The position numbers were made by a program, and so were the translations under genes. The notes under the pieces are model-generated. The model saw nothing but the letters and a program-made list of their open reading frames with translations, made no database searches and was not told the DNA's origin. This document shows positions 1 to 64,000 of a DNA stretch of 64,000 bases, piece by piece. The number at the start of each line of letters is the position of its first letter. The first letter of the stretch is position 1. The stretch is from the NCBI GenBank assembly GCA_033816765.1, contig CM066288.1, positions 496,001 through 560,000 on the forward strand. The letters run 5' to 3'. The DNA is from Nothopassalora personata (taxonomy: Eukaryota; Ascomycota; Dothideomycetes; Mycosphaerellales; Mycosphaerellaceae).

Positions 1-371
1 TAGCACGTGCGAACAACACAGTATTCACTGCAAGATAATATTCAAGAGCTATAGGGACTATATCGCTAAGAAAGATCAAGTTGCTAAGAGCTAAGGTGAG
101 AGCGCGTCGGACGGACCGATATCCGGACCTGGGTCAGGTAAATGGGCTAGCGTTCTACGACGCCCACTCCCACCAGATGATGCGGTAGTTCACCATTCGT
201 GGCATATGCTTAGCAAAACTGGACTGTAGCCTCGCTTCCCTGTCTTGGCGTTGCCGCTGTCTGGAAAACTAGGCGAGCAACAGCAACAATTAGCCGATAC
301 ACTGACGCATCCGTTCAACTATGTATGGGAATCGCGGGTTCAGGGTATAAATTCTTTCATGACAGCATCTA
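1..371. other. No recognisable gene
   Basis: I see no coding region here that resembles a known family. The stretch lies upstream of the GMC oxidoreductase relic and may contain its former promoter. It is not strongly depleted in CA/TG, so it does not look RIP-altered. Confidence 0.5.
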
Positions 372-2502
372 ATGTGGCTCAAGACGGTGGTTCCAAGTTG
401 GTTGCTTGCAACCACTGTCGTGGCGGCACCAGGGCATCATGCTCATGAGGTGCTTCACCACAATCACAGACGTGCCAACGAGACTGGCGACTATGAATAT
501 GTGATCGTTGGGTCTCGCCCAGGAGGAGGCCCTCCTGCCGCGCGACTCGCTTTGGCAGGACACAAAGTCCTCTTGATCGAAGATGGCGGCGACAAGCATG
601 GGGTCAACCAGACAGTTCCTGCGTGAAATCTCCAATCCACCGAGGACCCAGCCATTTCATGGAACTACTTTGTGACGCACTAGAAAGATGAAAAGCGACA
701 GGCGAAGGACTCTAAGATGACATACTGACTGAAAAATGGCAGCTACTGCATAGGAAATTATCCACCCGAGGGAGCTGAGCCACTTGGAATCCTCTATCCA
801 CGAGCTGGCGCCCTGGGAGGATGTGCTGAGCACAATGCTGCTATTACTACTTATTCCTTCGAAAGCGACTGGACCTTGCATCAGAATCTTACTGGAGACG
901 ACTCTTGGGCGCCCTCAAAAACGCGATCGTATTTCAAGAAGCTCGAGCGAGCGCAGTACCTAACAGGCGAAGTTCATGGTACTGACGGAGAGTTCGCGAC
1001 CAGTTTGACCGACTTGGCACTCATTGCTCGTGATCTCCGAGTCCTATCTGTTGTGATCTCTGCCGCCTTGGCACGTGGGGAATCGGTACGTCTTCTGACA
1101 ACGCGATCTTGTACTGATGATACGGTTGCCAAGAACATCGTTCAGCTCTTTGGTTCACACAGTGACTGGCTTGGCCAATGTCCTGGTCACTGACTTGAAC
1201 GCCGAATACGAGGGCCGTGATCAGAAGCAAGATTACTTCCAAATTCCACAGGCTTTTGACAGGGACACCGGCAAGCGGAGCAGCTCTCGAAATTTCTTTT
1301 GTGAGGTTGCCGATGCTAAGAAGGACGATGGTAGCCGCCGCTATCACCTAGACATCAAGCTTAACACACTAGCGACAAAGATACGCTTTGATCAGACTGG
1401 CTCGACTTCGAAGGCTGTTGGCGTGGAATACCTGTCTGGAGGATATCTTTACGCTGCCAGCCCACTGTTCAATAACAAAAATGGCACATCTGGCTATGTT
1501 TCTGCTAGCAAAGAAGTCATCGTCTCGGCTGGAACGTCCAACACTCCGCAACTGCTCAAACTGAGTGGCGTAGGACCACGCGAAGAGCTTGAGAAAATCG
1601 GTACGATTCGATTTGTGGACATCTCCACGCAACTATCGAGTATAGCTAACACCATTCTCTTCGCCAGGTATCAAAGTCGTCAAGGATCTTCCAGGCGTTG
1701 GCAAGAACATGCAGGATCGATATGAGATCAGTTTTGTTGGTCAAACCGACTCCGGAGCGAAGTTAGACATCTCGAAGGACTGTACCTTTAGTCACGCGGA
1801 CAGCGACCCGTGCCTGGACAAGTGGCAGACCGGAGTCAGCCCTCTCGGTGGAGGCCCATACGCAACTGGTGGAGGGTCTGTCGGCGTAACTCTGAAACCG
1901 TCCGCTGCGAGCGAATCTGAGGTCCCAGATCTCTTCATCGTCGGAGCCCCTGCCCTGTTCGGAGGCTACTACCCAGGTTACGCATACGACAGTACTCACC
2001 CAGGCAATCTATGGTCGTGGCTCGCCCTGAAGGTACACAGTCACAACAACGCGGGCACTATCACCTTATGTTCTGCCAACCCTCGCGATGTCCCTCAAAT
2101 CGACTTCAACTCCCTCGATGAAGGCAACACTACCGACAACGGAGATGTGAAGGATCTTCAGGCTTTGTACGAAAGTCTGTCCTTCGGAAGGGAGGCTTTC
2201 GATAAGCTCATCCCGCTTGAGGGCAACTTTAAGGAACTCAAGCCTGGAAGAAACGTCACCGGTGAGGATGCTCTCCAGGAATATGCAAGAGAGAACACAT
2301 GGGGTCATCATGCTTGTTGTACGGCCGCCATTGGTGCAGACAGCGATCCAAATGCAGTGCTGGATGGCAAGTTTCGAGTTAGATGTGTGGACGGTTTGAG
2401 AGTGTTGATGCTTCCATTTTCAACCGGATTCCGGGTACTTTCATTGCGATACCCATATACATTAGCAGCGAGAAGGCGGCGGATGACATTCTCAATGTTT
2501 AA
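372..2502 (+). pseudogene. Decayed secreted GMC (FAD-dependent) oxidoreductase
   Basis: Relic of a flavin alcohol oxidase/dehydrogenase of the glucose-methanol-choline family. The first ATG opens a typical signal peptide ending VVAAP, followed by the FAD-binding segment YVIVGSRPGGGPPAARLA, in which an expected Gly of the GxGxxG core is Arg. In-frame stops lie at 624 (TGA), 681 (TAG) and 726 (TGA). Coding resumes in the same frame to about 1150, then shifts frame near 1150-1190. The family signature SAGTSNTPQLLKLSGVG lies at about 1530-1575. A 67-bp intron (1601-1667, GTACGA...CAG, branch-like GCTAAC) restores IGIKVVKDLPGVG. The active-site region WGHHACCTAAIG is at about 2297-2335. A one-base loss near 2405 throws the last 30 codons out of frame; in the other frame they read the usual FNRIPGTF end and stop at 2500-2502. 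The TGG-to-TGA type stops are not RIP-like. Clearly broken; exact substrate unknown. Confidence 0.9.
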
Positions 2503-2641
2503 TTAATTGAGGTTAAAAGGGTACGGGCCAGGAGCCTGCCGAACACATTGATACATAGCATTTTATTCAGGATGGGGCATTGATCTGCTCCCCTTTGGAA
2601 ACAAGACAGTCCCAAGTCTTTGTAACACCCTGTAGGTTTTG
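2503..2641. other. Short tail-to-tail intergenic spacer
   Basis: 139 bp between the ends of the convergent GMC relic and the kinase-like gene. It probably contains both 3' ends; no clear motif seen. Confidence 0.4.
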
Positions 2642-4075
2642 TCATGAAGCCTCAGCAGCCTCAAGTAACCAAGTCTTCCACTGCTCGTCTTCTAAAATAG
2701 ATCTCACACGCGCCTCTAGCCATTGAGTGTTCCCCCAAAATCCCCAGGATGCTGTCACACAGAGAGATATGTTAGCTTGACTTGTGAAGCTCACTGCAGA
2801 AGCCCGCCATGCATCTCCGGCTCGACGACCACGTACCTTGAAACCTCAGCCAATCCACGAGAGCCGTCTTCCAGTGTCGTTCGAAAATGTCCCACGGGTA
2901 GTCTTTACCGGAGGTCTCCTTGAGAATTCCGCGGTATTGTTCGAGGAGGGCTCGTTCGCCTTGATGCATTTGTCCACCAGTGCCATCATCTGAGCCTACG
3001 AGTAGTTCCAGTGGCACTGAGCAGGTGAAGAGCTTCGCGAGGTCGCAGACGCATAGGCCGAGTCCCACGTACTGGAAGTCATAGAATGCTACATCGTCTC
3101 CGGAGGTCGTGGTGAAGAGATTCTCCGATTTGACATCGCCATGGATGAGGGTCTCATACTCGGAGATGGCAGACATGGTCCTCTGTTCAGGTGAGGGTGA
3201 AAGCACTTTCGCTACCAGCTCGGCTATACTTTGCATGGAAGGTGCAGCAGGTATGCATAGCAGTTCAGGCCATTCCGAATGCTGATCGTTGCAGAGCGAT
3301 TGGTATTCTTTCCGTCGGGTGGCGAGGTAGCTGTGGCATCTTAGTCGAGTCAATGATAGCATAGCAGGTATTCGTACGTATAACCACCGTTCAGCCAGAC
3401 GCCGCGACCTTCAGCATTGCTGTTCGCGATAACGATGGCCTCTTCGAGAGGCGGCTTCCTCATGTCAACCCGGCTCAATTCATCTCGTCGAGCCCTCCAG
3501 AAGCCGTGGAATGTTGCCAGCCACTTGATGGCACTGGCGACCTGCGTTTCGTTCAGCTCTCCTCGCTTCTCGCCTGCTACTGGAAAGCTCTCCTTGAGAT
3601 CTGTTAGAATCATGGCAATAGTACTCTTATCTCCAGTTTCTTCGTTGATGCTGGCCAGACACTCGGACACGGCAAGATGCGAAGGCATCAAAGGAGCCAG
3701 ATGTGTGTAGAAGAATTGTTCGACCTGGTAGGAGAAGACTTTGCGTAGATGGCCTTCATCTTGTGCTTTGCTGGTATCTTTTGGCGGTGTGACGAGCTTG
3801 AGGATAAGTGGTTGCGTTCTTTTAGACGAAGCTGTAGCTGCGTAGGTCGTTCTCTGTACAGCCTCCAATCTGACAATGTGGCCATATCCTGCCCAGAGCT
3901 GCTGGAGTGGCTTGACTGAGATGACTTTGAGTCCTTTCGCTTTCAATAAGTCATCGGCAATGCTCTTGATATCGTCTGTTGAGTGCATTGTTATATGGGT
4001 GTAAAGGTAGTAGATGACAATGCCGAGAAGGAAGAAGAAAGCTGTGTGAAGGAGCCGCCGATTGAAAGGCATCAT
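2642..4075 (-). CDS. Membrane-anchored choline-kinase/APH-like small-molecule kinase, three exons
   Basis: Spliced model: exons 4075-3378, 3330-2837 and 2751-2642, giving 433 aa. Both introns fit: 3377-3331 (GTACGA...CACAG) joins GGYT to YLATRRKEYQ, and 2836-2752 (GTACGT...GACAG, branch-like GCTAAC) joins WLRFQ to ASWGFWGNTQW, after which the frame runs to TGA at 2644-2642. Without the second intron the protein would end in an unrelated tail. Residues 7-25 form a hydrophobic, probably membrane-spanning helix. The kinase-like core has the Brenner motif HGDVKSEN (about residue 296) and DFQ (about 317), as in the aminoglycoside phosphotransferase/choline kinase (CHK-like, ecdysteroid-kinase-like) fold. 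The substrate cannot be told from sequence. The gene looks intact and not RIP-altered. It lies 376 bp downstream of the isomerase gene on the same strand and is convergent with the GMC relic. Confidence 0.85.
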
Positions 4076-4451
4076 GCCAGCCTACCGCGAGCATTTCATG
4101 TCGGGAACAAGCGCCCTCAAATTTCTGTGTAGCAGCTTCGCGAGTCCGTTCGATGGGAAGCGCCATGCTGCAGGAGAAGGATGGCGATCTTTGAAGTTCA
4201 ATGTTGTTGCACGAAAGTCGGAGTCAGGTGCAGCAACAAGATGCAAGAGAAGACATAATATCTTGAACGATGTGCCTCTGCTTCAGGTCAAGAAGGGAGC
4301 AGTGTAAGTTGGAAAGCGCTCAACGAGCTGTCACTGAAGCAAAGCCTGTTCGCCAGTCCATCAGACCGGACTATCATACCCATGAATTCTGTCGATATAT
4401 ACCTCCCATGTCTCCCAACTCCATCGTAACTCACACCTTCCTCCATCTCAT
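4076..4451. other. Intergenic region between kinase-like and isomerase genes
   Basis: 376 bp holding the 5' flank of the kinase-like gene and the 3' flank of the isomerase gene. Open frames here are short and resemble nothing known. No RIP signature. Confidence 0.5.
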
Positions 4452-5333
4452 TTACAACTTGTGCCTCTTCTCCCCACTCGCAACCTTCCTAAACTCCTCT
4501 TGTGGCACCCCCTTCATGAAGACTTCCAAGCCCGAAAACACCTCCTTCACCCCAATCGAATCGTAGAGATCCCTCTCCGGCCCTCTCATCAACGCCTTTA
4601 TCCTCACGAGACTATCCGGAACCAGGTGCTCTCCCAGTCGGTTCTCCACCTCCTCCAACACTCTCTGCAGAAATCCTTTGCTGTCCTCCGGCTTCGTGTC
4701 GAAAGTCTTGTTCACGAATCCGCACCCCACCAACTCCTCGCAGGTGATCCTCTTGCTCATCAACAGAGCTTCTGGGCCCCTGGCAGGTCCCAGGCGATTC
4801 AGCATTGCCCTACTGCTTAGTCCCTCCGCGACCAGTCCCAAGGATGTGAACGGACAGAGGAGGTATGTGTGTGGAGCGGCGTAGACGAAGTCAGACATTC
4901 CGACGAGCGCGGCAGCGATGCCTACGACGGGGCCATTGAGGGCGGTGACGAGGATTTTGCGGTGCGTGTAGAAGGCTTGAGTGATGTTGAGGTTGTAGGC
5001 GGCGAAGGATTGGAGCCACTGCTTGTATTGTTCGTCTTTGGGGCCGGAGTTGCGCCCGGCGACGGAGACGTCGGCGCCTCTGTGAGGGATATGAGTAGGA
5101 GGTGGCCTGGGAGGGGGAGGAGGGACTCACGCGCTGAAGAAACGACCTGTCCCTGTAAGGACTGTGATGAAGATGTCGTCTCGGCCGTCGATGTGGCGCA
5201 TTAGTTGGGAGAGGTTGAAGAAGAGGTCTTGACTGAGGGCGCCGAGTTTCTTAGGTTGGTTGATGCGGATTATGGCGACTCGGCCTTGGGTTGAGAATTG
5301 GATCTCGTCGACGGGTTTCGGTGCTGCGTCCAT
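4452..5333 (-). CDS. Peroxisomal enoyl-CoA hydratase/isomerase family protein (delta3,delta2-enoyl-CoA isomerase-like)
   Basis: Spliced model: exons 5333-5131 and 5079-4452, intron 5130-5080 (51 bp, GTGAGT...CACAG), giving 276 aa. The join turns GRFFSA into GRFFSAGADVSVAGRN, the CoA-binding/oxyanion-hole segment of the crotonase fold, and exon 2 is then open throughout. The second oxyanion segment is ALNGPVVGIAAALVGMSDFVYA. FTSLGLVAEGLSS contains the Glu used as general base in isomerases of this group; the next residue pair is GL where many relatives have GG. The C-terminus is KRHKL: the last three residues HKL fit a peroxisomal targeting signal type 1, as expected for an isomerase that handles unsaturated fatty acids during peroxisomal beta-oxidation. 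The length fits the family. An enoyl-CoA hydratase role is the main alternative. Confidence 0.88.
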
Positions 5334-5827
5334 GGTGAGAGTAGTGGTAACTGTGTGGTAGTGGGGGAGAGTGATTTGGTGGTGAGGAAGCAGGAAGATT
5401 CAATACTCAGTAGTAGTTAGATATGGCCTACCGATCACGAGTCATTGCGGCTGACATTGAGCCTACACAAGACGAAGTGAAGCGAAGCGGTTGGATGCGG
5501 TGGACGAGATGGAAGGTTTGATTGTTGAGCCGATACCCGAACGGAGGGTCAGCTTCTGCTCCTTCACGACAGGCGATCTGCAATGGTGGCCACGAGTCTT
5601 CAGGACAGCAGAGCCTTGTCACGACCGTAACAGGCTACATCCGGGCCATACCAGACATGCATTCGTCGTAAGCATTGCGGTCAGCTGTCTATCAATCGCC
5701 TCGTACTGGTTACTGGCAAGACATGTAACGCTGTCATATCGGCTGTTGTATTTAGGTATTTGACGAGTACAAGCTTCCAGATTGAAACGATAGGGTGGAT
5801 TAGTAACCCTTATAAATTGCCACAAGG
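5334..5827. other. 5' flank of the isomerase gene; edge of the gene island
   Basis: About 490 bp with no supported gene; short open frames look spurious. It includes the isomerase promoter region (no clear TATA box identified) and marks the switch from ordinary genic DNA to transposon-derived DNA, which starts at about 5.8 kb. Confidence 0.5.
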
Positions 5828-6082
5828 TGTGAGACTATCTAGCTATAGAAAACAGTGTAATATAGTGTGTATGTGCTAAGTCCTAACTAACATAGACCTT
5901 AGTTACCTGATTTACAACACTCCCCCTTTAGACTAACTACTATAAAGACAGTCTAATTAACTTAATATTACCTATGTTGCTATATTAGTCTCGAACACCT
6001 TTACTAGTTCTAGATACTAGGTTTCTACTATAAGCAAGCATATACTAAGGATAGTAATCTTGTTAGATTTATATATATAAGA
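5828..6082 (-). repeat. RIP-altered retroelement remnant (left part), probably Copia-like
   Basis: TA-rich sequence low in CA/TG. A possible LTR end lies at 5919 (...TTTACAACA), followed by a C-rich block CTCCCCC that would be a polypurine tract on the minus strand, so the body of the element would lie to the right. No second LTR was found, so the class is uncertain. It is interrupted at 6083 by element A1 and continues at 8456. Confidence 0.4.
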
Positions 6083-6398
6083 TGTTACGGTCCGGTACGA
6101 TCGTGCACGTGGAAGAACTTCATTCGTTGGGAATAGGGACACGCGCTGCCAATGAGCGGGCGCTCTTGTGTGACTCATAGCAGAGCGCTCTTAGTGCTCT
6201 ACCGAGAGAGCAGGACAGACCGCGCCAAGACATGGCACTATATAGACGACGCTCTTTTGCAAGTAGATAGGAGCTTCGTGCTCAACTCATTTCAAGTATA
6301 CACCATATACTGTTTGGAACCACTACCTTCTCAACGAGTCAGAGACATCACTGCAAAGATCCAAGCCCAGTTGGGATAACGTACAGCGGTTCCTAACA
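6083..6398 (+). repeat. A1 5' LTR
   Basis: 316 bp. The TATA box TATATAG is at 6239-6245. Upstream U3 has short palindromes, for example AGAGCGCTCT at 6182-6191. GTGCTCAA at 6279-6286, about 40 bp after the TATA box, is complementary to TTGAGCAC just inside the element and could be the 5' end of the transcript acting as self-primer. Short open frames in it have no family match. Confidence 0.9.
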
Positions 6399-6401
6399 AC
6401 T

Positions 6402-6409
6402 TTGAGCAC
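6402..6409 (+). promoter_or_regulatory. Putative primer-binding site (self-priming type) of A1
   Basis: TTGAGCAC begins three bases after the 5' LTR and is complementary to GTGCTCAA at 6279-6286 inside the LTR. I saw no tRNA-type TGG start at this position. Inferred by analogy with Tf1. Confidence 0.5.
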
Positions 6410-6424
6410 CACCACCAGGGCACT

Positions 6425-7423
6425 TTGCATATGTCTGGGAGAGACGCTACCCGGAGTCCGTCACGACAACAGCCACAGTCAACTGGCATCACGGAACGAA
6501 TGAGCGAAATGTTGATTACAGGAAGCAGCAAGAACAACAACACTCCTATGGGTATGCTGAACCCATTGGACCACCACCGTGCACCTAAGGTGTCTACGCC
6601 GGAGACGTTCGACGGGACCAAGGACAAACTGGAGGCTTTTCAACTGCAGGTTCAGTTGTACCTTCACTTCAACGCACACCAGTTTCAAGGCGAGGCTTCT
6701 AAAGTCTTGTACGCCGCATCCTTCCTACGAGGAAAAGCAGCTAGAGGATTCCGACCATACCTCAAGGACTGGCTACACAACCAGGGCGAGGGAGAAACAC
6801 CGAAAACGGAAACTCGAAAAATTTTCCACGACTACGACGAGTTTGAGACGAAACTCGATGATCTATACGGGATACCAAATGAGGAGGTATACGCCGACCG
6901 ACATATCCGACAACTTCGACAGACTACTTCTGTAGCGCTGTACGCCTCAGAATTCCAAGGATATGCCGCCGACCTGGAATGGAACGACGCAGCTTTGCGA
7001 TCGCAGTTCTACCTCGGGCTGAAAGACAACGTCAAAGCCGAACTATCCCGAAACGCCAGCGTCGTTACGCTAGGGGCGATGATCAAGGCAGCAAAGGAGA
7101 TCGACGAAAGGCTCCAGGATTTGAGGTACGACCGATTCGTACAGCCTGGATACCAGAGACCCGCCGCGGGCGGAAGAGGGGGCTTCAAGGCCAGAAGTCA
7201 GGACCCTAATGGTTACGGAGACCCAATGGAATTGGACGTAACGGAACGTAGGACAGGAAGGGGGCTGAAGAGCAAAGGTTCCACCTGCTACGTATGTGGC
7301 GAGCAAGGCCACTTTGCAAGAAACTGCAAGAAGAAGAACATGGTTAGCCGCGAGTTCAACGCAATGATTCGCGAAGAGAATACATACCAGGAATGCGAGA
7401 ACTTCTTCTCGAAATCTGCCTAG
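6425..7423 (+). CDS. gag: Gag-like protein of element A1 with CCHC zinc knuckle
   Basis: 332 aa structural protein expected to form virus-like particles and bind element RNA. The middle part (about residues 60-230, including KLEAFQLQVQLYLHF and LYASEFQGYAADLEW) resembles the retrotransposon Gag capsid domain. Residues near 295-308 are a zinc knuckle CYVCGEQGHFARNC (CX2CX4HX4C). The ORF starts 26 bp after the LTR and is fully open. The copy in A2 differs at only about seven positions (for example L/S in SEM(L/S)ITG, D/E and F/H near residue 237-241, and three near the C-terminus). No Pol follows. Strong conservation of the frame suggests recent activity. Confidence 0.9.
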   Translation: MHMSGRDATRSPSRQQPQSTGITERMSEMLITGSSKNNNTPMGMLNPLDHHRAPKVSTPETFDGTKDKLEAFQLQVQLYLHFNAHQFQGEASKVLYAASFLRGKAARGFRPYLKDWLHNQGEGETPKTETRKIFHDYDEFETKLDDLYGIPNEEVYADRHIRQLRQTTSVALYASEFQGYAADLEWNDAALRSQFYLGLKDNVKAELSRNASVVTLGAMIKAAKEIDERLQDLRYDRFVQPGYQRPAAGGRGGFKARSQDPNGYGDPMELDVTERRTGRGLKSKGSTCYVCGEQGHFARNCKKKNMVSREFNAMIREENTYQECENFFSKSA

Positions 7424-7535
7424 CAGAAACAACCTGAGGACAGCAAGGCATCAAACAGCGGCTTCTTGATTTGATGACCTAGGACACAGAAGTCAACACA
7501 ACGACACGGGACAAATGACTACTGGATATCACGAC
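7424..7535. other. A1 spacer between convergent gag and antisense ORF
   Basis: 112 bp. It matches the equivalent region of A2 well as far as about 7512 and then stops matching, so the border between the conserved and the exchanged part of the element lies just before the end of the antisense ORF. Confidence 0.7.
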
Positions 7536-8036
7536 TTACGACGGATGGCCATCGGGCCACGAGAACGGAGAAGCGAGGCCGGCTCCAAGAAGATCGCTCT
7601 CGAGACCAGGGAAGTCCGACAGTTCGGGGTCGTTCGGATCGAACTCTGTGTTGGCGGCGAGGTGGGCTACTTCCTCGTCGACCCGGGAGTTATTCATGTT
7701 TCGAACCTCGCGATTGCGACGGATCCGCTGACGGAGAGCCTCGATCTTTCGGAAAATGTCTTCCGCGGAAATCTTGAGCCGCTCTATCTCCTGCTCGTCT
7801 GACTCGATCTTCTCTGTCAACTCTTCCACGACGCGGTCGAGTTTCTCGAGGGAGGAGGTGACACAAGGTTTCCCGAGGCGGGTGCAGTTGGCACAAGACA
7901 TGATGGAAAAATCGGCAATGTAAACGCAGGGGCGCTGATTCCGGCAACAGTGGTCGCAAGGTTTAGAAGGAACAAAGGGATCAGCAAAGATTTTAGCAAG
8001 ACGACGTTTTTTGCGCTGGGCGGAGGACGAAGACAT
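7536..8036 (-). CDS. Antisense zinc-cluster (Zn2Cys6-like) coiled-coil protein of A1
   Basis: 166 aa, read against the element's sense strand. I chose the ATG at 8036 because the protein then starts MSSSS, as in A2; an in-frame ATG at 8102 is possible. Residues 8-15 are basic (RKKRRLAK). Cys27, 30, 37, 48, 51 and 58 give CX2CX6CX10CX2CX6C, inside the Gal4-type consensus (CX2CX6CX5-12CX2CX6-8C). Residues about 60-115 are charged heptad-like sequence typical of a coiled coil. The tail (about 125-166) is acidic with aromatic residues (DPNDPELSDFPGLESDLLG), like an activation domain. The ATG lies 103 bp from the 3' LTR, so transcription would start in or near the LTR on the minus strand. DNA binding and regulation are inference; a nucleic-acid chaperone is an alternative. 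Confidence 0.75.
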   Translation of the reverse strand: MSSSSAQRKKRRLAKIFADPFVPSKPCDHCCRNQRPCVYIADFSIMSCANCTRLGKPCVTSSLEKLDRVVEELTEKIESDEQEIERLKISAEDIFRKIEALRQRIRRNREVRNMNNSRVDEEVAHLAANTEFDPNDPELSDFPGLESDLLGAGLASPFSWPDGHPS

Positions 8037-8125
8037 GGTAAGAAAAGGGTGGTTGCGGAATTTGAACTTCGGAGGACAGGACCTACTTATGACTAACGAC
8101 ACGTGATCGCTGGGGCATCGATCCT

Positions 8126-8139
8126 AGGGAGGGGGATGG
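8126..8139 (+). promoter_or_regulatory. A1 polypurine tract
   Basis: AGGGAGGGGGATGG directly abuts the 3' LTR and would prime plus-strand DNA synthesis. The same GGGGGATGG is next to the 3' LTR of A2. Confidence 0.85.
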
Positions 8140-8455
8140 TGTTACGGTCCGGTACGATCGTGCACGTGGAAGAACTTCATTCGTTGGGAATAGGGACACG
8201 CGCTGCCAATGAGCGGGCGCTCTTGTGTGACTCATAGCAGAGCGCTCTTAGTGCTCTACCGAGAGAGCAGGACAGACCGCGCCAAGACATGGCACTATAT
8301 AGACGACGCTCTTTTGCAAGTAGATAGGAGCTTCGTGCTCAACTCATTTCAAGTATACACCATATACTGTTTGGAACCACTACCTTCTCAACGAGTCAGA
8401 GACATCACTGCAAAGATCCAAGCCCAGTTGGGATAACGTACAGCGGTTCCTAACA
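8140..8455 (+). repeat. A1 3' LTR
   Basis: 316 bp, appears identical to the 5' LTR, which implies recent insertion. It is followed by the TSD TAAGA. Confidence 0.9.
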
Positions 8456-8689
8456 TAAGAGACCTACTCTTAGACATACTTAGGCCTTATCTTTCCGCTT
8501 TTAGAAGTGAATAGAAGGTTCTCTCGGCTTAAGAAGGTCTAGCTAGGCAGTAACGTACAAACCTCGTAGGTACGCATAAAAGAAGCTAGTTCTTTACTAA
8601 ATAACTCTCTCTACTTTATACTACTTTACACCTCTCTTCCTACCTTTTTAGACTACTATATATACTTATACACCCTAACAACTACTACA
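8456..8689. repeat. RIP-altered remnant between A1 and Copia E
   Basis: Continuation of the remnant interrupted by A1. TA-rich with few CA/TG; no recognisable protein. It ends with the TSD CTACA of element E (8685-8689). Confidence 0.45.
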
Positions 8690-9147
8690 TATTACGTTAC
8701 AAGTGGTTAGAAGTTATAAAATGGGCTTATAAAGGTGTTTTAAAAGCAGGTAGTAGATTGCATATATCTAAGCTAGAATTAAAAGGGCTGCTTATAAAAA
8801 GGCTATAGGTAACTAATTAATGTTACCTGTTAAGATGTAGCATCTTAGGGGGAGCTAACAGTTAGGTTGTAATCTAATAGCCTAAGGCATCCACGATGAC
8901 TCAGCTTGTCGGAAGACACCTTCTCTCCCCTTTAGCTTAGATAGACATCTAACACAATCAACACATTGGTTCCTAATATATTGCTGCATGCCCTGTAGCT
9001 ATTAGCTAGTTGAAGATTAATCTCTTACTCCACTCCGCTGCTAACTACGTATCCTATAAGGTCTCAACTTTACATTACCTAATTCTTAGCCGCTACTACC
9101 TTAGGTTTAATTAGGCTACAGCGCCGGTATACGCTTAGATCGTAACA
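8690..9147 (-). repeat. Copia E 3' LTR, split by a solo LTR
   Basis: After removing 8828-9074 and one TSD copy it is 206 bp, the same as the other LTR. It begins TATTACG where TG is expected, which fits a RIP change of TG to TA, and ends CGTAACA. The C-rich stretch right after it (9148-9156) is the polypurine tract on the minus strand. Confidence 0.85.
8828..9074. repeat. Solo LTR inside the Copia LTR
   Basis: 247 bp, TGTTAAGATG...AACTTTACA, flanked by the 5-bp TSD TTACC (8823-8827 and 9075-9079). It starts with a hairpin TAAGATG/CATCTTA. It has more CA/TG than its host and so is probably younger. No matching internal region is in the window; parent family unknown. Confidence 0.85.
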
Positions 9148-11327
9148 CACCCCCTTAGCTCGTGCGGCTTATAGGTGAATAAGCTAATCGCATGTAATCG
9201 CGTGTACCCTATCTATTACCTATCACCCTACCTACCTACCTATAACGTAAGGCGTCGTTACTATACGCTTGTTAGAGCTCTATTGTGAGCTATATAGTAA
9301 GGCGCTAAGTTAGCGTTTTAGGTGAGGCTATTGTCCTAGCCTTACATCCCTATTTACAATCTTACTAAGTCCCTTACACTGCAGTTAACCTATATAATAG
9401 GTTCTAAGCGATGTGATTCTTATCCGGTAGGGTAGCTAAGCTATTCTTATAGTACTAAACGGTAAGGCGTGCTATCTCCCTATATTTTAACGGACATATA
9501 AGGTTGTAGATTCGAGTCCTAGGGGTTATTATATCTACTAAATTTATTACTTAGCCTATCGTCCGCTTTAATGTCCGCTCTATTCTTAATTAAAATCCTA
9601 GGTATTATAGTACGCTGTTACTTCGGCAATTAGGGTGCCTTACTACTATCTAATAACTACGTATATATAACTTCGGTTACGGTCTTAGAGAACTCCGCTT
9701 CCTACCTTAGGTAGAGATTACCATTTAGCTACGTCCTAGTAGGAACTCTTTTACCTAATGAAAGGTCTTTATAGCTTATAAAGGCCTTATCTTTCTACTT
9801 AGGGAAAGGGTAATCCTATCGACGGTAGTGCTACAGGTGCTACATACCTAGCGGGTAGAGATGTTGTCTCTAAGTAAGGTAAGGACGATAATAGAGGGAT
9901 TAACGATAATGTTATAGCGTTCGTTATAATATAGTAACGGATGTAGTGATAGTAATACTAATGCTACTAGTAGTAGGGAAGTTAATAGTGTTTCGTGTTA
10001 CGGTCCGGTACGATCGTGCACGTGGAAGAACTTCATTCGTTGGGAATAGGGACACGCGCTGCCAATGAGCGGGCGCTCTTGTGTGACTTAGAGCAGAGCG
10101 CTCTTAGTGCTCTACCGAGAGAGCAGGACAGACCGCGCCAAGACATGGCACTATATAGACGACGCTCTTTTGCAAGTAGATAGGAGCCTCGTGCTCAACT
10201 CATTTCAAGTATACACCATATACTGTTTGGGACCACTACCTTCTCAACGAGTCAGAGACATCACTGCAAAGATCCAAGCCCAGTTGGGATAACGTACAGC
10301 GGTTCCTAACATTTCGGCGCTCGTAATTAGCTACGCCGTTACTAGTACGTATACGCTATACCGCTACTAGTAATAGGGGTGTTTCCGGTCCTTTTACTAT
10401 AGGCTAATAGGAGTCCGAGAAACACCTACTAGTAATAGTAGTACTAGGGCAGCGCCGGTGAATAGTAGACGCTTACTCTAGCGGTAGCGGCGCTAGCGGC
10501 GCTAGGCGGTAGTACGGAGCCGGTAGAGGAGACAGTAGTACCGAACATACTATATAACCTCTACCGGTCCATGTTAGTTAGTTAAGGAAAGAGGAAGGGT
10601 TTAGACCTAAAGAGGTGTTTTTATATAGTCCTACTACTAGTTCCTTCCTAATATAGTATAGAAGGATAAAAGGGAAGTCGCGCTTAGTAGTAGCTAATTA
10701 CTATGTCGTTCTATATCGCTACTATAATACGCCAAGGAGAAGAGTCCTATAGTTAAAGCCTAGTACTAGTAACTGTCGAGAAGAGCTACTACTAGTATAG
10801 TAGTAGGCCTACGCTTCTTAGGCGTTGTTATCACCCCCTAAGGTAATGCGGCTAGTATTAGCATCTATAGTAGGCGCTAAGGAGCGTAGGTCTACGCCTT
10901 CCTTAGCTATATTAAGCAGCTCTACGAAGCGCCTATACTTTTGTAGTAGTAGTAGCTTAGTAAGCCTATCTATAGGTATGTCGTTAGTATTAAGATACCG
11001 AATCTCGATATCTCCTCGCTAGTTTCTCTAGCGGAGCTAGTAGTAGTAGATGTTAATATAGCGTAGCTTAGTGTTAAGCTTTTACCCTTACTAGTTAATA
11101 AGTCGAATAGTCTAGGTATTGTTATAGTATAGGTGTATATACTAGTTAAACTCGAGATAGATCTCGGCGAAGATGCGTTCCTACTAGATTAGCTCTAATG
11201 CCGCTTATAATAGGCTAAGGAGTTCGGCTTCGGTTAAGGACTTAGTAATAGTAATCTACTTAGATACTTTATAGTCGACTAGTCTGCCGAAGAGCATAAA
11301 GATCTATCCGCTAGAGCTAGTCCTATC
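9148..11327 (-). pseudogene. Copia E 3' part with RNase H remnant (interrupted by a solo LTR)
   Basis: At about 11050-11330 the minus strand reads a Copia RNase H segment, including LTEAELLSL and, after TAG read as Trp/Gln, a WWERIFAEI-like run. The rest (about 9160-11050, apart from the A-type solo LTR) holds no protein I can recognise; it may be a long 3' non-coding part or another decayed piece. Confidence 0.65.
9996..10311 (+). repeat. Solo LTR of the A family (A1-type U3)
   Basis: 316 bp, very like the A1 LTRs with a few base changes, flanked by the TSD TTTCG (9991-9995, 10312-10316). Not RIP-altered although embedded in RIP-altered Copia DNA. Its ORF-like stretches are LTR sequence, not genes. 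Confidence 0.92.
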
Positions 11328-11519
11328 TATTATAAGTAGGTGTAAGTACGTAGTCGGATAAGGTATAAGTCGAATAGACGGTCTATCTAAGAGAGGTGCG
11401 GAGGGCGCGAGGTAGATATATAAGCGCTAAGCCCTCGGGCCGGCTTAGTTAGCGGCGCGCGCGGGGTCTACGTACGTGCGCGCGGGTTTAAGTAAATAAT
11501 AGGCGCCGGTACGGTAACA
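11328..11519 (-). repeat. Element D 3' LTR
   Basis: 192 bp. It contains TCGAATAGAC (11370-11379), which on the element's strand is GTCTATTCGA, the proposed self-primer. Next to it at 11520-11530 is the C-run that is the polypurine tract on the minus strand. Confidence 0.85.
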
Positions 11520-14500
11520 CTACCCCCCCTTCTAAGAGTACGCTCCGGAGTACTCTTTCCTCCTCTTACATCTATTATTGCCATTATAAATGTCTCATCA
11601 TCTATTAGGTCGTTATCTATTACGTCTATCTCGTCGTTCGTCGTATCGTACGTACCGTCGTTACTCGTTATCTCGTCCACCTCGTGACTATCTATAATGC
11701 TACGTAATGTAGGTAGACTATTACGGCGACACGGCGTAGTAACCTTAGTTACTATCCGGACGGTGTCCCTCCCGTATGTACTAAGCTCGTCGTATAGGCG
11801 CCCTATACCGTAGTAACTCGCGCTATCTAGGCGGCTATATACTATGTTCTAATAATTATTAGCTCCGCTACTATTATAACTCGCGCTACGTAGGAGCTCG
11901 GCTTTAGGTACTCGGTCTACTTATTAAATAGGATCGTTATTGCGACGCGTATCGCTCTCTTTCTTATAAGTCCTAAGGCCTAGTCCCGCCGGTATTAGAG
12001 CCATCGCTACTGCATTAGGACCTATGCGCGCTATGCGCATACCTATAGCATTCTCATTTACGACCTAGTCTATAGGTAGTTAAAAACTAGGTAGTTTAGT
12101 CGCTCGCGGGTAGTTGTAGTACAAGTCGGCTATAGAGGCGGCGGTAGTCTCGATAACCTAATCCGTAGCTTTATAGGATAGCCGGTTATATCTAACGTAC
12201 TTCACTAGGTACTCCTAATATAGCTACCTACCTCCTACTAGTACTCGGCTACGCGGCCATGTCTTCTTATAGTCGAGGATCTACTCGACTTCCTACTAAT
12301 CGGGCTCGGCTAGGTTCGCGTCGGGTTAATGCTACTCGTCGTTAATAATACGGATCGGTAGAGGTGCGGGTTAAACTTATCCTTACACTAGTAGGTGCAC
12401 TAGTGCGAGAAGATACGAATAAAAGTAGTTATCGATATTTATAGTAGGTAGGAGCTCTACTTTATAAGTGTTACCCGGAAGCACCTCCGTAATTACGTGT
12501 AGGCCTAACTACCTAACATCTATCTTTCTCGAAGGGCGCTCTATAGCCTAGTTCTTAGTGCTAACCTACACCTCGTCGCCTTCGTTATATCGAGGTACTA
12601 GCGTACGATTCTAATTAGCGTACTTAGCCTATACGGCTTATGCTAACGCTATCTACTAACGAAGGTATTATTGCATATCGTGCATCTTTACTATAAAGCG
12701 GTCTACTGCTTTAGTATCTAAGCGTTACCTATAGGGTATAAGTAGCATTAGGAGGTCTAGCTCGAGTTTAGAGAATCTTAGGTTACGACTAGTGTTAGTA
12801 TAGAAAGGTAATACACCTATTATAGCTAATACTACGTTATTAGCTATAAACTTAGCGAGGGGAGTCTAATCTAGCTAGTCGTCCTAGGCGTAGTTAACGA
12901 ACATTCGCTAATACTACTCTATTGCCTTATTCGTATTCTTAGACTATCTATTAGTCTTAGGGTAGTATACTAATAAAAGCTTTTACTTAATCCCTAATAA
13001 AGCGTAAAGGCGTCTCTAGAATGCGGATACCTATTATGTGCCTCGGTTAGAGACGATGCTCTTCGGTAGTCCGTACCTACTAAACACATATCGTAGATAT
13101 ACGAGCGCTATATATTCCGTACTTATTAACTAGACTAGGATTATGTGTTTCTCCTTCGTAAGTCGGTAGGTAACTGTAAGGGCATTCTTATAGGTTTACC
13201 TATCTAGTGCGCTCTTGCCTTTCGGTAACTAAATAACGAAGTCTATCGCTATATCCTCCTATGCTACGAAGGGAACCGGTAACGGTTTTAGCAACCCTAG
13301 GTATTAGATGTTAGTACTCTTATTTATGCGGTATATTCTATACGCCCGTACGTAGTTCTTAACGAATCGTACTATGCCTAGCTACACGTAATTACGTGCT
13401 ACTAACTCGTACGTCTTCTTATCGCCTATGTAGCCGGCGACCGTATAGTCGTAGAAGGCCTATGTTATACAAGTACGTACGGGCACCTCGCTATCGTCGA
13501 GTACTTCTTCGGATTCGGGCGGCACGAATAGGCTATATCCGCCGTAGATATTCTTTATATATATTATGCCTCCGACGGGTACTACGTACCTATCATCTAG
13601 GCGATACTTACGTAGTAGGGAACACGGCTAGTCGTTCTCTAGTTATCGCACTACTTCTTTAGCCTCTAGCTATGCGTACAGTTCTCGGATCGTAGTCGTT
13701 AGAGGTATAACGACATTATTCGCGTAGGCGCTTAGTCGCGTGGACGAGATATTAAGTATACGATCGGGGCTAAGTAAAATCTAATGCTACTATTAGTTAC
13801 GCGGATCACTTAGACCCCCTAGCTTCGGTAGGTCTTATAAGCGTCTCGTTAGGCTATCGGGCTTCGTTCCCTACACTCCTAGTCTATATACAATCTTAAA
13901 GAAGAACTAAGAGAGGAACTCGGCCTATCTTACCTAGCGACGATTTAATTACTTCGTGCTTATAAACCACTCTAGGTTCTTACAGTTAGAGTACACGAGC
14001 GTCGGCTTATCCTCTACTAACTCTGGATTAGGTAGATTTTTATAATCATCTATACCGAACTCGTTAACGGTAAGCTCTAGACGCTATTCCTTAAAGGCTT
14101 AGACGATAGCTAGTAGCTCCTTATTATAGATGTCGTAGTTATACTACTGTAGATCTATCTTCTTAGATATGTATACGATTAAGTGCAACACTCCCTCCTA
14201 ATCTCTTTACGATAGGACTGCCGTAGTTATATAGTCTAAAGCGTCTATTTCTAGGATAGTCTCACGCCCTAGGTAGAAGTGCTTTAATGTTAGCGTATTA
14301 ATAAATACTTACTTTAATACATCGAATGCTTATTAACAAGCCTCTAACCATTCCTATAGTACATTCTTACGGGTTAGCTTAGTTATTAGTAGGTAGATCT
14401 TACTAAAGTCCTTAATAAATCTACGATAGAAATTGGCGAACCCTATAAACGACAGTATGTCGGTAACATTAGCGGGTGTAGGCTAGTTCTTAATACATTT

Positions 14501-16560
14501 AATCTTCTTAGGGTCTATCTTAATCCCCTTGTTCGTAATAATAACTCTAAGATATGTAGTTTCGTGCCTAAAAAACTTACACTTATCGATATCTAATTAT
14601 AGTCCCGTAGCATCTAGTCTCTTAAGGACTTTCATTACATGTTATATATACTCTTCGCGTGTCTTACTAAACACGAGTGTATTATCGAGGTAGTAAGAGA
14701 TAAAGTTATCTAAGAACTCTCTTAAGGTGTCGTTAATAAACGACTAGAAGGTACCGGGCGTATTGCATAATCTAAAAGGTATAACTACGCATTTAAACTG
14801 CCTATATCTTATCGTGAAGGCTGTCTTCTATTTATTACTAGCTATAATGCGGATGCGGTTAAATGCTATAATAATATCTAGCTTAGTAAACTATTATACG
14901 CCTACAATACGATCTAGCGTTTCTTAGAAGAGAGGAATAGGATAACGGCTCTTCGTAGTAATTGCGTTTAGGGCTCGGTAGTCGACGTAGACTCGTAGTC
15001 CACCTCCTAGCTTCTTAACTATTAGGATAGGTACTACTACTAGTAATACGCTACGTTATATTACGCCCTTCTTAAGTTAGTCGTCGAGCTATTTCTTAAT
15101 TACCTCGTTCTCTCGTGTAGAGAAGGAGTATAGTCGTCGAAAGGGCGGTATCTAGCTAGCCTTAAGCTTAATCTCGTAATCGATACCTAGTCGTCGCGGT
15201 AGTACTTTGTCTACCTCTTTACGGCTAAATAGTCTTACCATTTCCTAAAATTCTAGCGGTAGTAATAGGATTGGGTCCTAATCCTTATCCTTTAGATTCA
15301 TAAACTTTTAATGATCGTCTACCGATATAGCGGAGGCATTTAGTTACCACTAGGTGTATTTACCATAGGGCTCTTACTCTTTTCCCTCTATGTAGTCCTA
15401 GGTATTACTATCTACTAGCATTGCCGCGTCGCCTCCTTATACTAGCTTTACTCGTATACTAAATGCCTTTAATGCATACGTAGACAGTGGATCACGGGCT
15501 ACCTACCTATCTAGGTCTTCTTTAGGATCGAACATCTACATTATGTAAATCTTACATCCCTTAAAGCCTTTACGGCGGCTTATACGCCTTAGGGCTTTAG
15601 CAGTAATGGGCTGGATGTCGATTTTAGGTTCTAACGCTACCGAAGCCTTTTTCTCGGTGCGTCGTACTAGTCGTTTTAGAGTGTTAGGTCCGTCCGCGGG
15701 TAGAGGATGCCGTACGTGTTATAACGACTCTACCTTATCTTACACCTCTATAGGAGGCGTATGCCTTATCGTAGCTTTCGTTAAGTGCGTCTCTTACACT
15801 ACCGCTAGTTCCTTATCTTCGATAAAGGGCTATATATACTTCGGTATCGGAACCGGTAACGGCTCGGGCATAGGTATCTCTATCTATAAGATGCTAATAG
15901 GCGTAATGCCCTTATCGTTAATAGATTACACGCACATAGGCTCGTCGCCTAGTATGTAGTTCTCTCGGCAATACTGTAAAAACAGGGTTATAGTTCCTAA
16001 CGTATAGTAGAATATAGGCTAATGCTCGTCGTACTATAGACGGCCGAGGATAACATCGTATTCTAGTAATGTGCAGTAGCTAACTCGCGTCTTAACGTAG
16101 TTACTGATTTAGACCTATGCCGTTATTTTATAGGTAATTAGTTTACTAGTAGGTTAGCTATCTACTAACATTAGCCCTATGGGGTCAGGCAATTAGATTA
16201 GATTAAGTTCATTTCTATACGTAAAATCGATATTGAAGTACGTAGAGTTAGTACCGTTATTATAAAAGGATTAAGTAGGGATCTTACTATTTACTATACA
16301 TAGCATAACTAGATAAGAAGCTATTACTAGGTTGTGTTTATCTATAGAATGGTTTACTACTAGTAGGGAGTGTACTAATATACTTAGTCCCTTACCTCTA
16401 TCTAGAGGCTTCTTTTCATAATCTCGTAACTCTCATAACTCTAACTCGTCTCGTCTACTGTATGTTACGCTTATAGAGTAGACTATGCGGTTTCCGAACC
16501 GCCGCCGGTAGTGTTATTACTACTATTACGTTAGTTGTTCTTTAGATTATAGCCTAGAGC
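11450..16560 (-). pseudogene. pol: Element D pol remnant
   Basis: The C-terminus (DDETF...PERTLRRGGSVTVPAP, about 11480-11610) matches the C-terminus of element C Pol. The RT active-site region at about 14649-14702 reads [16 protein letters not shown] against [16 protein letters not shown] in C, so the second Asp of YLDD has become Asn, as RIP would produce. Many TAG codons. End points are estimated by alignment with C. Confidence 0.75.
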
Positions 16561-18530
16561 GTATAGACGACGGCTAACATCCTTTAGTAGGTATTAGTCG
16601 TAGTCGACACGACGGTAACCTATCTCTTCGTACTTTATATACTTGTTCTAGTCGATGCATACTTATACCTTAGCAGTATCTAGTAGTTATAGGTACTAGT
16701 ACTTCTATAGGCGATCGGCCTACTTAGTCTTAGAGTTAGGATTAGTAGGCGTGTTATTACTTCCGCCTCCGCCTCTACCTATACCTCCGTCCTTCTTACT
16801 GTCCTTATTATCGTTACCCTTAGTGTTCTTACTAGGGGTCTTCTTATTATACTTAAGGTTATATTGCTCGAATTTGTCCTTATAGTTATATAATGTAGCT
16901 ACGACCTACTCGAGGGTTATGCTAGCGGTATCGTCGTTTATAATGCGGTTCTCGTATCTCGCATTTAGCTTACGTAGTAGGAAGTCCTTTTCGAGCTTCT
17001 TCTCTATAGCGCCTCTATCTAGATCGACGATGTCTACATTCTCGCGGAAGTTAGGGTAGAATTCGCTAAACTTCTTATTAGTACCTTATTCTAGAGTAGT
17101 AAGCTTCGTTAAAGTAGTAGCATAAGTATTGCGAGTGCCGTAGCGGGCTACTAGGTCGTCTATTATGTCGTTAACCGAGGTATAAGCCGCTATCGTGCCG
17201 TTCGTAACCTTAGTAAGACTCGGTATCTTAGAGTCGATATACTTCTAAGCCGAGTTCTTAAGCTAGCTCTAGACGTTCTATAGTAACGTAGTAACGGTAC
17301 GGTACTTAGAAGCTACTAGCTTAGCTTTAGCGGTACGCTGCCACTCCTCGAACTTAATGCCCTTCTTATCTTAGGGGTTAAACTCCTTCGGTGCCTTCGG
17401 CTCGCTTAATAACTTAATACTAGTAGTTATAGTAGAGTCGTAAGTAGTGTAGCGTAACTTCGGTTCCTTACTCTTACTATTCTTCTTAGACCTCGAGCTC
17501 TTACGCTTACGACTATAATAACTACGCTCGTCGCTATCGGACGAGTCGGAATCGGAAGAGTCTAAAGATAGGTCGTTATCTACACGAGTAGGCTTCTTAC
17601 TACTATTCTAACGACGCTCTAATAACTCTTCGGATTTAGTTCGCGGAGGCGGTAACTCCTTCCGTAAGTCTTTACGTTACTTCGACCGGCTACGCTTCTT
17701 ACGCTTCTCCTTCTTAAGCTCCTTAATGCGCTTCTTAGCATCTACGAGCTTCGACTTAGCGTCCTTACACTATGTACGGTACACTACCTTCGCGGCCTTA
17801 ACCGTAGCTAACTCGGTCCTAGCCTTGTCTAACTTATCTAGGTCGATAATAACTTTATCGGTGTACTTAGTAAGCTCGGCCTTTAGCTTATCTACCTCGG
17901 CTTGCCTCTAATCGGTATCTACCTATATAATAGCTACTTTATCCTTAAGACGGTCTATCTGTTCCTTCGCGTCCTTAGCCTTACGAATGTTAATGCGGTT
18001 AGCTAGTTAGAGTGTGTCAATCGTCTTATAAGCTCGTCTATAATCGGACTCGATGTCGCGGAGGATTTTATAGATCTCGATAGGGTAGTCGTTAACTCGC
18101 TTCTTAAGTTTCTTAGTACTTAACCCGTTAAGGGACTCGAATGCGTCTTGAAACTAATTAATAGTAACCTCCTCTTCTTCGTTCCTAGGACGAGTTCGTT
18201 GTTCTCGTTCTTATCCTTAGTTACATCCTCGATATACTTATTACTATATAGGTTAGCTAAGTTAAGCTCGGCCTCGGCGTCCTCCTCTTTAATCTCTTAG
18301 AGTCGGTCGAATACCTTCTTATGCTACTTATAATAGGTGTTGTTCTCGGTAGTAAGCTGCCCTAGGACCTCCTCTTCTCTACCTTATGTTTATGTCGCGT
18401 CGGCGTTTATCGCGTCGGTCGGTAGGACGAAGAGGGAGGATCTACTAATATTTACGCGACGTACGCGCCGGTTAGTATACGCCGTAGCGTCGTCGTCGCT
18501 ACCGTCATTCTTTCTCGCTATAACTGTCGT
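16455..18530 (-). pseudogene. gag: Element D gag remnant
   Basis: At about 17341-17430 the minus strand reads TTSIKLLSEPKAPKEFNP, matching TTGIKSSTEPKAPTKFDP of element C Gag. Boundaries are estimated from C. Frames are interrupted by TAG codons. Confidence 0.7.
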
Positions 18531-18666
18531 GTTAGCCTTAGACTTACTTAAGGTACGACTCGATTAAGTCGGGTACCTAATATCTTAGTACTTTCTCGCG
18601 TACTGTCGCGTTACTCTTACGATCTCCCGATTGTAGCTTCTCGTGTCTTACTATACGTTAGTAATA

Positions 18667-18676
18667 GTCTATTCGA
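18667..18676 (-). promoter_or_regulatory. Putative self-priming PBS of element D
   Basis: On the minus strand TCGAATAGAC lies two bases inside the 5' LTR and pairs with GTCTATTCGA in the LTR (intact in the 3' LTR copy at 11370-11379; the 5' copy has one C-to-T change). Confidence 0.6.
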
Positions 18677-18678
18677 AG

Positions 18679-18870
18679 TGTTATAAGTAGGTGTAAGTAC
18701 GTAGTCGGATAAGGTACAAGTTGAATAGACGGTCTATCTAAGAGAGGCGCGGAGGGCGCGAGGGAGATATATAAGCGCTAAGCCCTCGGGCCGGCTTAGT
18801 TAGCGGCGCGCGCGGGGTCCACGTACGTACGCGCGGGTTTAAGTAAATAATAGGCGCCGGTACGGTAACA
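18679..18870 (-). repeat. Element D 5' LTR
   Basis: 192 bp, TGTTATAAG...CGGTAACA on the plus strand, paired with 11328-11519 and followed by the TSD CTATC. Confidence 0.85.
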
Positions 18871-18875
18871 CTATC

Positions 18876-21496
18876 GACGTTTATGCCGTAGGAGGCATCT
18901 AATGCACCGAAGAACTTATAGTTCTTACCGAGATGTTTAGGTTAACTATATAGGCTAGTAATGTGCTTACTAGCGCTATACATAAGGTAGAGGTTCTTAG
19001 TCTCTAGGAGGTAGCGTAGGTACTAGTCTATAAGCTTTAGATACGTGTCTATTAGCTTAGTTAGATACTGCGAAAGCATTAATAGGGAAAAGGCAATGTC
19101 CGGGCGTGTATATATTACTACGAAGTTAAGGGATCTAATGCGTTATTAGTAAGTAAGGATCTTAATAGCTTCTATAACATAGCCTTTAGGCACCGTCTAG
19201 TTAAGGTGTTAATCTACTAGTACATTTATCTTACGTACGCTAGTAGATATACTAAACTTAGTAGCGAGCTTCTCGATGTAGTCCTCCTATAAGAGCTATA
19301 GCAGTCTCTTCTACCGATCTCGTATTACCTTAATTCCTAGAAACTAGGTAAGATCTCTAAGCTCGTGCATCTCGTACTTAGTAAGTAGACGCTTCTTAAT
19401 ACTAAGTACATAGTCCTTATGCTTACGGTAATATAGTATAACTAGGTCGTCTACATAAAAGAAGAATATAACCTTATTATTATAGTAGATACATTCGGAG
19501 TCCGAGAGAGGAACTATTCTAAGGGAGGCTAGCGTCTCGGTGAGGGAGTTGTACTATAATAAAGGGGACTCCTTCAGTCCGTAGAGGGCCTTAACTAGTT
19601 TAAGAGCGTGTCTATCGGTAGAGCGATCGATTCTAGGAGGCGGCTATAGATACATAGTGTATAGTAGGTCTAAGTTTAAGAAGGCGTTAATAACATTAAA
19701 CTGTTTAGCTTCTAGGTCGAAGCTCGCGGCTATAGTACAGTAGAGGCGAAACATGCTTACTAGCAATGTAGCGGCGTATATATCTAAGTATATACCCTAT
19801 AGATCGCCTCTTACGTATAGCCGGGCCTTAAAGCTCTTTAGTATACTATGCTTATCTAACTTGTACTTATACACCTACTTTAGCAGTAATGGTAGCTAAA
19901 GTCCGTCCTCTTACTAAGCATTATAATCCTTCTCTTACTATATAGTCTATTTAAACGTGCCAGTTAAGACTACTTTAGTAAACTCTTTAGCTATAGCTTT
20001 ACGCTATTATTAGGCGAAGCGGTACTTTATAGCGGCTCGGTAGTTTAGAGGTTCGGACGGAAGGTTATCGCGGTGCATCGACGTAATAGTGTTAATAGTA
20101 CGTATAGGGGAGGATCGGCGTGTTCGTACGACATCGTAGTACTTACGTCCTAGGTAACGAGGTCTCGGGCGGATGCCCGCTATCTAGCTAATAATAACGT
20201 TAGCGACTATAATATTATGTAGAGCATAGTAGAAGTAGGCGGTTCGGAGCCTCTTCCTAGTATCGGTAAGGGTGTAGTTAGAATTAGGGGAAAACTTATC
20301 TATTTAACTAAGTTCTTCGAAGGGGATTACTAAAGGAGGAGCGGTAGCGACGTCTAGAGTCGTTAAAGCATCTATGTCTACTATAATCTCCTTACGGTCT
20401 TCCTCTATAAGTGTATCTATCAATTACTACTTAAAGTCGTTAATATACTATTAAGACGCGTTACTGTTAACCGCGTTATTTTAATGGCTATTGTTATAGT
20501 CGGAGTTCTCTATACTCTTATTAGTCGATAGTTCGACCCCGGATTTAACCTAGTCTCGTAAAAGTGTAGGGGTTGTAGCGTCATTTAATAACGGCCAATT
20601 AAGTAGCTAGAAACTACTATTACCTTTAGGTTAGTTAAATGTTACTAGCGCTCGGTGTTATAGCTAGTGTAGTTCATGCCTAAGTAGTAATTATTAATAG
20701 GCGTGTTAACGAGGGTTTTAATAGAGCGGCTACTATTAAGCCTATTCTTCTACCCCCTCGGCCTATGCTATGTCCTACTTATAGTGAGCTACATATAGGT
20801 CGTAGTACTATTTAGGCTCTTTAGCCGGTTCTACTATTGCGATGTTCTTAATAGGGGTTAAGTAACTAGCAGTAAGAATTAATAGGTCGTAGAACGTAGT
20901 CTTATTAAAGAGGACGTCCTTTACCCGCATAACCCTATCTTTCGATAGGTCCCACACCCTATAGATGTTAGTAGAGTCGTAGCCTATAAGGTATCCGATA
21001 AGTGCTCGTTCTTTAAGCTTCTTAGTCTTACCTAGTTAAGTAGTACTATAAATGTACACGTAGGCTAGGCAGCCGTACACTACTATATAGCCTACATTTA
21101 GTACCCTGCCTATTGCTAATTCGAAGGGAGTCTTCTAGCCTTTTAATTGGATTAGTGACCGCTAGAGAATGTAGACGGCAGCTACTATGCATTCATTCTA
21201 GAGCTTTTTAGGTAGGCGAGCATAAATGCGGATTATACGAGACATCGTAATAATAACGCCGCCCGCTCGTTCTACTAGGTCCTAGTTAGACGCGTAATTA
21301 GTAGTGTTATACCACTCAATTTAATTATTGTTAATAGTTAAGCGGAAGGCTATACTAATAGCTACTTTATTATCGCTATAGAAGTAAATAAACCTACGCC
21401 TAATGAACTTAATAAAGCTAAGTAGGCTATTAAAGTAAGCTAATACTAATAGTTAGTCCCTATTCTTAATAGTGAATTAAAAGTGCCCGTAGGTAT
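18876..21496 (-). pseudogene. pol: Copia E pol remnant: RT and part of integrase
   Basis: On the minus strand, FFYVDDLV at about 19443-19470 is the Copia RT active site; YLRYLLETKNLYLMY at about 18980-19030 is the linker before RNase H; and at about 20880-20990 STNIYRVWDLSKDRV followed by KDVLFNKTTFYDLL is the typical end of a Copia integrase. TAG stops throughout. The integrase part is cut by element B. Confidence 0.8.
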
Positions 21497-21702
21497 TGTC
21501 ACGAGGCTACAGTGCGAGAGTGCAGGGGTGTAGTATTAACAAAGTCGATAGCTAAAGAGAGAAGTAGGTTCTAAGGTCGAGGCCTATACTTAAGGGCCGA
21601 GGTGTCGCGGGTCGGCTTCGGGCCGGGCTGAGTCATCCTGGTCACGTGCTCTGAGGTCACGTGATCCATCCCAAATCCTTCACTTGCGGAGCGGCCGTGA
21701 CA
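21497..21702 (-). repeat. Element B 3' LTR
   Basis: 206 bp, TGTCACGAGG...GGCCGTGACA. The pol frame runs into it and stops at 21571. On the minus strand a TATA-like AAGTATA is followed about 34 bp later by AGCTATCGA, the proposed self-primer. Confidence 0.92.
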
Positions 21703-24700
21703 CCACCCCCCCCTCAAAACACCTTCGTCTCGAAGCGTGTGACCTTGAATCTTCCTTAGTGCATATGCGAAGGCTTCATCATCCTCCATACCATCCGTTT
21801 CATCAAGCAGCTCCATCTGAGCGGCCTCGATTGCTTCGTCCGTCGACGTTGTATCCGTCGTTGCATTAGAAGCAGGCACCGAAACCCCTTCGCTATTGCC
21901 CACAGCAACATTAGAAGGCGTGTGGTCACCAACAGGAAGAGCCACAGCACCGGTGCCGACAGAGGGCGGTCGTGCTACTGTGGTTACCTGAGGTGCCAGA
22001 TCCATAATGTGTACATCTGCTTCAGGTCTCATATCGCGCAACGTTTCATTTGGGATCCAACCAGGTGGCGGATGAAAGTTGACCGGTATGGACTTGGTTG
22101 GGTTGTTATGCTTGAAGTCTGCGACTGCCTTCGGTGCATCTTTGCACACTACGCTCGCGGGCTCCCAAGTAGACTCACTGTCCAAGTAACCTTTCCATTT
22201 CACTAGCATGGTAATGCCTCTGCCCTTCGGTTTGGAGTCCAGGATACGCTCAACCTCCCAGGTCTTGAACGTGTTGCCGGTCTCGTCCGTGACTTCGATC
22301 GGTGGCGGCCTCGCATCATCTTCCGGATCTGCGAGTCTGAGGAGATTTGAGTGGAAAGAGTTGTGTACGCGGATCTTATCTGGAAGGGCAACACTGTAAG
22401 CATTCTCACCGAGTGCGGTAGTGACAGTCACTGGTCCAAACCACTTGACGTCGAGCTTCTTCGCTGGGCGTGATGACTTCCAGTTCTTGGTGTTGATGTA
22501 GACATGGTCGCCTGGCTCGTATCGTGGCGGCACCGTGCGGTGCATGTTGGCATTATCAGCTTGCAGGGCTTGGTCGTAACGCAAGCATTCATGGAGATGT
22601 GCGTGGAGGTCCTTCATTTGCTGGGCGAACCGCTCTGCTCCCTCAGCGCTCAGACGTTGCTTGGTCGGCATGAGGCGCTTAGGCAGTGTATCGCCGTTAA
22701 AGTTACCTGTGCGAGGATTGCGGCCTCGCTCAGCGAAGAAAGGCGACACACCAGTGGCTTCAGTAGCGTGGTTGTTCTTCGCAAACTCCGCAAGGGGTAG
22801 CCACTGCACCCAATCTCCTTGTGCGTAGTCGATAAAGACGCGGAGATACTTCTCCATTTCCTTGTTAGTGTTCTCAGACTGCCCATCCGTCTCAGGGTGG
22901 AAGGCTGTAGACAGCTTGTGGTCTATGCCGACTAGTTCGCAGAAGCGCTGCCAGAAAGCTGACAGCCACTGGCTCCCTCGATCGGTGACAATGGATAGCG
23001 GCGCACCATGCAGGCGGTAGTAGTCTCGCACGAAGACTTCGGCGATGTACTCAGCCGTCATCTCCTTGACGGGAATCATGTGACAACCTTTGCCTGTGCG
23101 ATCCGTGATTGTGAGAGCGTTAGTGTATGTGACGCCATTGCAGTCGGTGCTCTCTGGCAGTCCCACTACGAAGTCCATAGCAATCTCGTCCCATAACTCA
23201 AAAGGAATAGGCAGGGGCTTCAGCAGGCCTGGGTATTGGGTCTGCGAAGGCTTGGACGAGCGGCATTCGTGGCACTTAAAGACCTTGTTGCGGACGTACT
23301 GCGAGAGGCCGGGCCAGATGAAATCGCGCGTAATCAGTTCGAAGGTCTTTGCTCGACCTGGATGCCCTGCAGAAGGGGTGCTGTGATAGGCCTTGAACAC
23401 CTCGAAGCGCAGATCCGGAGCATCAGGCACGAACACGTTGTATCCGCCGTACCTATTCTTCATGTAGATCAGGCCGCCTATAGCGACTGCGTCGCTGTCG
23501 TCCATACGGTGACGACGTAGCAGTCCACAAGGTTCTCCGGCATCCAGCTCTCGTAGGGCCTGTTGCATTTCTGGTGCACCATAAGCAGTGCGAATTTCTG
23601 TCATAAGGTCATTGCCTTCGGGGCGGATCTTCATAGGTGAAATGTTGAGAAACCTGTGCTCGGGCAGCAGGGTTTGCTCTTGATGTTGTCGGCGCGGGTC
23701 CTCATCGCTGGCAGGCACATCTTGCGGTCGACGAGTCAGCGTGTCAGGCTTGATGTTGGTCTTGCCAGGGATGTAGACGATCTTGAAGTAGAACTGTGAC
23801 AAGAACTCGGACCAGCGGGCCTGTCTGCGGTTGAGCACTTTCGTGCTTGTGAACCATTCGAGATTCTTGTGATCTGAATACACGAGAATAGGCTTGCCAC
23901 TCTCATCAGTGAGGTTCTCGAAGTCGGTATCCTCGCTATCCCCGTCGATGTCCCCTGAAATTAGCTCAGGCTTCCATTCTTCAAAGGCTTTGACAATGGC
24001 AAGGAGCTCCTTGTCGTAGATGTCGTAGTTGCACTCCTGGGGTGACATCTTCTTAGACATGAATGCGACAGGACGCCATACGCCATCCTCACCCTTCTGT
24101 GACAGGACTGCTGCAGTGACGAAATCTGAGGCATCAGTTTCGAGCTTAGTTTCGCGTCCTGGCACGAAGTGAGCGAGCACTATGTCCTCTTCAGCAAACG
24201 CCTGCTTCATGCAGTCGAAGGCTGTTTGGCAGGTGTCATCCCACAGCCATGGCACATCTTTCTTTGTCAACTGTGTCATGGGATAAGCGATGCCTGAATA
24301 GTTGCGAATGAACCTGCGGTAGAAGTTGCAGAAGCCTAGGAATGACAGGATATCGGTTGGGTTGCGTGGCGTCTCCCACTCTTGGATGGCTACAATCTTC
24401 TCCTTGTCCATCTTAATACCCTCGGCTCCAATGACCAGTCCGAGGTATTTGGTCTCCTGAACGTGGAACTCGCACTTGTCGATATCGAGCTGGAGACCAG
24501 CTGCCTGAAGCTTGGCCATCACCTTGTCCACGTGCACGATGTGTTCTTCCAGAGTATCGCTGAAGATCAGGGCATCGTCGAGGTACGCCGAGGTAAAGTC
24601 GTCAAGGTATTCTCGAAGGGCGTCGTTGATGTATGACTGAAAGGTCCCAGGGGCGTTGCAGAGTCCAAACGGCATTACTAAGCATTCAAACTGGCCATAT

Positions 24701-26157
24701 CGCGTTGTGAAGGCAGTTTTCCATTCATCCCCTTCAGCGATGCGTAGTCGATTGAACGCCGCGATGACATCCAGTTTTGTGAAGTACTTCTTGCCACTGA
24801 TCCGATTGAGGGTATCTTGGATGAGTGGAATGGGGTACCTGGACTTGACTGTGATCGCGTTCAGAGCGCGATAATCAATGCACACGCGCAGGCCGCCTCC
24901 TGGCTTCCTCACGATGATGACTGGTGACGCTGCTGGTGAGTTGCTGCGCTGGATGTTGCCTTTCTCAAGCTGGTCATCCACCCACGCTTTCACCACTTCA
25001 GACTCCCTGTTGGAGATAGGGTACGGCCTCTTGAAAGGTGGCCTAGCGTCCTTCTTCAGCTTGATCTCATGGTCTAGGCCAGGCCTGTGCGGAGGCAGTT
25101 TGCTGGATTCTTTCTTGGAGAAGAGGTCCTTTCTGTGCTGATAGTGTGCTGGCAACTTTGTTATATCAGCCTCCTTCTCCTTGCGATGCAGTTTCTCCAT
25201 GAAGACATCATAATCTGCTGCGCTCATGGCGTAGACTTCCGCTTGGTGTTCCTGCCGGCGGCGTAGCGTCCTGCGGTAGTCGTCTTCGACATACATAGCG
25301 CATGCAAAGGCGGCATTGCCGCCCATGACTTTCCGTGCTGTCATAGCATGCAGACCCAATGCCTGAGCGGTGACTGGATCTGCTGCGCTCTTCGACGCGT
25401 GCGTTTCGCGTGGGTTGACCCACATGGTGTGCACTTCCGCGCCTCTTGTGCGGCACAGCTTTTGCAACTCGTAGAGGCTGGTTTGCTCAATGTCAACTGG
25501 GTCGTGCTTGCGTCCGCGCTCGACTCGTTCGGCGCCGACTTCGACAGGTGAGGAGGCCGATATGTCACTGATGTCTGGCCGCTCAAGGCTGTCGTAGTCG
25601 GGGTCCGGCGTCGGAGGTGGTTCGGAGGCAGGGAGCACGACTGGCAGGTTGACGTTCTTGTAAAGTGAATGCCCTTGGCATCCGTCGTCGCTGAAGGTGA
25701 GCACGCTTCGTTTCCAGTCCTTGTGTGGGCTGTGCTTTGCATGCCACCCAAGGCCAAGGACGATGTCGTAGCAGGTGTCGGTTACCAAGCATTTGACGAC
25801 TTCGATATGGCCTTGGAGGTTCAACTCGATATTCGTGGCTTTGGTGATGATAGTAGGTGCTTGAGAGCCATCACCCAGGCCTAGTGTGAAGGGTTCGATA
25901 TCATACAAGGGAAATTTGTGTTTGTGCGCGTAGGAAGTGTTCACGAGTTCAGAATTGGCACCATCATCAAGAAAAGTATATGCATGTATTCCATTTGCCC
26001 TACCCTCCACCACAAAGTGATGTGAGACTTCGGGTCCTTTATCTACTTCTATGGAGGAGGGCGTGTTCGTTCGGGCTTGCAAGGAAAATGCCTGTACTGT
26101 TCTCATTTCGTGATGTTCATGTTCGTGTGGGGGATGGTGTTCGTGCTGATGTGACAC
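21571..26157 (-). CDS. pol: Pol polyprotein of element B (PR, RT, RNase H, IN, chromodomain)
   Basis: 1,528 aa from a GTG at 26157, but the frame is open further upstream across the gag stop, so it is most likely made as Gag-Pol by -1 frameshifting. Domains by residue: protease with DDGA (64-67); RT about 370-570 with YLDD at 525-528; RNase H about 670-790 (ETDAS, YDKE, SDHKN); integrase zinc finger H924, H932, C962, C965; integrase D995, D1059 and E1095 (35 residues between the last two); chromodomain about 1299-1352 with W1300, W1321 and W1331 in cage positions, which could bind methylated H3K9. The last residues are encoded by the polypurine tract and LTR. No stops or frameshifts. Confidence 0.93.
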   Translation of the reverse strand: MSHQHEHHPPHEHEHHEMRTVQAFSLQARTNTPSSIEVDKGPEVSHHFVVEGRANGIHAYTFLDDGANSELVNTSYAHKHKFPLYDIEPFTLGLGDGSQAPTIITKATNIELNLQGHIEVVKCLVTDTCYDIVLGLGWHAKHSPHKDWKRSVLTFSDDGCQGHSLYKNVNLPVVLPASEPPPTPDPDYDSLERPDISDISASSPVEVGAERVERGRKHDPVDIEQTSLYELQKLCRTRGAEVHTMWVNPRETHASKSAADPVTAQALGLHAMTARKVMGGNAAFACAMYVEDDYRRTLRRRQEHQAEVYAMSAADYDVFMEKLHRKEKEADITKLPAHYQHRKDLFSKKESSKLPPHRPGLDHEIKLKKDARPPFKRPYPISNRESEVVKAWVDDQLEKGNIQRSNSPAASPVIIVRKPGGGLRVCIDYRALNAITVKSRYPIPLIQDTLNRISGKKYFTKLDVIAAFNRLRIAEGDEWKTAFTTRYGQFECLVMPFGLCNAPGTFQSYINDALREYLDDFTSAYLDDALIFSDTLEEHIVHVDKVMAKLQAAGLQLDIDKCEFHVQETKYLGLVIGAEGIKMDKEKIVAIQEWETPRNPTDILSFLGFCNFYRRFIRNYSGIAYPMTQLTKKDVPWLWDDTCQTAFDCMKQAFAEEDIVLAHFVPGRETKLETDASDFVTAAVLSQKGEDGVWRPVAFMSKKMSPQECNYDIYDKELLAIVKAFEEWKPELISGDIDGDSEDTDFENLTDESGKPILVYSDHKNLEWFTSTKVLNRRQARWSEFLSQFYFKIVYIPGKTNIKPDTLTRRPQDVPASDEDPRRQHQEQTLLPEHRFLNISPMKIRPEGNDLMTEIRTAYGAPEMQQALRELDAGEPCGLLRRHRMDDSDAVAIGGLIYMKNRYGGYNVFVPDAPDLRFEVFKAYHSTPSAGHPGRAKTFELITRDFIWPGLSQYVRNKVFKCHECRSSKPSQTQYPGLLKPLPIPFELWDEIAMDFVVGLPESTDCNGVTYTNALTITDRTGKGCHMIPVKEMTAEYIAEVFVRDYYRLHGAPLSIVTDRGSQWLSAFWQRFCELVGIDHKLSTAFHPETDGQSENTNKEMEKYLRVFIDYAQGDWVQWLPLAEFAKNNHATEATGVSPFFAERGRNPRTGNFNGDTLPKRLMPTKQRLSAEGAERFAQQMKDLHAHLHECLRYDQALQADNANMHRTVPPRYEPGDHVYINTKNWKSSRPAKKLDVKWFGPVTVTTALGENAYSVALPDKIRVHNSFHSNLLRLADPEDDARPPPIEVTDETGNTFKTWEVERILDSKPKGRGITMLVKWKGYLDSESTWEPASVVCKDAPKAVADFKHNNPTKSIPVNFHPPPGWIPNETLRDMRPEADVHIMDLAPQVTTVARPPSVGTGAVALPVGDHTPSNVAVGNSEGVSVPASNATTDTTSTDEAIEAAQMELLDETDGMEDDEAFAYALRKIQGHTLRDEGVLRGGWCHGRSASEGFGMDHVTSEHVTRMTQPGPKPTRDTSALKYRPRP
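21703..21714 (-). promoter_or_regulatory. Element B polypurine tract
   Basis: On the minus strand a G-rich run (AGGGGGGGGTGG) directly abuts the 3' LTR; it also encodes RGGW of Pol. Confidence 0.8.
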
Positions 26158-26198
26158 TTCCTGTGTCGGACCATCATCTGTTGCGCTCAGAAGATGGC

Positions 26199-28271
26199 CT
26201 AGGCGTTTTCCGCCGGTGGTGCTGCAGCAGCAGTCATGCCGTTGTTAGCAGTTTTGCGCTTGGGTCGCTCGTACGGGTCGAGTGGACAGCCGGCAGCTCC
26301 AGACGCGTGTCCGGTGCCGCGGCAGCGTAGGCAACCACCACTCGCGATGATCTGGGTACGCTGATCCTGAGTGAGTGGTGCGAGGTTCTTGTATTGCTCA
26401 GGTCGGTCCTTCCATGGAAGCAACGCCTGGTTGGTGTGTGGGGAGCGACCGAGTGGTGCATTCACATCAGCAGGGATTGCTGGCGGTGTCACCTGGCCGA
26501 CAGTTGGCGGAGTTGCACCTGGTGCGGCGCCCGAGGGCTTGCCAGGTGGCTTCTTGTTGTCCTTGTTGTCGTTGACCTTTCGTGGCAGGTCGATATCAAG
26601 CTGAGCCATCTCACTCTCCAGTCGGTAGCACTGTGCCGCCAGACTCTCGGCGGTCTTAAACTCTGGCAGTCCTACCAGGCGGTTGCGGTATTTGAAGCTA
26701 AGCTTCTTCTTGAGTTCCTGTGCCTCTTGCTTACGGCTCGTAGCAGGTGGTAGGCGCGCGCGCTCCTTCTGATACTTCGCGTAGAATACGGAGAACTTGT
26801 CTGAGTCGTTCATCTTGAGTGCGTCCATGTTGTTGCGAGCCGTTCCTTCTGGGTCGTAGTCGCCGAAGTTCTTGTTGAGGAATTTGAGTGCTTTGCGTAC
26901 AGACGTGAACTGCTTGCTAGTGGTCTGTCTGCCGAAGACGATCTTCTGAGGGATGTGGTTTCGCAACATCTGCTGTGCTAGACCAGTGGTGCACTCCTGC
27001 AGGAAGCGCAAGGCGGACGGAACGTCCTTGAAGACGGATACAGAGAACTTGTTACCCACCTGGATTGTCCATTCATCCAGGCTTGGTGAGTCCTTGCCGT
27101 AGTTTTCTCCTGAGAACTTGGGCTTAGGCATGTCGACACGGCTATTTGTCTTGAAGTCTTCTGTCATGGTGGGATCGTAACGCACGACATCGACTGAGTC
27201 GAGGGGAATGACTTCGAAGTCCTCGTCTTCACCCTTCTTCTTGCTCTTGCCCTTGCTCTTGCTCTTGCGCTGAGGGCGTGCGTCGTAGTCGGATTCTGAG
27301 TCGGAGTCGGAGTCGGAGGAAGATGAATCGGATGAGTCGGAGTCGTAAGGATTGCTGCGCTCCTTGCGCTCCTTGCTAGGTGCAGACTCCTTTTCAGCCT
27401 CCTCAGTAGGCTTCTCAGGATTGTCGGCAGGCTTGTCGCCGCGGCGACGTCGAGACAAAGAGAGTTCACGGGCGGAGCGTTCCTTGGGCTTCTCAGCAGG
27501 ACGACCGCGCTTGGCGTCCTCAAGGTCCTGCTTGAGTTTCTGAATGGTTTGTTGAAGACCTGCTATATCGGTAGCGGTAGGTGCGGTGTCGTCAGGAACT
27601 AGAGAGTCTAGTTCCTTGACTTTGTCCTTAAGCGCGTCGACCTCTTTCTCAGCAGCCTTAGTGTTGTTATACCAGGTGTCGGCTTCCTGCCTCAACTCGT
27701 GTTCAGATTTCGCAGTGTGCTGAAGTTCTGTGAAGACCTCCTCGAACTTCTTCTTGTTCAGCTCATTGGCATCGAACAGCGCCGCCCCATCCAGGATGGC
27801 TTGGCGGTGATCGGCCTCGAGCTTACGAAGTGCGTACGAGATGGCTTGTGGTTGGCTCTTGACGTGTTCGTGAAGCTGGGTCGCATCGAGTGACTGCAGC
27901 TGTTCGAGTGGGATGCGGTAGGTGCCCGAGCGACCTTGTGTGTCTGTCCAATCAACGGCAAAGTCCTTTCGTGAGGTATCCTTCGTGCCGTCGTCGTTCA
28001 TGTGGCTATCAACATCACTCTCGTGTATCAATGCTGCGAGGTTGAATGTGTCTGGGATTTGTGATGCCTCTTCCTCCTCATCCTCGGGAAGTTCATCGAG
28101 AATCGCTCGTTCCTGTTCGGCGTATTTGGTGTAGGGATCTATCGCAACGGAGTCATCGGACTGGGTGTGCTGATCGGATCGCGTGAAGAGTTCTGAGTTT
28201 CGAGTCAGTCGCGAACGGCGCTCGACACGTTGAGTATCGGCGCCGCCGCCAGGTTGATTTAGTCTGGCCAT
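26199..28271 (-). CDS. gag: Gag of element B
   Basis: 690 aa structural protein. The N-terminal half is charged with probable coiled coil (about 150-260), then a low-complexity Ser/Asp and Lys/Arg region (about 270-360), then a capsid-like domain (about 375-550, with DEWTIQVGNKF and KFSVFYAKYQKERARL). Near the C-terminus CLRCRGTGHASGAAGC is a non-standard zinc knuckle (CX2CX4HX6C). The ATG at 28271 is 160 bp after the 5' LTR. The length equals that of element C Gag, though the sequences differ strongly. It ends ENA-stop, overlapping the open pol frame. Confidence 0.9.
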   Translation of the reverse strand: MARLNQPGGGADTQRVERRSRLTRNSELFTRSDQHTQSDDSVAIDPYTKYAEQERAILDELPEDEEEEASQIPDTFNLAALIHESDVDSHMNDDGTKDTSRKDFAVDWTDTQGRSGTYRIPLEQLQSLDATQLHEHVKSQPQAISYALRKLEADHRQAILDGAALFDANELNKKKFEEVFTELQHTAKSEHELRQEADTWYNNTKAAEKEVDALKDKVKELDSLVPDDTAPTATDIAGLQQTIQKLKQDLEDAKRGRPAEKPKERSARELSLSRRRRGDKPADNPEKPTEEAEKESAPSKERKERSNPYDSDSSDSSSSDSDSDSESDYDARPQRKSKSKGKSKKKGEDEDFEVIPLDSVDVVRYDPTMTEDFKTNSRVDMPKPKFSGENYGKDSPSLDEWTIQVGNKFSVSVFKDVPSALRFLQECTTGLAQQMLRNHIPQKIVFGRQTTSKQFTSVRKALKFLNKNFGDYDPEGTARNNMDALKMNDSDKFSVFYAKYQKERARLPPATSRKQEAQELKKKLSFKYRNRLVGLPEFKTAESLAAQCYRLESEMAQLDIDLPRKVNDNKDNKKPPGKPSGAAPGATPPTVGQVTPPAIPADVNAPLGRSPHTNQALLPWKDRPEQYKNLAPLTQDQRTQIIASGGCLRCRGTGHASGAAGCPLDPYERPKRKTANNGMTAAAAPPAENA
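26205..26211 (-). promoter_or_regulatory. Probable -1 frameshift site of element B (variant)
   Basis: On the minus strand GGAAAAC lies one codon before the gag stop, at the same place as the perfect GGGAAAC of element C. The first three bases are not identical, so slippage at this exact site is less certain. Confidence 0.45.
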
Positions 28272-28419
28272 GCTGGCCGACGTGCGCCTTTCTGGCGACT
28301 CGGGGAAAGAGAGAGCACTGCGCTATCTTTGCGCTAGTGCGAGTCGGGGATTTCGAGGAGTCGCGATGTCGCGATTTTTGAGCTGAGCGGCGCTGAATGT
28401 GGCAGCGTCCTTGTTGGCG

Positions 28420-28428
28420 AGCTATCGA
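28420..28428 (-). promoter_or_regulatory. Putative self-priming PBS of element B
   Basis: On the minus strand TCGATAGCT lies two bases inside the 5' LTR and is complementary to AGCTATCGA in the LTR (28479-28487). Confidence 0.6.
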
Positions 28429-28430
28429 AG

Positions 28431-28636
28431 TGTCACGAGGCTACAGTGCGAGAGTGCAGGGGTGTAGTATTAACAAAGTCGATAGCTAAAGAGAGAAGTA
28501 GGTTCTAAGGTCGAGGCCTATACTTAAGGGCCGAGGTGTCGCGGGTCGGCTTCGGGCCGGGCTGAGTCATCCTGGTCACGTGCTCTGAGGTCACGTGATC
28601 CATCCCAAATCCTTCACTTGCGGAGCGGCCGTGACA
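28431..28636 (-). repeat. Element B 5' LTR
   Basis: 206 bp, identical by eye to 21497-21702. An open frame that seems to cross from here into Copia DNA is only a chance fusion. Confidence 0.92.
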
Positions 28637-28641
28637 GGTAT

Positions 28642-30910
28642 CTAAATCGTAGAAATGAACTAGGTAACGATCACTATTGTATACTAGTATAAACTTAGCT
28701 AAATCTATAGCTACGTACCTATAGGGAGTCATTACCCTAATTAGCTTAGTCCTGTTAAACACTTTATGTACCTTAGCTAGGCTACATGCTCTATAATGTG
28801 TAGTAAGGGGTGCTTTAGGTGCATTAGGGTTAATGACCACCCCCTTAACTCTAAACGGAAGCTAGTTAATGCGTTTAGCGCTAATATAGCCGAAGATTTA
28901 GTGCCACTAGCGGCCTAAGAGCTTACGGTGTTTAATAGGGGTCCTACTAGACGTTACTATACCTTTAGTACCCCCTATACTATTTATTACTACTATAACG
29001 GTACGGTCGCCGTTAGAGTCCTAAATAGGCGGTGTTTAGATAGTATTACCCTTACTAATTATACTAATAAAGTGCGCTATGCGCTACTTCTTAGTAATCT
29101 TTAGTAGGATGCTCCTATTATTACTCGATAGCTATTTATAGACTATCTCTAACTAAGGCGGTATAACTACCTTAAAGAAGGAGATTGTGCTAGTAGGGCG
29201 GTGTAGGTCTATTAATTTCTTATTATTGTAATAGACTAAATTAGTGCGTCCGTACTACTAAAGTCTAGCCGTCTCTATGCGTAAGTAGGAGATAACGTTC
29301 ACATAAAAGCCTAGGCAATAGGCTACATCTAATAGGGTAAATAGTATCCCCTCTATCTTTATACGAACCTTGCCTAATGCGGTAATAGGGAATGTCGTGG
29401 TTCCGGCTTAGATTAATAAGGTAGTTAGGCGCTCTATAATGAATTCTACGCCCTACTAGTTATAGTGATTAATAAGATAGGTGTCCGAGCAGTTGTCGTA
29501 TACCTAGCAATCCCTAAAGTTAAAGCTTAATTAGCTTATCGAGCTCGAAAGGATAGTAAGACTAGTAAAGCCGTGCGGTACTGCCTTACCCTTAGTAATT
29601 GCCTTATCTCGTTCCTTATCCGTATACCTATTGCGGTTTAATACGCCTAGTAAGCGTTTACTATCATTACCTAAGTAGTAATTAATAAAGTGCTTCTAGT
29701 ACTTCTTCTACTACTTAGAGCGCTAATCCTTTAATAGACGCTTCTTAGGGTTAACTACATCGTATAAATAGAGATTCTTATAACAACTCTCCTTAGGCTC
29801 GCCGGTAATGTTCTAGCAGCCGCTTAGCCTATCGTTATTGTTACTGTTCTTTCCTTTATTTACACCGTTACTACGGTTACGACTCTTATCGCCGCGGCTA
29901 CGACGACGGTCGTTATTATTATTGTCGTTCCTACCGACTATATCTACTATAGGCGCTAGTAGTAGAGGCTCGTCCTCTACTAAGGGTTCGCCTATAAAGG
30001 TTACGAAGACTAATCGACCGTTCGTAGTAACTAGGGTAGTGTCGCGTATCTATTCGAGGTATCGCTCGGTAAGCTTACTAAGCGAGAGCTTATTACGCTT
30101 CTACTCGTTATATAGTAATGCTCTATAGGTAGGAGTTTTCTACTATATCGTAAGTAGAAAGTGTCGTAGTAGGTCTCCGTACTCGGTATAGTTATAATCT
30201 AGCATCTTAGTCTATAGTACTAGCTAGTCTAAACACTAGTCGTCGACCCTTCGGGCCTAGCTCTTCTAAAGCCTATTTAGCTCTAGTATAAGCTATCGCT
30301 TACGTAACATGTCGTTTAGTCCGTACTAATCCTTTAGAGCCTAGACCTTACCTCTAAGTGTGCGTTTACTATACATTAGCTCCTAGCCTAGCTCTATAGT
30401 AGTCCTAATTAGGTAGGTAACTAATTTGGACCTTACGGACGTAAAGATGTTATACATCTACTACCTACGGTCGGTGTCTAACTAGCGGAGCTTAATAAGC
30501 TCCTTATCTTTAGCCGTAGCGTCTTTAGTAGTGTATACTAATTAGATTTGCTCGAACGTTAAGTACACCGGCTCTATTAGCTTGGCGGTAGTGTCGTTTG
30601 GATCTACATACTTCTAGATATTTAGAGACTTAGCGTAGAGCTCTAACTAACGGTTAAACTTATCCTATTAGTTATAACTCTTAAGAACTATAGTACCGTG
30701 CGGTAAAACACCGGTACTACCGGGTGTCTCGGTAGTCGCTATAACGGTATTAATGGGCCTAATAAAGGTTCCTATAGGTCTACTAGGGTTACTACACTAC
30801 TATGTAATAGTTGTTAATAGGATAATAATAGATCCCACTAGTTTTTAATAACGATGCAAAATCTACTCTAGGGCTTCGTTTTATGTAGCGAACGTTAGTA
30901 AGCGCCTACC
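28642..30910 (-). pseudogene. Copia E gag and integrase remnant
   Basis: At about 28640-28840 the minus strand reads HKVFNRTKLIRVMTPYRYV, then FILVYNSDRYLVHFYDLDT, typical of the integrase region of fungal Copia elements. The 5' part (about 29000-30900) should hold gag; a possible zinc-knuckle segment lies near 29760-29830. Frames are broken by TAG codons. Confidence 0.6.
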
Positions 30911-30921
30911 GGGCTCATAAC
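30911..30921 (-). promoter_or_regulatory. Copia E primer-binding site for initiator tRNA-Met half-molecule
   Basis: The plus strand reads GGGCTCATAAC, the anticodon stem-loop sequence of eukaryotic initiator tRNA-Met, so the minus-strand RNA would pair with that internal region. It abuts the LTR exactly. This matches the Copia habit of priming with a cleaved initiator tRNA. Confidence 0.75.
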
Positions 30922-31127
30922 TATTACGTTATAAGTAGTTAGAAGTTATGAAATGGGCTTATAAAGGTGTTTTAAAAGCAGGTAGTAGATTGCATGTATC
31001 TAAGCTAGAATTAAAAGGGCTACTTATGAAAAGGCTATAGGTAACTAATTAATGTTACCTAATTCTTAGCCGCTACTACCTTAGGTTTAATTAGGCTATA
31101 GCGCCGGTGCACGCTTAGATCGTAACA
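30922..31127 (-). repeat. Copia E 5' LTR
   Basis: 206 bp, TATTACG...CGTAACA, paired with the split copy at 8690-9147 and followed by the TSD CTACA. Confidence 0.88.
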
Positions 31128-31635
31128 CTACATACACATTCTTAAAGCTTTTTAAGAAGCTTTTAGTAAGGTATGCTATATATATAATAGTGTTTTAAGG
31201 GTGTTACTAACTTATAAGTAGCATTATAGTAGATGTTATTAAGTAGACTGCTATAAACTAGTTTAGTAGTACTAGTAATGTCTTTAGTGGTAGATCTAGC
31301 TCTAGTAACGATTAAGATCCTAATAAGCGTCCTCCTAGTAATAGTAGAAAGGGTCTACCTACATCTAGTAGGATCTCTAAGCGTAAGACCCTTATTAAGG
31401 CACTTAGACTAGTTAAGTAGATTATTGAGAGCAAGCGTAAGATTACTAAGAAGAATATAACCTTATAGCTTACTATAGTATCCCTTAAGGTTGCCTTCTA
31501 TAAGAAGAAGCTTCTAACTACTAAGGGTAGTATTACTAATCTACTAAACTAGAGTTAGATTAACGCGGCTACCTAGGATTTCGATTATATAACAGGCGAC
31601 CCTTAAGGTCGTATTTCTAACACTATTACTATTAT
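31128..31635 (+). repeat. RIP-altered remnant with a basic coding relic
   Basis: Continues the DNA into which Copia E inserted. From about 31230 to 31630 the plus strand keeps one frame apart from TAG/TAA codons and reads Ser- and Lys-rich segments such as GRSSSSND, then DPNKRPPSNSRKGLPT and KRKTLIKALRLVK. This could be the C-terminus of a DNA-transposon or retroelement protein, but I cannot assign it. Confidence 0.4.
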
Positions 31636-32099
31636 TAACGACTAATTGGTTATGTTAACCTTAGGTTTAGTTATGTCGACCTTAGGTTTAGAGGGGGGGT
31701 GCCTTAGGTCTAACTTGCCCTAATTTTATTTAGGTTTAATTAGACATTTAGGTAAGCTAGTAGGACCTAGTATAGCTATTAAGATATATACTACGCAGTT
31801 AAGCATTGTAAGCGTAGCATTAAGGCAACAATTCAATTTATACCTCTCGAGTAGAGGGCATAGGGGTTTAGGGTCCGCTAATCCTCTTATTTTATCTAGC
31901 TACTGCGCTGCTCGTTACGTGACCTAATTTCACGGTCCCGGGACCGGCAAATACCTCTACTTACATAAGCGCCGCTTTACACTACTATAACTCGGACAGG
32001 CCTACATAGGGTAGTTAGTAGACATTATTTTAGTGGTTAATAAGGGGGGGTATTAAGTATACACCCGGTAGCGTATTAGCATCTAGTTTATAAGGTTAA

Positions 32100-32215
32100 A
32101 ATTACGGTTCAAGGTCTAAGGTTCACGGTTAAGGTTATTACTTAAGGTTAAGGTTTAAGGTTAAGGTTTAAGGTTAAGGTTTACGGTTAAGATCGACTAA
32201 GGTCGAAAACACTTA
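32100..32215 (+). repeat. AAGGTT-type repeats in the G1 leader
   Basis: Imperfect tandem units close to TTAAGGTTAAGG and AAGGTTTAAGG lie about 100-200 bp before the gag start. The same array is in G2 at about 44770-44870. The unit is telomere-like in look only (TTAAGG, not TTAGGG). Confidence 0.75.
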
Positions 32216-32306
32216 AGGTCCAAGGTATTTAGCAATAATCACGGTTACAAGGTCCTATTAAGTAACAACTAGTATTAGCACATTCTAAAGTAAGTACTAC
32301 GTAACA

Positions 32307-34700
32307 ATAGATACGGCTACATTACTAGAAAAACTTAGTACCTTTACCGATATAGGTAGAGGCTACGAACAGCCTATAAACCCTACGAAAATAGAAGGGG
32401 TCTATAGGGATTCTATCCCTTATAAGGGGATAGAGGAATCGGAGGAAGGGGAAACACCTAAATCTAGTAAAGAAGGGAGAAGTAGAACTAGCGCCGCTAA
32501 ATTAGGTATAGGTATAGGAACGAATAGCATAATTGGAATAGATGCTATAACTGCCCTCTTTAGACGATTAGTAGTAGTAATAGAAAATGCTAGCCCTCGC
32601 TTTCTACCTCTAGGGGGTGCTAAGAATCCGTTCTTTAATAGTACTAATGCTACTAAGTTCTAGAAGCGGTTTAGCGACCTAATAGACTAGTATCCGCCTC
32701 GGGCATCTATTAAGAAGGATGATTTCTAGGGTAGGTTTAAGCGTAATTACGAAACTACTATCCGGCGCGTAGTTATAAGGCTGCCTAGGTGGCTCACTAA
32801 CAAGGTACGTTTTAGGAGGGCGTTCTTATTAGAGTTCTTAAGGTTTAACGCCTACTCGATATTAGGGAGTCGGGAATATCTTAAGGAGATTATTAGGGCG
32901 TAGTAAGGTAAGAGGCCTAAAGAATAAGATGTGAAGGAATTTATCCGCCTGTTTATATCCTTAAGTGACCTAATTGAACCTAAGGATTTAGATAACAGCT
33001 CCCGGAGTCGCCTCCTCCTTTAGGGATTGCTAGAGGGAGTCGTAAAAGCGGTCTATAAGGCTTGCGGGCTTCACCTAAAGTAACCTAAGAAGTTTAGGGA
33101 CTTTTAGAGGATCCTCGATAAAGCTACTAGTATCGTAGATAGTAAGAAGGGATAGAAAGCTATATATATAGACTTCCCTCTTACTTTACCTTAGCTACAC
33201 CGCTTAGTCGTAAAGTAAATGCCGCGCCTTAAGCCTAAGATTAACACGCTTAAGAAGGCCACTTCTAGGACTGTTATTAATAATAACCTAATCTAGAAGG
33301 TAGCTAAAATGAGCATACGTGCATACTAGCGCGGTCGCGTCGCGGACGCGGGTGCCTTCTACCCGAGCGAGAATTAACGCTCTATGTAACCGGAGAGGCA
33401 CGACCTAGACACTAAACTGTAGGTTTACGTAATGTAGCGTCCCCTATCGTAGAATCACGAATAGTCTAAAGCGATAGATAGTTATTGCTACAACTATAGC
33501 AGTTCGAAGCACTAGGCTAGTAATTATAGGGCGATAAGGTCCTTAATATCTCGGGGCTACGTACACCTCGCCCCGAACAACTAGTAGTATCTAGGGAAAT
33601 AAGGCGATCCGCGTCCTACTAAGTTTAACTTTCGGAGGGACTATAGTAAACCGAAACTACTCTACATGCTCCCTCTACTCGAAGAACATTATAGGCCGAT
33701 CGAGTTTAATAACTAGTATAAGATTTCTACACTGCGTAAGTAATAGATAGGTAGGGACTACACTAGGGTAACAAAGGTCACGCCTCCTAATTATTCTAAG
33801 CCCCCTCCTAACTTTAGGCATTTAATGGAGTATAGCCCTTAGGACGCACGGTCTAGCTAAATAGAGAAGGCTACTAGTATATATTAGGTCTTATTCGGAG
33901 AAAGTAAAGTAGAGTAGGCGGTCGACTTAGGCGAGCTTAACGAGGTATCTACCTATCCTATGCAGTCTAATAAAGTAAAAGGGAAGGTACCCGTAGGCAT
34001 TCTAAAGAATCCGTACCCGAGGACCCGGTCCTTAGCCTAGGATCTACGAGCCCGAGCTAAGGCTACTAAGAAAGTTCGCCTACAATTAGAATAGGAGATC
34101 CGGTAAGCTAAGATTAACTAGTAGGAGATTGAAATAATTAACGAAGTCAGTGCTTAAATAAGCGAAACTTAATTATTAGCTAAATCCGGGGTAACCCTAG
34201 GAAGGGGAAATAATGCCTAAGTAAATAGATTAGGGAACGATGCTAATAAAGGACTACCTAAGGATATGCCTATTAGTCCCGTAAACGCCCCCTTCGCATA
34301 AAGGAAGCGTATATAGAATGCTAAGACTATAAGGATTAATAACTACGTCCGATAATATAGTTTAGCTAGTAATGGCCCGGTTATAAAGGAAGAGGGTATT
34401 ATCTACTAGATTGATTAGATCCTCTAGATAACGTTTCCTAATGTAAACGCCTAAGATTAGTTTCGATATAGTTGCTAGTTCGAGGCTACCCTCTTCGGTC
34501 GCGTTACTAACACCCCCGCTCTTTAGGAGAAGCTCGCTATAGTACGACGCCTTATAGGAAAGGACCCTAAGGTTCGTACTAGACAAGTAGTTACCTATAA
34601 AGATGAACCTAAGTATAATAAGGAGGTCTTCCGCGAAGATAGTTAGGCCTAGTATATCGGAGTATATTTAACCGTACTTTACTCTAAAGGTGCGGTCCCT
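32307..34700 (+). pseudogene. gag: G1 gag remnant
   Basis: Same protein as in G2, but the start codon is ATA (ATG in G2). It contains the run NPFFNSTNATKF, and further on a zinc knuckle whose second and third Cys are now Tyr and whose Trp is a stop (33488-33529; original form inferred as CX2CX4HX4C). Many TAG codons. The 3' border is approximate. Confidence 0.65.
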
Positions 34701-34749
34701 ACTACTAAGCTTTATAAGGACGTTAAGAAAATCGGGCTCTCTAGTGTCC

Positions 34750-35909
34750 TTAATAACTTTACTATAGTCCCTAGTCCTTAGGTAGTAGCGGAGTTCGGGA
34801 TAAACAAGAATTAGATTAGGTGCCTAATTAACGAGGGTTCCGAGGTGAATATTATCGGCTAGAGGAACGCTTATAGATTTAGGTTACCGGTAATGTCGAG
34901 TACTTAGCTTACCTTTCGAGGTGCTAGAGGGCGGGCCTAGTTTAAAGGTGTTATAGGTAATTTGGATGTTTAGGTATTTAGGGTTTACTACTAAATAGAC
35001 ATGTTTATCTCCTCGGATCTAAACTTACTAATAATCCTAGGACGTCCGTAGGCCCGTAAGGTGCGACTTACTACCCGTAACTGCGATAATAGTTCATAGG
35101 AGGGGACTATTACTAGCCGTAAAGGTAAAAGTGTTATGTTTACTACCCTAGTTAGCTCGGACAGGTATAAGACCCTTTAAGAACTATTAAAAGCGTCGGG
35201 AAATAGAAGGGTAGGTTAAGTTACGGCGCTTAACCTACCGACTTACTAAAGCCGGATTTGATAAAATTAGTAAGGTTCTCGCACTATCTCGGAAAAACCT
35301 CGGACTTTAATTTACCGGTCCCGGGACCGGTAAATAGCTATAGTAAGGAAAACGGATACGACTACGACACGACGCATCTATAGGACGACACGACGCATCT
35401 ATAGGAACCCGGTAAGGCTCTAACGCCTAGCAACTATTTAGCTTACTTATTAGGATTGCTTAGGACTACTAGAGTAAAGAAACGAGTTATAGAAATTGGA
35501 ATAGGCGCGTTCGAGGGAGATTCTATTACTAACGTTTATTTAGTTTAAGGGGATTAGCCTACCGAGATCCTAAGGTAGTCTACATTAAATGCTTAGGCAC
35601 GAAAGTAATAAGTAGGCTAACATATAGCTAATATTAGGATACCGTAGGTCTTTACGATATATAAGCGTAAGGCGGATAAGAAGAAGCTAGTAGACGCAAG
35701 CGTTTACGAACGCCTAGAATCACGAGTTAAGGGAGATATAGAATGGAAGCGTAGGGCACTATACCTAGAATCTAAGATGCCTAAAGGATAAGGACCGTTC
35801 GATAGGAAGTACTTAACTAAGAAATTCTTAAGTATTAAGCGAGGTAGCCGGATTACGCTAGAACGACTTACCTTAATTAAGGTTAGTATTAAGCTATTAC
35901 TAATAGAGC
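34750..35909 (+). pseudogene. pol: G1 protease to RT remnant, part 1
   Basis: Contains a protease-like NEGSEVNII (about 34826), NLLIILGRP-like sequence (about 35025) and a 24-bp palindrome at 35311-35334. The segment is interrupted by element C at 35910 and continues at 43454. Confidence 0.55.
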
Positions 35910-36102
35910 TGTCACCGTACCGGCGCCCATTCACCTCGATCCGCGCGCACGTGCGTGGGCACCACAAGCGCGCCGCTGACTAAGCCGCTGACTAATCGGC
36001 TTGGCGCTCCCTTAAGTATCTCGCGCTCTCCGCGCCTCTCTTAGATAGCTATCTATTCGACTTGTACCTTATCCGACCACGTGCTTGCACCTGCTTGAGA
36101 CA
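35910..36102 (+). repeat. Element C 5' LTR
   Basis: 193 bp, TGTCACCGTA...CTTGAGACA. TTAAGTATC at about 36012-36020 is TATA-like. ATCTATTCGA at 36051-36060, about 34 bp further on, pairs with the PBS. Confidence 0.92.
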
Positions 36103-36104
36103 CT

Positions 36105-36114
36105 TCGAATAGAT
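36105..36114 (+). promoter_or_regulatory. Putative self-priming PBS of element C
   Basis: TCGAATAGAT starts two bases after the LTR and is exactly complementary to ATCTATTCGA at 36051-36060. In element D both partners differ by the matching base (TCGAATAGAC and GTCTATTCGA). Confidence 0.65.
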
Positions 36115-36252
36115 CATCACCAACGTGTAGAGAGACACGAGAAGCTGCATTCGGGAGATTGCAGAGAAACCGCGACAGCACAAGGTGCTGAGATCAGGTG
36201 TTGGACTCGACTGAGTCGCACCTTGAAGTAGGTCATAGCTAACACAGCAGCA

Positions 36253-38325
36253 ATGGCAAGACCCACCGGCACCGGCGCGCCAGGCGCAGGCGCAGAGAAC
36301 ACTGACCGACGCGTCCATCGCGCGTCCCTTAGTAGATCATCCTTCTTCACCCTCCCACCTGATCCGCCGGATCCCAACAGCGCGAACCCAGCCCAGGCGA
36401 CTCAGACCCAAGGACGAGAAGAGGATATTGTGAACAAGCTCCTCGACGAGAACAACCAGTACCGCAAGCAGCATAAGAAAGTGTTCGACCAACTCCAAGA
36501 GATTGAAGAGGAGGAAGCCGAAACAGAACTGAACTTGGCTGATCTGTGCGGGCACGAGTTCATCGAGGATGAGACAGAAGACGAAGGAGCGGGCACGAGT
36601 GCAAGCGCACCTGAGAGGAGGGTTACTATCGACAACTTCCAGGAAGCTTTTGACTCACTGAATGGGCTGAACGCCGATAAGTTCAAGAAGACGGTCAACG
36701 ACCACCCTCAAGCGATCCACAAGATCCTGTGCGACATCGAGTCAGACCATCGCCGCACACACAAACTAAATGCGACACTCGAGATGGCCAACCGCATCAA
36801 CCTCCGTAAGGCGCAAGATGCAAAGGACCAGATGGACCGACTCGAGGATGCGATTGGTGAGGAACAAGCGGAGAACACCACTCTCAAGGAGGAAATCACC
36901 AAGTTGAAGGAGGAGATCGCAAAGCACGATAACACCATCAACGTCGACCCCGATGAACTTATCCAAGCCAAGGCTGATACGGCCAAGGCCACGGAAGCTA
37001 AGAAGCTGTACCGCACCCAGTGCAAGGCAGCTGAGGCCAAGCTTGTAGCTGCCGAGGAACGCATTGCTGAGCTCGAGAAGCAAAAGAAGGAACGAGGGCG
37101 GTCCAAGGAGAAACAGGACCCACCTCCGCAGAGAACGGAGTCCGAAGAGTCGCTGGAGCGTCGCCAGAATGGCGGCAAGCCAAACAAGCCTCAGAAGTCC
37201 GGCAAGCCCACGAAGAACAACGGAGATCCTGATTCGTCTGACTCTTCGGACGACGAGGATGGTGACAAGGACAAGAACCGCAAGAACAGTCGCAAGAGCG
37301 GTAGTCGCGAGAGGGCTAGTAAGAAGACGGACTCAGATGGCAACCCCATCTCGGCATACACCACATATGATGCCAACATGACTACCGGCATCAAGTCTTC
37401 TACCGAACCGAAGGCCCCTACCAAGTTCGACCCGAAGAGCGACGACATCAAGTTTCAAGAATGGCAGCGTGCTGCTGAAGCTAAGCTGCAAGCATCCAAG
37501 TACCGTACAGTAAAGGACTCCCTTCAAAACGTCCAGAGCTGGCTGAAGAACGGCGCTTGGACATATGTCGACTCAAAGATTCCTAGTCTCACCAAGTCCA
37601 CGGATGGCACAACTACCCAGTATGCCTCCGTTGATGAGATGATGGAGGATCTGGCTAAGCGCTACGGCACCCGCAACGCCCACGCCAACGCCATGACCAA
37701 GCTCAACACTCTTCAGCAAGGCGACAAGGAGAAGTTCAGCGACTTCTACCCATCCTTCCGCGAGAACGCCGACATCGTCAATCTGGACAACGGCGCCGAG
37801 GAGAAGAAGCTCGAGAAGGACTTCTTACTCCGCAAGCTGAATGCGCGCTACGACAACCGCATTATGAACGAGGATACGGCCAAGATGACTCTCGAACAAG
37901 TTGTCTCAGCACTGTACGATTACGAGGACAAGTTTGAAGCCTACGACCTTAAGCACGGCAAGACCAGCAACAAGACCCAAGGTGACAAGAAGAACACCAA
38001 GGGTGGCGATGACAAGAAGGATAGCACTTCGAGCGGTGGAGGCAACACGAACACCACTACCAACCCGAATGCTAAGACCAAGTGGGCTGACCGTCCTCAG
38101 CAGTATCAGCACATCCAGCCTCTGGATGCGACTCGAGCCCAAGAATGCATCGACCAGAATCGGTGTCTGAAGTGCGAAGAAGAGGGACACCGCCGCGTTG
38201 ACACAGACCAGTGTCCACTGCGCGATGTTGCCCGCCGTCCTTTCGCACCAGGTTACAACCCAAGCAACAACCGTCGCAATGGTGGTGGCAATGCCAACAA
38301 CAACGGCGGCGCGGGAAACGCCTAG
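36253..38325 (+). CDS. gag: Gag of element C
   Basis: 690 aa. Pro/Gly-rich start, acidic segment, long coiled-coil-like stretch (about 170-285, LKEEITKLKEEIAKH), a Lys/Ser/Asp low-complexity region (about 285-370), a capsid-like domain (about 390-580, with FQEWQRAAEAKL and KFSDFYPSFRENAD), and a non-standard zinc knuckle CLKCEEEGHRRVDTDQC near residue 640 (CX2CX4HX7C). The C-terminal tail is Gly/Asn-rich. The ATG is 150 bp after the LTR. The stop at 38323-38325 directly follows the frameshift site. Long antisense frames within it are shadows. Confidence 0.92.
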   Translation: MARPTGTGAPGAGAENTDRRVHRASLSRSSFFTLPPDPPDPNSANPAQATQTQGREEDIVNKLLDENNQYRKQHKKVFDQLQEIEEEEAETELNLADLCGHEFIEDETEDEGAGTSASAPERRVTIDNFQEAFDSLNGLNADKFKKTVNDHPQAIHKILCDIESDHRRTHKLNATLEMANRINLRKAQDAKDQMDRLEDAIGEEQAENTTLKEEITKLKEEIAKHDNTINVDPDELIQAKADTAKATEAKKLYRTQCKAAEAKLVAAEERIAELEKQKKERGRSKEKQDPPPQRTESEESLERRQNGGKPNKPQKSGKPTKNNGDPDSSDSSDDEDGDKDKNRKNSRKSGSRERASKKTDSDGNPISAYTTYDANMTTGIKSSTEPKAPTKFDPKSDDIKFQEWQRAAEAKLQASKYRTVKDSLQNVQSWLKNGAWTYVDSKIPSLTKSTDGTTTQYASVDEMMEDLAKRYGTRNAHANAMTKLNTLQQGDKEKFSDFYPSFRENADIVNLDNGAEEKKLEKDFLLRKLNARYDNRIMNEDTAKMTLEQVVSALYDYEDKFEAYDLKHGKTSNKTQGDKKNTKGGDDKKDSTSSGGGNTNTTTNPNAKTKWADRPQQYQHIQPLDATRAQECIDQNRCLKCEEEGHRRVDTDQCPLRDVARRPFAPGYNPSNNRRNGGGNANNNGGAGNA

Positions 38326-41300
38326 TCCACTCTGTGAGCGCAACACACAGTGGACCGCACGAGTCACGAGTACAAGAGCATGAACATGAGCAAGGACCTC
38401 CTGAGAGAGGCAAGGTTTTGAGCATATCGGCACACTCCCTGCTGGCTGCAAACCACTCTGTAGATGAACACAATCCAGTGATAGCTTCTCATTTGGTTAT
38501 GCCATGCACAGTGAATGGAAAGATCCCTGCTCAAACCTTTCATGATGATGGTGCTAACTCTACGTACTTCGACATCGACTTTGCGCGCAGAAATAACCTT
38601 GATATGATACAACTGCCCAACCCCATGGGGCTGATGTTAGCAGACGGCCAACCTGCTAGTGACCTAATCACTCACAGAACAACGGCACAGATCCAGATCG
38701 GCGACCACGTGGAGACAAGGTCTGGTTACTGCGCATCACTGGAATATGATGTAGTCCTCGGCCGACCCTGGCACGACGAGCATCAGCCTGTGTTCCACTA
38801 TGCGTCAGGAACCATGACTCTGTTCTCAGCCTATTGCCGCGCCAACTGCTTGAGGAGCACTGAACCCGTATGCGTGCAGTCTATCAACGACAAAGGAACC
38901 ACGCCGGTGTGCATCCTGCAGACCGAAATGCCAGTGCTCGAACCCTCCAGATCCAACTTCGCTAACTACGTACGACCTTACGTAGAGGATGAAGATGAAC
39001 CCGTCCCAGCTGTGGTTCAGGAGACACACAACACGAAGGCAGCCATGCGGCATGCAGTAGACCTTGAAGAAGAACTGGAAGCATCACACCACGCCCGTAA
39101 GCCATTACCTGCTGATGGTCCTGACACTCTGAAGCGTCCGGCTCGACACACCAAGAAGGCGCCGAAGCCTATGCCAGAAGAACCCGAGATCGATATCAAA
39201 CCCATCACGGCAGAGGCGCTTAGGCGAATGAGTCGCAGGCAAGGCTGTGAAATTCATATGATGTGGATGTTTGATCCGAAAGAAGACCTTGACAAACAAG
39301 TCGCTCGCGATCCCCTCTCAGCTTGTGCGCTGAAGGCATTCGGCATGCGAGCTAAGCCCGTAAGAGGAGGCACGGCTGCGATGTTGGTGGACTCCAACAC
39401 TCAGGAGAACATGGACAGATTGGAGAAGTCCCCGGGTGATTACACCCAGCGACAACTCAATGCATCTGCCGTGTCAGCCGACGACTATCAGCGATTCATG
39501 AACGGCAAAGACAAAGACCAAGATCCTACCCCTTTGCTGCCGGTTGAATTCCGAGAAATGGCCAGACTGTTCAGCCGCAAGGAGGCAGACAAGGTGCCAC
39601 CAAGGAGACCAGGTGTGGACCACGAGATCAAACTGAAGAACGGTCAAACCCCTCCGTTTCGAAGACCATACTCCTTCTCCGCTCGGGAAAACGAGGTCAT
39701 TAAAAAATGGGTCGATGACCAGCTCGAAAAAGGCTTCATCCAGCGCAGTGTGTCACCAGCAGCAGCACCTGTTCTGATAGTAAAGAAACCAGGCGGAGGA
39801 CTCCGCGTTTGTGTCGACTATCGTGCACTGAACGCGCTGACCACAAAGAGCAGGTACCCAATCCCTCTCTTTCAGGAAACGCTAGACCGCATTGCAGGCG
39901 CGCAATGGTTCACTAAGCTGGATGTCATTGCAGCATTCAACCGTATCCGCATTGCAGCAGGGGATGAATGGAAAACGGCATTCACTACTAGGTATGGGCA
40001 GTTCGAATGCGTGGTTATGCCCTTTGGATTATGCAATGCGCCAGGAACATTCCAATCCTTCATTAACGACACTCTGAGGGAGTTCTTGGATGACTTCGTA
40101 TCATGCTACCTGGATGATGCACTTGTATTCAGCAAAACCAGGGAAGAGCACGTCCAACATGTGCTAAAGGTTCTAAGAAAGCTCGACGCTGCTGGACTGC
40201 AGCTCGACATCGACAAGTGCGAGTTCTTCAGACATGAGACCACATATCTTGGCGTGATTATTACGAACGAAGGCATCAAAATGGATCCAGCCAAGATCGA
40301 ATGCGTGAAGAACTGGCCTACTCCCGCCAACGTTACCGATATTTTGTCGTTCACGGGGTTTGCCAACTTCTATCGGCGGTTCATCAAAGACTTTAGCAAG
40401 ATCTGTTTGCCCATGACCAAACTCACGCGCAAGAACGTACCATGGGAATGGTCAGAGTCGTGCCAACGAGCATTCGACGCGCTGAAACAGGCATTCATCG
40501 ACGCCCCTACACTGAAGCACTTCTATCCAGGAAGAGAAACGATTCTCGAAACAGATGCCTCGGATTACGTGACCGCAGCAGTCCTTTCTCAACGAGATGA
40601 GAATGGCGTACTTCATCCGATCGCATACATGTCCAAGAAGATGGATCCGCAACAGTGCAATTACGACATCTATGACAAGGAGCTTTTGGCGATCGTACAA
40701 GCTTTCGAAGAATGGCGCCCGGAGCTAACCGTCAACGAGTACGGCACTGACGACTACGAGAATCTGCCAGACCCCGACTCTGCAGAGGACAAGCCTACTC
40801 TCGTGTATTCTGATCACAAGAACCTTGAATGGTTCATGAGTACGAAACAGCTTAACCGAAGGCAAGCTAGGTGGGCCGAGTTCCTGTCCCAATTCTTCTT
40901 CAAGATAGTGTACCGACCAGGCGTACAAGGCACGAAGCCGGACAGTCTCACACGGCGCTCACAGGACCTTCCTGTGCCTGGCGATCTTACTGATCCGCGC
41001 AATCAGCAACAACATCAGATATTGCTTGGGCCAGACCGGGTTCTGAATCTGTCCTCCACGAGAGTCCTTAGCGCCTCCGCCAACGACGTCGTGACTCCGC
41101 TCACCACCGCCATCCGAGAATTGTATGCGCAGCCAGAAGCAGAGGAGGCCGTCCAACAACTGGAACGCGATGAGCCATGCACGCTGCTACGAAAACATCG
41201 TATCGACGACCGTCATGCAGTGCCAGTTGGGGGAATGATATACATCAAGAACATCTATGGCGGATACAGCCTGTTCGTTCCACCAGAGTCAGAAGATGCC

Positions 41301-43325
41301 CTTGATGAAGGAGAAGTGCCGGTGCGCACTCGCATCGTGCAAGCTTTCCATGACCATGCCGCAGCGGGCCACATGGGAGATGAAAAGACTTACGAACTCG
41401 TTGCTCGCAATTATACTTGGCCAGGCATGGCTCGTTTTGTCAAGAAATACGTCCGAGCTTGTCGCACTTGCCACACGAACAAGAGCACCAACATCCAGTA
41501 CCCTGGACTGTTGAAGCCGTTGCCTGTACCATTCGGCGCATGGGAAGACATTGCTGTCGACTTCGTCGTCAAACTGCCGGAGGGGAAGAGTGCGGTGGAT
41601 GGACGAACATACGAGAACATCATGACGGTCACATGCCGCCTTACCAAGGAAAGACACATCATTCCTGTCCTCTCGATGACCGCCGAACATTGTGCCTTGG
41701 TGTTCTTGAAGTACGTGTTCAGCAGACATGGGCTTCCCAAGTCCATCGTCTCAGATCGCGGCACGCAATGGGTATCGGCCTTTTGGCGAAGGATCTGTGC
41801 CCTCCTAGGCATCAACCAGAAGCTCTCATCTTCATATCACCCGGAGACGGACGGCCAGTCGGAGAACACGAACAAGGTGATGGAACAGTACCTCCGCATG
41901 TTCGTCAATTACGCTCAGGATGACTGGCCGGATTGGGCCCCGTTGGCCGAGTTTACTGCTAACAACGCCGTATCAGCTACAACAGGGGTATCACCGTTCT
42001 ACGCCAACACAGGACGTAACCCACGCTTTTCCGAGCTCCACCTCGAGCTCCCAATGCCACTTATGCCACACAGGCAACGACTCGACGCGGAGTCAGCAGA
42101 CAGGTTCGCAAGAAAGATGCATGACATGCAGGAGTTCCTACGACAGCAAATGGCCCTCGCCCAAGCCGTCCAAGCCGAATACGCAAACCAAAACCGTACA
42201 CCAGCACCACGATACGTCGAAGGTAACGAGGTATGGGTGAGCACCGAGAACTGGGAGATGGAGAGACCGTCTAGGAAGTTGGACGTGAAGTGGTCAGGTC
42301 CGCACGTGATCACGGAGGTGCTGCCGGGGAACACCTATAAAGTGGAGCTGCCGCCCACTATGAATATTGACAACCGCTTCCACTCACACCTTCTAGCACC
42401 GGTTCATCCTCCAGTCGAAGGGCAAGTACAACCTGCGCCTCCACCGATACGAATCGTGGACGACGAACAACACGAAACCAACCCAGCCGAGCCCGACTTT
42501 TGGGAAGTGGAGGAGGTGTTGGATTGCAAGAAGAGATGGCCGAGAGGAAGAACACCTAGAGGTGGTGTGAAAGAGCCATATTATGAGTACTTGGTGAAGT
42601 ACGTTGGATACCTAGAACCATCCTATGAAGCTGCGGGCCAGGTCATTGAGACAGCCGCCGCCTCTGTCGCCGACTTTCACCATAACCATCCTCGAGCAAC
42701 CAGACCACCTGGTTTTCAACCTCCTGCAGACTGGGTTGCCAATGAGGATGCCACGGGCATGCGACTGGCGCGTGACTCAGCACTCAATGCAGCAGCGATG
42801 GCTCTGATGCCGGTGGGACCTGGACTCAGGACTTGTGAGAAAGAGAGCGATACGCGTCGCGATGACGATCTTTCTCGACAAACAGACCAAGTAACAGGAG
42901 TGGATCTGCTGATTGGCGCGAGTCATGACGACAGTGAAGCTGATGCGCATCAGATCGCAGTGTGTAGCCGCCTGGATGGCGCGAGTCACTACGGCACAGG
43001 GTACCTGTGTGAAGAGCTGGGTACACACACCGAGAAAGACACCGTCCGGACAGTAGCTGAGGCTGCTGCGCCGTGTCGCCGCGAAAGTCTGCCTGCGTTA
43101 CGTAGCGTCATAGATGGTTACGCGGAGGACGAGGAAGTCGACACTGTGACGGATGATGAGTTGATAGACGACGAGAAGTTCGCGAAGGCAATGATGGATA
43201 CGATGGATAGGAGAGGACAGAGTGCTCCGGAGCGCACTCTCAGAGGGGGGGGTAGTGTCACCGTACCGGCGCCCATTCACCTCGATCCGCGCGCACGTGC
43301 GTGGGCACCACAAGCGCGCCGCTGA
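38211..43325 (+). CDS. pol: Pol polyprotein of element C (PR, RT, RNase H, IN, chromodomain-like end)
   Basis: Open frame of 1,704 codons in the -1 frame relative to gag, overlapping it by 115 bp; translation most likely enters at the slippery site near 38313-38319. Protease DDGA near residue 112. RT has YLDD near 634. RNase H follows (ETDAS, YDKE, SDHKN). The integrase has an HHCC finger (HDHAAAGH...CRTCHTNK), then DFVVKLP, SDRGTQW and ETDGQSENTN with the D,D,E residues. The chromodomain-like end at about 1430-1490 starts FWEVEEVLD, but the usual WKGY is YVGY and TWEP is SYEA, so the aromatic cage looks lost. The end reads through the polypurine tract into the LTR. Confidence 0.92.
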   Translation: MSTARCCPPSFRTRLQPKQQPSQWWWQCQQQRRRGKRLVHSVSATHSGPHESRVQEHEHEQGPPERGKVLSISAHSLLAANHSVDEHNPVIASHLVMPCTVNGKIPAQTFHDDGANSTYFDIDFARRNNLDMIQLPNPMGLMLADGQPASDLITHRTTAQIQIGDHVETRSGYCASLEYDVVLGRPWHDEHQPVFHYASGTMTLFSAYCRANCLRSTEPVCVQSINDKGTTPVCILQTEMPVLEPSRSNFANYVRPYVEDEDEPVPAVVQETHNTKAAMRHAVDLEEELEASHHARKPLPADGPDTLKRPARHTKKAPKPMPEEPEIDIKPITAEALRRMSRRQGCEIHMMWMFDPKEDLDKQVARDPLSACALKAFGMRAKPVRGGTAAMLVDSNTQENMDRLEKSPGDYTQRQLNASAVSADDYQRFMNGKDKDQDPTPLLPVEFREMARLFSRKEADKVPPRRPGVDHEIKLKNGQTPPFRRPYSFSARENEVIKKWVDDQLEKGFIQRSVSPAAAPVLIVKKPGGGLRVCVDYRALNALTTKSRYPIPLFQETLDRIAGAQWFTKLDVIAAFNRIRIAAGDEWKTAFTTRYGQFECVVMPFGLCNAPGTFQSFINDTLREFLDDFVSCYLDDALVFSKTREEHVQHVLKVLRKLDAAGLQLDIDKCEFFRHETTYLGVIITNEGIKMDPAKIECVKNWPTPANVTDILSFTGFANFYRRFIKDFSKICLPMTKLTRKNVPWEWSESCQRAFDALKQAFIDAPTLKHFYPGRETILETDASDYVTAAVLSQRDENGVLHPIAYMSKKMDPQQCNYDIYDKELLAIVQAFEEWRPELTVNEYGTDDYENLPDPDSAEDKPTLVYSDHKNLEWFMSTKQLNRRQARWAEFLSQFFFKIVYRPGVQGTKPDSLTRRSQDLPVPGDLTDPRNQQQHQILLGPDRVLNLSSTRVLSASANDVVTPLTTAIRELYAQPEAEEAVQQLERDEPCTLLRKHRIDDRHAVPVGGMIYIKNIYGGYSLFVPPESEDALDEGEVPVRTRIVQAFHDHAAAGHMGDEKTYELVARNYTWPGMARFVKKYVRACRTCHTNKSTNIQYPGLLKPLPVPFGAWEDIAVDFVVKLPEGKSAVDGRTYENIMTVTCRLTKERHIIPVLSMTAEHCALVFLKYVFSRHGLPKSIVSDRGTQWVSAFWRRICALLGINQKLSSSYHPETDGQSENTNKVMEQYLRMFVNYAQDDWPDWAPLAEFTANNAVSATTGVSPFYANTGRNPRFSELHLELPMPLMPHRQRLDAESADRFARKMHDMQEFLRQQMALAQAVQAEYANQNRTPAPRYVEGNEVWVSTENWEMERPSRKLDVKWSGPHVITEVLPGNTYKVELPPTMNIDNRFHSHLLAPVHPPVEGQVQPAPPPIRIVDDEQHETNPAEPDFWEVEEVLDCKKRWPRGRTPRGGVKEPYYEYLVKYVGYLEPSYEAAGQVIETAAASVADFHHNHPRATRPPGFQPPADWVANEDATGMRLARDSALNAAAMALMPVGPGLRTCEKESDTRRDDDLSRQTDQVTGVDLLIGASHDDSEADAHQIAVCSRLDGASHYGTGYLCEELGTHTEKDTVRTVAEAAAPCRRESLPALRSVIDGYAEDEEVDTVTDDELIDDEKFAKAMMDTMDRRGQSAPERTLRGGGSVTVPAPIHLDPRARAWAPQARR
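38313..38319 (+). promoter_or_regulatory. -1 ribosomal frameshift slippery site GGGAAAC
   Basis: In the gag frame this is G GGA AAC, a perfect X XXY YYZ heptamer, followed by GCC and the stop TAG. After a -1 slip the frame enters pol. I did not verify a downstream pseudoknot. Confidence 0.75.
43241..43255 (+). promoter_or_regulatory. Element C polypurine tract
   Basis: A G-run (AGAGGGGGGGGTAG type) directly before the 3' LTR; it also encodes RGGG of Pol. Confidence 0.8.
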
Positions 43326-43448
43326 CTAAGCCGCTGACTAATCGGCTTGGCGCTCCCTTAAGTATCTCGCGCTCTCCGCGCCTCTCTTAGATAGCTATCT
43401 ATTCGACTTGTACCTTATCCGACCACGTGCTTGCACCTGCTTGAGACA
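43256..43448 (+). repeat. Element C 3' LTR
   Basis: 193 bp, identical by eye to 35910-36102, followed by the TSD AGAGC. Confidence 0.92.
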
Positions 43449-43453
43449 AGAGC

Positions 43454-44290
43454 GGGCCTTATTCAATAAGATGCTCTACAACCGGGAGGCAGTCCTTACT
43501 TAGGATTTCAGTTATATAAGGTAAATTAGGCACGACGTTATGCTACCTTAGAAGATTAACACGGTCCCTTATAGGCTATAGTAGGTACGCCCTATCCGGT
43601 TGTACCTAAGTCTTAGGGCAATTGTTAAGCGCATAATTAGAGCCCGGATTAAGAACAACATCCTAGAATACTTATAAGGGGTATATTCTAATAGCTAGTT
43701 CCTAGTCGTAAAGAAGGTTAATACCTCTAGAAGCGATGTGCTATATCGGTTAATTAACTTAGCTATGCTCCTAAATAAGGTTACTATACGCAATACTAAC
43801 ATTCCACCGGACACGGATAGCTTCTTAGAGGATTTTGCCGGGTACTAAGTCGCTTCACTTATAGACCTGTTTTTAGGTTATAATTAGATCACTTTAGATA
43901 AGTCCTACCGGGACTTAATAGCCTTTATAACCCCTCTTAGCCTAGTACGCAACACGACTCTACCTTAAGGAGCTACTAATTTAGTTGCTTAGTTCGTACG
44001 TACGGTAATAAAGATTCTACTTAATTATATCTTGCATCGAGCGAAGCCGTTCCTCGATAACATCGGTATTAAGGGACTAACTAAGGACTATAGGAACGTA
44101 GAAGTAGAGCCTAGGTTAAGGAGATAGGTCGTTAAGTATATCGTTTCCCTAGATCTAGTTCTTACTAACCTAGAGAGAGCTAGTGCGGTAGTTACTAGAG
44201 GCAAATCCTAATAGTTATACAAAAAGCTTAAGATTGTTAGGTACGTTACTAGCCCGGATAGTCGCTATCCTAACCTAAAGGTTATAGCTA
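43454..44290 (+). pseudogene. pol: G1 RT remnant, part 2 (truncated)
   Basis: Reads INTVPYRLQQVRPIRLY (TAG read as Gln), then LIDLFLGYNQITLDKSYRDL and KPFLDNIGIKGLTKDY, an RT core in which FLDD has become FLDN, as expected from RIP. It breaks off at KVIA, where the G2 5' end begins. The same frame continues into RNase H and integrase only in G2. Confidence 0.7.
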
Positions 44291-44769
44291 ATATTAACGA
44301 CTGATTAGTTGTGTTAACCTTAGGTTTAGTTATGTTGACCTTAGGTTTAGAGGGGGGGGTTCCTTAGGTCTAACTTGCCCCTATTTCATTTAGGTTTAAT
44401 TAGACATTTAGGTAAGCTAGCGGGACTAGTATAGCTGTTAAGATATATACTACGTAGTTAAGCATTGTAAGCGTAGCATTAAGGTAACAATTCAATTCAT
44501 ACCTCTCGAGTAGAGGGTATAGGGGTTTAGGTCCGCTAATCCTCTTGTTTTATCCGGCTACTGCGCTACTCGTTACGTGACCTGATTTTACGGTCCCGGG
44601 ACCGGCAAATACCTCTGCTTACATAAGCGCCGCTCCACACTACTACAACTTAGACAGGCCTACATAGGGTAGTTAGTAGACATTATTTTAGTAGTTAATG
44701 AGGGGGGGGATTAAGTGTACACCCGGTAGCGTATTAGCATCTAGTTTATAAGGTTAAAATCACGGTTTA

Positions 44770-44870
44770 AGGTCTAAGGTTCACGGTTAAGGTCATTACT
44801 TAAGGTTAAGGTTTAAGGTTAAGGTTCAAGTTTAAGGTTTAAGGTTAAGGTTCACGGTTAAGGTCGACTA
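44770..44870 (+). repeat. AAGGTT-type repeats in the G2 leader
   Basis: Second copy of the array described in the G1 leader, about 100-200 bp before the gag ATG at 44978. Confidence 0.75.
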
Positions 44871-44977
44871 AGGTCGAAAACACTTAAGGTCTAAGGTATT
44901 TAGTAACAATCACGGTTACAAGGTCCTATTAAGTAATAACTAGTATTAGCACATTCTAAAGTAAGCACTACGTAACA

Positions 44978-45865
44978 ATGGATACGGCTACATTACTAGA
45001 AAAACTTAGCACCTTTACCGATATAGGTAGAGGCTACGAACAGCCTATAAACCCTACGAAAATGGAAGGGGTCTATAGGGATTCTATCCCTTATAAGGGG
45101 ATAGAGGAATCGGAGGAAGGGGAAACACCTAAATCTAGTAAGGAAGGGAGAAGCGGAACTAGCGCCGCTAAATTAGGTATAGGTGTAGGAACGAACAGCA
45201 CAATTAGAATAGATGCTATAACTGCCCTTTTTAGACGATTAGTAGTAGCAATAGAAAACGCTAGCCCTCGCTTTCTACCTCTAGGAGGTGCTAAGAATCC
45301 GTTCTTTAATAGTACTAATGCTACTAAGTTCTAGGAGCGGTTTAGTAACCTAATAGACTAGTATCCGCCTCGGGCATCTATTAAGAAGGATGATTTCTAG
45401 GGTAGGTTTAAGCGCAATTGCGAAACTACTATCCGGCGCGTAGTTATAAGGCTGCCTAGGTGGCTCACTAATAAGGCACGTTTTAGGAGGGCGTTCTTAT
45501 TAGAGTTCTTAAGGTTTAACGCCTACTCGATATTAGGGAGTCGGGAATATCTTAAGGAGATTATTAGGGCGTAGTAAGGTAAGAGGCCTAAAGAATAAGA
45601 TGTGAAGGAATTTATCCGCCTGTTTATATCCTTAAGTAACCTAATTGAACCTAAGGATTTGGATAATAGCTCCCGGAGTCGCCTCCTCCTTTAGGGATTG
45701 CTAGAGGGAGTCGCGAAAGCGGTCTATAAGGCTTACGAGCTTTACCTAAAGTAACCTAAGAAGTTTAGGGACTTTTAGAGAATCCTCGATGAAGCTACTA
45801 GCATCGTAGATAGTAAGGAGGGATAGAAAGCTATATATACAGATTTCCCTCTTACTTTGCCTTAG
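44978..45865 (+). pseudogene. gag: G2 gag remnant, part 1
   Basis: The first 118 codons are open (start MDTATLLEKLSTFTDIGRGY), then TAG codons interrupt. The conserved run ends at the element H insertion and resumes at 53522. Confidence 0.65.
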
Positions 45866-46061
45866 TGTCACGAGACAGCACTTTTACTTACTACCCCGCG
45901 ATACGTCATCGGCCGTAGCCCCGCGCGCTAGCGGCCGCTAGCGCCCGCTAGCTTACTTTACGTTCCCTTATCTTCTCGCGCGTACCTTCGACCTCTTAGA
46001 TAGCTCGCGTAACTACATATGTCTCTACCCGTACCTATAGTAGTCCCTCTCGCCCGTCATA
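45866..46061 (+). repeat. Element H 5' LTR
   Basis: 196 bp, TGTCACGAGA...CCCGTCATA. It contains GCGTAACTA (46007-46015), complementary to the putative PBS. Confidence 0.88.
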
Positions 46062-46063
46062 GT

Positions 46064-46072
46064 TAGTTACGC
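46064..46072 (+). promoter_or_regulatory. Putative self-priming PBS of element H
   Basis: TAGTTACGC starts two bases after the LTR and pairs with GCGTAACTA at 46007-46015. Confidence 0.55.
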
Positions 46073-46199
46073 CTTTCTTTAGAGTAGAGAGCTAACCTCT
46101 ACGCGATACCGACACTAAGAACCGCTAGAACGCGCGATCTAGGTCCGCGTACGACCTAACTTCATAGACTACGAACTATAGTAACCGACCTCCTCGAGA

Positions 46200-48540
46200 C
46201 AACGCCGATAGCGCGAACGCGAGTCCTCTATTCTAGTAGAACTGCTTAATAGAGACGCTAGCGACCTAGAACTTTAAGCACACCTACGATCTATACTAAG
46301 CCCCGGAGATAGTAATAATATGCACCCGGATCGCCTTACGCGTATCTAAGAGTAGTAAGAGGGTAAGGGAAACATGCCGTTAACGTAAGGCGGTATAGGT
46401 AAGTCTCCTCTCTCTTAAGTATAGACTTATTAATCCTAAACCTAACTACTCGAATCATAAGATACTATGCGAGCCGAGTCGTAGCTACGTGTCGAGTCTT
46501 TAACACGACCGAGTAGTCTACGGTAAGGTAAGTAGCTAGTTAAGGACACTAACCTGTCCGGCTACGAGGACGATAGGTAAGGTATCGACTTAACCTCTAT
46601 CTACGACCTAGATGCACTACTACGACTTAATGCGATCGACCGCGTTAATACCGAGTTCACTTACGACCTAGCTAACTATCGACTCGCCGACGCTACTACG
46701 TTCTAGAGATAAGTTAAACTACGCCTAGTTACGATCTACCTTAGCGTTAAGAGTACAGTTAACGGGTACGCTAAGCTTAAGACGGCCTTTAACTCGAACC
46801 GCGAACTTATAAAGCGATATCGTAAGGAACGTAACGTAGCATTATAAGAGCGGGATAAAGTAGAAGATAAGCTCGAATAGGCTAAGAACGCTATCGACAT
46901 TATTACTTAGGATCGCGACGAGATCGTGTAGGAGCGGGATAAGCGAGACGCCGATACGAAGACCTACGAGGAACGCGTACGCTAACTCGAGGAAGAACTT
47001 AATAACGAGGACCGGATCCCTAACCCCGAGGACTATATATTAAAGACTACCTATAAGCGGATTACTAACGAGTTGTCTAACCGCATTACTACCGTAAATG
47101 GTAACCTCGAATAAGCGGAGGACGAGCTTAAACAGTATAAGAACGAAGTTAACGAACTAAAGAATAAGATTATGTACCTTACGATATAAGCACGCCTAAA
47201 CGAGTCGACCGAGCGACCTTACACCTTCTATAAATAGCGCGAACACTAACGCCGTCGCTAGTAAATAGATCCTAGATTAGACGGGTTTCCGCGGGCTAGT
47301 GCTCGCCGTTTATAGACACTAGTAGGATAGGTTCGTTAGGACCGTAATAGACTCCGTACTAAGTACGACCGACGTCGTACCGACCGCTATACTTTAGTCG
47401 TTACCTACAAGACGGACAACACTACTACGTTTACCTAAGAGCCCGATAAGCGCTTCCCTTATCCTAAGAAGTTCGATAACACTACTAAATTGACGTCCTA
47501 CCGGGACTAGAAGGATAGCTATAAGGACGCTATTAGCGTACGATACACCCCTTAGATACCGTATATTAACATCTTTAACTACATTAAGCGCTACACCTCC
47601 GGTACCCCTAAGGACATCTTCTTACTCGCTATCGAGAATAACTCCTAGGGCTCGCTCGAAGACATGTAGGACGAATTGGACGAGAACTTCGGTAAGAACC
47701 TACGCGATGTCGCACTTAAGGTAGGCCGCGAGCTCTATTAGCTCCGTTAGAAGAAGAACTAAGAGTTCGCCGAGTACATTATTGAATACCGCCGTCTATT
47801 AGCTAAAGTAGGTAAGAAGCTAGTTACATATAAGCTATAGGTTAGCCTAAACGAGTTCTAGATGCGTAAGATAGAAGATTATTAGATGCTTAACTTCGCT
47901 AAGTTCTACCGTATAGCTAAGGATAAGGAGGAAGCCTAGAACACTCTTAAGAGCATGCACGGTAAGAATAACGATAAGGATAAGGACAAGGATAACGCTA
48001 ATGCTAGCTAGTAGAACAATAACCGTCGGTAGTAAGGCAACGGCGGTTAGTAGTAGTAGTAAGGTGGTTCTAGCTTAGGCGGATAGCGCGTACTACTTAC
48101 TAATAACACGCTTACTATTACTACGCGTAGCTAGAACATAGGTCCTACAGTCCGCATTATCCCTCGTAAGTATAGTAGCCTACTAAAGCTTACCGACGAA
48201 GTTCGCGACTAATGCCGCCGTAAGGGTAGATGCTTTCGCTATCGAGAGCCTAACTATACCGGCCTCGACCCTATGTGTATTCTCTATAACTTACGCGGTA
48301 AGTGGCGTACCGGTAATGTCGACCGAGAGACCCCTATCGCCCTTAATGCTATAACCGATGTACTAGCCCTTCCTATCGAAGTAGCTCCTTAGGGAAATGC
48401 TTAGCTCCTTAACATAGTCGCGTTAAAGGAGCTACCTACGAATCTACGAATTACGAACATAAAGAACTAGAGTAAGAATAAGGATACGAGATGCTTACCT
48501 AAGAGGAGGAATATCTATGTGTAGTAATAGCTAAGGGCGA
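46200..48540 (+). pseudogene. gag: Element H gag remnant
   Basis: A charged coiled-coil-like region (about 46800-47200) is followed by a capsid-like run at about 47470-47990, with KRYTSGTPKDIFLLAIE and AEYIIEYRRLLAKVGKK, then a Lys/Asp/Asn-rich stretch. Numerous TAG codons. Ends are estimates. Confidence 0.6.
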
Positions 48541-51423
48541 CACCTATACGCCGATACATGTATAACTAACGTATAGTAAGCATATAGTGTGCGCTAGTAC
48601 TATAACTAGTACATTAGGTAGGAAAGTAAAAGCTCTTACCCTCTCTAATACTAGTACCTCTTCTAAGTTCACTAATCTAAGATTCGTCCGCGTAAATAAC
48701 ATACCTACATTTAAGCTAGATAGACCCCGTAGGCTCCGCTTAGCTAACGGATTAACTGCCCGCCTCTTAGAGGCGGCGCTAATAGATATTACTATCGGCG
48801 GGTACACTAGTTAAGAGCTCTACTACATTATAGACCTAGACAAGTACGACATTGTTCTCGGCATCTCGTAGCTTAAAGAACACGACCCGTCTTGTAGTTT
48901 TAAGAATAAGACGCTTTCGTTCGACAAGCCCTTCTACTACTAGTCCTATTACGAGGGTAGTAGGCCATGTACAATTATTATAGACGTAATAAGTAAATCC
49001 GCGCCTAAGTCCGTACTACCGAAAGTCGTGCCCTAGGAGCCTAACCCGGACATATGCTTTATTAGCGCTAACGCCTTCTACCGAATAGCTAAGCGCGCGC
49101 GTAAGCGGTAAGGTAAGTAGTAAGATAGCGACGAAATGTTTACCCTATAGCCCGAAGACTTTAACCCTAACGACGAACATACTAGTACGTTCGCTATGTC
49201 GCCGGACGACTAGGAGATATTTATAAAGAAGAGTAAGGTTTAGGACCCTAAAGTTAAGTTACCGCCTAACTACTATAACATCGCGGATACCTTTAGGCAT
49301 AAAAACGACTTTAAGTTACCTAAGCATAGCCCTTTAGATCATACCATTAACCTAAAGCTAGGCTCCGAGAATAACCTACCGTATAAGAAAGCATTCGGTA
49401 TAAACCTAGAACAACTAGCCGTTGTTAAGAAATTTATCGACGACGGCATAGCTAACGGTACTATTGAACCCTCGAAGTCCGACATGTCGTTACCTGTTCT
49501 TATTATTAAGAAGCTAGGAGGGGGGTTACGTATATACATCGACTACCGTACTCTTAATACACTTACTATTAAGGACCGCTACCTAATTCCGTTACTACGG
49601 GAGACCCTCGAACGCGTGTATAAGGTAAAATAGTTCACGAAGCTTAATATCGTCGTAGCATTTAACAACATACGCATCCGTAAAGGAGATGAATAGATAA
49701 TAGCCTTTATTACTAGGTATAGGCTATATTAGTTTAAAGTACTCCTATTCGGCCTATATAACGGACCTAGTAGCTAGTAACGTAAGATTAACGAGATTCT
49801 ACGAGAATTCCTCGACGACTTCGTTACCGTATACCTCGACGATGTACTTATATACACGGACGGCTTACTTAACGATTACCGAGCTTATGTTCGTAAAGTC
49901 CTACTTAAGCTACGTAAAGCCGGCCTACTAGTCGATATCGATAAGTATGAATTCCACGTTAAGCGTATTAAGTATCTAGGCCTAATTATTACTACCGAGG
50001 GCGTTAAGATGGACCTATTTAAGATCGAGGCTATTATAAACTAGGAAACGCCGCGTAATGTTAAAGACGTACTTACCTTCCTTAGATTTACCGGATTCTA
50101 CCGTAAATTCATCTACGGGTTCTCTAAAGTTACCGCATGTCTAACCGAACTTACGAAGATAGGGGAAGGTAGTAAGGTTAACGGCAAGATACCTAAGGCT
50201 AAGAGACTACCGTTTATATAGACTCCGTAGTGCGAAGCAGCATTCTAGGAACTTAAGTAGAGGTTTAGCTAAGCCGGCATGCTTACGTACTATTAACTAG
50301 GCGAACAGATCTAGGTTAAGACTAATTCTAGCGACTAGGTTAATGTAGGAGTCCTATCGTAGATAATTAACGGAGTCCTCCGACTAGTAGCATTCTATTT
50401 AAAGAAATTAAGCCTATAAGAGTGCAATTACGACATCTACGACAAGGAACTACTAGCTATCGTTAAGGCATTCGAGGAATAGTAACCTAAACTTATCGCG
50501 GCTATAGACGATAAACTAGTCCGCGTCCTCTCCGATTACCGTAACCTAGAGTACTTTATAACCACGAAGTAGCTTAATAGGCGCTAAGTACGCTAGGCTA
50601 AGTTCCTCTTACAGTTTAACTTTAAGATCACCTACCGACTAGGCCTATAAGGTATAAAGCCGGATGCTCTTACCCGTCGCTCTTAGGACATCCCGGCGGG
50701 GGTAGATAACGAGAGAGTGTAGTATTAGTAACAGACTATCTTAAAACCGCACAATCTCGACATCGTTACGTAATTCGCTATGTAGACCGATAACATTAAA
50801 GACGAAGCGGAATCCGCTATATAGATAGACACTTAGTTATTATAGCCGTCCTATGTCCTACCTTTAGTATACGACTCTAACGATAAAGAAGACTACTATA
50901 AGAACGACGTCGTGCCTACACTACGGCGATTAGTAAGACTAGCCCGGTAGTAAGAACCTATTTAGCCATTACTAGAGGAAAACGATAGTAATACCGAATT
51001 AGAAGGAGGTGTTCCTCTCAACGACATACTAAGTAACGAGGAACCTATTAAACCCGCCTCTTAAGAACCCGCTCTTCCTATAGAACCTGTTCCTAGAGCC
51101 GCTAAACCTCCGCCTAATTAAGACTCGGAGCCCGATAAGTAACTAGAAGAAGTTTTGTACGAAGAAGTGTACAATAGTAAGACTATAAAAGCCTATATAT
51201 AACGGCTAAAGACCGACCTATAGTAAGGACGTACTAATACTTAGCTCTAGTAGTAGAAGATCGCGGCTTCGGACTACGAGATCATTATGGACCGGTTGTA
51301 TGTTAATAAAGCCCTGTACGTTCCGGCATTCTAGAACCTTCGTACCCGGATAGTGAAGCGATACTACGACGGTAGAGCCGTAGGGTACTAAGGCATCGCT
51401 AGGACCTTTAACCTACTATAGAG

Positions 51424-51716
51424 TGTTAGGAACCGCTGTACGTTATCACAACTCGGGCTTGGATCTTTGCAGGGATGTCTCAATCAGTTATGAAGGTAGT
51501 GGTTCCAAACAGTATATGGTGTATACTTAAAATGAGTTGAGCACGAGGCTCCTATCTACTCGTAAAGAAGCGTCGTCTATATAGTGCCATGCCTTGGCGT
51601 GCTGCTCGTCTGCTCGTCTGCTCGTCTGCTCGTCTGCTCGACTGCTCGTCTGCTCGTCTGCTCGTCTGCTCGTCCAATGAAGTCTTCTTATGCTGTTTCC
51701 GTTCCGAACCGTAACA
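51424..51716 (-). repeat. Solo LTR of the A family with a third U3 type
   Basis: 293 bp, TGTTAGGAAC...CCGTAACA, with TSD TAGAG (51419-51423, 51717-51721). The R-U5 half matches A1 and A2 closely; the U3 half differs from both and has a tandem repeat. Not RIP-altered, so younger than element H around it. Confidence 0.9.
51602..51674 (-). repeat. 8-bp minisatellite CTGCTCGT in an A-family U3
   Basis: About nine head-to-tail copies of CTGCTCGT, one with an A for T. It lies upstream of the TATATAG box of the LTR, where A2 has repeated CTCTCTG units instead. Confidence 0.9.
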
Positions 51717-53320
51717 TAGAGGTAGAATCTGTTTTAGCCTAACATAGCTAGCGATGTCGCCCGATACGTCCGATACTGTATTACATGCCGGAGATCTATA
51801 CTATCTCGAGTGCTTAAGTAAGGCACACTATCCTTACACTCGACCCTAAGCTACGAATGGAAGCACATCGTAGTAGACTTTATTATCGACCTACCGCCTA
51901 GTAAGGACCTAGAGATAGGGCTAGTCTATAAGCATATTATAACCGTTACTAACATACTTACTAAACGAGTTTACCTACTACCTACGAACGACTTATTAGC
52001 CGAGTACGTAGCGCTACTATTCTATAAGTACATCTTTCCGTTACACGGTCTACCGGAGGTTATCGTTAGTAACCGCGGTACGCAATTTGTTAGTGCGCTC
52101 TTCCGAAGACTTTACGTACGCCTTAGTATTAAGTAAAATCTTTCTACGGCCTTCTATCTAGAGACTAACGGACAATCCGAGCGTACTAACTAGGCACTTA
52201 AATAGTATCTTCGCGCCTACGCTAACTATTAGTAGGACAACTAGGTTTATCTACTTCCTAATGCCGAGTTCGCTCTTAATAACTACTAGTCCGCTAGTAC
52301 CGGCATAACTCCCTTCTTCGTAGATACCGGTCGCTATCCGCGGATAGAATTTACGAGCCTTACGAGACTATAAGTTACTACTAGAGAAGTACCTAATGTT
52401 AAAGCCGCTAATAACCTAGTTAATAACATATAGAACATATAGTAGTACATACACGAAGTACTCGAGTCTATGTATCGGGAGCGCCTCGAGGAGCTAAGAG
52501 ATACACACGTATTTATATAAGTACGTACCGCCGATACCGCTAACGCCCGACGTACACTAGCGCCTACCTACAAGCCTAGTAACATGGTTCTACTAGATGC
52601 CCGTAATATCAAGACTACGCGCCTAAGTAAGAAGCTTAACTATAAGTACCTTAGGCCGTTTAAGGTTACTAGGACCGTAGGTAAGCGCTCGTATAAACTC
52701 GAGCTTACCGACGGTATGTAAATACATAATGTGTTTTATATAAGTAAGCTACGGCGAGTAGCCGACGAGGGGATGCCTAGATAGCGTAAGCTAATACCGG
52801 CGCCTATAATCGTCGAACGCGAGGGCTAGGCATCCGAGGAGCATAAGGTAGATAACTTAGTAGATTTAAAGATTAGGTATAACGACGTCTAGTATATAGT
52901 GCGATAGAAAGACAACACATAGAGCTAGGCTAAATAGACTATAGTGTTACTAGGATACGAAGAGCTCGCTATTGCCTTCTATTAGCGGTACCCTAATAAA
53001 CCTAAGCCTACCTTCGACGGACTCGAGACAGTTACTTAGTACGGCCTAGTAGTGATCCTCGATACGTAGTACACACTAACTCTATAAGACGAAGGATTCC
53101 TATCCGTAGCCGTAGGTGAGCTACTCTATACTAACGGCATAACGACATCGCCTTCTAGTAAGCCTTACGAAGGTTACTATTACTCTACGACACGTATTGT
53201 ATATAATAAAGCCTAAGAAACAAGCAATAGTAGTGCTACTAGCAATAGCGTACCGTACGCTTTAGGCACTAAACGTAATAGCATAGTTATAGGAGCTCCT
53301 TCTTTAAGGAGGGGGGGTAC

Positions 53321-53516
53321 TATTACGAGACAGTACTTTTACTCACTGCCCCGCGACACGTTATCGGCCGCAGCCCCGCGCGCTAGCGGCCGCTAGCGCC
53401 CGCTAGCTTACTTCGCGTTCCCTTATCTTCTCGCGCGTACCTTCGACCTCTTAGATAGCTCGCGTAACTATATATGTCTCTACCCGTACCTATAGTAGTC
53501 CCTCTTGCCCGTAACA
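53321..53516 (+). repeat. Element H 3' LTR
   Basis: 196 bp, begins TATTACGAGA where the 5' LTR has TGTCACGAGA, both differences being RIP-type. It is preceded by a polypurine run (AAGGAGGGGGGG) and followed by the TSD CTTAG. Confidence 0.88.
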
Positions 53517-53521
53517 CTTAG

Positions 53522-55268
53522 CTACACCGCTTAGTCGTAAAGTAAATGCCGCGCCTTAAGCCTAAGATTAACACGCTTAAGAAGGCCACTTCTAGGACTA
53601 TTATTAATAATAACCTTATCTAGAAGCTAGCTAAAATAAGTATACGTGTATACTAGCGCGGTCGCGTCGCGGACGCGGGTACCTTCTCTACCCGAGCGAG
53701 AATTAACGCTCTATGTAACCGGAGAGGTACAACCTAGATACTAAACTATAGGTTTACGTAATGTAGCGTCCCCTATCGTAGAATCGCGAACAGTCTAAAG
53801 CAATAGATAGTTGTTACTATAACTGTAGCAGTTCGAAGCACTAGGCTAGTAACTATAGGGCGATAAGGTCCTTAATATCTCGGGGCTACGTACACCTCGC
53901 CCCGAATAACTAGTAGTATCTAGGGAAAGAAGGCGATCCGCGTCCTACTAAGTTCAACTTTCGGAGGGACTATAGTAAACCGAAACTGCTCTATATACTC
54001 CCTCTACTCGAAGAACATTATAGGCCGATCGAGTTTAATAACTAGTATGAGATTTCTATACTACGTAAGCAATAGATAGGTAGGGACTACACTAGGGTAA
54101 TAAAGGTTACGCCTCCTAATTATTCTAAGCCCCCTCCTAACTTTAGGCATTTAATAGAGTATAGCTCTTAGGACGCACGGTCTAGCTAAATAGAGAAGGC
54201 TACTAGTACATATTAGGTCTTATTCGGAGAAAGTGAAGTGGAGTAGGCGGTCGACTTAGGCGAGCTTAACGAGGTATCTACCTATCCTATACAGTCTAAT
54301 AAAGTAAAAGGAAAGGTACCCGTAGGCATTCTAAAGAATCCGTACCCGAGGACCCGGTCCTTAGCTTAGGATCTACGAGCCCGAGCTAAGGCTACTAAGA
54401 AAGTTCGCCTACAATTAGAACAGGAGATCCGGTAAGCTAAGATTAACTAGTAGGAGGTTGAAATAATTAATGAAGTTAGTAGTTAAATAAGCGAAACTCA
54501 ATTATTAGCTAAATCCGGGGAAACCCTAGGAAGGGGAAATAATGCCTAAGTAGATAGATTAGGGAACGATGCTAATAAAGGACTGCCTAAGGATATGCCT
54601 ATTAGTCCCGTAAACGCCCCCTTCGCATAAAGGAAGCGTATATAGAATGCTAAGACTATAAGGATTAATAACTACGTCCGACAATATAGTTTAGCTAGTG
54701 ATAGCCCGGTTATAAAGGAAGAGGGTATTATCTACTAGATTGATTAGATCCTCTAGATAACGTTTCCTAATGTAAACGCCTAAGATTAGTTTCGATATAG
54801 TCGCTAGTTCGAGGCTGCCCTCTTCGGTCGCGTTACTAACACCTCCGCTCTTTAGGAGAAGCTCGCTATAGTACGACGCCTTATAGGAAAGGACCCTAAG
54901 GTTCGGACTAGACAAGTAGTTACCTATAAAGATAAACCTAAGTATAATAAGGAGGTCTTCCGCGAAGATAGTTAGGCCTAGTATATCGGAGTGTATTTAA
55001 CTATACTTTACTCTAAAGGAGTGGTTCCTACTACTAAGCTCTATAAGGACGTTAAGAAAATCGGGCTCTCTAGTGTCCTTAATAACTTTACTATAGTCCC
55101 TAGTCCTTAGGTAGTAGCGGAGTTCGGGATAAACAAGAACTAGATTAGGTACCTAATTAACGAGGGTTCCGAGGTGAATATTATCGGCTAGAGGAACGCT
55201 TATAGATTTAGGTTACCGGTAATGTCGAGTGCTTAGCTTACCTTTCGAGGTGCTAGAGGGCGGGCCTA
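53522..55268 (+). pseudogene. G2 gag to protease remnant, part 2
   Basis: Closely parallels G1 33190-34946, including the decayed zinc knuckle near 53820-53860 and the NEGSEVNII-like protease segment near 55160. It ends at the X insertion. Confidence 0.65.
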
Positions 55269-56028
55269 TTGATTGATTATTCCATTAACGTGCTATTTGA
55301 GTCAAAGACTATGCAACACGGGTCTCGAGAACGAGACCAAAATTTGAGAGAAGGAGAAAAGCCCCGTCGTACCCCGGACGTAAAAACTCCTTAAAAGATG
55401 CGAGCAACGCTCGCTATTCGAACCGTAAATCGAATATATTGCGGCGTAGTACGCGCGTACCCGGTAGTCGTGTCTTGTCGAGAATTGCGGTTTGTCGCCT
55501 TGCCCCGGGCGAGACAAGTTTTGCGCCCGTGTCTCGTTCTTGTTTTAAAAGCCAAGCCGGCCGTACCCGTACGCACCGAGCAAAATCCCAAGAAACACCC
55601 GTTGCCTCTGTTTCAATCCAGTCGCGTTCTCCGGTCTCGAGTGTAGCTCCTCGGTCGCAGTGGCCTCGCTGTCGTCCCCCCCTCGGCCTCTCTTGGTTCC
55701 AGCCGTGCAGTATACGTGGTTTGCGCCCCTAAACGCCTCTCTTGGTTCCAGCCGGCAGTTTACGTGGTTTGCCGGGACGACAGGTAGACAGCGCCTTCGT
55801 TGTTCGAGCGACGTGTACGCTATGTACGTCGCTTTCCCTTCTCGCAGTTCCGGAGTTCTTGTTTGTAGATTTTGAGCGTATCTCGTTCGTTCGGTTCGTC
55901 CGACCTGTCTTTTCTTGTTTCGAGTCGAGTAGGCTTGTATTTTTCGAGAGAGAGAGTCTTAGTTTCTCTTCGTCGTAACGAAGATACTTACGTCGTCCGC
56001 CGCGTGAAGGCGCTCTCTATAGGACGAC
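55269..56028 (-). mobile_element. Insert X: 760-bp retroposon-like element with 14-bp TSD
   Basis: Flanked by the 14-bp direct repeat AGAGGGCGGGCCTA (55255-55268 and 56029-56042); G1 has a single copy at the same site, so this is a real insertion. The left end TTGATTGATTATTCC reads as a short (ATCA)n-like tail on the minus strand. The long TSD and tail point to target-primed insertion (LINE- or SINE-like). No convincing protein; short frames are not family-like. CA/TG content is normal, so it is not RIP-altered. I did not find clear Pol III A and B boxes. Confidence 0.65.
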
Positions 56029-56215
56029 AGAGGGCGGGCCTAGTTTAAAGGTATTATAGGCAATTTGGATGTTTAGGTATTTAGGGTTCACTACTAAATA
56101 GACATGTTCATCTCCTCGGATCTAAACTTACTAATAATCCTAGGACGTCCGTAGGCCCGTAAGGTGCGACTTACTACCCGTAACTGCGATAATAGTTTAT
56201 AGGAGGGGACTATTA

Positions 56216-56534
56216 TGTTAGGAACCGCTGTACGTTATCACAACTCGGGCTTGGATCTTTGCAGGGATGTCTCAATCAGTTATGAAGGTAGTGGTTCCAA
56301 ACAGTATATGGTGTATACTTAAAATGAGTTGAGCACGAGGCTCCTATCTACTTGCAAAAGAGCGTCGTCTATATAGTGCCGTGTCTTGGCGTGATCTTTC
56401 CTGCTCTCTCTGCTCTCTCTGCTCTCTCGAGAGAGCACCCGAGAGCACTGAGAGCACTCTGCATATCGGGTGCATCCGCTGGTCTGCTGGCATCGATTGG
56501 TTGGCTACGGGCTTCCCCAGACCGATCCGTAACA
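56216..56534 (-). repeat. A2 3' LTR
   Basis: 319 bp. U3 (right part) has the perfect 16-bp palindrome GCTCTCTCGAGAGAGC at 56421-56436 within repeated GAGAGCAC and CTCTCTG units. The R-U5 part matches A1. Confidence 0.9.
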
Positions 56535-56548
56535 CCATCCCCCTTCTA
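56535..56548 (-). promoter_or_regulatory. A2 polypurine tract
   Basis: On the minus strand AGAAGGGGGATGG abuts the 3' LTR; it matches the A1 tract. Confidence 0.8.
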
Positions 56549-56607
56549 GCCTAGCTTCGTCCCGAAGCTTACAAGATGTCATTCCTTTCCAACTTTGTCA
56601 TCCAACG

Positions 56608-57168
56608 ATGTCTTCTTCTTCCCTTTCCCTTCCCGTCACCAAAACCAGTACGCATCGTCGCAAGAAGCTTGCCAAGTTCATTCGAGAGAACGGGATTACT
56701 ATGGTCAAGTCGTGCTCTTTCTGCACTCGTGAGAAAAAGGTGTGCCGTGTCCACATCAAATCGGGCCGCTGTTCGGAGTGCAACGAACACAACATCAAGG
56801 GTTGTGACGTGCGAGTCACTCCTGCTGAGTGGAAGTCCCTTCAGTCCGTACGGGACAAGCTCACCCGTGAGCTTGAAGCGGTCCGTCATGATCTCGTTCG
56901 CAAGAGTGAAGAGATCGCGGCAGCCTATGCGAAGGAGGCGCGTCTTCGTCGTCAGCTTGAGCTGCACGAAAAGCGCGAGGGCGAGGCGATCGCTGTCGAG
57001 GAGGCGAGCATCCAAGTGTTAGAACAAGGGGAGCTCGAGGCCGCTCCGCCTTCCATCCCGGAAGACTGGTGGTTTCCTGCCTCCGATCCTTCGGTCTTCG
57101 ACCCTAGCTTGTCCTTGGATGGGAATCTCCTCCTTCCTGAATCCTTCTCGGAGTTGGTCTCGTCGTAA
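56608..57168 (+). CDS. Antisense zinc-cluster (Zn2Cys6-like) coiled-coil protein of A2
   Basis: 186 aa, read against the element's sense strand; the ATG is 73 bp from the LTR. It starts MSSSS as in A1. Basic patch HRRKKLAKF (16-24). Cys36, 39, 46, 55, 58 and 66 give CX2CX6CX8CX2CX7C, within the Gal4-type spacing. Residues about 75-130 are charged and helical, probably a coiled coil (LTRELEAVRHDLVRKSEEI). The tail is acidic/aromatic (EDWWFPASDPSVFDP). Outside these shared features it aligns poorly with the A1 protein although gag is about 98% identical. The role is inferred: regulator of the element's or host's transcription, or nucleic-acid-binding accessory protein. Frames on the opposite strand are shadows. 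Confidence 0.75.
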   Translation: MSSSSLSLPVTKTSTHRRKKLAKFIRENGITMVKSCSFCTREKKVCRVHIKSGRCSECNEHNIKGCDVRVTPAEWKSLQSVRDKLTRELEAVRHDLVRKSEEIAAAYAKEARLRRQLELHEKREGEAIAVEEASIQVLEQGELEAAPPSIPEDWWFPASDPSVFDPSLSLDGNLLLPESFSELVSS

Positions 57169-57272
57169 GTTCGTCCTTTATCTGTTTTCCGTGTCGTAGT
57201 GTTGACTTCTGTGTCCTAGGTCATCAAATCAAGAAGCCGCTGTTTGATGCCTTTATCGTCAGGTCGTTTCTG

Positions 57273-58271
57273 CTAGGCAGATTTCGAGAGAAAGCTCTCG
57301 CATTCCTGGTATGCATTCTCTTCGCGAATCATTGCGTTGAACTCGCGGCTAACCATGTTCTTTTTCTTGCAGTTCCTTGCAAAATGGCCTTGCTCGCCAC
57401 ATACGTAGCAGGTGGAACCTTTGCTCTTCAGCCCCCTTCCTGTCCTACGTTCCGTTACGTCCAATTCCATTGGGTCTCCGTAACCATTAGGGTCCTGACT
57501 TCTGGCCTTGAAGCCCCCTCTTCCGCCCGCGGCGGGTCTCTGGTATCCAGGCTGTACGTGTCGGTCGTACCTCAACTCCTGGAGCCTTTCGTCGATCTCC
57601 TTTGCTGCCTTGATCATCGCCCCTAGCGTAACGACGCTGGCGTTTCGGGATAGTTCGGCTTTGACGTTGTCTTTCAGCCCGAGGTAGAACTGCGATCGCA
57701 AAGCTGCGTCGTTCCATTCCAGGTCGGCGGCATATCCTTGGAATTCTGAGGCGTACAGCGCTACAGAAGTAGTCTGTCGAAGTTGTCGGATATGTCGGTC
57801 GGCGTATACCTCCTCATTTGGTATCCCGTATAGATCATCGAGTTTCGTCTCAAACTCGTCGTAGTCGTGGAAAATTTTTCGAGTTTCCGTTTTCGGTGTT
57901 TCTCCCTCGCCCTGGTTGTGTAGCCAGTCCTTGAGGTATGGTCGGAATCCTCTAGCTGCTTTTCCTCGTAGGAAGGATGCGGCGTACAAGACTTTAGAAG
58001 CCTCGCCTTGAAACTGGTGTGCGTTGAAGTGAAGGTACAACTGAACCTGCAGTTGAAAAGCCTCCAGTTTGTCCTTGGTCCCGTCGAACGTCTCCGGCGT
58101 AGACACCTTAGGTGCACGGTGGTGGTCCAATGGGTTCAGCATACCCATAGGAGTGTTGTTGTTCTTGCTGCTTCCTGTAATCGACATTTCGCTCATTCGT
58201 TCCGTGATGCCAGTTGACTGTGGCTGTTGTCGTGACGGACTCCGGGTAGCGTCTCTCCCAGACATATGCAA
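57273..58271 (-). CDS. gag: Gag-like protein of element A2 with CCHC zinc knuckle
   Basis: 332 aa, almost identical to the Gag of A1, including the capsid-like middle and the knuckle CYVCGEQGHFARNC. It differs at about seven residues, clustered near 29, 237-241 and the last 16 residues. Starts 26 bp inside the 5' LTR. Open throughout. Confidence 0.9.
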   Translation of the reverse strand: MHMSGRDATRSPSRQQPQSTGITERMSEMSITGSSKNNNTPMGMLNPLDHHRAPKVSTPETFDGTKDKLEAFQLQVQLYLHFNAHQFQGEASKVLYAASFLRGKAARGFRPYLKDWLHNQGEGETPKTETRKIFHDYDEFETKLDDLYGIPNEEVYADRHIRQLRQTTSVALYASEFQGYAADLEWNDAALRSQFYLGLKDNVKAELSRNASVVTLGAMIKAAKEIDERLQELRYDRHVQPGYQRPAAGGRGGFKARSQDPNGYGDPMELDVTERRTGRGLKSKGSTCYVCGEQGHFARNCKKKNMVSREFNAMIREENAYQECESFLSKSA

Positions 58272-58297
58272 AGGGCCCTGGTGGTGGTGCTCAAAGT

Positions 58298-58616
58298 TGT
58301 TAGGAACCGCTGTACGTTATCACAACTCGGGCTTGGATCTTTGCAGGGATGTCTCAATCAGTTATGAAGGTAGTGGTTCCAAACAGTATATGGTGTATAC
58401 TTAAAATGAGTTGAGCACGAGGCTCCTATCTACTTGCAAAAGAGCGTCGTCTATATAGTGCCGTGTCTTGGCGTGATCTTTCCTGCTCTCTCTGCTCTCT
58501 CTGCTCTCTCGAGAGAGCACCCGAGAGCACTGAGAGCACTCTGCATATCGGGTGCATCCGCTGGTCTGCTGGCATCGATTGGTTGGCTACGGGCTTCCCC
58601 AGACCGATCCGTAACA
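58298..58616 (-). repeat. A2 5' LTR
   Basis: 319 bp, same as 56216-56534 by eye. Directly inside it on the minus strand is ACTTTGAGCAC, whose TTGAGCAC pairs with GTGCTCAA within the LTR, as in A1. Confidence 0.9.
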
Positions 58617-58621
58617 TATTA

Positions 58622-61600
58622 CTAGCCGCAAAGGTGAAAGTATTATGTTTACTGCCCTAGTTAGCTCGGATAGGTGTGAGACCCTTTAAGAACTATTGAA
58701 AGCGTCGGGAAATGGAAGGGTAGGTTAAGTTACGGCGCTTAACCTACCGATTTACTAAAGCCGGATTTGATAAAATTAGTAAGGTTCTCGCACTATCTCG
58801 GAAAAACCTCGGACTTTAATTTACCGGTCCCGGGACCGGTAAATAGCTATAGTAAGGAAAACGGATACGACTACGATACGACGTATCTATAGGACGACAC
58901 GACGCATCTATAGGAACCCGGCAAGGCTCTAACGCCTAGCAACCATTTAGCTCACTTATTAGGATTGCTTAGGACTACTAGAGTAAAGGAACGAGTTATA
59001 GAAATTGGAATAGGCGCGTTTAAGGGAGATTCTATTACTAACGTTTATTTAGTTTAAGGGAATTAGCCTTCCGAGATCCTAAGGCAATCTACATTAAATG
59101 CTTAGGCACGAAAGCAATAAGTAGGCTAATATATAGCTAATATTAGGATGCCGTAGGTCTTTACGATATATAAGCGTAAGGCGGATAAGAAGAAGCTAGT
59201 AGACGCGAGCGTTTACGAACGCCTAGAATCACGAGTTAAGGGAGATATAGAATGGAAGCGTAGGGCACTGTACCTAGAATCTAAGATGCCTAAAGGATAA
59301 GGACCGTTCGATAGGAAGTACTTAACTAAGAAATTCTTAAGTATTAAGCGAGGTAGCCAAATTACTCTAGAACGACTTACCTTAATTAAGGTTAGCATTA
59401 AGCTATTACTAATAGAAAGGGCCTTATTCGATAAGATGCTCTATAACCGGGAGGCAGTCCTCGCTTAGAATTTTAGTTACATAAGGCAAATTAGGCACGA
59501 CGTCGTGCTACCTTAGAAGATTAACACGGTCCCTTATAGGCTATAGTAGGCACGCCCTATCCGGTTACACCCAAGTCTTAGGGCAATCGTTAAGCGTATA
59601 ATTAGAGCCCGGATTAAGAATAACATCCTAGAATACTCATAAGGGGCATACTCTAATAGCTAGTTCCTAGTCGTAAAGAAGGTTAATGCCTCTAAAAGCG
59701 ATATGCCATATCGGTTAATTAACTTAGCTATGCTCCTAAATGAGGTTACTATGCGCGATGCTAACATTCTACCGGACACGGATAGCTTCTTAGAGGATTT
59801 TGCCGGTTACCGAGTCGCTTTACTTATAGACCTGTTTTTAGGTTATAATTAGATCACTTTAGATAAGTCCTACCGGGACTTAATAGCCTTTATAACCCCT
59901 CTTAGCCTAGTACGTAACACGACTCTACCTTAAGGGGCTACTAATTCGGTTACTTAGTTCGTGCGTGCGGTAACAAAGATTCTACTTAATTATATCTCGT
60001 ATCGAGTAAAGCCGTTTCTCGATAATATCGGTATTAAGGGACTAACTAAGGACTATAGGAATGCTAAAGTAGAGCCTAGGCTAAGGAGATAGGTCGTTAA
60101 GCACATCGTCTCCCTAGATCTAGTTCTTACTAACCTAGAGAGAGCTAGTGCGGTAGTTGCTAGAGGCAAATCCTAATGGTTATATAGAAAGCTTAAGATT
60201 GTTAGGTACGTTACTAGCCCGGATAGTCGCTATCCTAACCTAAAGGTTATAGCTAAGATCCTAGACTAGCCTACGCCTACCTGTATTAAGGAGGTCCGTA
60301 CCTATGTAGGGCTATATGTATACTTCCGGATATAGATCCCCTAGTTCGTTATTATCGCTCGACTAATGTATAAGCTGCTAAAGAAGGACGCCGAGTTCAC
60401 CTAGATAGAAAATGAGCAGTTCTTAAAAGAAGAGGTTACTAGATACCTTATATAGGCTCTAGCCTTAGTTACCTTCTACTACTTACCTAGTGCTAGGTCT
60501 ATCTTTGTCTCAGTTAATGCTAGCGGCACTGGATAGGGATGTATCGTTTCTTAAGAATTAATGGACAGTACTCAACGGCGTCACCCGGTACGGTATAAGA
60601 GTAGAATCTAGAACGCGTTAGAATCTAGATATAATGCTAGTAAGCGGGAATGCCTTAGGGTCCTTAAGGGGCTTAAGAAGATCTAAAGATATATTACTAG
60701 CGTTAATTTTATCCTTAAGGTTAATACTAAGACACTTATATAGTAACTTAACCGGCCGGCTTCGGACCTGCCTAACTCGGCAATGGCCCGGTAGGTCGTA
60801 TAGATTAGGCTATTTACATTCGAAGTGAAGCACGTTACGGGAGCTAGGCATACTAGCCTAGATGCCCTGTCTCGTAGGCCCTCTATACCTTAGGAACCTA
60901 GGGAAGCTAACGAAGACGAAGTCGACTAGATAATTAATAATAAGCTATTCGGGTACCCGGAGCCGGTCGACACCTATCTAGTTAAAATCTAGAAAACACG
61001 ATATCTCGGGGACTAATATTCTAAAAGCTCTTAGTAACTTGCTTAGGTTATAGAAACTAGGACCCGGCCCGATAGTGTTACCCGTGCTAAGTACCGGCGA
61101 CTAGTAAAGAAGAGCGTTAATTTCTTTATCCGAGACTAATTGCTATTCTTCTAGAAGCGCCGAGGAGTACCGTTATAACTTGTAATTAACGATAATAAGG
61201 CTTAGAAGGAGATCGTTATAGAATGCCATAAAAGACACGGTTATCGTAGCGTTAAGGTCGTGTATAACCTTATCTCCGATCGGTATTACTAGGACGGGTA
61301 CTTCGCCGATGTCTCTACGTAGGTTCGAAGTTATGCTCCTTATAGGTTTCGCGAAGGTAACTAGCGCGCTAGTAAGCTTTACTTATCGAGCCCTTAGGTC
61401 ATTAGTAAGAAGTGGTACTCGGACCCCGTCTAGGTACATAAAAATAGATACCTCCTAGTTGCGCGCGAAGCACTTAGTAACTAGATCGAGGCTAGAGTAA
61501 CGAGGGCACCTCCTAGCTCCAAGACGGTTACTAAGTTTCTATACGAAGATGTCTTCTATAGGCACGGCTACTATGCTGAAATTGTGCTTAATAACGCTAC

Positions 61601-62550
61601 GGTTTATGCGGCTAAGGTTAAGCGGTTACTCGTAGGGCTTAGTGTTCGAAGGATCCGAATATTACTATACTATCCGTAGTCTAATACTCCGGTCAAGGCT
61701 AGACACCGTCCGATTCTTATAGCGTTAGTAAAGCTCATAAGGAACATATACCGCGGATAGGAGCAATAGGTACCCGCTGTGTTATAGGCTAATAGGACTA
61801 CGACCTGTCGTACTACTAGAATGACGCTAGCTTAGGTCCTATATAGCTATCGCACGATTCTACCAATTGAGGTTAAGTACCCGACGTAGGCGAATTACTG
61901 ATAGGGATCGGTAAGAACGACTAAGGACCTGCTTACTATACGTGCGCGTTAACTCTAGGCTCGAGACCTTAGTTTAGAAGAGCTACATGCTCGAAGGAAG
62001 CGACTAAGAGAACTTAGTAAGGACTACTTTAATTCTTACCGGAATGTTAACTCTATTAGTTTCTAGAAGGGCGACCTTATTATAAGATTCGATAAGCTAT
62101 ATAAGGATGACTTCTTACGTAAGATCGGTTACCGATAGTAAGGTCTATATCGGGTGTCTAGTGTCTCTAGGGAGTTTAGTACCTATATTCTTAAGGAACT
62201 TAATGGCACGCTAATAAAGGGTGTTTAGGTACGAGAAAACCTTAAGCTAGTTCTAGAGCTTCGCCCGGATGACATAGGAGTACTAGGCCTAGATAATGGG
62301 ATCGATCTCGTAATAGGGGAGGGAGAAGTCGCTAATAGCGTCGCTAATAGCGAAGATAGTAGTAATTCGAACGAGATCGAGCGTATCGCCGACGAAGACA
62401 TGCTACCTATAGGAGTTAACGAAAAGGGATCGTATCCTAAACCGGAATCTAAGAAGCTATGGGTTAGGCCTTATAACCTTCCTATAGCCGAAATTTTACA
62501 GTTTAGTAGGATCGAGGCTAAGAACTAATTAGTTAGTAATAGCGTATAGA
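58622..62550 (+). pseudogene. pol: G2 pol remnant: RT, RNase H, integrase
   Basis: RT core near 59400-60240 (KPFLDNIGIKG); then CIKEVRTYVGLYVYFR; RNase H-like SRIQNALESRYNASKRECLRVLKG read with Gln for TAG (about 60600-60670); integrase-like KEIVIECHKRHGYRSVKVV (about 61206-61270) and a C-terminal region to about 62550. TAG codons mark many former Gln/Trp. The order RT, RNase H, integrase places it in Gypsy (Metaviridae). Confidence 0.65.
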
Positions 62551-62708
62551 GTTCACTTTCCTTAGGCATGTGTTACACATACCCTTCAGTTTATTAAGCC
62601 GATTCGGTTATCTAGACTTCACTTTATAGGGTATTCTTACCTTAGTTGGACCTTAGTTAGTAGAGTTACATTTACCGGTCCCGGGACCGGTAAATCGGAT
62701 CACGTAAC

Positions 62709-63362
62709 AGCGTAGCATGCCCCTACCGAATGCTTACCTAGGTAGTTACTAGCACTGGTTTTCGGTTATATGTAGGGTTATCGGACCTTTAGTATAACCT
62801 TAATAGTACTACTCTTACTACTTATAAGACCGGTCTCGGCGCTACTACCTTATAACGGTTATAGGGACATACGCTAAGAGGCATTCTTAAGCGTAGCTCT
62901 CTACCTACTACTTCCTCTCTTTTTCTTTAAATACTAACACTATTACTAGAGCTACTAACACATTAGACGGTTCTTTAGCCTCTCTCTCTTTACGACCTTA
63001 GCCTTCTTTAAAGCCCTACCCTAATACTAAGCTTTTAAAGCTTACTAACTGTAAGGGGCGGGCCCCTGTTTCTTAGCATAGGCTACGCCTATGCGTTCGG
63101 ATTGCTTTCCGACACCTTTTCTTCGGACAGCGTGTAACTTCCCCTTTCTTCTATATCGAACTTATTATAAACTTTATAGAACTTTAGTATATACGTCGTT
63201 CACCCGTAACATTAAGTTCGATCCATTCGAATTAGCTAGGTACCTACTATTAAAGAGACGGGATACGTAATAACGTCGCCGGGTAGCGAGAACCCCGGGA
63301 CTAGTACCCCGAATAAAAACTTCTAACTTATGCTACAGTAACTATACTAGCGATAGGAAGAG
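62709..63362 (+). repeat. RIP-altered sequence with a probable LTR of the last element
   Basis: TA-rich, low in CA/TG; no gene seen. An LTR end is likely at 63211 (...CCCGTAACA), because TAAGTTCGAT at 63213-63222 pairs with ATCGAACTTA at 63155-63164, the same self-priming arrangement as in the other elements. A possible LTR start is TGTAAGGGGC at 63049, but the partner LTR is outside the window. Confidence 0.45.
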
Positions 63363-64000
63363 ATGTAAGCCGAGTTAATTACAACGCGCGCCGCTTTAAA
63401 AGAATCGGAAGACGCTCGACGTTAGTTAACACCTATAGTCTCGCTACTAGTTTATAACGAGACGACTACTAGTAACCTAATGAGATAGCTACTATAGACG
63501 CTAAACGCCGCCGCGCCCTCGCCGCGTACCGGAGAAGAACCGTCGGGTCCTAGAGGTTAGAACCCCCCTTCCTAGGACGGTAAGGTAGAGACATTCCGCG
63601 ATTACTTCTTAAGGTTAAAGAGCTCTTTTAGGGTGCGATCCGCCCTGAAACCGACGCTCTCTAAGGAGTATTACTAGGACGCGATTAACGACACCTTACT
63701 AGCGAGAGAGCGTACTAGGATACGGCACTTCTAGGATAAGGGAGACGGCGAACTTAGGAAGGACCCCGTTACTTTCTTTACGTAACTCGAGAAAGTCTTC
63801 GGTAATAGTAACGAGCGCGCTAAGGCCCTAGAGTAGCTTACTAAGATTAAGCATACGAACGGTTAACCTTAGCACGATTACTAGATGAAATTCGACGGAC
63901 TCCTACTAAGCGCCGGCGGAGAGAACTAGAGCGACGACGCGAAGATTAGTTACTTACGTAACACCTTCTCGAACCCCGTTCGGATGTACACGGCGGCTAT
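63363..64000 (+). pseudogene. gag: RIP-altered gag of a further Gypsy element, cut by the window edge
   Basis: Opens with ATG then TAA. Reading TAA/TAG as former Gln/Trp gives one continuous Gag frame: VETFRDYFLRLKSSFRVR (about 63585), VTFFTQLEKVFGNSNERA (about 63770), AEITKIKHTNG-like sequence, KFDGLLLSAGGEN (about 63890) and ISYLRNTFSNPV near the end. This matches the capsid part of Gypsy Gag. It continues beyond 64000. Confidence 0.65.

Follow-up and report, generated by a model that had tools for sequence, protein, structure and literature searches.

The 64-kb window analysed here (the whole stretch of DNA, 64,000 nucleotides) contains an LTR retrotransposon, A1, which has gag and, on the opposite strand, an open reading frame for a small protein with six regularly spaced cysteines. 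Is this frame a gene, and if so, what might its product do for an element that lacks pol?

The A1 element and its neighbours

A1 is a young gag-only element. Its parts, apart from the domains of the antisense protein, are as follows.

6083-8455: A1, the whole element
6083..6398, plus strand: 5' LTR of 316 bp (TGTTACGG...TTCCTAACA), same sequence as the 3' LTR
6083..6237, plus strand: U3 of the 5' LTR, the part exchanged with the cassette, stopping just before CTATATAGACG
6278..6285, plus strand: GTGCTCAA, presumed R start and self-primer, about 40 nt past the TATA box
6402..6409, plus strand: TTGAGCAC, candidate primer-binding site adjoining the 5' LTR, Tf1-like self-priming
6431..7423, plus strand: gag, 330 aa (Retrotrans_gag and zf-CCHC knuckle, from Pfam matches)
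7517..8294, no strand: exchangeable block of antisense ORF, spacer, polypurine tract and U3 (from identity profiles of six element pairs)
7536..8036, minus strand: antisense ORF (the "cassette"), 166 aa, putative Zn2Cys6-like regulator
8127..8139, plus strand: polypurine tract adjoining the 3' LTR (from the sequence)
8140..8455, plus strand: 3' LTR, with its U3 part (8140-8294) upstream of the antisense ORF

Pol is absent, and by its LTR pair, target site duplication (TAAGA on both sides), gag, polypurine tract and primer-binding site A1 is a non-autonomous, gag-only member of the Ty3/gypsy group. The gag product matches PF03732 (E 7.9e-11) and PF00098 (E 2.8e-6). GTGCTCAA at 6278-6285 and TTGAGCAC at 6402-6409 are complementary over 8 nt, as would be expected of Tf1-like self-priming; 14/14 gag-only representatives share this complementarity between the candidate primer-binding site and an R start presumed from sequence, and all 14 have TTTGAGCACC at the 5' LTR end. 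Target site duplications are present in 19 of 23 elements, gag-only and gag-pol together (missing in L032, L053, L055 and L059). The antisense ORF lies at 7536-8036 on the strand opposite to gag, where an earlier reading of the sequence had placed it, and the U3 of the 3' LTR is its presumed promoter. A scan of 5900-8700 against Rfam gave no match. A solo LTR of the A1 class, with the duplication TTTCG, is found at 9996-10311, 1.5 kb downstream of A1.

The window holds a second gag-only element, with another cassette and another U3:

56216-58616, minus strand: A2
57273..58265, minus strand: A2 gag, 330 aa
56608..57168, plus strand: A2 antisense ORF, 186 aa, six cysteines

A structurally equivalent frame had been reported for A2, and it is indeed there, at the same place. 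When the six frames of the window were searched for the six-cysteine pattern, three matches were obtained: the A1 ORF, the A2 ORF and a 35-aa scrap. Two Ty3/gypsy elements of 7.1-7.5 kb, at 21497-28636 (minus strand) and 35910-43448 (plus strand), gave no six-cysteine antisense ORF in this search, so that some elements of this kind here lack the gene. Both have an upstream ORF of 690 aa (presumed gag), a pol ORF (1511 and 1608 aa, respectively) and LTRs of 193-206 bp, and the first alone gave a detectable chromodomain. Direct repeats of 193 bp, the third such pair (11330-18873; 7.35 kb apart, 97% identical), probably mark an older LTR element, and an LTR on the minus strand at about 51420-51716, whose U3 start matches the L032 class, is probably a solo LTR or remnant.

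The antisense gene and its product

The A1 minus-strand ORF is a real gene under purifying selection. In the assembly searched (54.5 Mb, 40 contigs, the window being on contig C2) it has 26 copies without a stop, and relatives at 63, 61, 41 and 27% identity are also open; other relatives carry stops. The A2 version has 32 near-identical matches, five of them with one TAG. The cassette protein is identical in 16 copies for A1 and in 19 for A2. Two further cassette queries found additional open classes, and at least 14 cassette versions occur in the genome on one gag backbone. In a census of gag (121 scored copies at 98-100% identity, from 1045 first-look candidates) 118 copies proved to be followed, 3-292 bp downstream, by a convergent cassette belonging to one of 14 classes, and at least one of these cassettes has a stop. 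The other three have no cassette listed: C7:937812, C5:5269824 and C4:100182, the last being L043, where the cassette is truncated.

In an alignment of 19 versions, those other than A1 being 20-63% identical to it, the only invariant columns are the six cysteines; a 30-sequence alignment, which took in 15 outside proteins picked for a complete cluster, adds one invariant leucine. In 12/12 pairs the antisense frame has a pN/pS ratio of 0.13-0.66 and diverges most at third positions, and the other two frames of that strand give 0.95-3.07; one opposite-strand frame, which shares third positions, gives 0.18-0.68 but has 3-9 stops per pair. Measured between classes, since copies within a class are too alike for it, dN/dS is 0.08 for L048/L057 (dN 0.07, dS 0.85) and 0.15 for A1/L031 (dN 0.30, dS 1.94). 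The sequence-only reading had argued that the frame was not accidental, had named a dN/dS near 1 as evidence to the contrary and had proposed a search of all copies of the family; the ratios far below 1, the 26 stop-free copies and the census agree with it. A1 taken alone has no significant Pfam match, which would suit a chance ORF or a functionless passenger. We reject such an origin, which is hardly credible in the face of purifying selection, invariant cysteines, a cassette beside 118 of the 121 scored gag copies, and its recurrence in gag-pol elements and in other fungi.

Many old cassette relatives have TAG or TAA stops, which look like the work of RIP. The truncated cassette of L043 (G000:C4:96000-102200) retains the six-cysteine cluster, with most of the coiled coil and the tail gone; it might act as a dominant-negative form.

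The domains of the A1 protein are:

7863..7958, minus strand: six-cysteine cluster, residues 27-58 (from fold matches and alignment)
7650..7853, minus strand: long helix or coiled coil, residues 62-129 (AlphaFold2, pLDDT 97-98 for residues 71-120)
7539..7649, minus strand: acidic, aromatic tail, residues 130-166 (model confidence low)

The cysteines are residues 27, 30, 37, 48, 51 and 58 (C-X2-C-X6-C-X10-C-X2-C-X6-C). Net charge is +6 in the 26 residues before the first cysteine and -9 in the last 55. The AlphaFold2 model has two short helices after the cysteine pairs and then one long helix (62-129), a modelled coiled coil following the cluster, by which dimerisation is predicted. The tail is a candidate activation domain; the last 55 residues are acidic in 18/19 versions and contain at least one tryptophan in 18/19. 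L058, read from its first methionine, lacks the N-terminal arm. Sequence, model and alignment thus confirm the cysteine positions, basic arm, coiled coil and acidic/aromatic tail that had been described for A1.

Zn2Cys6 clusters have the spacing C-X2-C-X6-C-X5..12-C-X2-C-X6..8-C, and the fungal factors that bear them (LAC9, PUT3, PPR1, HAP1, Leu3, Pho7) combine six cysteines with short helices, a coiled coil and an acidic tail. The cassette protein resembles these factors in its six-cysteine spacing, two short helices, coiled coil and acidic tail, the spacing being that of A1 (loops X6, X10, X6), A2 (X6, X8, X7) and the versions grouping with them. It differs from them as follows: the lysine/arginine-rich loop of 12 host Zn_clus domains is missing from most versions; one group (L042, L044, L048, L057, L058, L059 and L060) exceeds the usual spacing with a first loop of 11-13 residues; and A1 and A2 score 10.1 and 10.4 bits, respectively, against the 21-bit cut-off of Pfam Zn_clus (PF00172). 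For the last reason we call the protein Zn2Cys6-like and do not file it as a member of PF00172.

Matches to profiles and structures, though weak, agree in pointing to fungal Zn2Cys6 factors. More versions match PF00172 than any other Pfam family (6/19 at E<=2, best E 5.5e-4). Among the matches listed for the A1 ORF as query there is one long frame, of 771 aa (E 3.6e-4), and this frame belongs to a host gene in which PF00172 is clearly recognised (E 4.2e-9); the genome has 112 Zn_clus matches, which together with the RIP-like stops of old copies mark it as fungal. Comparison with the 12 host domains by hhalign gave a probability of 61 (P 8e-5). In a PDB sequence search LAC9 came second of 50 and aligned with its cysteines in register (E 0.1), the best match and most others being unrelated helical proteins. 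The top two Foldseek matches are Pho7, and 12 of the 13 VIA-align matches listed are zinc-cluster factors, with LAC9 at 1.7 A over 33 residues; the absence of any other fold among the Foldseek and VIA-align matches does not count against other folds. The proposal that A1 encodes a minimal fungal transcription regulator, for which a fold comparison with Zn2Cys6 proteins had been suggested, is supported to this extent: the nearest solved folds are Zn2Cys6 proteins, and each score is individually weak.

Exchange of the cassette together with U3

The 14 gag-only representatives, compared in 91 pairs, agree in 95-100% of the nucleotides of gag (median 98.9%) and in 24-86% of the residues of the cassette protein (median 33%); A1 and A2 share 99% of gag and only about 26% of the antisense protein. 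Mantel tests on these representatives tie gag divergence to that of R-U5 (r 0.92, p 0.006); the cassette shows no correlation with gag (r 0.00, p 0.46) and a weak one with U3 (r 0.22, p 0.02). Identity was also profiled in 50-column windows for five gag-only pairs and one gag-pol pair, and in 6/6 the divergent block consists of the antisense ORF plus U3. Up to the gag or pol stop identity is 88-100%, except for a 76% dip in the last pol window, and in some pairs it stays high as much as 100 nt past gag. Across cassette and U3 it is mostly 30-70%, higher with related cassettes such as those of A1/L031, and from the TATA box through R-U5 it is again 88-100%. The return to high identity starts at the TATA box at the latest and about 65 nt ahead of it at the earliest (A1/A2); the block start at 7517 is that of A1 and A2, and the block end varies over this range.

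The same arrangement is found in elements which possess pol. Six 9.9-kb loci around cassettes without a full A-type gag beside them were examined, and each proved to hold a gag-pol element in which a cassette of the same family precedes the 3' LTR in antisense orientation. These elements are 6.9-7.4 kb long, with LTRs of 378-528 bp that are 99-100% identical, a gag about 37% identical to that of A1 and pol ORFs of 1135-1190 aa. L051, L052 and L056 have gag in one unbroken ORF (about 670-700 aa), and in L053-L055 the gag ORF is shorter or split; the cassette ORF listed for L056 has an altered N-terminus and is missing the first cysteine pair. The pol of L052, the one of the six that was scanned, matches RVT_1 (E 1.5e-38), RVP_2 (E 3.7e-12), Integrase_H2C2 (E 2.8e-18), Chromo (E 2.4e-15) and SH3_Tf2-1 (E 1.1e-15), and with protease (AP), RT, RNase H, integrase and chromodomain it is a Tf1/sushi-type chromovirus. 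Across R-U5, gag and pol (5.6 kb) L052 and L055 show 97% identity, and BLAST of this pair found no alignable cassette or U3 except for a 48-nt match. As minor observations, residues 408-432 of L052 gag match the Pfam WCCH motif (PF03716, E 3.1e-7), and L041 has a 72% gag fragment that comes from a neighbour.

Homologues of the cassette protein also occur outside this genome, the named sources (Cryoendolithus antarcticus, Cladosporium inversicolor and Elasticomyces elasticus) all being Dothideomycetes. The six-cysteine pattern is kept in 23 of the first 28 outside proteins, the five without it including short or cut pieces; of three later ones P0033 and P0034 are without the full set. Scans of viral contigs with P0013 and with gag as queries found no relatives. 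In the cassette tree gag-only, gag-pol and outside rows (species being named for a minority of the latter only) are intermingled, and the 14 gag-only rows need 11 label changes.

L059 and L061 share the same cassette protein and an identical U3, yet their R-U5 regions are 94% alike, one near the A1 type and the other near the A2 type; the pair represents a recent exchange. Divergence of the cassettes in place was considered and rejected on three grounds: the contrast between cassette and gag in A1/A2, the mixed tree, and an A1 cassette that is 82% identical to the outside protein P0001 over 69% of its length. Many cassette types thus stand on one backbone and are swapped together with U3, a larger pattern than the first reading of A1 had seen. 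The elements appear to exchange the antisense gene along with the piece of promoter that is probably under its control.

An antisense gene beside the 3' LTR has been described before. In Boty/BcGypsy1 of Botrytis cinerea and Sclerotinia the gene brtn is found after pol and ahead of the 3' LTR, in the orientation opposite to gag-pol (Zhao et al. 2011, via PMC7264820, PMC8365987, PMC4227169 and PMC5987419), so that Boty, as far as the accessible parts of these sources go, is likewise a fungal Ty3/gypsy chromovirus with an extra antisense gene in this position. The elements described here differ from it in including gag-only ones and many cassette types. Those same parts mention no zinc cluster, cassette exchange or pairing with U3, and brtn is set apart by this description; brtn and the cassette gene may nevertheless be of the same family. 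The plant elements Grande, RIRE2 and PvRetro13 have an antisense ORF next to the 3' LTR (aORF-3R; PMC7264820), and Retand has the antisense gene TRP28 between pol and the 3' LTR (PMC11963269). The function of such ORFs in plants and Botrytis is given as unknown (PMC7264820). The plant genes, as excerpted, belong to other protein families (TRP28 and others), and the excerpts do not mention swapping of ORF and U3 between near-identical backbones. The sequence-only reading had known of no gag-only element with such an ORF. The antisense layout has precedents (brtn, aORF-3R and TRP28), so that what looks undescribed in the portions of the literature consulted is at most the identity as a zinc cluster, the setting in gag-only elements and the exchange of cassettes. 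The titles and abstract openings listed, a scope that mostly leaves subscription literature aside, named no zinc-cluster gene in an LTR element.

U3 motif arrays and the possible role of the protein

The U3 blocks are 149-288 bp long and contain repeated 6-mers about 20-160 bp upstream of the TATA box, often 8-12 bp apart and in several classes in both orientations. The motifs are:

A2 and L052: AGAGCA
L050 and L053: CAGATC
L035: CTGATC, which occurs with CTGAGC in L048, L057 and L060
L055: ACTGATC
L032: CGAGCA, 18 times
L031 and L059: GGTCGA

When 6-mer repetition in U3 was compared with 200 dinucleotide shuffles in 19 classes, 14 beat all of the shuffles and so have class-specific arrays. 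The observed value was reached once for L051, by 8 shuffles for L042 and by 33-41 for A1, L058 and L059; the array of A1 itself is not significant (33/200 as high). By the same measure R-U5 is at chance in 14/14 elements, and slices of gag, pol and cassette give z of -1.7 to 1.8 except for one pol (3.8) and one cassette (2.9). The scores of L032, L044 and L034, whose arrays are plain tandem repeats, and of L053, with a duplicated U3 end, are inflated; part of the array signal may be due to repeat slippage and not to selection for sites. Paired CGG is the site type of the Zn2Cys6 family, from which the repeated motifs differ in being mostly GA[T/G]C or GGTCGA. The sequence CGG-N2-CGG at the LTR start was set aside as a class-specific site, being present in 7/19 classes (A1, A2, L031, L032, L048, L053 and L055); it is possibly a site common to the classes.

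A self-specific regulator would be expected to look like this: the antisense gene of a DNA-binding protein, lying beside a site-dense upstream region, passed on and exchanged with it in one block, the core promoter being spared. We consider it probable, with modest confidence, that the cassette encodes a self-specific activator, an antisense zinc-cluster DNA-binding protein which raises transcription of its own LTRs through sites in the U3 of its own class. This gene of the retrotransposon would be transcribed leftward, from the 3' LTR or the spacer, and its product would be a small zinc-cluster protein that forms dimers and has an acidic tail for activation. The protein would recognise the short sites that cluster in the U3 of its class immediately before the TATA box, and once bound would raise transcription from these LTRs. 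Gene and sites adjoin, and after reverse transcription both LTRs would carry the U3 of the 3' end. Recombination or a template switch within the common backbone would therefore swap regulator and sites as one cassette, and in this way one gag lineage would come to have many mutually diverged regulator/site pairs. We prefer activation to repression or anti-silencing on account of the tail, which is acidic and in most versions includes tryptophan.

Another reading is that cassette and U3 are merely adjacent, the arrays being read by host factors or produced by slippage and the protein having another job such as integration targeting or RNA or capsid binding. Array similarity follows cassette similarity (r 0.23, p 0.01), and it follows the DNA-binding and C-terminal halves equally (r 0.23 and 0.23, 5-mers). 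Plain linkage would give the same result, so that the correlation does not demonstrate recognition; similar TGATC/TGAGC arrays moreover accompany distant cassettes (L035, L040, L048), and some arrays are plain tandem repeats. On the other side, the arrays differ among classes within one genome that has a single set of host factors, motifs in both orientations in several classes are not produced by slippage alone, and the exchanged block ends near the TATA box, though shared homology there would also place the crossover. We regard mere adjacency as very unlikely. As regards targeting, a tRNA scan of the loci, a weak test with the bacterial code and mostly short flanks, gave none in 44/48; the four matches, all tRNA-Pyl (L048, L052, L054 and L056), look spurious.

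The protein might alternatively bind the U3 arrays of its class and remove or block repressive chromatin there. VANDAL, whose VANC proteins suggest this reading, is a DNA transposon. In Arabidopsis the element-encoded VANC proteins bind family-specific repeats, and in the excerpted account VANDAL resembles the cassette system in having a conserved core, a faster-diverging DNA-binding protein and non-coding target repeats which differ by family (PMC5735166). The same account sets VANC apart by a different protein, by loss of DNA methylation as the effect and by binding that has been shown. The RIP-looking stops make pressure from host defence plausible, and L059, with 25 nt of the U3 GACGACC array and one further base distinguishing its 5' LTR from its 3' LTR, indicates that arrays change quickly, during or after insertion, as VANC targets do. 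The combination of Zn2Cys6-like cluster, coiled coil and acidic/aromatic tail is, on the contrary, the classical layout of an activator, and anti-silencing appears unlikely to us. The VANC domains DUF1985 and DUF287 are absent among the best 25 of the 78 Pfam families matched by the 19 versions. We had also considered the L059 LTR pair, 92% identical, as a recombinant; the 25-nt array change and the one mismatch explain it.

A third possibility is a self-limiting repressor, in which the antisense protein from the 3' LTR would shut off sense transcription of its own class and limit copy number. This is the manner of HTLV-1 HBZ, an antisense transcription factor expressed from the 3' LTR which keeps CREB-2/Tax off the 5' LTR and lowers its expression (PMC10186651). 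As far as the excerpted source goes the layouts agree, each having an antisense transcription-factor gene (putative for the cassette) at the 3' LTR, and a switch to a new cassette would allow escape from existing repression. HBZ differs in being a retroviral bZIP protein, not a zinc cluster, and in down-regulating the 5' LTR. The acidic tail suggests activation, and the 16 (A1) and 19 (A2) copies with an identical cassette fit strong self-repression less well; we judge a repressor distinctly improbable. On the partial accounts cited, VANC would be the closest functional parallel, Boty brtn and the plant antisense ORFs the closest structural ones, and HBZ the parallel among retroviruses.

Extended to the whole family, the self-specific activator would form a modular lock-and-key system, each class pairing an antisense factor with a matching U3 array, and cassettes being traded by template switching on a gag or gag-pol backbone to yield many independent self-activating (or self-protecting) subfamilies. 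We offer this wider scheme tentatively, as falling a little short of probable; such trading would plausibly let elements escape cross-regulation or silencing. Since a single genome offers at least 14 naturally occurring pairs of cassette and U3, on backbones that hardly differ, the function of an antisense gene becomes a question for a 14 x 14 matrix. Should the pairs match, they would show how selfish elements evolve private control of transcription, provide an independent parallel to VANC and HBZ, and constitute a natural panel of diverged zinc-cluster proteins and candidate sites for the study of how DNA recognition evolves.

Some further structures deserve mention. The LTRs of L053 and L047 contain a tandem duplication of the initial 50-80 bp of U3 (TGTTACGG...). 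A stop-bearing, L042-like cassette (80% identity; 4 TAG and 3 TAA each) gave fourteen equal-score matches on contigs C9, C20, C21, C30, C31, C33, C34, C39 and C40, twelve of them on the small contigs C20-C40, perhaps through subtelomeric or satellite-like amplification. Lastly, six A1-type units, all with gag and cassette, lie head to tail at 2056-bp spacing at G000:C12:1355698-1367583 and are a tandem array sharing LTRs; the same arrangement, with two units, is found at L049 on C5.
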